A stretch of DNA of 33,331 bases, taken from a virus. The notes beneath the pieces are model-generated. The model did not search any database and had not been told where the DNA came from. It saw only the letters and a program-made list of their open reading frames with translations. Both the position numbers and the translations under genes were made by a program. Where the stretch lies: IMG/VR virus record IMGVR_UViG_3300009305_000071, positions 1 through 33,331 of that record, one strand, 5' to 3'. Shown in pieces: positions 1-33,331 of the stretch (the stretch's first letter is position 1; each line of letters begins with the position of its first letter).

Positions 1-284
1 TGACTAAAGCGTTCTATTTCACCACTTGTTGTAAACAAGGGATACTCATCACGTCTAAAATCTTCATAGCATATATTTAAAATATTTGGCCAAGCTCCTA
101 AATAATATGCTGTTAAAGTTTTATTCAATTTATCTTTGTTACGTAAATTAGTCAAATATAGATAATCAATAATTTTTACAAATTCTATTGTACAAACACA
201 TTTATCAAATACTTTTTCTGATAACCTCACTTCATAATCGGAAAGAAATAAGGTTAATTCTTCAAATGATTCATTACTATTCAA
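1..284 (-). CDS. Partial unknown protein, cut by left edge
   Basis: An open minus-strand frame runs from a TTG codon at 284 to the window edge without a stop, giving 94 residues of a longer protein. The start is supported by a GGGGGG Shine-Dalgarno six bases upstream (291-296), the same type of site used by the regulator gene at 4597-5274. The visible part is soluble-looking, rich in Leu, Asn, Tyr and acidic residues, with no signal peptide or membrane segment and no motif I recognise. It follows the DUF3883 gene on the same strand after an 85-base gap, so the two may be co-transcribed. The reading frame is well supported; the function is unknown. Confidence 0.6.
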   Translation of the reverse strand, partial: MNSNESFEELTLFLSDYEVRLSEKVFDKCVCTIEFVKIIDYLYLTNLRNKDKLNKTLTAYYLGAWPNILNICYEDFRRDEYPLFTTSGEIERFS

Positions 285-307
285 TAGTTTCCCCCCAATA
301 TCATATT

Positions 308-327
308 AACTTATACCGACATAAGTT
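308..327. repeat. Short inverted repeat between left-end genes
   Basis: Perfect 7-base arms AACTTAT (308-314) and ATAAGTT (321-327) flank a 6-base spacer. The repeat lies between the DUF3883 stop and the ribosome binding site of the truncated gene. There is no T-tract after it on the minus strand, so an operator or mRNA hairpin is more likely than a terminator. Weak evidence. Confidence 0.35.
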
Positions 328-369
328 GTAATTTGATTTCATTTCTATCTATAAAAGTTGCTATAGATT

Positions 370-1614
370 CTAGTACGAATTTTCTTCCACACCAATTCGA
401 ACCCTAAATGCTACTGGCACTAAACTAATCTCATCTTTATTATTTTCAAACGGATTATTGATTCTCCATATTTTAGGATTAGCTGAATTAGCTTCAAAAA
501 CTATGTACACCCAGTAGTTAATATCATTTTTTGCTCGTTCTAACTCATTTGCTGTCAAGTAAAAATTAGCATCTCCTGGTTTTGCTCTAGTTGATTTTAC
601 TTCTATATAAATTTCATTACCATTTTCATCAAATGATAATATATCATAACCTGCCGCATCATTTTCTTTTGAAATATGTTTAATAGCTTTTACAAGATTT
701 CTCTTGCCACAAGTCTTAAGTTTATTTATTTCAGACTGTAAAACTATTAGTTCTCCTCTATCTCCTAATCTTTTATTATTCCTATTCTTCTCTTCAAAGT
801 CCACTTTTGTGCCACTATTGTTTGTAGAAGTAGATTTAGTTGTTGGGATACTTTTAGTCCTTAATTCAATAATTGTGTAATTCACATCACTAATACCCGA
901 AAATACCTCTACCATTGGCTTATTACTATCAACATCAATTACACCTTTAACTTTATTATTGGTAGGGCTTCCAAATAAATAATATAAGAACTTTCCAAAC
1001 TTATATATACTCCATGACTTCATTATGGGATCATTATTTTTATACTCTAGGATTATTTTCTGCTTATCAATTTCAGAAATACCTTTGGTAAGTCCTAAGC
1101 TTAACTGATTCATAAAAAAATCTAAATGACTACTTGAAAAAATATTGAGATAATCGTTAGGATAGTATATTGAGAGTATTTTCCCTTTTAGCATCGGTGA
1201 TATTAAGTTATTATTAATCTTATCGAAATCTTTAATGGCACCCGCTTCAATCAAATTAATTATTTCTTTTTTAATTGTTTCAAAGGCTTCTTCTACTGTG
1301 TCCCCCCATTTACCAACAATTCTATATTTTCTCTCCGTATCTGCACCAAAAGTGCCATAGTAAACCCCAAACTTCGTAGCAAAAGCACCTTTCATATTAC
1401 CCAAGTTCCTCAATTCTGTTTCTATTCTATTGCAAAACGTGTTTCTGTCACCCTTACCATTTATATACTCATCTATTTTCATATTCAATATTGAATCTTT
1501 GGAATAATCGGCAACAAATCGAAGTCTTAGTTTTTCTATTTCCTTTTCTTTATCTACATCTAAAAATTTACTTTCTTCAAAACCTGCTATATGAACTTGA
1601 TAAGCTATATCCAT
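370..1614 (-). CDS. DUF3883 (PD-(D/E)XK nuclease-like) protein
   Basis: 414 residues. The C-terminal 130 residues match the DUF3883 pattern, a restriction-endonuclease-like fold found in restriction and defence proteins. Visible candidate catalytic residues are E288 (GDRGEL), D324 (GYDIL) and the E338-V-K340 pair (YIEVKST), in the usual order for a PD-(D/E)XK active site. The N-terminal ~280 residues are not recognised; they may sense or bind a nucleic acid or partner. I start it at the ATG at 1614 because GGGGAGAG lies just upstream; an in-frame extension to 1665 has no such site. It lies beyond the recombinases, so it may be host DNA flanking the prophage or terminal cargo. Domain call is firm; the biological role (DNA restriction or phage defence) is inference. 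Confidence 0.65.
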   Translation of the reverse strand: MDIAYQVHIAGFEESKFLDVDKEKEIEKLRLRFVADYSKDSILNMKIDEYINGKGDRNTFCNRIETELRNLGNMKGAFATKFGVYYGTFGADTERKYRIVGKWGDTVEEAFETIKKEIINLIEAGAIKDFDKINNNLISPMLKGKILSIYYPNDYLNIFSSSHLDFFMNQLSLGLTKGISEIDKQKIILEYKNNDPIMKSWSIYKFGKFLYYLFGSPTNNKVKGVIDVDSNKPMVEVFSGISDVNYTIIELRTKSIPTTKSTSTNNSGTKVDFEEKNRNNKRLGDRGELIVLQSEINKLKTCGKRNLVKAIKHISKENDAAGYDILSFDENGNEIYIEVKSTRAKPGDANFYLTANELERAKNDINYWVYIVFEANSANPKIWRINNPFENNKDEISLVPVAFRVRIGVEENSY

Positions 1615-1832
1615 AATAATCTCTCCCCTACCATAAACTTGTATAATGTGCGTACATAATTCCACATGATTAATTTCAGTGAATTAATAAGCATATTTTC
1701 TGCTTGAAGTTCTTTGTTTATTTCCCAAGATTTTTTAAAAATGATTGCACTAAGCACCAAATGTAATCAATGGTTTTATATCTTTTTTAAAACTAAATTA
1801 TAACATTATTTGGCAGAATATTCAATCCAATC

Positions 1833-1868
1833 AAAAAAACCGGTCAAGGTGAATTCACCCCAACCGGT
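1833..1868 (-). terminator. Intrinsic terminator of the recombinase operon
   Basis: ACCGGT occurs at 1839-1844 and 1863-1868, with GGTGAATTCACC between them, so the minus-strand RNA folds into a long imperfect hairpin. Seven T residues follow it on the minus strand (A-run at 1833-1839). It starts 12 bases beyond the stop of the second recombinase. Confidence 0.8.
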
Positions 1869-1879
1869 ATATCTGCAAT

Positions 1880-3292
1880 CTATCCAATTTCACATTCAAT
1901 CTCTGTACCATCAAGCAATGTTACAATTATTTTTTCCTCCTCAAAAACAATCATCTTCTCAATAATGCTAATGAATAAATCCATATCAAATTCTTCTATT
2001 GGTTCTGCATTTTTAAGAATCTCTATGAACTGCTTGGACTTATATTTTATCAAAGTATTCTCACTCTTTAAATGTTCCTTCCATTTTCCCATGAAATAAT
2101 CCCTGTTCTTAATCATTGCATTGAAAACATTTATAAATGTTTGAGATACAACTCTATCATCTATATGCTTGTTTTCACAACCCTTTTCCCCTTTGACTCT
2201 ATACTTGTTATTGCACCTCCATATTATCTTTCTAAATCTTTCATCATTAGAATTCCATACCTTCCTTCCAAAAGGACTGCTACATAGACCGCAAATTATC
2301 TTCCCTGCAAAAGGATTATTAGGTGAAGCATAATCAAGTTTGCTAATCCCATACTGTTCAGCAAATGTTTTTCTTCTCTCTATCTCAAGCTGGACTGCCT
2401 CCCATATATCTTTATCAATTATTGCGGGATGGCTTTCTTCAACATAATACTGTGGAACTTCCCCATTGTTTTCTACTCTCTTTTTTGTTAGAAAATCTAC
2501 TGTGTAAGTCTTTTGTAAAAGGGCATCTCCTTTATATTTCTCATTGCTTAGCATTTTTCTAATACTACTTTCATACCATTTAGTCTTACCATTCCAATTA
2601 GGTATTCCCTCATCTTCAAGTTCTCGTGCTATTCTATTTGAACCCTTGCCATCAAGATAATCTTTATAAATTCTTCTTACAATCTTGGCTTGCTTTTCAT
2701 CTATAATAAGGTTTCCTTCTTCATCCTTATCATATCCTAAAAACTTTTTATGGTTTACAAAGACTTTACCTTGTTCAAATTTTCTTCTAATTCCCCAGGT
2801 TGAGTTTTCGCTAATACTCCTCGATTCATCTTGGGCTAAGGAACTTAGGATTGTAAGGAGTACTTCTCCCTTTGAGTCTAATGTATTAATGTTTTCCTTT
2901 TCAAAAAGAACCCCTACTCCATGCTCCTTAAGCATTCTAACATAATTTAAAGTATCAAGTGTGTTCCTTGCAAACCTTGATATGGACTTGGTTATGATCA
3001 TATCTATTTTACCTACTTTACAATCTTCAATCATTTTATTAAACTGTTCTCTCTTTTTCGTGTTGGTTCCTGAAATTCCCTCATCTGCATAAATCCCTGC
3101 ACATTCATAATCTGGGTGATTTTCAATATAAGTTGTATAATAGTTTACCTGTGCTTCATAGCTTGATAACTGTTCTAGTTGGTCTGTTGACACTCTGCAG
3201 TATGCTGCCATTTTCTTTTTCTGTGGCTCTAGGCTCTCTGCTGTGCTCTGCCTGCTTGCTCTTGCTGGTATAACTGTAATGTTTCTTGCCAT
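1880..3292 (-). CDS. Large serine recombinase, second of pair
   Basis: 470 residues; site-specific recombinase likely to integrate and excise the prophage. Domains in order are an N-terminal resolvase catalytic domain (about 28-175) with the nucleophile Ser35 in YCRVST and the helix motif TKSISRFARN, a Recombinase domain (about 180-300), a zinc beta-ribbon with CxxC (about 335-380), then a helical C-terminal region of about 90 residues. AAAGGAGGG eight bases before the ATG at 3292 supports the start. The first 137 bases are also read in another frame as the end of the upstream recombinase, so the two are translationally linked. A terminator follows. All key residues look intact. Which partner is the real integrase, or whether both are needed, is not visible. 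Confidence 0.9.
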   Translation of the reverse strand: MARNITVIPARASRQSTAESLEPQKKKMAAYCRVSTDQLEQLSSYEAQVNYYTTYIENHPDYECAGIYADEGISGTNTKKREQFNKMIEDCKVGKIDMIITKSISRFARNTLDTLNYVRMLKEHGVGVLFEKENINTLDSKGEVLLTILSSLAQDESRSISENSTWGIRRKFEQGKVFVNHKKFLGYDKDEEGNLIIDEKQAKIVRRIYKDYLDGKGSNRIARELEDEGIPNWNGKTKWYESSIRKMLSNEKYKGDALLQKTYTVDFLTKKRVENNGEVPQYYVEESHPAIIDKDIWEAVQLEIERRKTFAEQYGISKLDYASPNNPFAGKIICGLCSSPFGRKVWNSNDERFRKIIWRCNNKYRVKGEKGCENKHIDDRVVSQTFINVFNAMIKNRDYFMGKWKEHLKSENTLIKYKSKQFIEILKNAEPIEEFDMDLFISIIEKMIVFEEEKIIVTLLDGTEIECEIG

Positions 3293-4445
3293 CTTTAATG
3301 CCCTCCTTTACAATAATTTCTTCTTTTATATTAAGCCTGCTTACAACCTCATCATCTATCTTTGTTCCTGGGCAGGCATCTTTTCCATCTTTAATGTAGT
3401 TACTACATTGCCATACAATCTTTCTACAGGAATGCTTGCTGTTCCAAGTTCTCCGTCTTAAAGTAGCACCACACTTACTGCAATAAAGCATTCCAGTAAG
3501 TGGATACCTCTTTGTGTACTTATCTGTTTCTCCTGCAATATTTCCCTTGGCTTTTGCTCTTTTCTCAATCTCTTCTTGAACTTGCTCCCACACCTCTCTA
3601 GGAACGATAGCAGAATGATTATCTTCTATATAATAGCTGTCAATTATGCCATCATTTCTTACAGAGTGTTTCTTTAAATGGTCTGGAGTGTAATACTTTT
3701 GAAGTATGGCATCACCTTTGTATTTTTCGTTCTTTAAAATCCCTAGAATGGTGGTATCATGCCATTTCCCACTCCCTATGGTAGGAATTCCATCTTCGTT
3801 AAGCCCTTTAGCTATAGTAAAGCTCCCTTTCCCACTTAGGTATTCTGTAAAAATTCTTCTAACCGCTTCTGCTTCTTTTCTGTTTATAACCAAATCTCCA
3901 TATTCATCTTTGTCATAGCCTAGAAATCTTGTGGTATTAATTATCAACTCTCCTTTTTCAAACTTCTTCCTAACTCTCCACTTAAGGTTGTCACTTACGT
4001 TTTTGCTTTCTTCCTGTGCAAATGAAGAGAGGACGGTAAGCATTAACTCCCCGTCCCCTGACAATGTATTTATATTTTCTTTTTCAAATCTTACTTCGAT
4101 ACCCAAATCCCTTAATTCCCTTACTATTTGTAGCATGATTGCTGTATTCCTTGCAAATCTTGAAATAGACTTTGTTATGATTAAATCCACCATTCCTTCT
4201 CTTGCAAGCTGAAGCATTCTTTGAAACTCTGGTCTATTTTCAGTAGTTCCTGTCACTCCTTTATCTGCAAACACACCTACAAATTCATACTTAGGATTAC
4301 TTGATAACATGTTTTCATAGAATTGTATTTGGTTCTCTAGGGATTCGCCTTGCTTTTCACTTTCCGTTGAAACCCTTGCATAGGCACACACTTTTTTCTT
4401 CGCCTTTTGAACCTTCTTCATCGGTTCTATAATTCTTACACGCAC
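3156..4445 (-). CDS. Large serine recombinase, first of pair
   Basis: 429 residues. It has a resolvase domain with nucleophile Ser26 (YARVST) and the TKSISRFARN helix, a Recombinase domain, and a zinc ribbon (CSKCG ... WQC ... CPG). Unlike its partner it has only about 60 residues after the zinc ribbon, so the coiled-coil segment of large serine integrases is short or missing. Its last 45 codons overlap the start of the second recombinase in a different frame. AAAGGAG at 4454-4460 is eight bases before GTG 4445, and touches an earlier in-frame GTG at 4454, so 4445 is the better start. A promoter with a dyad lies just upstream. Paired large serine recombinases acting together are known, for example CcrA/CcrB; cooperation here is inferred. 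Confidence 0.88.
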   Translation of the reverse strand: MRVRIIEPMKKVQKAKKKVCAYARVSTESEKQGESLENQIQFYENMLSSNPKYEFVGVFADKGVTGTTENRPEFQRMLQLAREGMVDLIITKSISRFARNTAIMLQIVRELRDLGIEVRFEKENINTLSGDGELMLTVLSSFAQEESKNVSDNLKWRVRKKFEKGELIINTTRFLGYDKDEYGDLVINRKEAEAVRRIFTEYLSGKGSFTIAKGLNEDGIPTIGSGKWHDTTILGILKNEKYKGDAILQKYYTPDHLKKHSVRNDGIIDSYYIEDNHSAIVPREVWEQVQEEIEKRAKAKGNIAGETDKYTKRYPLTGMLYCSKCGATLRRRTWNSKHSCRKIVWQCSNYIKDGKDACPGTKIDDEVVSRLNIKEEIIVKEGIKDGKKHYSYTSKSKQAEHSREPRATEKENGSILQSVNRPTRTVIKL

Positions 4446-4478
4446 TCTAATCACTCCTTTCTATCAAATTGCTACTAC

Positions 4479-4512
4479 TATATATCACTCTAAACTTGAT
4501 AGAAGTCAAGTT
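4479..4512 (-). promoter_or_regulatory. Recombinase promoter with dyad over the -35
   Basis: On the minus strand TTGACT (4504-4509) is followed, 17 to 19 bases later, by an AT-rich -10 region (GATATA or TATATA, 4479-4486). Perfect 7-base inverted arms AACTTGA (4493-4499) and TCAAGTT (4506-4512) overlap the -35 box. A repressor bound there would block recombinase transcription. The -10 match is only moderate. Confidence 0.5.
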
Positions 4513-4533
4513 AGTAGATTACTATTTTTACAT

Positions 4534-4562
4534 AAAAAATAGCTTGAGGTTTTACCCAAGCC
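4534..4562 (-). terminator. Terminator after the HTH regulator gene
   Basis: GCTTG (4542-4546) pairs with CAAGC (4557-4561), with one further pair beyond a mismatch, and six T residues follow on the minus strand (4534-4539). It lies between the regulator stop at 4597 and the recombinase promoter, insulating the two units. Confidence 0.6.
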
Positions 4563-4596
4563 ATAAAAAATAATTGATTAATTCTTTTAAAAGGTA

Positions 4597-5274
4597 TTAA
4601 AGAGGTTTTAGTTCTAGTTCATCTAAGATTAAATTTGTTTCCATAACACCCGTGCGATATTGTAAACAAACGCTAACTACTATGTCTCTTTTATTTTGGC
4701 CACAAATAACATAACCAGCTCGTGAAATCAGATCATTTGATTCATTAAGGTCTAGCTCTAAAGCCAAGCAAAGTTTAATAGTAAAGTCTCTACTGACAAC
4801 AGTCTTATCAGGAAGCTTTCTATTAATTATTTTATTTAAATAACTATAGTCCACACAAGCTTTATCCGCAAACGCACTTAAATTGTCTACTTCTTTTTCA
4901 CCTAATAATTTATTTAATTCTGTAGAAAAATCATTAATATCAGATTTGCTTCGTAACAAAGTTTCAATATCGGTTAATATCTTTTCTTTTTCAGTTTTTC
5001 TATGTCTTATATGTTTACCTTTTTTTGAAACTACATTAATTATTTTTTGAATCAATCTCATGATATAGGATAAAGGATTATACCAATTCATTCTATCAAC
5101 AATCTTCTCAAAACTTCTAGTTGCTTCCATATCAAATTGCAATACATTTGTGAGGTAACTAGCTTCTTGTAATGTGGATATTTTATCTAGATTGCCTGTA
5201 TATATTATATCCTCATCTTCATACAGTTTCATAACTATATCAATTTTCTTTTTAACTTCCTTTTTTTTATCCAT
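4597..5274 (-). CDS. HTH (XRE-like) regulator with unknown N-terminal half
   Basis: 225 residues. The last ~110 residues fit a type of XRE helix-turn-helix domain in which the HTH (about 125-185, with SYLNKIINRKLPDK and SRDFTIKLCLAL) is followed by an AGY...KRD segment and a closing helical pair. The first ~110 residues are charged and helical and not recognised; there is no strong membrane segment. The start at 5274 is set by GGGGGGAG directly upstream; a 25-residue in-frame extension lacks such a site and would run through the palindrome at 5290-5308. It is divergent from the 48-residue membrane protein gene and ends in its own terminator. It may repress its own gene and its neighbour, or act as lysogeny regulator; this is inferred from position. 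Confidence 0.6.
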   Translation of the reverse strand: MDKKKEVKKKIDIVMKLYEDEDIIYTGNLDKISTLQEASYLTNVLQFDMEATRSFEKIVDRMNWYNPLSYIMRLIQKIINVVSKKGKHIRHRKTEKEKILTDIETLLRSKSDINDFSTELNKLLGEKEVDNLSAFADKACVDYSYLNKIINRKLPDKTVVSRDFTIKLCLALELDLNESNDLISRAGYVICGQNKRDIVVSVCLQYRTGVMETNLILDELELKPL

Positions 5275-5289
5275 AAGCTCCCCCCAATA

Positions 5290-5308
5290 TATGGTTTGCC
5301 AAACCATA
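5290..5308. promoter_or_regulatory. 19-bp palindromic operator between divergent genes
   Basis: Nine-base perfect arms (TATGGTTTG and CAAACCATA) surround a single central C. The site is 16 bases upstream of the regulator start and about 20 bases upstream of the plus-strand -10 box, where a dimeric repressor could control both genes. It is the best-formed palindrome in this part of the window. Confidence 0.65.
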
Positions 5309-5328
5309 ACATATCTATAAAAACATTT

Positions 5329-5334
5329 TATAAT
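5329..5334 (+). promoter_or_regulatory. -10 box for the 48-residue protein gene
   Basis: A perfect TATAAT lies 46 bases before the ATG at 5375, with AGGAGG at 5362-5367. No convincing -35 box is seen 17 bases upstream, so the promoter may need an activator or be weak. Confidence 0.4.
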
Positions 5335-5374
5335 AAAAGTATCAAACAAACAAAATTATTTAGGAGGTATAACT

Positions 5375-5521
5375 ATGAATTTTAAAAAAATGGGAAGTGA
5401 TTTCTTAAAGGCGGGAGGCCCAGCAATTATAGGGGGAATTATAACTGGATTAACAATTTTAGCAACTAACTTTGATAGTTATTTTGAAGATGAGGGCAAT
5501 GAAGATGGTGAAAATGAATAA
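5375..5521 (+). CDS. 48-residue single-pass membrane protein
   Basis: This is the only supported plus-strand gene. AGGAGG seven bases before the ATG and a strong terminator ten bases past the stop show it is real despite its length. The protein has a short Lys-containing amphipathic start (MNFKKMGSDFLKAGG), one Gly/Ile-rich membrane-spanning segment (about 15-33), and a strongly acidic tail with eight Asp/Glu in the last 15 residues. It is divergent from the HTH regulator across a perfect palindrome, which suggests switched expression in the lysogen. Possible roles include superinfection exclusion, a small toxin, or modulation of holin or envelope. I do not recognise a family; function is unknown. 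Confidence 0.7.
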   Translation: MNFKKMGSDFLKAGGPAIIGGIITGLTILATNFDSYFEDEGNEDGENE

Positions 5522-5530
5522 TAAACAGTA

Positions 5531-5558
5531 AAAAGGCGAATAGAATTTTTCGCCTTTT
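5531..5558. terminator. Bidirectional terminator between small gene and amidase
   Basis: AAAAGGCGAA (5531-5540) and TTCGCCTTTT (5549-5558) form a perfect 10-base stem with an 8-base loop. T-runs exist on both strands, so it can end the plus-strand 48-residue gene and the minus-strand late operon after the amidase. Confidence 0.85.
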
Positions 5559-5585
5559 CTATTTATATCTAAGCTAAAGTTTTTC

Positions 5586-6206
5586 TTAATTTTTCTTATT
5601 TAAAATATATTGTATATCACCTAAAGAATTTATTATTTGATTTAATAATACAGCAATTGTTTTCTTATCTAATACATTTACTTCCTTCCTAAGTGAAATA
5701 TTAAAGTAGTTTAAAATACCCATTGCAAGAGCAGTACCTATCACTTCAATATTTTTCATAATCCACTCTGCATCATCTTTATTGTCATGAAATGCTACTT
5801 CAACAAGGACAGCTGGTGCATTGGTTGAATTCAATTCATAGAACTTCGGATTAAACTTCACGCCTCTATCACCCGTTGGAGTTAATGGTGCGATCTCTTT
5901 ATAGATCAAATTTGCAGCTTTTTCTCCTTCTCCTCCTGAAGAATATGCATATATTTCAGTTCCCCTGCCACCACCTGCATTAGAATGAATAGCAAAGTGT
6001 AGATGTGGTTTCTTTAAGTTACTATCTTTTACCACCTGTCCTAGATTCCATTCGGGTTTATTTCTATACACTGTTATTCCATGCTCTATTAAAATCTTCT
6101 GAACTACATCAGCTACTTCATTCATTCTTTTTTCTTCTGTCCCATAGTTACCATAACCAATATTTCTTTCCTGGGTTGATGGACTTAAGTATACAATTTT
6201 ACTCAT
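5586..6206 (-). CDS. N-acetylmuramoyl-L-alanine amidase (endolysin)
   Basis: 206 residues, Amidase_3-type catalytic domain filling about 1-175, then ~30 helical residues without a recognisable cell-wall-binding repeat. It should cut the amide bond between muramic acid and the stem peptide at lysis. Visible zinc-site motifs are AIHSNAGG (H74) and VEVAF (E136). The first zinc histidine, normally in a DxGH motif near the start, is not present; the sequence there is YLSPSTQERN. I believe this is a recurrent Firmicute variant, but cannot check. AAAGGAGG nine bases before the ATG at 6206 sets the start; it overlaps the holin stop by 8 bases, so lysis genes are coupled. Confidence 0.85.
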   Translation of the reverse strand: MSKIVYLSPSTQERNIGYGNYGTEEKRMNEVADVVQKILIEHGITVYRNKPEWNLGQVVKDSNLKKPHLHFAIHSNAGGGRGTEIYAYSSGGEGEKAANLIYKEIAPLTPTGDRGVKFNPKFYELNSTNAPAVLVEVAFHDNKDDAEWIMKNIEVIGTALAMGILNYFNISLRKEVNVLDKKTIAVLLNQIINSLGDIQYILNKKN

Positions 6207-6609
6207 TGGTTTTATCCTCCTTTCCAAGTTGAGCCAATACTTCCCTTAGCTTTTGTGGTATAGGAAGTCCTATGTTCGCAGCATTTTCTATAATACTTAT
6301 ACCTTCATTGGAAAGATAGAAAAAAATAACGGCTGTACGAATAGCACTACCGTTTTGAATGATATAGGCATCGATGGTATTACCGATTGCTACCATTGTA
6401 AATATCAGTACCTTTTTAAAAATACCTTTAAACCCTATGTCACTGGAAAGCTTTCTTTGTAGTATTGCTAGCATAATCCCTGTTACATAATCAATAATTA
6501 CAAAGGCTATCAAAGCATACAAGAACCCATCAACCCCTCCCAAAAGCCACCCTAAGTAACCCCCAATGGCTGTAAAAATCATTTGAATAACATTAAAAAT
6601 ATCTTTCAT
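6199..6609 (-). CDS. Phage holin, TcdE/phi-type family 4
   Basis: 136 residues. It makes lesions in the cytoplasmic membrane that let the amidase reach the wall. Hydrophobic segments lie near residues 6-45 and 60-105, with the family-typical DYVTGI motif, followed by a charged C-terminal tail ending KEDKTNE. The start is uncertain: AAGGAG lies 12 bases before the ATG at 6609, while an in-frame ATG at 6621 abuts it and a TTG at 6636 precedes it. It is preceded by a terminator-like hairpin and overlaps the amidase start. Confidence 0.88.
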   Translation of the reverse strand: MKDIFNVIQMIFTAIGGYLGWLLGGVDGFLYALIAFVIIDYVTGIMLAILQRKLSSDIGFKGIFKKVLIFTMVAIGNTIDAYIIQNGSAIRTAVIFFYLSNEGISIIENAANIGLPIPQKLREVLAQLGKEDKTNE

Positions 6610-6641
6610 AGTTATCTTCATCTCCTTTTTTGGCAAAATAA

Positions 6642-6668
6642 AAAGACCTTCAATATAAAGTAGGTCTT
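6642..6668 (-). terminator. Terminator-like hairpin before the holin
   Basis: AAGACCT (6643-6649) and AGGTCTT (6662-6668) form a perfect 7-base stem with a 12-base loop; TTTATTTT follows on the minus strand. It lies between the tail fibre stop and holin start and may delay or tune lysis. Confidence 0.65.
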
Positions 6669-6672
6669 AGTT

Positions 6673-8340
6673 TTAGAAATAATCTTCTCCGTAATCAACA
6701 AGATCAATTTCAAACATGTATTGAACTTTCATCGTATTTGCATCTGTTTTTTCAACAGGTAATGTTAGTTTTGTGTGGGCACCTATTGGTTTGCTTGTTA
6801 GCATATTTTGGATTAATAAATGATCATCATATTTCCCATAGTATCTGCTAATCCATCTATCTGTTCCCAATATATTGTGGTACGTAGTATAGCTTTCACT
6901 ATTAAACCCAAAATACATCTTATAGGGTTCAAGGAGATTACCTTGAGGTGTAATTACTTGGTAAAAACTTGTTCCTCCCTGGGTACCGCTATAATACAGA
7001 TAAATTCTATTTGCACTTCTGTAAAAGTTATATATCCTCACTCTTCTTTCAATATTTCCGCTATCCATACCCATCTTTGCAAACCAACTAGAATTTCCTA
7101 TCTTTGGCTTCATGTTCATATCTTGAACCTTATTACCTAATACATCAACTCTTATCCATCTGCTTGTGTAAATACTCTCATTATATTGTTCATCTGTTCT
7201 ATAGGTGTATCCAATTATATCAAGGCATCCATCCAAATAAATCCCATCATCGGATACGCTTCTATAAGAGAATAATATATTGTAATCTACATCCTTAAAA
7301 TCTTGACTCATATTTATATCCACATAGCTAAGTTGAACACCAACTTTACTCCATTTATATATTCTCAGCATACTCTCGCTATTAACACTATAGGTATAAT
7401 ACCCTATAAAAACAAGATTTCCATCGGGTTGAATGTAAGGACACCCTCCACTTAAGCCATCATACTTTTTAACCGGATCAGCACTGTCAACAACCAATGG
7501 ATTTCCATCAGTATTTAAAAGCTTTACTGCTTGCTCCCAAAGAGCTACATCATTTACATTAAGGTCAAAAGGTATCATTAACCAGTGACCTCTTAAATGC
7601 TCTGGGAATTGAATATAACTTGTTTGAGTAATATTAGTATCCTTCCCATCAAGCAGAACCCAACCTTTTGTCGGACTAGTAAACATTACCCTTCTAGCAT
7701 AATCGAACATTCTATAGACTGCCCAATATCTACTTGGATTTGTAGTACTATTTAACGCATAATCCGTATCACCAGTTTCCCTACCATATAAACTTGCACC
7801 GATATAAAAATAATCTTTAGTGTCAGGATCACTCTCTCCCCAATAAATGCTCTCAATAGTTCCATTGGCAGCATGGGTTGGAAAGTCAAAAACAAAATTT
7901 ATCCTTATCTTATTATCAGTAATCTCAAAGCGAGTTTCAGCTCTATTTATAGTTCCTCTTCTAATATCATCTCCTGAGTAAGTACTATTTCTATGGGCAT
8001 AACCTATAACATTACCCATCACTCTTTGTTCATTTGCAGTTTCCGGTTTGTCATGGTCAGTCAAGTAAAGATAATCAAACCAATCATAATTATATGAACT
8101 TCTAGAATTACCCGACCCCATAACTCCATTAACAAAATTTCTCAAAAAGATATCTTTAAAATATAAGTCTGGTATTAGATTTTCGGTGTAGGCTTCTTTA
8201 ACTTTTTCATTAGTTTTGGCATTAAATATTTCTAGAAGAACTTTTCCTTTGATTCCATTGTCTTTTTTATTCTTTTTATCACTTATGATTTCTCCAGTTA
8301 AGTGGTCCTTGTTGTAACTAATAACTTCTCTAATTCCCAT
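6673..8340 (-). CDS. Putative tail fibre / receptor-binding protein
   Basis: 555 residues, last structural gene before the lysis cassette, a position typical of the receptor-binding protein. The N-terminal ~60 residues are charged and probably dock to the tail; the rest is Tyr/Trp/Gly-rich beta-strand sequence with several WxxxDVxGN-like and YIQPDGNLV-like segments that resemble propeller blades. There is no enzyme motif I recognise. AAGGAGG precedes the ATG at 8340. A propeller-type host-binding fold is inferred from composition, not shown. Confidence 0.6.
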   Translation of the reverse strand: MGIREVISYNKDHLTGEIISDKKNKKDNGIKGKVLLEIFNAKTNEKVKEAYTENLIPDLYFKDIFLRNFVNGVMGSGNSRSSYNYDWFDYLYLTDHDKPETANEQRVMGNVIGYAHRNSTYSGDDIRRGTINRAETRFEITDNKIRINFVFDFPTHAANGTIESIYWGESDPDTKDYFYIGASLYGRETGDTDYALNSTTNPSRYWAVYRMFDYARRVMFTSPTKGWVLLDGKDTNITQTSYIQFPEHLRGHWLMIPFDLNVNDVALWEQAVKLLNTDGNPLVVDSADPVKKYDGLSGGCPYIQPDGNLVFIGYYTYSVNSESMLRIYKWSKVGVQLSYVDINMSQDFKDVDYNILFSYRSVSDDGIYLDGCLDIIGYTYRTDEQYNESIYTSRWIRVDVLGNKVQDMNMKPKIGNSSWFAKMGMDSGNIERRVRIYNFYRSANRIYLYYSGTQGGTSFYQVITPQGNLLEPYKMYFGFNSESYTTYHNILGTDRWISRYYGKYDDHLLIQNMLTSKPIGAHTKLTLPVEKTDANTMKVQYMFEIDLVDYGEDYF

Positions 8341-8363
8341 AATCCTTTACCTCCTTCCTTAAG

Positions 8364-9329
8364 CTAAATAATAATCTGAATTGGCGAAGTGTAGTTTACT
8401 CTAATCTCTAAGAATTTACATTCATCCGCTTCAGTTTCCTTGTAAAATCTAAAAGCCAAGTAGAATGTATCTCCTGCAGCAAATAATTCTCCGTAATGGA
8501 CATCCGTTATAATAGAAAAATCTGACTTTCTCATACCTTTATTTGCAAAATCTAAATCATCTGTAATATCTACAACTTGCCATATTGTATTTAGGACATC
8601 AAAGGCATACCATGTGATTTTATCTTTACTTAATGCATATTGTAAATCTCCTGTCCCACTAACAAGGTCATCAACAATAATGGTGCCAATTGTTTGCTGT
8701 AGTGTTCTTCCCATATTTTCAACAACAACTTTTGGGAGACTCCTTTTCTTTTCTGTTAGAAGAATCTTATATGCCTCTGGTGAAGCCATTACATTGGCAT
8801 CAGCTGTATATAAATGAAGCTTTGGAGCATTACTTAATATTCCTTCAAAACTTACTGGTAGTTCTTCCATTCCAAAGCTTAGAAACATATCTTCAGTCAA
8901 CGGCAAATCACCTACTTTTTCATAGGTACTATTAATAGCATTCCAAGCCTTAATTTCTGCTCCATCTTCTATCAGTAATTTTGCTGTAGAAACTTCAAAA
9001 GTAAAACGCCAATCTACCCAACATGAGGTAGAGCCACTAACTCCTACCCCTGGATTCATAGATGAGGATGTTGTTATGCTTAAATTTATTGCTTGCTTTC
9101 CCTCTACTAATGAGGTCAAGTCATAGGTCAAAACATTTCGCATTGTTGCATCATCATATCCAGTTCTTAATTGCCCTCCAATTTGAATCCCATCAACCTT
9201 AGCAATTATATATTCAGAAGTTGAACTAAAATCCCCAGCAGCCCAAATCTCAACACTGGCACTTCGTACTCCCGAAGGTAAGGTATAGGCTTCAGTTACG
9301 GTTATTCCTTCTGTAGTGAAGCTTCTCAT
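8364..9329 (-). CDS. Baseplate/tail protein, function unknown
   Basis: About 321 residues from the ATG at 9329; the open frame extends to a TTG at 9386, but AAGGAGGCGGAGG lies downstream of that TTG, so the longer form is not well supported. No good ribosome site precedes 9329 either, so the start is unsettled. The protein is beta-rich, with Ser/Thr/Gly-rich stretches in the first half and a possible second beta domain after residue 150. It lies between the tail endopeptidase and fibre genes, so it probably belongs to the baseplate or the fibre attachment. No catalytic motif seen. Confidence 0.6.
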   Translation of the reverse strand: MRSFTTEGITVTEAYTLPSGVRSASVEIWAAGDFSSTSEYIIAKVDGIQIGGQLRTGYDDATMRNVLTYDLTSLVEGKQAINLSITTSSSMNPGVGVSGSTSCWVDWRFTFEVSTAKLLIEDGAEIKAWNAINSTYEKVGDLPLTEDMFLSFGMEELPVSFEGILSNAPKLHLYTADANVMASPEAYKILLTEKKRSLPKVVVENMGRTLQQTIGTIIVDDLVSGTGDLQYALSKDKITWYAFDVLNTIWQVVDITDDLDFANKGMRKSDFSIITDVHYGELFAAGDTFYLAFRFYKETEADECKFLEIRVNYTSPIQIII

Positions 9330-9372
9330 CTCTAGTACTTTATTAATTATCTTTGCTATAACCTCCGCCTCC

Positions 9373-11277
9373 TTACTGATTATCAAATGTAAAAGCTAGA
9401 TTTAATAGTTCACTATACTCACTTCTATCTCCAAATGTCGCCTCATAAACTAGACCATTTCCTAAAGAACTGTACTGTTCAGATTCCCGTATATCTGTTA
9501 ATTCAGTAACGGTTACATAGTTCACCATTTCCCATGTTCCATCACCTTTGTTCCGAAGTTCAGTGAAATGTTTTACCCACCTATCAACATCTAAGTTTTG
9601 ATAAAATTCACTATTTGCTCGCTGACTAATTCCAGTAACAGCCATATTGATATTAATTGCTGTATTCATATTGGTGGGGTCTTTACTTAGACATTCGCTA
9701 TAACTTATAAGGTCAGCAAACTGCATTTCTGTGTTCGGGACTTGTCCTATGTTGATTTCTGTTTTCATATTATCTTTATAGCTACTTATCTTGCTCAGAA
9801 ACAATGCGTATAAAATAAATTGCATTACCTCTGCCCTTGGCAGACTTGGACTGAGACCTCCTTCAAGATGCCTTCCCTCTATCATAACTTGAAGATTGTT
9901 CTTCTCTATATTAAAACTTCCTGTTGATGTTTTCATCTCTACCACAAAAGCATGACTTCCCGCTGTTACTTGAGGTATTGGAATAGTTAAGTTAACAATG
10001 TTCTCCCCCAAAGCTAGGTTTTGACTAGGCTGAAATTCGTAGTACTCTCCATCAAGTGAAAATTTCAAATAGAGGATAAGGTCTGCACTAGCACTACCAT
10101 TTATAATTAAATTGCAGATCAGGTTTGTATCAGCTAGGGCAGAAATTCCTACAGCAATTGCTTGATAAAAGGAAGTAGCTGTAATAATGATATTCTCATT
10201 ATTTTTCTTCAGGATTACTGCATTCTGAGCACCTTCTATTTTACTCTCTAGTCTTTCTACTATACTTGTGAGATCCAATTTACTTACTATAGTATTTAAT
10301 GGATTACCAAGTTCTACTTTTGTATTTATAGGTCTTAGTAAATCCTTGACCATTTTTATAACCCGCAATTCTGAATAAATTCCCAGTTTCTCATGTTTTA
10401 CAGTTACTATATCTCCAAGTTCTAAGTTGAAAAGGCTTGCATACTCTTCATAATCCTTTGTTTTGCTAAGTTCTAGAAACTCAACGGTAATGTTTATGAA
10501 AGGATTGGACACCTTTTTAATATACTCCCTAGCCAAATCTCTTAATTGTTCTTGGTCTTTACAACCGTTAAATTCAACCTTCTTTGTAATTGGATAAGGT
10601 AAAATATCCGTAATACTACTATCAGCTTCTACATATCTCTCAGGAAGGACCAGGTTATTTTCTCCAACAGGGTATATTCTTGTTGCAAATTCATTTGTAT
10701 CAATAATAGCTCTAAGTCCTTTTATGTTCTTGCCATATCTTACAGTGATGTCCTTTTGTTGACCCAACTTTTCCAATATTTCAACACTAAAGTTGCTTCG
10801 TTTCAACTCCATTCCGTATATTTCAAGCAGTCTAAACAATGCTTCCAGTGCATTAACATTTCTCATTTTCACAGGATATATATTCTTCTCTGGTCCTATA
10901 AAACTAAATATAACTTGGGCCTCTGGTGGAATGGTGCCTTCAAGGGCCTCTTTCATATTTGCATTTATAAGATTTACTGCCTCTATAAAATAAAAGGCAA
11001 GGTCATAAAAAATATGTCTTGCCCAGGCTTTAATCTTTCTTATATTCTCCTGTTCTCTTTCCACTTTATATATTCTAAAAATCTGACCCTCAGCCTTTAC
11101 AATATTAAATTCTAAAATGTAATTAGCTTTATTAGAATTAGCAGGATATTCAAGATACAAACTGTACTCTCCATTTAACTCCTCAGTTATTTCAGCCTTA
11201 ATGCATTCATCAAGCACTGCAAGCCCATTGTTATCGAAGTTACCCTTATAGGTTTTTTTATCATAAATTGTAATCAT
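9373..11277 (-). CDS. Tail-associated endopeptidase (Tal-like)
   Basis: 634 residues. The first ~330 residues match the prophage tail endopeptidase / phage minor structural protein family (MITIYDKK start, YLEYPANS, KAWARHIFYDL, RIYPVGENN). It forms the tail tip and may help cross the wall. The C-terminal ~300 residues are more divergent and beta-rich and could be a carrier for the baseplate. The start at 11277 shares one base with the Dit stop (TAATG), with GGTGG six bases before it; the longer frame to 11292 is not needed. Order Dit, endopeptidase, baseplate, fibre is the usual one. Confidence 0.85.
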   Translation of the reverse strand: MITIYDKKTYKGNFDNNGLAVLDECIKAEITEELNGEYSLYLEYPANSNKANYILEFNIVKAEGQIFRIYKVEREQENIRKIKAWARHIFYDLAFYFIEAVNLINANMKEALEGTIPPEAQVIFSFIGPEKNIYPVKMRNVNALEALFRLLEIYGMELKRSNFSVEILEKLGQQKDITVRYGKNIKGLRAIIDTNEFATRIYPVGENNLVLPERYVEADSSITDILPYPITKKVEFNGCKDQEQLRDLAREYIKKVSNPFINITVEFLELSKTKDYEEYASLFNLELGDIVTVKHEKLGIYSELRVIKMVKDLLRPINTKVELGNPLNTIVSKLDLTSIVERLESKIEGAQNAVILKKNNENIIITATSFYQAIAVGISALADTNLICNLIINGSASADLILYLKFSLDGEYYEFQPSQNLALGENIVNLTIPIPQVTAGSHAFVVEMKTSTGSFNIEKNNLQVMIEGRHLEGGLSPSLPRAEVMQFILYALFLSKISSYKDNMKTEINIGQVPNTEMQFADLISYSECLSKDPTNMNTAININMAVTGISQRANSEFYQNLDVDRWVKHFTELRNKGDGTWEMVNYVTVTELTDIRESEQYSSLGNGLVYEATFGDRSEYSELLNLAFTFDNQ

Positions 11278-11984
11278 TATAGCCACCGCCAATTTGGAAG
11301 GACTTCAATTTTCTCAACGTTTCCTGTCCACTGAATCTGATTATTTCCTGGTACAAAAGTAATAAACTCCCCAATCATCTTAGAATTCATACTATTGCCA
11401 TTTTCATCATAGGCATCTTGAAGTGCTGTGTTTAAGATTATCTTTGAAGTCAAATCCTTTAACTCAATATTTCTTTCATTAATAGTTAAAGTTATATCCC
11501 CTAAACCATATACCGTTATTATCGGTTCACTTTCAATGGTTCCGGGATTAGTTACGCTTGTTCCACTTTCAGTTATGGTAAGTGTGCTATTTTGAACTGC
11601 GTATTTAAAGGGTCTGCAATTAAATAAAATAGGAAATCTTGAGGTGTATTTATAAACTTGGGAAAAATCAATGCTATTTACAACTTGTGCTCTATATTTC
11701 CTATCTGACTGAAAGCTAAAAATCAAATCACTTTCCCCAGTCCCAAAGAGCCATGCTTTTATTTCATCAATCTTTAGAGCAAGGTTTTCTTTATCCTTCA
11801 CAGCACACTCTAACCCAATGGTAATATCCTCAAAAGTCCCCTCATCATAAATAAGTCTTGAATGTCTACCTGGTACATCGATATAACTTACTCTTCGCTT
11901 TGGAGCAGGAATGGTGGGCCTTGTATTAATGATAATTCCATAATCCAAATAACTATCTTTGCCTTCAAATGAAAAACTAAGCAT
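11277..11984 (-). CDS. Distal tail protein (Dit)
   Basis: 235 residues; Siphovirus-type tail component family. The N-terminal half is typical (SYLDYGIIINTRPTIPAPKR, then VPGRHSRLIYDEG), forming the ring that joins the tail tube to the baseplate; the C-terminal half is a beta-sandwich with the usual FNCRPF and ending LPNWRWL. It follows the tape measure directly, sharing its ATG/stop bases at 11984, and is coupled to the endopeptidase by TAATG. Confidence 0.9.
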   Translation of the reverse strand: MLSFSFEGKDSYLDYGIIINTRPTIPAPKRRVSYIDVPGRHSRLIYDEGTFEDITIGLECAVKDKENLALKIDEIKAWLFGTGESDLIFSFQSDRKYRAQVVNSIDFSQVYKYTSRFPILFNCRPFKYAVQNSTLTITESGTSVTNPGTIESEPIITVYGLGDITLTINERNIELKDLTSKIILNTALQDAYDENGNSMNSKMIGEFITFVPGNNQIQWTGNVEKIEVLPNWRWL

Positions 11985-14554
11985 TACGCACCACCCCTTC
12001 CCATTGCTACTCTTTGTCTATAAAATTCTAACTCATAAGCAAGCTGCTCAATATCTTTATCTGTATTATTGATGAAATTTTCTATATGAAGGGTAAGTCC
12101 AGCACCTGAACTACCACCTTTTACTTTCTCCAGTGCTCTTGCCATTAAATCATCTAATCGGTCAATAGGAAGAACCGCTTCTGTTCCCGCTTCACCGACA
12201 CCGATAATACTCGGTCTATTAAAAATACCACCCTTTGCATACCAATCAACACTAAGCTTTGGTACACTTGGTGGAGCTAAACTAAAATCACCTTTAAGTG
12301 AAAAATGAGGAAGCTTTATCTTTGGTATCTTAATCTCTGGTAACTTTAATCTTGAGAAGAAATTATATATTGCATCTATTGCACCTTTTACAGTGTTTTT
12401 TGCAGCAGTGATAGGTGTTTCAATGGCTGATTTTATACCATTCCACACACTGGTTGTGACACTTTTAATCCCATTCCAAATACCAGATATAAGATTTTGC
12501 ACAAATTTCATCTCAAGTGAAACAACATTCTTTATAAAGTAAAGGGCGCTTTTAATAATATTTTTAAGTCCATTCCACAAATCATTGGTAAGGTTTTTTA
12601 TTCCTTCCCAGACACCCTGCCAATCTCCTTTTATAAGACTGGTAACAATCTTAATCACATCTTTAATTACATTGAGAGTAGTCTTTACAATGTTTGAAAT
12701 GATTTCAAAGGCTGAAGAAATAACAGCTACGATGTCATCACCATATTTACTCCATATATCAATTGCAAAAGTGATAAATGCCTCAAATAATGCTTTCAAG
12801 GCATCAATAATTGTTCCTATAATGGCCTTTACTTCATTCCATGTTTCATTCACAACATTTCTGAAATCCTCATTATTCTTGTATAGACCTACAAATACAG
12901 CAATAAGTCCTGCTATAGCTGCAATAGCAATTCCAATAGGACCAGTTAGTGCTGTAAAAGCAGCACCTAAGGCTCCACTTGCTCCACCTGCCGCTCCAAG
13001 GGTAGTTGATATTGATCCAAAGGTAGAAAAAAGAGTTCCTCCAACTGATACTAGCTTTCCTACCACTATTAACACTGGTCCGATGGCAGCTGCAACAAGG
13101 GCAAGTTTTAAAATCATATCCTGCTGTGCTGGTGAAAGAGCATTAAACTTTTCAATGATACTTGTGATTCCTTGTATTAGTTTTTGAATTGCAGGCATAG
13201 CCCCTTCCACAGCATCTAAAAGTCTTTTACCAAGAGGTTCTAATGCTACAGCCATTTGATTTTTAAGCACTGCAAACTTATCTGCTACGGTTTCTGTATC
13301 CTTAGCTGCCTTTTCTATTGTTTCAGGACTTGCCTTAATGCTTGCAATCAACTCATCAAGGTTAAGCCTTCCTTCTCTAATGGCAGCAGCCATATCTGGA
13401 CCTGCTCTTGCTCCAAACATCTCTAGTGCCATGGCATTGGCTTCACCGGATGTACCTGCTTCTTTAATACGTGTAATCATTTCAGCCAGTGCTTTATTCG
13501 GTTCACTAATACCTTCCTTAGCCATTTTACCAAGAGCAATTCTTAAGGAACCAACAACAAGTTCAGTGTTAACTCCTTCTTTTTCAAATTTACCTAGCAT
13601 TGCAGCAGATGTCTGCCAGTCAAAGCCCATTTGTCTTAAAGGACCACCAAACTGGGTCATCAATTGCTGAAGCTTACTAACACCTATTCCTGTACTTTGA
13701 CTAACTTTAAAGGTATAGTCCAAAGCATCGGCATACTCTTCCGCTCCAATTCCTGCATCTTGAAACATCCTAGTGGAGGCAGGAATAAGGCTATTGATAT
13801 CCTCACCTGTGATTTTAGCTAGTTTCAACATCTGAGTTGATAGTTCTTGAAGGGATTCTCCCGAAAGTCCTGTACGAGTATTTAGATCTGCAACCACTTG
13901 ACTAGCATCACCAATATTCGTATTCACTGAAGTATATACTGCTTTAAAGTCATCATTTAAATCTTGTAATGCTTCACCTGTTGCTCCGGTACCAATACGG
14001 ATTGTATTATTTGCACTTTCAAAATCATTAGCAAGTTTTAATAGTCCCGTACCAGCTGCAACTATGGGGGCTGTTACAGTCATGGATAGGTTCTTTCCTA
14101 CACTTGAAAACCCATCCCCTATGTTTTTCATCTTGCCACCAATACCTTCAAGGCTTTTCCCTAGCTTAGTAAATCCGCTGCTTTGAACTTCTATCTGTTT
14201 GTTGATATCAGAAAGCTCGCCTTCCATCTTGTTCATTTCAGCAATAGCATAGTTAAGCTTTATTTTTAGATTCTCGGTTGCTTTTGCATCCTCACCTTTT
14301 TTATCAGCACTTTCTTGGTAACTCTTTGTTAGTGCAGCGACTTTTGCCTTCTGAAGTTCCATTTGCTTGTTTAGACTGTCTGCCTTTAATTTCAGTCCTT
14401 CAGTAGACTTTCCAAAGTCACCCATCTTGGTGCTTGCAGCTGCAAATTCACTCTTCACAACCTTTAAGCTTCTCTGTATTTTAGCAACGCCTTCTTGAAA
14501 TCCTTTATCATCCAAACCTACTCTTGCAACAACTGTGTTACCACCAGTAGCCAT
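11984..14554 (-). CDS. Tail tape measure protein, TP901 family
   Basis: 856 residues. It sets tail length and is ejected with DNA. The sequence has a coiled-coil start (about 1-135), a TP901-type core (about 150-420; QLMTQFGGPLRQMGFDW, VGSLRIALGKMAKEG), hydrophobic membrane segments near 480-575, repeated WNGIK-type amphipathic segments (about 630-720) and a proline/lysine linker. Using the known rule of about 0.15 nm per residue, a tail of roughly 125 nm is expected. AAGGAGGTGAAGG precedes the ATG. It begins 19 bases after the frameshifted chaperone gene ends. Confidence 0.93.
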   Translation of the reverse strand: MATGGNTVVARVGLDDKGFQEGVAKIQRSLKVVKSEFAAASTKMGDFGKSTEGLKLKADSLNKQMELQKAKVAALTKSYQESADKKGEDAKATENLKIKLNYAIAEMNKMEGELSDINKQIEVQSSGFTKLGKSLEGIGGKMKNIGDGFSSVGKNLSMTVTAPIVAAGTGLLKLANDFESANNTIRIGTGATGEALQDLNDDFKAVYTSVNTNIGDASQVVADLNTRTGLSGESLQELSTQMLKLAKITGEDINSLIPASTRMFQDAGIGAEEYADALDYTFKVSQSTGIGVSKLQQLMTQFGGPLRQMGFDWQTSAAMLGKFEKEGVNTELVVGSLRIALGKMAKEGISEPNKALAEMITRIKEAGTSGEANAMALEMFGARAGPDMAAAIREGRLNLDELIASIKASPETIEKAAKDTETVADKFAVLKNQMAVALEPLGKRLLDAVEGAMPAIQKLIQGITSIIEKFNALSPAQQDMILKLALVAAAIGPVLIVVGKLVSVGGTLFSTFGSISTTLGAAGGASGALGAAFTALTGPIGIAIAAIAGLIAVFVGLYKNNEDFRNVVNETWNEVKAIIGTIIDALKALFEAFITFAIDIWSKYGDDIVAVISSAFEIISNIVKTTLNVIKDVIKIVTSLIKGDWQGVWEGIKNLTNDLWNGLKNIIKSALYFIKNVVSLEMKFVQNLISGIWNGIKSVTTSVWNGIKSAIETPITAAKNTVKGAIDAIYNFFSRLKLPEIKIPKIKLPHFSLKGDFSLAPPSVPKLSVDWYAKGGIFNRPSIIGVGEAGTEAVLPIDRLDDLMARALEKVKGGSSGAGLTLHIENFINNTDKDIEQLAYELEFYRQRVAMGRGGA

Positions 14555-14573
14555 TTATTCCTTCACCTCCTTC

Positions 14574-14774
14574 CTAAAACAAAATGTTGTCAATGGTATC
14601 AAAACCATCTTGTTCCTCTAATCCATTGACCTTTTTATATACCTTAAAGAGAGCCTGCAATTTTTTAGGGGTACAGTTCCAAAACTGCTCTTCTGCCATC
14701 TTCAGAAGATTGGTTGCTAAATAGAAAAGCCACTCCCAGTCCCATGAATTAGAACTAGTGTGGCTATCTATTCC
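14574..14774 (-). CDS. Tail chaperone frameshift extension (T part of GT)
   Basis: A 66-residue frame with no credible start of its own continues the chaperone in the -1 frame. It reads GIDSHTSSNSWDWEWLFYLA..., ends at TAG 14574-14576 and abuts the tape measure gene, as expected for the gpT-like part of a lambda-type G/GT pair. A stop in the -1 frame limits the slip window to about six codons, and a run of five G (14773-14777) lies inside it, so a shift on GGG is the best guess. The fused product would be about 172 residues. Position and frame are seen; the shift itself is inferred. Confidence 0.7.
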   Translation of the reverse strand, partial: GIDSHTSSNSWDWEWLFYLATNLLKMAEEQFWNCTPKKLQALFKVYKKVNGLEEQDGFDTIDNILF

Positions 14775-15091
14775 CCCATATTTTCTTCAGCCTCAGGCAT
14801 TGCTGTACTCAAGGCTTCATTTATTGCTATCCCTAACCTTTCAAGATCATTAATTCCAAGTTTCTCACCAACATCCTTTAATGTAGCAGTTTCATCTTCT
14901 ACCTTTACTGCTGCGAATATTAATGCTCTAATAGCTTTTACTTTCATATTCTGCAAGTCATCAAAGGCTTTATTCAAATCTCCATAAACCTCTTCTAATT
15001 CACAGAAAGTGTTCATGTTGAATTTCAGTTCATATTCCTTATCACCTAATATGAATTTAATACCTTTGTTTTTAAGTTCTGATGCTTTCAA
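14768..15091 (-). CDS. Tail assembly chaperone (gpG-like)
   Basis: 107 residues, starting with TTG at 15091 after AAGGAG ten bases upstream. The Leu/Glu-rich helical sequence (FCELEEVYGDLNKAFDDL, LGINDLERLGIAINEAL) is typical of Firmicute tail chaperones that coat the tape measure during assembly. It ends at TAG 14768-14770, immediately after the slip window for the GT product. A moron gene and its terminator separate it from the major tail protein. Confidence 0.8.
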   Translation of the reverse strand: MKASELKNKGIKFILGDKEYELKFNMNTFCELEEVYGDLNKAFDDLQNMKVKAIRALIFAAVKVEDETATLKDVGEKLGINDLERLGIAINEALSTAMPEAEENMGE

Positions 15092-15115
15092 TACTTATCA
15101 TCTCCTTCTTCCAAT

Positions 15116-15144
15116 AAAAAAAGGATCTACTCTAAGTAAACCCT
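15116..15144 (-). terminator. Terminator of the moron at 15153-15929
   Basis: On the minus strand AGGGTTTAC pairs with GTAGATCCT (nine pairs, two G-T) around a 5-base loop, followed by seven T residues (15116-15122). It starts nine bases past the moron stop and just before the tail chaperone. Confidence 0.8.
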
Positions 15145-15152
15145 CTACATAC

Positions 15153-15929
15153 TTACATGAAATTCTTTACATCCTCGTATGCGAATAATGGAATGTCATA
15201 CAAATCCCCAAAATTCTCATAAATAATTTCAGATGCTTTAAAAACACTCTTTAATGAAGTGATTAGTGGTAATTTAATTCCCAAGTAATACGATGCCTCA
15301 ATAACACGTGCATCGGCTACACAGCATAATTTACCATCAATGTTTTTATATGTGTTTTGACACCGTAATTCTCTTAAAATTAATGGGATTTTAATTTTCA
15401 TTCTGTTATTACCTGAACCCAAGCCGTGTAATTGACTAATATAATCAATAAACAGAAAATAATTATTGTTTTTTTCAGACTCAGATAACTTCTCTTTAAT
15501 CGTCATCCAATTTTCAGCCAAAACTACTAAACTATCATAAAAATCAGATCTAAAACTTACCTTTTTTCTTGGTATTAGACCATTACACTCTTTCAAAAAT
15601 CTTTGTAATTCGTTTTCTATTATTATCTTATTTTTTTTCAGCTCATTTTTATCTATCCAAAAGCTAAACTCATCTAACTTACTGTGTTTTAAGCATGCAG
15701 TGAAAAAAGCAGCATTCTCCCAAGGTCCCGTCTTTGACCACGATGAAGCCAAAACAAATAATAAGAATAAATCTGAATCATTACTTAAATTTAGTTTCAT
15801 TCTTTCACCATTAGGAAGATAAAAACCAAAGTTTGATATCCATCCTCTGTACTTATTGTTTTCATCTAAGTTTATATAAGGAATGTCATTTTTTCTGCTA
15901 ATAGTTGCCTGTATCAATGTATCTTTCAT
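15153..15929 (-). CDS. Unknown protein, moron inside tail operon
   Basis: 258 residues of no family I can name. It splits the usual pair of major tail protein and tail chaperone, and it has its own promoter (15960-15988) and terminator (15116-15144). GGAGTG nine bases before the ATG at 15929 sets the start. The sequence is soluble, with Trp/Phe-rich N-terminal part. Near 170-230 a segment reading LHGLGSGNNRMK ... CVADARVIEASYYLGI recalls, weakly, the helix-hairpin-helix region of DNA glycosylase-like proteins. That is a hint only. Low structural-gene character and independent signals suggest expression in the lysogen, perhaps for immunity to other phages. Confidence 0.7.
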   Translation of the reverse strand: MKDTLIQATISRKNDIPYINLDENNKYRGWISNFGFYLPNGERMKLNLSNDSDLFLLFVLASSWSKTGPWENAAFFTACLKHSKLDEFSFWIDKNELKKNKIIIENELQRFLKECNGLIPRKKVSFRSDFYDSLVVLAENWMTIKEKLSESEKNNNYFLFIDYISQLHGLGSGNNRMKIKIPLILRELRCQNTYKNIDGKLCCVADARVIEASYYLGIKLPLITSLKSVFKASEIIYENFGDLYDIPLFAYEDVKNFM

Positions 15930-15959
15930 AATAATCACTCCAGCCATTATATTACCCTA

Positions 15960-15988
15960 ATTATACCAATATCCTCCCTACGTTGCAA
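15960..15988 (-). promoter_or_regulatory. Strong promoter of the tail-operon moron
   Basis: On the minus strand TTGCAA (15983-15988), a 17-base spacer, then a perfect TATAAT (15960-15965) preceded by TGG, an extended -10. The -35 region overlaps the last codons of the major tail protein gene. This is the best consensus promoter I see in the window. Confidence 0.75.
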
Positions 15989-16547
15989 TTGGTTCATCTG
16001 GTACAGCTGTAAACCATGAAGTAATAATTGTCTGATCAATATCAACCGCATCTTCATCTCCAATAAAACGATAATTACCATCAAAGTCCCTAGCAAAGAA
16101 AGTACCCTTTAGTTTTGCACTCTTTGGCTGTGGCTTTTCTCCTTCTGTATCGTATTCATCAGATGCTAGTTCAAATTTTCCTTTAAGTAACCACACATAT
16201 CGGTACTTCCCATTATTTTTCTTCGATTTGAACCCAAGAGCAATGGTAGGTGGCATATCATCTTTACTTTCAATCAGTACACCTTTCACAACCTTTGACC
16301 CCTGAAGCTTTGCTCTACTTTCTAAAGACAGTTGGTTGATTTCTATTTCAACATCTACTCCTTCAAAAGCTGTAATTACATCTTCCACCGTATCGTCAGA
16401 ATAAATATTTTCTGAATTTGACTTAGGTGTTAGCTTAGCACTAATTGCCCTTTCAAGCTTAGAGGGTACATCATAAGTTGTCCCTGTATTATCATCCTTT
16501 GTCAAAAGAGCAATATGAATATCTCTTAAACCTATTTGTCTTGCCAT
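15978..16547 (-). CDS. Major tail protein, phi13 family
   Basis: 189 residues; builds the tail tube. It has the family-typical start (MARQIGLRDIHIALLT), a DTVEDVITAFEGVDVEIEINQLS segment and the GTFFARDFDGNYRF end region. AAGGAGG precedes the ATG. It follows the tail terminator gene without a gap, and the promoter of the moron is embedded in its end. Confidence 0.92.
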   Translation of the reverse strand: MARQIGLRDIHIALLTKDDNTGTTYDVPSKLERAISAKLTPKSNSENIYSDDTVEDVITAFEGVDVEIEINQLSLESRAKLQGSKVVKGVLIESKDDMPPTIALGFKSKKNNGKYRYVWLLKGKFELASDEYDTEGEKPQPKSAKLKGTFFARDFDGNYRFIGDEDAVDIDQTIITSWFTAVPDEPIAT

Positions 16548-16883
16548 CTATTTGACCTCCTTCTCTTCTAAATAAAAAAACCTCATACCCTTATGGTAGA
16601 GATCCGTGTCTTTCTCATATAAATCTGCTTCATCAAGCCGTTTAAATCCTACAGTTTGAAGTAAGTCTTTAATCGACTTTACTAAAACCGTATAATCATC
16701 CTTTGACCATACATCCACTTGAATATAATGACCGGTGAATACTTCTTCATCCTCTTCAAAGGCTTCTCCACTTTCAATATACTCATGAAAAGTGATGTAT
16801 GTTTTAGCCTTACCAGTGTATTTTTGAAAACATACTGGAACTGATAGTGGTTTTAAAGTATTGATGAGCAATTTATTAATCAA
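16548..16883 (-). CDS. Tail terminator / tail completion protein
   Basis: 111 residues, TTG start at 16883 overlapping the gp10-like stop by 8 bases, with GAGG just before it. Small alpha/beta protein with YTGKAKTYITFHEYIE and GHYIQVDVWSKDDY segments as in Firmicute tail completion proteins that cap the tail tube at the head end. Family assigned by motif and position. Confidence 0.8.
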   Translation of the reverse strand: MINKLLINTLKPLSVPVCFQKYTGKAKTYITFHEYIESGEAFEEDEEVFTGHYIQVDVWSKDDYTVLVKSIKDLLQTVGFKRLDEADLYEKDTDLYHKGMRFFYLEEKEVK

Positions 16884-17274
16884 TTTCCTCTAGCCCCCTC
16901 TCAAGTTCCTCTTTGATTATTACATTAATTTCTCTTTTATTTTCTAACACAGATTTTTCTGCCCAGTGCTGTGCAGGGATTTTGGAAGTTCCCCATTCAG
17001 TAAATTTACTGTAGTAAAACTCAGAGTTATCTCCCTTATTGGGGCCTACCTTTATAAAATCAACCCCATCTTCCTTTTCAATATCTGATACCTTAATATG
17101 ATCAGCCATGTGTTTTTTTGCTAATTTTGATCTAGGTGCTTTTTTCTCCATCGAGGATTTAACTCGTTCCCCTGCTCTAGCAAGTGCATTCTTTTTAATA
17201 TCCTCACCCTTGTCACCTAGCTTATTTATCTTATCGATTAAGGCATCCATACCCTCAAGTTCAAGTTTAGCCAT
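16876..17274 (-). CDS. HK97 gp10-like head-tail protein
   Basis: 132 residues. The Lys/Glu-rich start (GMDALIDKINKLGDKGEDIKK), SSMEKKAPRS and FYSKFTEWGTSKIPAQHW segments are characteristic of the HK97-gp10 family that acts in neck assembly. GGAGGTGG precedes the ATG. It overlaps both neighbours by 8 bases, a coupled neck-gene string. Confidence 0.88.
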   Translation of the reverse strand: MAKLELEGMDALIDKINKLGDKGEDIKKNALARAGERVKSSMEKKAPRSKLAKKHMADHIKVSDIEKEDGVDFIKVGPNKGDNSEFYYSKFTEWGTSKIPAQHWAEKSVLENKREINVIIKEELERGLEEID

Positions 17275-17593
17275 CAGTATCCACCTCCAAAGCCTTTATC
17301 TCAATGTATCTATTTTCATACTTGATGTTGTCAATGAAGGTGATATTGTAAGTTTTTCCTTGAAATAATATCCTCATGGTTTCATCTAGTCCTTTGATTG
17401 CTCTAATAATGAACTTCACTGTTTTTTCTTTTTGAATAGCTGCTGCTTCAAAATACTCTTTACCATGAAGATTTGTAACCTTTGCCCAGACGGTTTTAAA
17501 ATCCTCATAATTCTCGCTCTCAAACCCATTGTCATTAACTAAACTTGATAAAACTTGAAGAGTTATTCTATGCTTAAATTCTCCAATCCCCAT
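17267..17593 (-). CDS. Head closure (head-tail adaptor) protein
   Basis: 108 residues, SPP1 gp16-type head-tail joining family. Typical features are the start GIGEFKHRITLQ, the WAKVTNLHGKEYFEAAAIQ segment and the final beta strands. It closes the connector and provides the surface for tail attachment. GGTGATG precedes the ATG. Confidence 0.88.
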   Translation of the reverse strand: MGIGEFKHRITLQVLSSLVNDNGFESENYEDFKTVWAKVTNLHGKEYFEAAAIQKEKTVKFIIRAIKGLDETMRILFQGKTYNITFIDNIKYENRYIEIKALEVDTDG

Positions 17594-17597
17594 TACA

Positions 17598-17873
17598 TCA
17601 CCAACTTTCCTTTCTATATGAGAACAGTAGTCTTTTCATTACATCATAGACTTCCTTTATATTTGTTTTCTCCCGTTCTTCATACATATTGGCTACTGCA
17701 TAATAAACTGCTTGTTTCACTGTCTCTGGCAGTTCTGTAAAGTCAGTTAATGGAGACCTTAGAATCCCTTCACACATTTCTTCTGCTGTAGTAATAAAAC
17801 TAGTGATGAGTGTATTTTCCTCATCACCATCTACTCTTAAATATAATTTTATTTCATCTAATGAAACAACCAT
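17598..17873 (-). CDS. Head-tail connector protein (HK97 gp6-like)
   Basis: 91 residues; start MVVSLDEIKLYLRVDGDEEN and AVANMYEERE are diagnostic of the gp6-like connector that forms a ring under the portal. GGGGGTGA precedes the ATG at 17873. Confidence 0.9.
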   Translation of the reverse strand: MVVSLDEIKLYLRVDGDEENTLITSFITTAEEMCEGILRSPLTDFTELPETVKQAVYYAVANMYEEREKTNIKEVYDVMKRLLFSYRKESW

Positions 17874-17899
17874 ACACTCACCCCCAAGTTCTTATTCAT

Positions 17900-18121
17900 T
17901 TAATCAACCACCATAAGTCCTGCATTTTTTAGTTTTGTAAGCAAGGCATTAAAATCTGCCTTTAGTTCATCTATGGTTGTAGCAGTACTATCTGCTTGAT
18001 TAGTAGCTCTTTCTAAATGGAATCCTGCAATTAGTATTTGACCTTCAGAAGTAACTTCTAAGGTTCCACTTACAACCCATTTATCTCCACCTTGCTCGGC
18101 ATAGTTTTTTACATTACTCAT
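17900..18121 (-). CDS. Head fibre-like small protein
   Basis: 73 residues following the capsid gene. The pattern MSNVKNYAEQGGDKWVV ... TLEV ... ADSTATTIDELKADFN matches small proteins annotated as head fibre in Firmicute siphophages; it would decorate the capsid. GGTGATG precedes the ATG. The family call is from memory of the pattern. Confidence 0.7.
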   Translation of the reverse strand: MSNVKNYAEQGGDKWVVSGTLEVTSEGQILIAGFHLERATNQADSTATTIDELKADFNALLTKLKNAGLMVVD

Positions 18122-18131
18122 ACTTCATCAC

Positions 18132-19325
18132 CTACGCTTTCTGCTGCAATACTTTAATAGCTTCAGGAAGTATTAATTTACCATCTACTCTTTGAGTAGC
18201 CATAAATCCAACTTGTCCTGTTGCTGCAAATAATTCATTTAATCTCTTGAATGATCTTCCTTGACGATCAGCCACCCAATAGTATCCAAAATCGCCAAAG
18301 GCAACAGTTTTAGCAGCCGCTCCTAATGTAGGTACATAGGCTGAAGTTTTAACTGGTCTATTTAAAATAGTATCAGGAGTTCCAGCTGTCATTGATGGTT
18401 GCCAAATATACTGACCATTTCCATCTTTCAACTTTCTAATTGCTTTTACTGTGGCATCATTCATTACAAAGACAGCATTTTTTCTGTATGGAGATTTTAA
18501 GCTGTAGAACAAGTCCATAATCTCATCTAATGTTATGGCTGATGCTCCTGCAGCTGTAACCCCAACTAGTGCTCCACCAGTAGCATTAAAAATACCAGTT
18601 GGTTTTCCAGTTCCATCACCAATAAAGAAAGCCTCTTCTTCCTTGGCTCCAATACGTCTTGCAAATTCCTTTGCAATGTAAGATTCAAGGTTAAAGATGC
18701 TATCGTTTAATAGTTCTTCACTGACTTTAATCATGGTAGCAAGTTTATATGCACCGATTGATACTTGACCAAAAGCATCATCACTTTCAGGAATTATTCC
18801 TTCTTCATCCACCCAAGATGCAGTGCCTTTCGTTGCTACTACTGGTATTTTCTTATCCCCACTAGATGTAGTTATAACCTTTGCTAGCTGTCTAAAGATA
18901 TTCTCTTCTTCAAGGGCCTGTATTAATGTTCTTTCAAATTCATCGGGTACTAAATACCCACCTTCAGAATCTGTTCCTATTTGTAGTGCATTTTGAATAT
19001 CATAGCTATTTTTATTACGCATTGCATTCCAAAAGGCTTGTTTATATTCATCAGTTGCCCTTCCAGTTTTAGTTTCCCCTGTGGCAGTTGGTTTTGTAGT
19101 AATTGGTGTGTTAATTGGTTTTGAAAGTTCAAGGTCTAATGCTTGCTGTCTTTCAAGGCGATCAATTTCTTTACCTAAGTTCACTACTTCTGTTTCCATC
19201 TTTTCATATGTGGCGGTGTCTTCTGCTGATATAAGTCCATCGTTACCACGTCTAGAGTCTAGAAATGCCTTAGCTGCTTCCCAAGCCTTTGCTCTTTTTT
19301 CTCTTAATTCTAAAATTTTATTCAT
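18132..19325 (-). CDS. Major capsid protein, HK97 fold
   Basis: 397 residues. The first ~95 residues are a charged coiled coil (delta/scaffold domain) that the ClpP-like protease upstream should remove; the mature domain starts near TDEYKQAFWNAMR. GGYLVPDEF, the E-loop with VDEEGIIPESDDAF and the GDGTGKPTGIF segment are typical. AGGAGGAG precedes the ATG. Whether subunits are cross-linked as in HK97 cannot be judged. Confidence 0.95.
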   Translation of the reverse strand: MNKILELREKRAKAWEAAKAFLDSRRGNDGLISAEDTATYEKMETEVVNLGKEIDRLERQQALDLELSKPINTPITTKPTATGETKTGRATDEYKQAFWNAMRNKNSYDIQNALQIGTDSEGGYLVPDEFERTLIQALEEENIFRQLAKVITTSSGDKKIPVVATKGTASWVDEEGIIPESDDAFGQVSIGAYKLATMIKVSEELLNDSIFNLESYIAKEFARRIGAKEEEAFFIGDGTGKPTGIFNATGGALVGVTAAGASAITLDEIMDLFYSLKSPYRKNAVFVMNDATVKAIRKLKDGNGQYIWQPSMTAGTPDTILNRPVKTSAYVPTLGAAAKTVAFGDFGYYWVADRQGRSFKRLNELFAATGQVGFMATQRVDGKLILPEAIKVLQQKA

Positions 19326-19337
19326 GTTGTACTCCTC

Positions 19338-20033
19338 CTATATTTTTAGTAGATTTAATCTCTTCTCGAGATTTTCAATTGGTGTTCCAGTTGGTTCGTT
19401 ATCCTTTTTATGTGGCAGCTTACTTAAGATTGAATTTGTAACTGCCATCCTACTAAAAATGACACCCTCATTTGTAGGTGTCATCTCCTCTTTACTTTCA
19501 AACATAATGGCATCTGCAAAGCCAAGTTCAACAGCTTTTTTAGCGTTAAACCAACTTTCAGCATCCATTAGATGAGATAGTTTTGTCCTTGAAAGACCAG
19601 TTTTTAATTCATAAGCGTTAATAATTGCCTCTTTTACTTCACTAAGCATAGAGATTGCTTTTTCCATCTCTACAGTATCTCCAATGGCTACTGTCATAGG
19701 ATTGTGAATCATAAAAAGTCCTGTAGGAGATATCAAAACCTCTCCCCCTGCCATTGCAATTACAGATGCTGCACTTGCTGCAATGCCATCAATTTTCACT
19801 GTTACTTTGCCTTTGTAGTCCATGAGCATATTGTAGATTTGACTTGCTGCGAATACGTCACCACCTGGTGAATTAATCCAAATTGTAATATCACCATCTC
19901 CATTAAACAGTTCTGATTTAAACTGCTTAGGTGTTACTTCATCACCAAGCCAAGTTTCTTCTGCAATTGCTCCGTCAAGATAAAGAGTTCTTCCATCTTC
20001 GTTCTTGACCCAATTCCAAAACTTTTTATTCAT
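19338..20033 (-). CDS. ClpP-like head maturation protease
   Basis: 231 residues. Serine-protease fold of the ClpP family with the oxyanion segment INSPGGDVFAA, nucleophile Ser in GIAASAASVIAM and catalytic His in MIHNPM. It trims the capsid delta domain and processes itself. The ATG at 20033 overlaps the portal stop by 8 bases; AAGGAG lies 12 bases upstream, and an alternative TTG at 20045 is too close to it. Confidence 0.93.
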   Translation of the reverse strand: MNKKFWNWVKNEDGRTLYLDGAIAEETWLGDEVTPKQFKSELFNGDGDITIWINSPGGDVFAASQIYNMLMDYKGKVTVKIDGIAASAASVIAMAGGEVLISPTGLFMIHNPMTVAIGDTVEMEKAISMLSEVKEAIINAYELKTGLSRTKLSHLMDAESWFNAKKAVELGFADAIMFESKEEMTPTNEGVIFSRMAVTNSILSKLPHKKDNEPTGTPIENLEKRLNLLKI

Positions 20034-21297
20034 TATTTTTATCAACTCCTTCTATATTGGTTTTACCAGCAAATGCTCCTGCATTTTCTAACTTAGTCAT
20101 ATTGCCATTAATAAGGTATAGGTCTCCACCAAGTTCTGCTGGGATTCGATTTAGGTTTTCAAGTTCTCTCACATCATTTGCTGATAGCCAACCATTTTGT
20201 CTGCCAACAGCATACCCATTCATTCTTGATGCATAGTCACCTCTGAGTAGTCCATCCACATTAAATTTGATAAAATACTCTTTCTTTTCAGTTGGTGAGA
20301 GAAGCGCTTTTTGTATTGCCTGTTCCCACCTAATTACCCAAGGATCAAGTGTGTATTTCACAAACTCCAATGACTGCTGCTCAATATTTGAAAAGCTTGA
20401 CTTCTCTAAATCACCAATCATATGAGGTGGGATTCGAAAGATACGAGCAATTTCATTGATTTGGAACTTCCTAGTTTCTAAAAACTGTGCCTGTTCTGGG
20501 GGAATACCTATACTATTAAATTTCATACCTTCTTCTAAAACAGCAATTCGATGAGCATTACCACTTCCTTGATACACTGCATTCCAACTATCCCTTACTC
20601 TCTTTGGGTCTTTAACTATTCCAGGGTGTTCTAACACTCCTCCTGGATTTGCTCCATTGGAGAAAAAAGTTGCTCCATATTCTTCTGTTGCTATTGCCAT
20701 GCCGATTGCATTCTTGGCCATAGCAATTGGAGAATAACCGATACGTCCATCAAAACCTAAACCTGGAATGTGGAGTACTTCCTCTTTTCTTAAGTACACT
20801 TGACCATAACCTTGCATATTGGGATTTTCTCCTGCATCTTTAGTGTAGATATAATAGATTTCACCACTCGATGTTCTATCTACACTCATCTTGTTTGGTA
20901 GTAAAGGGTATAACCCTATAACCTGTCCCCTACCATCACGAATAATCTGTGCATATGCATTTCCCCATAATAAAAGATGACTCATCAGTGTTTCTCTGAA
21001 CACAAATGAAGTCATCTCAGGGTTTGGCTCATCATGGAGCAGATAATATAAAGAATGATTGATTACTTTTTCTTTTCCATCTTTTGTGTATCTATAGGTA
21101 TGGAGTGGCAAACTTGCTACTGCTTCAGCTAAAATTCTCACACAAGCATATACTGCTGTTGTTTGCATAGCGGTTCTTTCATTGACTGTTTTGCCACTGG
21201 TAGTTCCACCAAAGAAAAAACTATATGAATTACCATATAAACTATTTTTAGGGCCATCTCTTGATTGAAAGAGTTTTGATATTATTGGTATTTTCAC
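20026..21297 (-). CDS. Portal protein, HK97 family
   Basis: 423 residues. It forms the dodecameric gate through which DNA is packed. Typical segments are AVYACVRILAEAVASLPLH, LLWGNAYAQIIRDGRG and RIFRIPPHMIGDLEKSSFSNIEQQ. The start is GTG 21297 after AGGAGG (21304-21309); the longer frame up to 21333 would run through a terminator hairpin and lacks a site. Confidence 0.93.
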   Translation of the reverse strand: MKIPIISKLFQSRDGPKNSLYGNSYSFFFGGTTSGKTVNERTAMQTTAVYACVRILAEAVASLPLHTYRYTKDGKEKVINHSLYYLLHDEPNPEMTSFVFRETLMSHLLLWGNAYAQIIRDGRGQVIGLYPLLPNKMSVDRTSSGEIYYIYTKDAGENPNMQGYGQVYLRKEEVLHIPGLGFDGRIGYSPIAMAKNAIGMAIATEEYGATFFSNGANPGGVLEHPGIVKDPKRVRDSWNAVYQGSGNAHRIAVLEEGMKFNSIGIPPEQAQFLETRKFQINEIARIFRIPPHMIGDLEKSSFSNIEQQSLEFVKYTLDPWVIRWEQAIQKALLSPTEKKEYFIKFNVDGLLRGDYASRMNGYAVGRQNGWLSANDVRELENLNRIPAELGGDLYLINGNMTKLENAGAFAGKTNIEGVDKNNE

Positions 21298-21320
21298 TGT
21301 TTCACCTCCTAAAAATGGGC

Positions 21321-21349
21321 ATAAGAAAAGCACTTCTACCTAGAAGTGC
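21321..21349 (-). terminator. Terminator between Phd-like moron and portal
   Basis: GCACTTCTA (21330-21338) and TAGAAGTGC (21341-21349) form a perfect 9-base inverted repeat, followed on the minus strand by TTTTCTTATG. It ends the moron transcript 36 bases after its stop. Confidence 0.75.
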
Positions 21350-21384
21350 CTATTATCACATTATATTGTTGGGTACTAACATCA

Positions 21385-22416
21385 CTAGTTTTTTCTATAA
21401 ACTTGACAATTCTTTATTTTCTTGTCAAGTTCAATTACATTGCTTATTACATTATCTCTAACTTTTCCTACAAATCTTTTTCCCAATAATTTTCTTACCG
21501 TAAAAGGAACATATGACCAATATTCACTCAATACTCCGTTAACGGTAAACTCAGTTCCACTTGATAAATTTTCTATCTTTTCTAGAAGTATTATCATTAA
21601 CTTAGGCTCTAGCCATTTCTCAAAAGCGTCTTTATGGAGATTTTCTACCCATTGGGAGCATAAAATATAATCTTTTCCTCTTACTGATATTACTGTATCA
21701 TAATATCGGTTATAACCCTTTTGGTCTCTTTTTTGTTGGTCGAATTCAATATTTTTAACTACTTCTTTTATAACTGGAAAGTTTAAGTTAAAAACTTCTT
21801 TAGAGTAGTTCTCATCTTTCATTAGATTTAATTCTTCATCAGTAATTACTAGTTCTTGAAGGAACCTTGAAATTAAAGTTCTTGCCATTTTACCAATTTT
21901 CACTTCATTTTCATCTTCAATTTCATAATTATCATCAACTATTACTTGAGAGCTATTTTGAACTTCGTTCTCAATAATATTTTTTGCTGTTTCCAAAGTA
22001 TCTTCATCTAATCTAGAAGATTGAAGAATATTTTTTAAAGCTTCAATTTCTAAGTTGTTTTTAAATATTTTTCTAGCACTTGAACATCTACTTCTTCTAG
22101 AATTAAGGGTAAAACTATCTGGTAACTTTTCTTCTGGGTTTATATCTTCCTTAAAAATGTAGAAGTAATCTACGAAGATTTTCTTGCCAATTTTATTAAG
22201 CAGATTTTCTAACCCTTCGTCATTTAAATCTTCTAATTCATTAACATCTTCATCATTTCCGAGTAATTCTTCATAACGTTTAATTGTCATTAGTACATAT
22301 GCAGGCTTGTTGTTGTGAAATACAAATAGTTCCTTCTCTGTATCTATTCTTTCAGATACATTTTCAAAATCATTTAACTCTGACTGACCTATAATCTTCC
22401 CAATATCAACCTTCAT
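21385..22416 (-). CDS. Phd-like N-terminus plus DUF1413-like C-terminus, moron
   Basis: 343 residues between terminase and portal, where no gene is normally found. Residues ~1-55 resemble the Phd/YefM antitoxin fold (LFVFHNNKPAYVLMTIKRYEELL), a DNA-binding dimer. A middle part has RRSRCSSARKIF. The last ~70 residues (GTEFTVNGVLSEYW, LGKRF) recall DUF1413, a small domain of unknown function. A preceding segment, SVRGKDYILCSQWVE, is conserved-looking but unnamed. AGGAGG precedes the ATG at 22416, and promoter, inverted repeat and terminator are its own. No partner toxin gene is adjacent, so a toxin-antitoxin role is not supported; it may be a self-regulating lysogen-expressed effector. Confidence 0.65.
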   Translation of the reverse strand: MKVDIGKIIGQSELNDFENVSERIDTEKELFVFHNNKPAYVLMTIKRYEELLGNDEDVNELEDLNDEGLENLLNKIGKKIFVDYFYIFKEDINPEEKLPDSFTLNSRRSRCSSARKIFKNNLEIEALKNILQSSRLDEDTLETAKNIIENEVQNSSQVIVDDNYEIEDENEVKIGKMARTLISRFLQELVITDEELNLMKDENYSKEVFNLNFPVIKEVVKNIEFDQQKRDQKGYNRYYDTVISVRGKDYILCSQWVENLHKDAFEKWLEPKLMIILLEKIENLSSGTEFTVNGVLSEYWSYVPFTVRKLLGKRFVGKVRDNVISNVIELDKKIKNCQVYRKN

Positions 22417-22429
22417 TTAACACGACCTC

Positions 22430-22454
22430 CTGTATCTTTTTTATTTTGATACAG
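22430..22454 (-). promoter_or_regulatory. Leader hairpin touching the moron ribosome site
   Basis: CTGTATC (22430-22436) and GATACAG (22448-22454) form a perfect 7-base stem with 11-base AT loop. Its lower edge takes in the first bases of AGGAGG (22426-22431), so folding could reduce initiation on the Phd-like gene. It sits close to the likely transcription start, so it may instead be an operator. Confidence 0.4.
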
Positions 22455-22456
22455 TT

Positions 22457-22500
22457 AGTATATCACCTTTTGTTTTGTTTGTATACCCCTAAACAAAACA
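22457..22500 (-). promoter_or_regulatory. Moron promoter framed by a 10-bp inverted repeat
   Basis: On the minus strand TATACA (22480-22485), 17 bases, TATACT (22457-22462) is a plausible promoter. Perfect 10-base arms TGTTTTGTTT (22471-22480) and AAACAAAACA (22491-22500) enclose the -35 box, as an operator would. Read on the plus strand the repeat is followed by T6 and could terminate transcription, but no plus-strand gene is there. Confidence 0.5.
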
Positions 22501-22533
22501 TTTTTTATCCTTTAACAAACTTTTTTTACAATA

Positions 22534-24045
22534 CTAATATTCCTCTCTCATCATACACACTTCCACCACTGCCATTATTAAAGCAACTGCACCGTCAATA
22601 CGTTCAGTGCTTTTCTCTTTGTCTGGCTTTATGTTTCCTGCAGGATCAGTTTTGACATAGATGTTATCCATCATCCAACGAAGTACTGGGTTTCCTCCAT
22701 GGGCAATTTTCTTTTCTAGTGTCAGTTTCATAAGTTCTTTAGAAGAAGGTGACATATCCTTATACCCTTGTCCAAAAGGAACTACTACAAATCCCATTCC
22801 ATCAAGGTTTTGAACCATCTGCACAGCACCCCAACGGTCAAATGCAATTTCTTTTATGTTGTATATCTTACCTAGTTCTTCAATGAAACTCTCTATAAAG
22901 CCATAGTGGACCACGTTGCCTTCAGTAGTTTTTATAAAACCTTGTTGTTCCCATACATCATAAGGAACATGATCCCTTCTTACTCTGAGTTTAAGATTAT
23001 CATCTGGAATCCAAAAGTAAGGTAATACTATATACTTTTCTTCCGATGTTCTTGGTGGAAAAACTAATACAAAAGCAGTAATATCCGTTGTGCTAGAAAG
23101 GTCAAGCCCTCCATAACACTCTCTGCCTTTTAATGAATCTAAATCTATATTAAAATCACACTCATCCCATCTATCCATCTGCATCCAACGAGTGGACTGT
23201 TTTACCCATTGATTTAATCTTAGCTGACGAAATATATTTTCTTCAGCAGGATTTTCCTTTGCACTGTTATAAGCATTTCTAACTTTTTCTATGTCAATGG
23301 TATGTCCTAGAGATGGGTTTGCCTTATACCAGTTCTTCTCTAGACCCCAATCATCATTATCATCAATCCCATAAATAACTGGATAAAAAGTTGGATCTAT
23401 TTTTCTACCCTCAATAATATCCAGCGCCTTTTGGTGTTGTTCAAAGCATATAGAATTTCTATCTGTACCAGCTGTAGTTATAAGAAAAAATAGCGGTTGC
23501 AGTCTTGCATCACCACTACCTTTGGTCATTACGTCAAATAAATCTCTATTAGGTTGAGCATGAAGTTCATCAAATACAACTGCATGAACATTAAGACCAT
23601 GCTTTGTATAGGCTTCAGCTGAAAGCACCTGGTAAAAACTATTTGTTGGCTTATATACTAACCTTTTCATTGACATTACTGGCTTAATTCTTTTCTTTAA
23701 TGCTGGACATTGCTCCACCATCTCAACTGCTACATCAAAAACAATAGAGGCCTGCTGCCTATCAGATGCACATCCATAAACCTCTGCTCCCCATTCATTA
23801 TCACCACAAGTCATCAAAAGTGCTACCGCTGCTGCAAGTTCTGATTTACCATTCTTTTTGGGAATTTCTATATAAGCAGTATTATACTGACGGTATCCAT
23901 TTTCTTTTACTGTTCCATATATATCTCGAATGATTTTATTTTGCCATGGAAGTAAATCAAAAGGAACTCCTCTCCATTGACCTTTTGTGTGCTTTAGGCA
24001 GTTGATAAAATTAACAGCTCTCTGTGCTTTCTTTTCATCATACAT
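22534..24045 (-). CDS. Terminase large subunit
   Basis: 503 residues; ATPase and nuclease that drives DNA into the head. Seen motifs are Walker A-like IPKKNGKSE (61-69), Walker B VVFDE with D159/E160, and nuclease aspartates D315 (GGLDLSS), D403 (AFDRWG) and D484 (ERIDGA). Full length, HK97-type. Its ATG shares a base with the small subunit stop (TAATG). Confidence 0.95.
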   Translation of the reverse strand: MYDEKKAQRAVNFINCLKHTKGQWRGVPFDLLPWQNKIIRDIYGTVKENGYRQYNTAYIEIPKKNGKSELAAAVALLMTCGDNEWGAEVYGCASDRQQASIVFDVAVEMVEQCPALKKRIKPVMSMKRLVYKPTNSFYQVLSAEAYTKHGLNVHAVVFDELHAQPNRDLFDVMTKGSGDARLQPLFFLITTAGTDRNSICFEQHQKALDIIEGRKIDPTFYPVIYGIDDNDDWGLEKNWYKANPSLGHTIDIEKVRNAYNSAKENPAEENIFRQLRLNQWVKQSTRWMQMDRWDECDFNIDLDSLKGRECYGGLDLSSTTDITAFVLVFPPRTSEEKYIVLPYFWIPDDNLKLRVRRDHVPYDVWEQQGFIKTTEGNVVHYGFIESFIEELGKIYNIKEIAFDRWGAVQMVQNLDGMGFVVVPFGQGYKDMSPSSKELMKLTLEKKIAHGGNPVLRWMMDNIYVKTDPAGNIKPDKEKSTERIDGAVALIMAVVEVCMMREEY

Positions 24046-24521
24046 TATTTCACCTCGCCTCTTAGCATCATCTCCATAGGATCATAAGTTTCATTAGTTC
24101 CTTTGTCTGCAACGATTCTGCTTCTTGAGGATGGTGTCAAACCAAACTGCTCACAAAACTTAATCATAATCTTAAGATAAGTTTGGGCAATAGACACCTG
24201 TGGCACCTGCTGCCAATAACCACTTGGAGTTTTTACAATTGTTCCATGTTTTGATATAAATTCTTCTGCTTCCTTCCAACGGGCATACGCTTCACAATAT
24301 CCTGCAAAGGCTGCCATATCAACTTCAGTTAGTATACCAAGTTCTTCTAGTTGCTTTGCTACCCTTCGCCATTCCTTTTTAGCTTCAGTATCAAGCCAGC
24401 TAGGACACTTAGGTGATTTCTTTTTGGGTTTTGGTTCAAATTCATTAAGTGGTCTTTTTCCAGGATTACCCTCAAGTTCTTTTATTGCTGTTGGTTTTGG
24501 TTTCCTTCCTCTCTGTGCCAT
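24045..24521 (-). CDS. Terminase small subunit, P27 family
   Basis: 158 residues. The start MAQRGRKPKPTAIKELEGNPGKRPLN is diagnostic of the P27 family that recognises the packaging site. GGGGGTG seven bases before ATG 24521 sets the start. A terminator-like hairpin lies upstream. The candidate cos site is about 5 kb away, beyond six genes, instead of next door. Confidence 0.92.
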   Translation of the reverse strand: MAQRGRKPKPTAIKELEGNPGKRPLNEFEPKPKKKSPKCPSWLDTEAKKEWRRVAKQLEELGILTEVDMAAFAGYCEAYARWKEAEEFISKHGTIVKTPSGYWQQVPQVSIAQTYLKIMIKFCEQFGLTPSSRSRIVADKGTNETYDPMEMMLRGEVK

Positions 24522-24550
24522 AGGTTTCACCCCCAATCTTTAAAATTTTC

Positions 24551-24581
24551 ATAAGAAAAGAGCCTACTATTTTGTAGACCC
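24551..24581 (-). terminator. Terminator before the small terminase
   Basis: GAGCCTAC (24560-24567) pairs with GTAGACCC (24574-24581), eight pairs including two G-T, with TTTTCTTATG after it on the minus strand. It lies between the zinc-ribbon gene and the terminase genes. Confidence 0.65.
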
Positions 24582-24606
24582 TTACCCTACTGTCCTTTAA
24601 TTTTTT

Positions 24607-24816
24607 CTATTTGCCTCTTATCCCTTTGTAGTTATAATTACCTTTTCTAATTTCCTCATGGTCAGCTTTGACTGCTCTATCATAGTCCTTATCTTTCTTT
24701 TCTTTTTCGCAGCAGACCATACAGATGCACTCCGTATTAAACATGGACATGATCCTTCCCTTATCTAATGAACTACCGCATCTATCACAAAACTTTTGTG
24801 TAAAGAATTTATCCAT
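24607..24816 (-). CDS. Small zinc-ribbon protein
   Basis: 69 residues. Two cysteine pairs (C10-x2-C13 and a second CxC...CC cluster at 30-36) suggest one bound zinc; the tail is strongly charged. AAGGAGGAG precedes the ATG. It begins two bases after the cyclotransferase-like gene stop, so it is co-translated with it. Its role in the cassette is unknown; it could bind nucleic acid or present a substrate. Confidence 0.7.
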   Translation of the reverse strand: MDKFFTQKFCDRCGSSLDKGRIMSMFNTECICMVCCEKEKKDKDYDRAVKADHEEIRKGNYNYKGIRGK

Positions 24817-24818
24817 TT

Positions 24819-25283
24819 TTAGCTCTCCTCCTTCAACTCAGATAAACATTCTGAATATGCAATTTGTAGAGGTTTTAGATGAATTCTATTGTCTGAATAT
24901 CCTCTAGCAATAACGTTGAAATAATATTCTGTAGGAGCCGCTACCATATTGGTATATTTGCTTGCCATAATATAAACCATAGTTTTTCTAGGTTTTCCAT
25001 CTACCATAATCTCTACTTGCTTTTTAATATATAGGTTCGGATAACCTTCATATATATCAAGTGCCCTTTCACATTCCTCAGTGATTTCCCATAAAACAAC
25101 GGGTACTAATCTATCCTTGCATGGTTCAATGTTTGCTACCCCTTTGTACTTTCCTCTAAAGGTTAGCTTGTAATCATGAAGTGTTCCAATCCCTATCACC
25201 TTTGCTTTAGGACATCTTTGTTTCATCTGTTCAATATTCATATTTGAACCGTATGCACCATACAGCTTTGTTTTTCCTGCCAT
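24819..25283 (-). CDS. Gamma-glutamylcyclotransferase-like protein
   Basis: 154 residues of the GGCT/AIG2 fold. The substrate loop YGAYGSNM and catalytic glutamate E79 in DIYEGYP are both present, so the protein should be active. The family releases 5-oxoproline from gamma-glutamyl amines or peptides. AAAGGAG precedes the ATG at 25283. The neighbouring amidoligase makes the kind of gamma-glutamyl-like amide bond this enzyme could cleave, an association known from comparative genomics of the amidoligase superfamily. The substrate here is unknown. Confidence 0.8.
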   Translation of the reverse strand: MAGKTKLYGAYGSNMNIEQMKQRCPKAKVIGIGTLHDYKLTFRGKYKGVANIEPCKDRLVPVVLWEITEECERALDIYEGYPNLYIKKQVEIMVDGKPRKTMVYIMASKYTNMVAAPTEYYFNVIARGYSDNRIHLKPLQIAYSECLSELKEES

Positions 25284-25314
25284 TTCATCATTTCTCCTTT
25301 ACTGATTTTATTTG

Positions 25315-25342
25315 CCAAGAGGGGCAATTTAGCCCCTCTTGG
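25315..25342. repeat. Perfect 11-bp hairpin between amidoligase and cyclotransferase
   Basis: CCAAGAGGGGC (25315-25325) and GCCCCTCTTGG (25332-25342) form an 11-base GC-rich stem with a 6-base loop. It has no proper T-run on the minus strand (CAAATAAAATC follows), so an RNA-stabilising or processing element, or a weak attenuator, fits better than a classical terminator. Confidence 0.7.
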
Positions 25343-25352
25343 TAGTCTATTT

Positions 25353-26261
25353 TTAAGCGGCTCTAGGTGTTTTCCAAGCTGCATTTCCATCAAGTGATTT
25401 CATAAGGTGCTGTCTGCAGTTTTTGAACTCCTCACCAATAAGTCCTAATCGAAGCAACCAACATCTGAATGTGTACTTCTCGTTATCTGTGTAAGTGCGT
25501 TTTGCACTAGCACTCTTTTGACTTAATGCTTGGTGGCTTACCGCTAGGCAGAAAACTATGTAACTCCTAATTTTACCTGCGTGCATGGTACCGTTGAAAA
25601 GTCTGAATTCAATGGTGCCTTTTGTGAATGTGCTGTGAAGGTTGAGCCCATGATATCTACTGGAATGGTAGTGTCTACTTCTGCTTTCAGCACCGTATTC
25701 GCTGTACCAAATGTCTGCAAGTTCTATTAAGGTTTTTGGCTTTTTCTTGTTTATGGTTTTAATCAAATTCTCGTTTACCTTTTTGCAATATCTCATTCTT
25801 GAGGGGTCAATCTCTAGACTCTTGTAAATCAAGTCTTCCTTTGATGCCGTTAGGTTAACTAAATTCTTTAGGGTGTTCGGAGTATGGTCTTTTGCACCAA
25901 TATGAATGTGTATTCCACACTGTAGCTTGCTTTCACTAACTGCACCTGAATGTCTAAGCTGTCTGATCAGTTCTTGTAAAGTTTCAATGTCCTCATCATA
26001 CTCTAAAATGGGTGTAACCAATTCAACACTGTAACTTTTATCTGCTGAAACAAGTCTGCCTTTCTCTTTCTTCCTTGTCTCAATGCTTGCATCACTCATT
26101 ATTTTCCAAACTCTATTATCTGGTGCAGTTATTTTGTAGGTATCGTAGCTGTCAAAGGTTCTTTTAACTGTTCCACCTAGAAAATTTGCTGTTACTTCAG
26201 CAGCTTTTTCTCTAGTAATGCCTGTCATTTCAATTTCAACGCCAATGGTTTGATTTTTCAA
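25353..26261 (-). CDS. Amidoligase (COOH-NH2 ligase)
   Basis: 302 residues of the Amidoligase_2 family, with glutamine-synthetase-like fold, expected to use ATP to join a carboxylate to an amine, often on peptides or proteins. Visible signature segments are GVEIEM near the start, VELVTP, CGIHIHIGA, RYHGLNLH and TIEFRLFNGT, which carry the metal- and nucleotide-binding Glu, His and Arg. The start is TTG 26261, nine bases after AAAGGGG. That ribosome site can be covered by an upstream exact complement. It stands in a cassette with the cyclotransferase-like and zinc-ribbon genes between the methyltransferases and the terminase. Confidence 0.85.
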   Translation of the reverse strand: MKNQTIGVEIEMTGITREKAAEVTANFLGGTVKRTFDSYDTYKITAPDNRVWKIMSDASIETRKKEKGRLVSADKSYSVELVTPILEYDEDIETLQELIRQLRHSGAVSESKLQCGIHIHIGAKDHTPNTLKNLVNLTASKEDLIYKSLEIDPSRMRYCKKVNENLIKTINKKKPKTLIELADIWYSEYGAESRSRHYHSSRYHGLNLHSTFTKGTIEFRLFNGTMHAGKIRSYIVFCLAVSHQALSQKSASAKRTYTDNEKYTFRCWLLRLGLIGEEFKNCRQHLMKSLDGNAAWKTPRAA

Positions 26262-26269
26262 TGCTTTCT

Positions 26270-26326
26270 ACCCCTTTCAAAGTGTGTTTTTCTTTTGGTA
26301 GTGTACATATTACCTCTGAAAGGGGT
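26270..26326 (-). promoter_or_regulatory. Inverted repeat covering the amidoligase ribosome site
   Basis: ACCCCTTTCA (26270-26279) and TGAAAGGGGT (26317-26326) are perfect 10-base complements 37 bases apart. The first arm on the minus strand contains the AAAGGGG ribosome site for TTG 26261, so pairing would block translation. The loop holds a second possible small hairpin. A protein- or ligand-controlled switch is inferred. Confidence 0.55.
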
Positions 26327-26364
26327 ATATATCCAGTTATATCTGCGAGATTCTATCAAATAAA

Positions 26365-27711
26365 TTAATCTCTTGGTAATGTCATAGCCAAAGCATAAGC
26401 CACATTTACTGTAACTGCATTCCCTGCTTGCTTATAAAGTTGGGCATCTGAATTTACTTCTCTTGCTCTATTAAATAATTCATCTGGAAATCCTTGAAGT
26501 CTAAAGCATTCCTTTGGAGTTAATCTGCGAATACGATAGTTCTCATCAAGTGTCCCAATCTGACATCCTGTATCGATGGTATTTGCAATACCCTTTCCAA
26601 CCCTTCCTCTCCTAGTCGTTGAATTGGGCATTGCCATGTTTATGCTATCTCCTATTTTTGCTTCAGAATAACCTTTCTTTGTAGCTTCTTTAATAGCTAC
26701 TCCATGTCTATCTTGACTAGTTAATGTGAACATTGGCTCTTCACTTGTTTTCATTCTTCTTCCATTTTGTCTTTTTTCTTCTCGGTCTGGTGTCAAAACA
26801 GGATAAGCTTCAAGTACACCACTGTTCATAGCAGTTCTGTTTACTACTCCTGCTGTATATCGAGAAGTAATACATCTTGATGTATCTGTAATTTGAGTCT
26901 TTGTAGTTGATTGATCTATAAAGTACAGACCTGTTTTTGCCCCTGCTCCACCACCATTTGCAGTTAATGTTGGAGATATACCATTTGTATCATAAGCATT
27001 TCCACTTTCTCCTCTGCCACTTGGATTAACATTTCCTATACAGTAAAGGCCCGTCTTTGCTCCAACTCCACCTGCGTTACCCACAAGAGTTGCTGAAACA
27101 CCTTCGGGGTTGTAAACTCTATATCCTTGCATTCCACCTATAATTTGCTTAAGAGCTGCTGTGTTTTCTCTGCTGAGAGGTAATATTTCTCGTCTACCTC
27201 TGTTTCTAAGATTTGCGATAATGAACACACGCTCTCGGTTTTGAGGGACTCCGAAGTCTTTAGAGTTAAGCACCTGCCAGACAATATCATACCCTGCTTC
27301 GTCCAGTTCAGAGAGAACGGTGGCAAAATCAAATCCGTTATTAATTGACAGCAAGTTCTTAACGTTCTCAATAAGTAAGTATGTGGGTTTATCCGTTTCT
27401 TCTTTGCCCTTGATGAGGTCAATAATACTGAAATAGATTCCACTTCTTTTCCCTCTGAGTCCACGCTGTTTTCCTGCCACTGATATATCTTGGCAGGGGA
27501 ATCCAAAACACCAGATATCTGCATAGGGGATTTCCTCTGCTCTAAGTTTTGTAACATCATCTGCATACCACTCTCCTTCCGTATCAAACATTGCTCTATA
27601 TGATTTAACTGCAAATTTATCCTTTTCACAAAATCCAATACACTTATAACCTGCAAGCTCTAGTCCTAATCTAAAGCCGCCTATTCCTGCACAAAAATCA
27701 AGGAAGGTCAT
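26365..27711 (-). CDS. DNA cytosine-5 methyltransferase
   Basis: 448 residues. Order of motifs is motif I (FCAGIGGFRLG), catalytic Cys73 in FPCQ, ENV at 115-117, QNRERVF, a variable target-recognition region (about 180-380), and motifs IX-X (RRLTPKECFRLQGFP, QAGNAVTVNVAYALA). It transfers methyl from S-adenosylmethionine to cytosine C5, probably protecting phage DNA from host restriction; no cognate nuclease is seen. The recognition region contains two related 20-residue segments, about 204-223 and 244-263. GGAAGGTGA sets ATG 27711, overlapping the upstream methyltransferase by 14 bases. Confidence 0.92.
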   Translation of the reverse strand: MTFLDFCAGIGGFRLGLELAGYKCIGFCEKDKFAVKSYRAMFDTEGEWYADDVTKLRAEEIPYADIWCFGFPCQDISVAGKQRGLRGKRSGIYFSIIDLIKGKEETDKPTYLLIENVKNLLSINNGFDFATVLSELDEAGYDIVWQVLNSKDFGVPQNRERVFIIANLRNRGRREILPLSRENTAALKQIIGGMQGYRVYNPEGVSATLVGNAGGVGAKTGLYCIGNVNPSGRGESGNAYDTNGISPTLTANGGGAGAKTGLYFIDQSTTKTQITDTSRCITSRYTAGVVNRTAMNSGVLEAYPVLTPDREEKRQNGRRMKTSEEPMFTLTSQDRHGVAIKEATKKGYSEAKIGDSINMAMPNSTTRRGRVGKGIANTIDTGCQIGTLDENYRIRRLTPKECFRLQGFPDELFNRAREVNSDAQLYKQAGNAVTVNVAYALAMTLPRD

Positions 27712-28939
27712 TTTCTTCACCTTCCTTTTGGATATCAAGATATTTTGTTTTTACACCATCTCTTAAAAGAAACACACTATTATCAGAGCCAACCTGCTCA
27801 ATATATCTTTTTACAATAACATCAGCATACTTCTCATCCAGTTCTATGGTATAACAAATTCTGTCGGTTTGTTCACAGGCTATAAGGGTTGAGCCACTAC
27901 CCCCAAAGGGGTCTAGAACAATAGAGTTCGTTAAACTTGAATTAGTAATAGGGTAAGCTATTAATGCTATTGGTTTCATTGTTGGGTGATACTTTGATTT
28001 AGTAGGCCTATCAAAATTCCAAGTAGTTCTTTGTTTTCTATCCCCATAGAATTTATGTCCTGCAGTGGGTTTCCACCCTACAAGAACTGGTTCATGATTA
28101 TATTGGTAATCACATCGACCTAGTACAGGTGAGTTCTTTACCCAAATACAAGTTTGATGACAAAAGAACCCTGCATCCTTAAAGGCTACTCTAAAATTAA
28201 CCGTTTCTCTATCTGCATGGAACACATAAATTGAACCCCCATCTGCTATGCTTTCATACATCCCTTTATATGCATTTAGAAGAAACTCATAGAATTTTTT
28301 ATCATCCATGTTATCATTCTGAATTGTTCCTGCAGTACCTTCATAAGCTACATTGTAAGGTGGGTCAGTTACGATGAGGTTTGCTTTTTTCCCATCCATT
28401 AATATTTCGTAGGTATCAAGCTTTGTACTGTCCCCACAGATTAAACGATGCCTGCCTAACAACCAAATATCCCCTTGTTTTGTAATTGGACTTTCCGGTA
28501 AAGGCTCGTCAAAACCATCTTCTTTTACACCCTTTGGATGAAGTTCATTAAACAATGCATCGATTTCCGGTGGTTCAAAACCTGTGAATGCTGTATCATA
28601 ATCTAAAGATTGTAAATCCTTTATTAGATCAGCGAGTAATTCCTTATTCCACTCCCCACTGATTTTATTAAGAGCAATATTTAATGCCTTTTCTTTGGTT
28701 TTATCAACATCAATAACAACACAATCAATCTCTGCAAATCCCAGTGTTTTTAATACTGATATTCTCTGATGACCACCAATAACCGTTAAATCCTTATTAA
28801 CTATTACGGGGTCCACATATCCAAATTCAGTTATACTATTTTTAATCTTTTCGAATTCACTATCTCCAGCCTTTAGCTTTTTTCGTGGGTTATAGGCAGC
28901 TGGTATTAGCGAATCTATCTGTAACTTTTTAAATTCCAT
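27698..28939 (-). CDS. ParB-like/adenine or N4-cytosine DNA methyltransferase fusion
   Basis: 413 residues. Residues ~1-130 are a ParB/Srx-type domain (AAYNPRK, GGHQR at 55-59). Residues ~155-400 are an amino-methyltransferase with motif IV DPPY (192-195) before motif I (DPFGGSGSTL), the beta-class order. It methylates adenine N6 or cytosine N4. GGAGGG precedes ATG 28939, which overlaps the HTH/zinc gene stop by 11 bases. This fusion is common in Firmicute prophages; the ParB part may guide the enzyme to DNA or hydrolyse nucleotide. Confidence 0.9.
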   Translation of the reverse strand: MEFKKLQIDSLIPAAYNPRKKLKAGDSEFEKIKNSITEFGYVDPVIVNKDLTVIGGHQRISVLKTLGFAEIDCVVIDVDKTKEKALNIALNKISGEWNKELLADLIKDLQSLDYDTAFTGFEPPEIDALFNELHPKGVKEDGFDEPLPESPITKQGDIWLLGRHRLICGDSTKLDTYEILMDGKKANLIVTDPPYNVAYEGTAGTIQNDNMDDKKFYEFLLNAYKGMYESIADGGSIYVFHADRETVNFRVAFKDAGFFCHQTCIWVKNSPVLGRCDYQYNHEPVLVGWKPTAGHKFYGDRKQRTTWNFDRPTKSKYHPTMKPIALIAYPITNSSLTNSIVLDPFGGSGSTLIACEQTDRICYTIELDEKYADVIVKRYIEQVGSDNSVFLLRDGVKTKYLDIQKEGEENDLP

Positions 28940-29366
28940 CCTCTTCCCTCCAAAATCTATCTTTTATGTAACAGTTATGACTACAATACTTTCTCTTCTT
29001 ATTGCCATAAGCACTAAAATCATTACCGCAGTATGGGCAAGTATATCTGTAGGTGGCAGCTTCACTTTTCTTTCTTTCACTTTGATGTTCATTCCACCAT
29101 TTTCGTCTGCACTCTTCAGAGCAAAATCTCCTTGTCCTACCTTGATGTTTTTGTTTGATGGGTTTCTCACAGCAGGCACAGAGCAGGTTTCTTTTTATTT
29201 TTTCATCCACATTAAGGGCAACAACACACGAGTCACCATCTAGACTATTGCGCTTACAAAACCCTCTAACACTATCCCTTGATACTCCTAAGATTGTTGC
29301 AATAGCTTTATATCCCATGCCTTTTAATCTTAGTTCCCTAATTTTTTCTTTTTCTTCAGCTGTCAT
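28929..29366 (-). CDS. HTH and double zinc-finger DNA-binding protein
   Basis: 145 residues. Residues ~1-40 form a sigma-region-4-like helix-turn-helix (GMGYKAIATILGVSRDSVRG). Two treble-clef-like zinc sites follow (CACC ... CSEEC near 60-85, and CPYC ... CSHNC near 110-135). AAAGGAG eight bases before ATG 29366 sets the start. It is the first gene on the terminase side of the candidate cos, so a role in cos binding or in transcription of this segment is possible but not shown. Confidence 0.75.
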   Translation of the reverse strand: MTAEEKEKIRELRLKGMGYKAIATILGVSRDSVRGFCKRNSLDGDSCVVALNVDEKIKRNLLCACCEKPIKQKHQGRTRRFCSEECRRKWWNEHQSERKKSEAATYRYTCPYCGNDFSAYGNKKRKYCSHNCYIKDRFWREEDGI

Positions 29367-29400
29367 GTGAGTGGCTCCTTTCAGTAAACTTTTTTGCAAT

Positions 29401-29429
29401 AAAAAAACAACCACAAATCCTTATGGTTG
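29401..29429 (-). terminator. Terminator upstream of the HTH/zinc gene
   Basis: CAACCA (29408-29413) and TGGTTG (29424-29429) form a 6-base stem with 10-base loop followed by seven T residues on the minus strand. Transcription from the cos side would stop here unless antiterminated. Confidence 0.65.
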
Positions 29430-29460
29430 CTAATTTTCACCTTTCTATTTTGCGATTTTC

Positions 29461-29555
29461 TAGTACCCCCCTTGCTTAATTCTGCGAAATTTCACGCAAA
29501 GGGGGGCGGCGGTTCCCAACAGAAGGGTTGTAGAGATTTAATCCCCCCTCCCCCA
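29461..29555. other. Candidate cos (packaging) region
   Basis: A non-coding GC-rich island in AT-rich DNA. It holds C6 at 29466-29471 and G6 at 29501-29506 as outer arms (CCCCCCTTGC facing GCAAAGGGGGG), an inner TGCG/CGCA pair around GAAATTTC, then CGGCGGTTCCC, AGAAGGG and another C-rich tract (29543-29554). This symmetry, the HNH gene 1.4 kb upstream and the terminase downstream resemble HK97-type cos regions where HNH proteins aid cleavage. No cut site can be assigned by eye. Confidence 0.45.
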
Positions 29556-29565
29556 TTTAAAAACT

Positions 29566-29589
29566 AAAAGCATCCACAAAAGTAGATGC
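29566..29589 (-). terminator. Terminator of the lipoprotein nuclease gene
   Basis: GCATCCAC (29570-29577) and GTAGATGC (29582-29589) pair over eight bases (one G-T) around AAAA, with four T residues after it on the minus strand. It lies 18 bases past the nuclease stop. Confidence 0.65.
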
Positions 29590-29606
29590 TCATTTCAATT
29601 ACTTTA

Positions 29607-30761
29607 TTAATCTTCATACCTATCTACAAGTTCTCCCTTAGTGTTATATAATTCTGCAGGATCACTTTTGCTATTATTCCAAGTACCATTACCATCAAGC
29701 CAATGGAAATCAGTATCTAAGTTTCTTTCAGAATCTCCAACTTTTACAGTTGATTTCGGTTCTAGAGTAAACTTTGGAAATGCAAATGATTGATTGCCTT
29801 TTACTGATATGATTCTCCAACCTGTAATATCCACTGAATCGCTCCCCGAATTTTTAATTACTATATATTCAGCCTTTTTATCCAACTCAGCAATCATTAT
29901 TTCTTTTTCTGTAGACTCTGTTTGTTTCTCTTGTGGAGCTTGTGTTTCTAATTTTGCATTCACTTCATCTGGATTTACATTATCAAATTCATCGTTTACA
30001 GTATTTCCTTTTATCATATATGTGTAACTATAATGACTTGGAATCTGTGTTTCAGTATTAGGATAAGTTATAATAGCTACAAAGTCTGTACATCCACCAG
30101 CATCCCTAATTACTTTTTCCATGTATGCCTGGTCACCATGTCTATTAAGGGTACTATTCTGTGGAGTTATATTATATGCATTGGAAACCCCACCAAGAGA
30201 ATCAGCAATTACATGACCCTCATCTAATGTTGAACTTTCAACACCAGGAACTTTTGCTTCATCGGAATAATATCTTCCGGTTGATAAAACGGGTTCAGTT
30301 GAATCATCCTGGGGTATTATTTTCTTTGCAGTTACTTTTACTAATTGACCATGTTCATTTGTATAAGCATAATATTCTCTATCACCAAATCCTATATCAA
30401 CTACAACGTTAGGTTCTCTATGACCTGATTGGTTTCCACCTTCAACTTCAATAAGTTTATATCCTTCAAATGGATCTTTATCTACAATCTCTTCTTTAGT
30501 CTCATCTTCTTCATTTTCTTTGTTTAATTTACTTTCTTCACTATCATTAACTGTTCTTTCTACAACAGACTCTTTATTTGTATTATCGTTTGAATTCTCA
30601 ACCGCAGGATCACTACAACCTACAAATATCAATAAAAATGTTAGCATTAAAGTAAGAGCCATTGCTTTTTTTCTATTCTTTGTTAAGTCCTCTGACATCA
30701 ACACTAATGGACGTAATCCCATCCAAGATATGTGATTTAATAACTCTTTTATTTTAGCCAT
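29607..30761 (-). CDS. Surface lipoprotein nuclease with lamin-tail domain, moron
   Basis: 384 residues. Residues 1-33 are cytosolic and basic, 34-48 hydrophobic, and LIFVGC is a probable lipobox (Phe at -3 is unusual), so the protein is likely anchored outside the membrane. An acidic linker (about 50-97) leads to a DNA/RNA non-specific endonuclease domain (about 100-250) with DEGHVIADSLGG and NITPQNSTLN, the His-Me finger motif. A lamin-tail domain (about 285-384) follows. Own promoter (30837-30865), AAGGAG before the ATG, and terminator. A nuclease on the lysogen surface could cut incoming DNA of rivals, or scavenge; this is inference. Confidence 0.75.
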   Translation of the reverse strand: MAKIKELLNHISWMGLRPLVLMSEDLTKNRKKAMALTLMLTFLLIFVGCSDPAVENSNDNTNKESVVERTVNDSEESKLNKENEEDETKEEIVDKDPFEGYKLIEVEGGNQSGHREPNVVVDIGFGDREYYAYTNEHGQLVKVTAKKIIPQDDSTEPVLSTGRYYSDEAKVPGVESSTLDEGHVIADSLGGVSNAYNITPQNSTLNRHGDQAYMEKVIRDAGGCTDFVAIITYPNTETQIPSHYSYTYMIKGNTVNDEFDNVNPDEVNAKLETQAPQEKQTESTEKEIMIAELDKKAEYIVIKNSGSDSVDITGWRIISVKGNQSFAFPKFTLEPKSTVKVGDSERNLDTDFHWLDGNGTWNNSKSDPAELYNTKGELVDRYED

Positions 30762-30836
30762 TTTAATGTACTCCTTATAAATTAGTATTTTTCAATCCTA
30801 TCATCAGCACCATTTTTTTCATTTAGCATCTTCTCC

Positions 30837-30865
30837 ATTTTATATTAAGATAACAATAAATTCAA
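30837..30865 (-). promoter_or_regulatory. Promoter of the lipoprotein nuclease gene
   Basis: On the minus strand TTGAAT (30860-30865), a 17-base spacer and TAAAAT (30837-30842) stand about 75 bases upstream of the ATG. The gap between HNH and nuclease genes (30762-30938) holds no supported gene. Confidence 0.6.
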
Positions 30866-30938
30866 ATGGTCTTGTAGTGCTAAAAATAGCTTCTAATACT
30901 AAGTTTATAAGTTGAGAAGTGTATTTATTATATAGTTT

Positions 30939-31295
30939 TTATTTATACTTATATTCCTGATATCTATCCTCAGTCATTGTCTTTTTATCATGGCAACTCT
31001 TACAAAGAGACTGCCAATTGCTTTCATCCCAAAACAATACATTGTCACCTCGATGTGGTTTGATGTGGTCAACAACAGTTGCTTTGGTTAGCTTACCTTG
31101 TTCCTTACATTTAACACACAAGGGATTAGCTTTTAAAAATCTATTTCTAGCTGTCCTCCATCTGCTGTCATAGCCACGCCTTGTGGCATTTGGCCTATCT
31201 TTTAAATATAGTTCTCTATGATTATCACAATAGCTACCGTCAGTTAACTTTGGACATCTTGGATGTTTACAAGGTTTTAATGGTTTCCTCGGCAA
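30939..31295 (-). CDS. HNH endonuclease
   Basis: 118 residues. A Cys/His-rich start (PCKHPRCPKL ... YCDNH) is followed by the HNH fold (CVKC, VVDHIKPHRGD, NWQSLCKSCHDKKT). In HK97-type phages this protein is encoded beside the terminase and helps cos cleavage. I place the start at TTG 31295, since homologues begin near PRKPLKPCKHP and a GGTGA lies five bases before; the longer frame to 31328 starts in a terminator. The terminase here is about 6 kb downstream, separated by cargo. Confidence 0.88.
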   Translation of the reverse strand: MPRKPLKPCKHPRCPKLTDGSYCDNHRELYLKDRPNATRRGYDSRWRTARNRFLKANPLCVKCKEQGKLTKATVVDHIKPHRGDNVLFWDESNWQSLCKSCHDKKTMTEDRYQEYKYK

Positions 31296-31313
31296 TCTAC
31301 TCACCGTCCTTTT

Positions 31314-31352
31314 GCATAAGAAAAGCACCCACCGTTTTTCAGCAGATGCTTT
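31314..31352 (-). terminator. Terminator before the HNH gene
   Basis: On the minus strand AAAGCATCTGCTG pairs with CGGTGGGTGCTTT (13 pairs, several G-T) around AAAAA, then TTTTCTTATG. Arms lie at 31322-31334 and 31340-31352. Confidence 0.65.
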
Positions 31353-31411
31353 ATGCTAATCTTTCATACTATTAGTTTACCATTTTAAATTCGTCATTTT
31401 CGTCAAAATTA

Positions 31412-31618
31412 TTATTCTGTTTCAGTTTGTAATTGTGATGGTGTCATATATTTCATTGCACTTTCTACTTTGTCATCGATATACATTCCTAAACAGTCAG
31501 CAGCAGCTTTACCAAGTATTTTGGATGTTCTAGCACCTTCTTTAGGATGTTCTGAAGTATATTCTAAAATTTTATTTACAGACATGTCTCTAAACTCAGC
31601 ATTTGTCTTTTTAGGCAT
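31412..31618 (-). CDS. Small unknown phage protein
   Basis: 68 residues, hydrophilic, with a helical middle (SKILGKAAADCLGMYIDDKVESAMKYM) and no known motif. AAGGAGG and ATG at 31618 are clear, and a TATAAT lies 23-28 bases upstream of the ATG on the minus strand (31641-31646), without a good -35, so a local promoter is possible. It lies between the late regulator and HNH genes and is followed by a terminator. Function unknown. Confidence 0.6.
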   Translation of the reverse strand: MPKKTNAEFRDMSVNKILEYTSEHPKEGARTSKILGKAAADCLGMYIDDKVESAMKYMTPSQLQTETE

Positions 31619-31678
31619 TTCTAAATCCTCCTTCGCTTTTATTATAATTATTGTATCCTTATTAAAATCTCATATTCA

Positions 31679-32092
31679 CTATGAAACATTTTCTTTTGTA
31701 CTGTACTTTTTAAGGTATGCATTATGTTTTCTTCTAGGATACTGTTCATCATACTCACCTATACTAAAAGCTACTTGTTGCCAACTCAATCCATTAATAT
31801 ATCTTAGGGACATAATCATTCTCATTTGACTATCCTCTATACTTTCTATGTATCTGTTTAGTCTGTTGAGTTCATAAAAACACTTCTTTAGGTTTAAGTC
31901 TAGAAGTTCCTTTAGGTCTGCAATCTCTGCGGCATATTTACCAACTTTTTCTGAAATACCAGAAGCATGTGGCATACCAGTTATTCTTGAAGTGCTAGAA
32001 GTTGCAATACACTCTAGCTCTGCAATTCTATTTTTTATTTGTTCAATTTCTCTATTAAGATAATATAACTGCGATAATTCTTGTTTAGTCAC
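31679..32092 (-). CDS. DUF1492/ArpU-like late regulator
   Basis: 137 residues. The coiled-coil first two thirds and the C-terminal sigma-region-4-like HTH (RYINGLSWQQVAFSIGEY) fit the DUF1492/ArpU-RinA type of phage regulators that switch on packaging and structural genes. GTG 32092 follows GGTGGAG and overlaps the helicase stop by 8 bases; the frame upstream to 32125 lacks a site. Its place just before HNH and the terminase block agrees with late control. Confidence 0.75.
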   Translation of the reverse strand: MTKQELSQLYYLNREIEQIKNRIAELECIATSSTSRITGMPHASGISEKVGKYAAEIADLKELLDLNLKKCFYELNRLNRYIESIEDSQMRMIMSLRYINGLSWQQVAFSIGEYDEQYPRRKHNAYLKKYSTKENVS

Positions 32093-33331
32093 AAGCTCCA
32101 CCCCCAATTCTCGCTTTGACCGCATTAATTAATGCATCTTGACCTGTTTGTTTTTTCTGAAGTGCATTCATCACCTGCTCATCAATCGTTCCCTTAGAAA
32201 CAATATGATGAATTATAACTGTTTCTTTTTGTCCCTGTCTCCATAGCCTTGCATTGGCTTGTTGGTATAATTCCAAACTCCATGTAAGACCAAACCAAAT
32301 AAGAGTTGAGCCACCTGCTTGAAGATTAAGACCATGACCAGTGGATGCAGGGTGAGCAATAGCAATAGGTATTTCACCTTTATTCCATTTGGAAATATCT
32401 TCACTTGTTAATATTTCAGTAACCTTAAATCTCTCTGATATTCTTTCTTTATCATGTTTATAAGCATAAAATACAAGCACAGGTTTACCATTGGCGGCTT
32501 CAATTAAGTCTTCTAATATATCAAGCTTTTTACTATGGATATTCTTCACTGCTTTAAACTCATCATAGACAGCACCATTTGCCATTTGAAGTAACTTATT
32601 TGAAAGAGCAGCTGCATTCACTGCATCTATATCTCCATCAGTAAAAGGAAGAAACATCTCACTTTCTAGTTTCTGATATAAGGCTTGTTCCTTCTCTGAC
32701 ATCTGAACCTCAACCACATTATCTATTCGTTCTGGCATCTTTAAGTAATCACAAGCTTTCATACTAACACAGATGTCAGAAATTTTATTATAGATTAGTT
32801 CCTCTGCACCTTCTCTTGGTTTATAGCTGAAGATTACTTGTTGATTTCTCTTATCTGGAACAAAATATTCATTTCTAAAACTTCCAATAAATCTTCCTAA
32901 TCTTTGTCCCATATCCAATAGATTTATCTCACTCCATAAATCCATTAAACTATTTGGTGCTGGAGTTCCAGTAAGTCCAATAATTCTTTTTACCTGTGGT
33001 CTAACTTTACGAAGTGCTTTAAATCGTTTAGCTGAATGTGATTTAAAACTTGATAGTTCATCGATAACCACCATATCGAAATCAAATCTATAATTTTCAC
33101 AAAGCCATTCTACATTTTCACGATTGATGATATAAATATCAGCTTTTCTTACAAGGGCCAATCTTCTCTGTTTTTCAGTTCCTAAAACTTTTGAAATTCT
33201 AAGTGCTGATAAATGCTCCCATTTTTCACACTCTTTGCTCCAAGTATCCTGTGCTACTCGAAGAGGAGCAATGACAAGAATCTTTGATGCTTCAAAATAA
33301 TCGAATAATAATAACCATATTGCTGTTAATG
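32085..33331 (-). CDS. SNF2-type DEAD/H helicase, cut by right edge
   Basis: At least 415 residues visible; the frame is open to the edge, so the N-terminus with motif I (Walker A) is missing from the window. Seen are motif Ia (LVIAPLRV), motif II VIDELSSFK, motif III LTGTPAPN, and motif VI QANARLWRQGQ. These SNF2-like proteins are usual in the replication part of Firmicute prophages, likely as translocases on phage DNA. It overlaps the regulator start. Confidence 0.9.
   Translation of the reverse strand, partial: LTAIWLLLFDYFEASKILVIAPLRVAQDTWSKECEKWEHLSALRISKVLGTEKQRRLALVRKADIYIINRENVEWLCENYRFDFDMVVIDELSSFKSHSAKRFKALRKVRPQVKRIIGLTGTPAPNSLMDLWSEINLLDMGQRLGRFIGSFRNEYFVPDKRNQQVIFSYKPREGAEELIYNKISDICVSMKACDYLKMPERIDNVVEVQMSEKEQALYQKLESEMFLPFTDGDIDAVNAAALSNKLLQMANGAVYDEFKAVKNIHSKKLDILEDLIEAANGKPVLVFYAYKHDKERISERFKVTEILTSEDISKWNKGEIPIAIAHPASTGHGLNLQAGGSTLIWFGLTWSLELYQQANARLWRQGQKETVIIHHIVSKGTIDEQVMNALQKKQTGQDALINAVKARIGGGACD

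Follow-up and report, generated by a model that had tools for sequence, protein, structure and literature searches.

Introduction

Anti-phage DNA glycosylases have been described in Brig1 (PMC11078745) and Brig3 (PMC13160076), both of which belong to the uracil-DNA-glycosylase (UDG) superfamily, and restriction glycosylases form a further kind of defence glycosylase (PMC10273834). Diverse defence cargo is also carried by phages themselves, in variable moron slots within an otherwise conserved phage backbone, as exemplified by the hotspots of P2 and P4 (PMC9122126). Glycosylases of the helix-hairpin-helix (HhH) fold are represented here by the Ogg2 enzymes, encoded by a core repair gene, and by Qng1 (DUF2419), a queuosine-5′-monophosphate N-glycosylase of about 330 residues that serves in nucleotide salvage. 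A literature search pairing HhH-GPD with phage defence returned no defence glycosylase of HhH fold, a result that does not prove absence.

Here, we describe a single-gene cassette within the window, the term used below for the whole stretch of DNA analysed, a virus record of 33,331 bp. The gene encodes a 258-residue protein with a predicted HhH DNA-glycosylase fold. The logic that we propose for it resembles that of Brig1 and Brig3, namely a single-protein glycosylase near defence genes that leaves abasic sites in phage DNA, whereas the predicted fold differs from that of the UDG superfamily. In contrast to the P2/P4 hotspots, the cargo considered here occupies two slots within the late structural operon of clostridial siphophages, with promoter and terminator borders that are reused around it. 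The reading that we favour, with about even chances of being correct, is that the cassette is a moron expressed in the lysogen, whose product is a divergent N-glycosylase of HhH fold that would most likely protect the lysogen against incoming phage.

Organisation of the cassette

The cassette lies on the minus strand and runs in the direction of the tail genes in the late operon. As the initial annotation had proposed, it is placed between a major tail protein gene (15978–16547, minus strand; phrog_88, E 1.4e-49; Phage_TTP_1) and a gene for a tail assembly chaperone-like protein (14768–15091, minus strand; phrog_2115, E 7.7e-26), which form the upstream and downstream borders of the slot, respectively. 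The chaperone-like protein also matches the tail chaperone group phrog_183, and its match to Phage_TAC_12 is below the cut-off of that profile.

The consensus promoter that had been read from the sequence is indeed present as a promoter-like site, TTGCAA-17-TATAAT with an extended TG (15960–15988, minus strand), reaching into the end of the major tail gene. With 10 of 12 consensus bases it is the top sigma-70-type match within positions 14000–17000, and shuffling the local 100 bp 100 times gave one equal match; such matches occur at chance level in the region (11 observed against 10.6 in shuffled sequence) and without excess in the whole window (63 against 70.5 by chance). A sequence resembling a ribosome-binding site, GGAGTGA (15935–15941, minus strand), stands 5 nt ahead of the ATG of the 258-residue gene (15153–15929, minus strand). 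An earlier ATG at 15947 would extend the reading frame to 264 residues (15153–15947); the length of 258 residues originally assigned to the gene is nevertheless right, because its homologues begin at the second ATG (15929), behind GGAGTGA. The reading frame is AT-rich, with a GC content of 29.6% against 37% in the major tail gene. The cassette ends in an intrinsic terminator (15117–15146, minus strand), a hairpin of 12 pairs with a loop of 3 (15146–15120) followed by a T tract, whose free energy of −10.7 kcal/mol was matched by none of 20 shuffles, in keeping with its earlier description as a good terminator. This anatomy of promoter-like site, reading frame and terminator is well supported at the level of the sequence. 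The promoter may allow the gene to be expressed from an otherwise silent prophage.

Strong terminators in the direction of transcription are a feature of these late operons, both in the window (15146–15117 and 21351–21328) and in the related loci L001–L013, L026, L038 and L065. Because they face transcription, the expression of tail and head genes farther along must depend on read-through, on antitermination or on a separate promoter.

A tail slot with exchangeable cargo

Related viral loci were gathered through the major tail protein, yielding 46 loci, in 44 of which the chaperone gene could be placed. The junction is empty in 29 of these contigs (a gap of 22–33 nt between the tail and chaperone genes) and holds 0.4–1.6 kb of extra DNA in the other 15, and the studied gene is found in none of the 44, counts that are not independent because some contigs are near-duplicates. 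The proposal of a self-contained cargo unit is thus supported, since the gene is missing from every junction spanned and 15 junctions carry other material; the opposite arrangement, a gene fixed at this place in most related phages with no promoter, was not seen, given its absence from all 44.

Unrelated genes occupy 12 of the 15 filled junctions, and the remaining three (L043, L044 and L045) contain only short repetitive reading frames. These three inserts consist of some 450 nt of short-period repeats that encode low-complexity peptides (EMELKLEMEQ-like and EITQEQMKIQK-like), with no cassette. Among the twelve, L006 carries a complete ToxIN unit (6670–7410), with 3.2 copies of a 40-nt repeat ahead of a ToxN gene that is recognised by Pfam (E 4e-48) and as AbiQ by PADLOC (E 1e-46). 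Further cargo comprises a RES-domain protein (L001), a PD-(D/E)XK protein with a second small gene (L041), a GIY-YIG protein (L005), a MerR protein (L013), a ferredoxin-like [2Fe-2S] BFD protein (L009), a PNPOx-like protein (L002), a CPCC protein (L038) and several unknowns. The tail proteins closest to that of the window (90%) are those of L001 and L002, where the slot is filled by the RES and PNPOx genes. Part of the cargo, namely the MerR, BFD and PNPOx genes, has no obvious defence role.

When the twelve are taken together with the window, a terminator hairpin (dG −7.8 to −15) is found 17–38 nt ahead of the chaperone start in 11 of 13, in each case with an energy reached in none of 20 shuffles; hairpins are visible in L032 and L041 but failed the criteria for a terminator. 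Promoter-like sites following the tail gene beat 95% of shuffles in 5 of the 13. The first 45–65 nt of the insert, on the promoter side, are 77–94% alike in L005, L009 and L013, as are the last 60 nt or so, on the terminator side, in L005, L007, L009 and L013, whereas the coding parts are unrelated. Because similar borders surround unrelated coding parts, cargo in the tail slot appears, from these sequence comparisons, to be swapped between promoter-side and terminator-side borders that are used repeatedly.

A second slot between terminase and portal genes

A second cassette is present in the window between the genes for the terminase large subunit (22534–24045, minus strand; phrog_9, PF20441) and the portal protein (20026–21333, minus strand; phrog_12, PF04860). 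It consists of an AT-rich gene for a 343-residue protein with a DUF1413 domain and a weakly antitoxin-like N-terminus (21385–22416, minus strand), preceded by a promoter-like site, TATACA-17-TATACT with a TG (22457–22485, minus strand), and followed by a terminator (21328–21351, minus strand) of a type common to other cargo at this junction, where it recurs ahead of the portal gene. The gap between terminase and portal genes measures 512–1076 nt in several relatives, as against about 80 nt or less in others. Cargo at this position includes a GmrSD_N gene paired with a HEPN gene in L038 (3–1425; PADLOC NsnA, E 1e-56, and PD-T4-2_A, E 1e-40), a ParE toxin with a probable antitoxin in L039 (431–1031) and a DUF1643 protein in L032. 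Of the cargo proteins at this junction, that encoded at 149–655 of L002 and that at 21385–22416 of the window share a similar antitoxin-like N-terminal start, beyond which the C-terminal parts or the partner genes differ.

The closest viral homologue of the studied gene (L062/L065/L077, 54–55% identity) resides in the terminase–portal slot of a phage whose portal and terminase proteins are 79% and 76% identical to those of the window, and this copy is framed by its own promoter-like site and terminator. Both slots are therefore used by the same gene family, the tail slot in the window and the terminase–portal slot in its relative.

Elsewhere in the window, two serine-recombinase genes lie in tandem (1880–3292 and 3156–4454, together spanning 1880–4454, minus strand; PF00239, PF07508), which is consistent with a temperate phage. 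Beyond them stands a gene for a NOV_C-domain protein (370–1665) with a promoter-like site at 1825–1797, possibly another cargo gene. A gamma-glutamyl cyclotransferase gene adjoins an amidoligase gene upstream of the terminase genes (24819–26261), and a protein with non-specific endonuclease and lamin-tail domains is encoded at 29607–30761, a gene closed by a terminator at 29591–29568.

Distribution, neighbourhood and selection

Pattern and profile scans added six intact homologues to the window protein, all of them in Clostridia: L047 from Clostridium tunisiense, L048 from a Clostridia metagenome-assembled genome, L063, L064, L065 and L066. Together with the window protein, these seven intact members are 53–59% identical, and degraded fragments are present in L067, L068 and L069. 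A tblastn search of phage and plasmid records returned no homologue of the 258-residue protein. The family is rare, occurring in 2 of 391 genomes at the level of the class (one being the starting genome), in 1 of 398 at the level of the phylum (again the starting genome), and in 5 of 67 genomes of one order, where one of the five is just a 32-residue match.

Defence-type genes recur in the surroundings of several bacterial copies. L048 is neighboured by McrBC, by a DUF429 gene and by a GIY-YIG-like gene, the last called by eye and without a Pfam match; L047 by a GIY-YIG gene and a macro-domain gene, the macro domain likewise assigned by eye; and L064 by AbiEi/AbiEii and a macro domain. In L068, a SIR2-STAND (SIR2-NB-ARC) protein adjoins the degraded copy. 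The neighbours of L066 are ordinary, with none of defence type. Chromosomal copies stand outside recognisable prophages. Homology of the window to the chromosomal C. tunisiense copy extends, at the nucleotide level, through the terminator, an indication that the gene moves together with its terminator.

The ratio dN/dS is 0.13 for the closest pair (L063 and L064), a value that points to purifying selection, and about 0.2 for the window against L047. A functionless gene, whether a chance reading frame or a decaying one, has nothing in its favour beyond the absence of the gene from relatives; it is already contradicted by the conservation data, with seven intact members at 53–59% identity, dN/dS of about 0.13–0.2 and a confident fold, and has next to no chance of being the explanation.

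These observations also bear on whether the gene might serve the phage rather than the lysogen, as an HhH protein, with or without catalytic activity, that guards the DNA of the phage itself or disturbs host defence during infection. Its location within the late operon and its shared orientation with the tail genes would suit such a role, and HhH proteins can act as pure DNA binders. However, the gene has its own promoter and terminator, is absent from all related phages examined, and has chromosomal copies outside recognisable prophages, so that we consider a role in counter-defence or phage biology very improbable.

Predicted fold and candidate catalytic residues

Comparisons of the protein with Pfam, PHROGs, NCBIfam, PADLOC and PDB sequences gave no credible match, in agreement with the initial view that it belongs to no familiar family. 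PADLOC-DB contained no match up to E 1, and none of the seven members matched HhH-GPD, Ogg-HhH or AGOG in Pfam-A up to E 5 (with HMMER filters on). Profile–profile alignments with fragments of EndoIII, AlkA, Qng1 and Ogg2 were not significant, a scan with the AGOG profile gave nothing usable, and among the loci returned by the Ogg-HhH profile in Clostridia the nine that were extracted were EndoIII. Three kinds of match were rejected: a Pfam match to TssO of the type VI secretion system (E 0.0004), which is below its cut-off and was obtained with only one of seven homologues; PDB matches to cyclolavandulyl and undecaprenyl diphosphate synthases (E 0.14 and above), taken as chance; and a match to ribosomal protein L10a, also taken as chance.

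AlphaFold2 modelling from the seven sequences gave a best model with pLDDT 82.2 and pTM 0.85, the one confident model of five (pLDDT 54–62 for the other four). It supersedes an earlier model from three sequences (pLDDT 52.6), for which Qng1, Mag1 and OGG1 were already listed at Z 2–3. With VIA-align the best match is SsOgg (3fhg; Z 12.5 over 192 residues, rmsd 3.2), followed by MjOgg (3knt; 12.4), TmOgg (3n0u; 12.3), Mag1 (10.5), Qng1 (10.3), EndoIII (9.6), and then MagIII and OGG1; every one of the 50 entries listed is an HhH glycosylase or Qng1. Middling Z scores can be attained by chance for helical folds. Plain Foldseek was weak (E about 0.9), its first four matches being glycosylases, and a viral structure library contained no significant match, with Endonuclease III in third place (E 0.9). 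Structures of the UDG fold, as in the Brig proteins, were absent from the matches listed by VIA-align and Foldseek. An HhH DNA-glycosylase fold is thus well supported by the model, and the membership in HhH-GPD rests on this predicted fold and an aspartate, because the profile–profile scores were not significant. The faint glycosylase-like HhH segment pointed out in the initial annotation has in this way proved right by predicted fold.

In the model, a helix (residues 158–165), a GLG hairpin and a second helix (176–190) form the HhH unit (codons 158–190; 15360–15458, minus strand), and an invariant Asp206 (codon 15312–15314, minus strand) is found just ahead of a further helix (207–215). In an ungapped scan of the whole alignment, the catalytic-aspartate motif of EndoIII fell on Asp206 (15.1, next 0.6), as did that of Qng1, with the best motif score (16.1, next 6.7); the Ogg2 motif placed Asp206 second, and the OGG1 motif did not find it. 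The motif windows were chosen by the analyst, and PDB sequences served to verify those of Qng1 and Ogg2. By motif scan and model, Asp206 is thus a candidate for the HhH catalytic aspartate. Lys180, also invariant, lies in the second HhH helix, one position off Lys129 of MjOgg in the best sequence register, and the nucleophilic lysine of bifunctional enzymes has no clear equivalent in the family.

The likeness to the Ogg2 enzymes (Z 12.3–12.5 over 190–194 of about 207 residues, rmsd 3.2–3.6) includes the GLG hairpin and the aspartate ahead of the next helix. Sequence identity is only 12–16%, the window protein is about 50 residues longer, and in place of the Ogg2 motif KGIGxKEASHFLRN the family has GLGxGxxRM[KR]IK[IV]PLILREL. 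That 8-oxoguanine glycosylases of the Ogg2 group are the best fold matches, and that the tail slot holds redox- or stress-like cargo elsewhere (PNPOx in L002, the ferredoxin-like BFD protein in L009), would accord with an Ogg- or Alk-like enzyme that removes oxidised or alkylated bases and aids stress survival of the lysogen, with no anti-phage role. Yet the gene is rare and patchy even within Clostridia, decaying copies are found in defence-type surroundings, carrier genomes already encode two to four HhH-GPD enzymes, and the Ogg2 lysine is not clearly kept. Whereas Ogg2 is a core repair gene, the present family occurs in cassettes of phages and next to defence genes, and a moron for repair seems to us unlikely.

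Qng1 (7uk3, 7u1o) is aligned at Z about 10 over 207–219 residues, and covers nearly the whole model (Z 10.3, 207 residues); the Asp-x-[KR]-V helix start of Qng1 aligns on Asp206, and its catalytic-aspartate motif scored best of all. The product could accordingly release a base from tRNA or the nucleotide pool, and function either as a toxin of abortive infection or in salvage. Against this, the Ogg2 enzymes score higher (Z 12.5), and no antitoxin-like partner gene travels with the studied gene. The catalytic residues of Qng1 are a pair, a lysine (FYKRAQ) and an aspartate (FADY), and in the best sequence register the family does not conserve the lysine, FYKRAQ having no visible counterpart. Qng1 is also the larger protein. 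A Qng1-like activity of this kind is therefore, in our estimate, quite improbable.

A proposed role in phage defence

We return to the favoured reading, that of a moron: one gene, equipped with a private promoter and terminator, occupies a cargo slot in the late operon, and its product would be a divergent N-glycosylase with an HhH fold, similar to EndoIII, Ogg2 and Qng1. From this fold, the invariant aspartate and established knowledge of HhH glycosylases, we infer an N-glycosylase with Asp206 as its probable catalytic acid. The enzyme would remove a base, probably modified or unusual, from the nucleic acid of an incoming phage, and the resulting abasic sites may block replication or be cut by nucleases.

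An anti-phage role is favoured because of the company in the slots, which includes ToxIN/AbiQ and GmrSD with HEPN, the defence-type neighbours of the bacterial copies, the patchiness of the gene and the precedent of Brig1 and Brig3. Since the slot company includes defence systems and the protein has the predicted shape of a base-removing enzyme, it is a good candidate for a new kind of anti-phage defence glycosylase. More tentatively, and on balance doubtfully, the family might represent a new class of defence, in which a single-protein glycosylase of HhH fold removes a modified base, possibly of the 7-deazaguanine type in view of the likeness to Qng1, from phage DNA, and which has spread among clostridial phages and chromosomes by swapping into late-operon slots with promoter and terminator frames.

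Wider implications

In just 44 contigs, the two slots together hold ToxIN, RES, PD-(D/E)XK, GIY-YIG, GmrSD with HEPN, ParE and several undescribed genes, and reading both slots thus offers a simple harvest of unknown defence genes. A phage-carried defence glycosylase of HhH fold, if true, would widen the idea of the defence glycosylase, and would point to clostridial phages that contain modified bases as its target.
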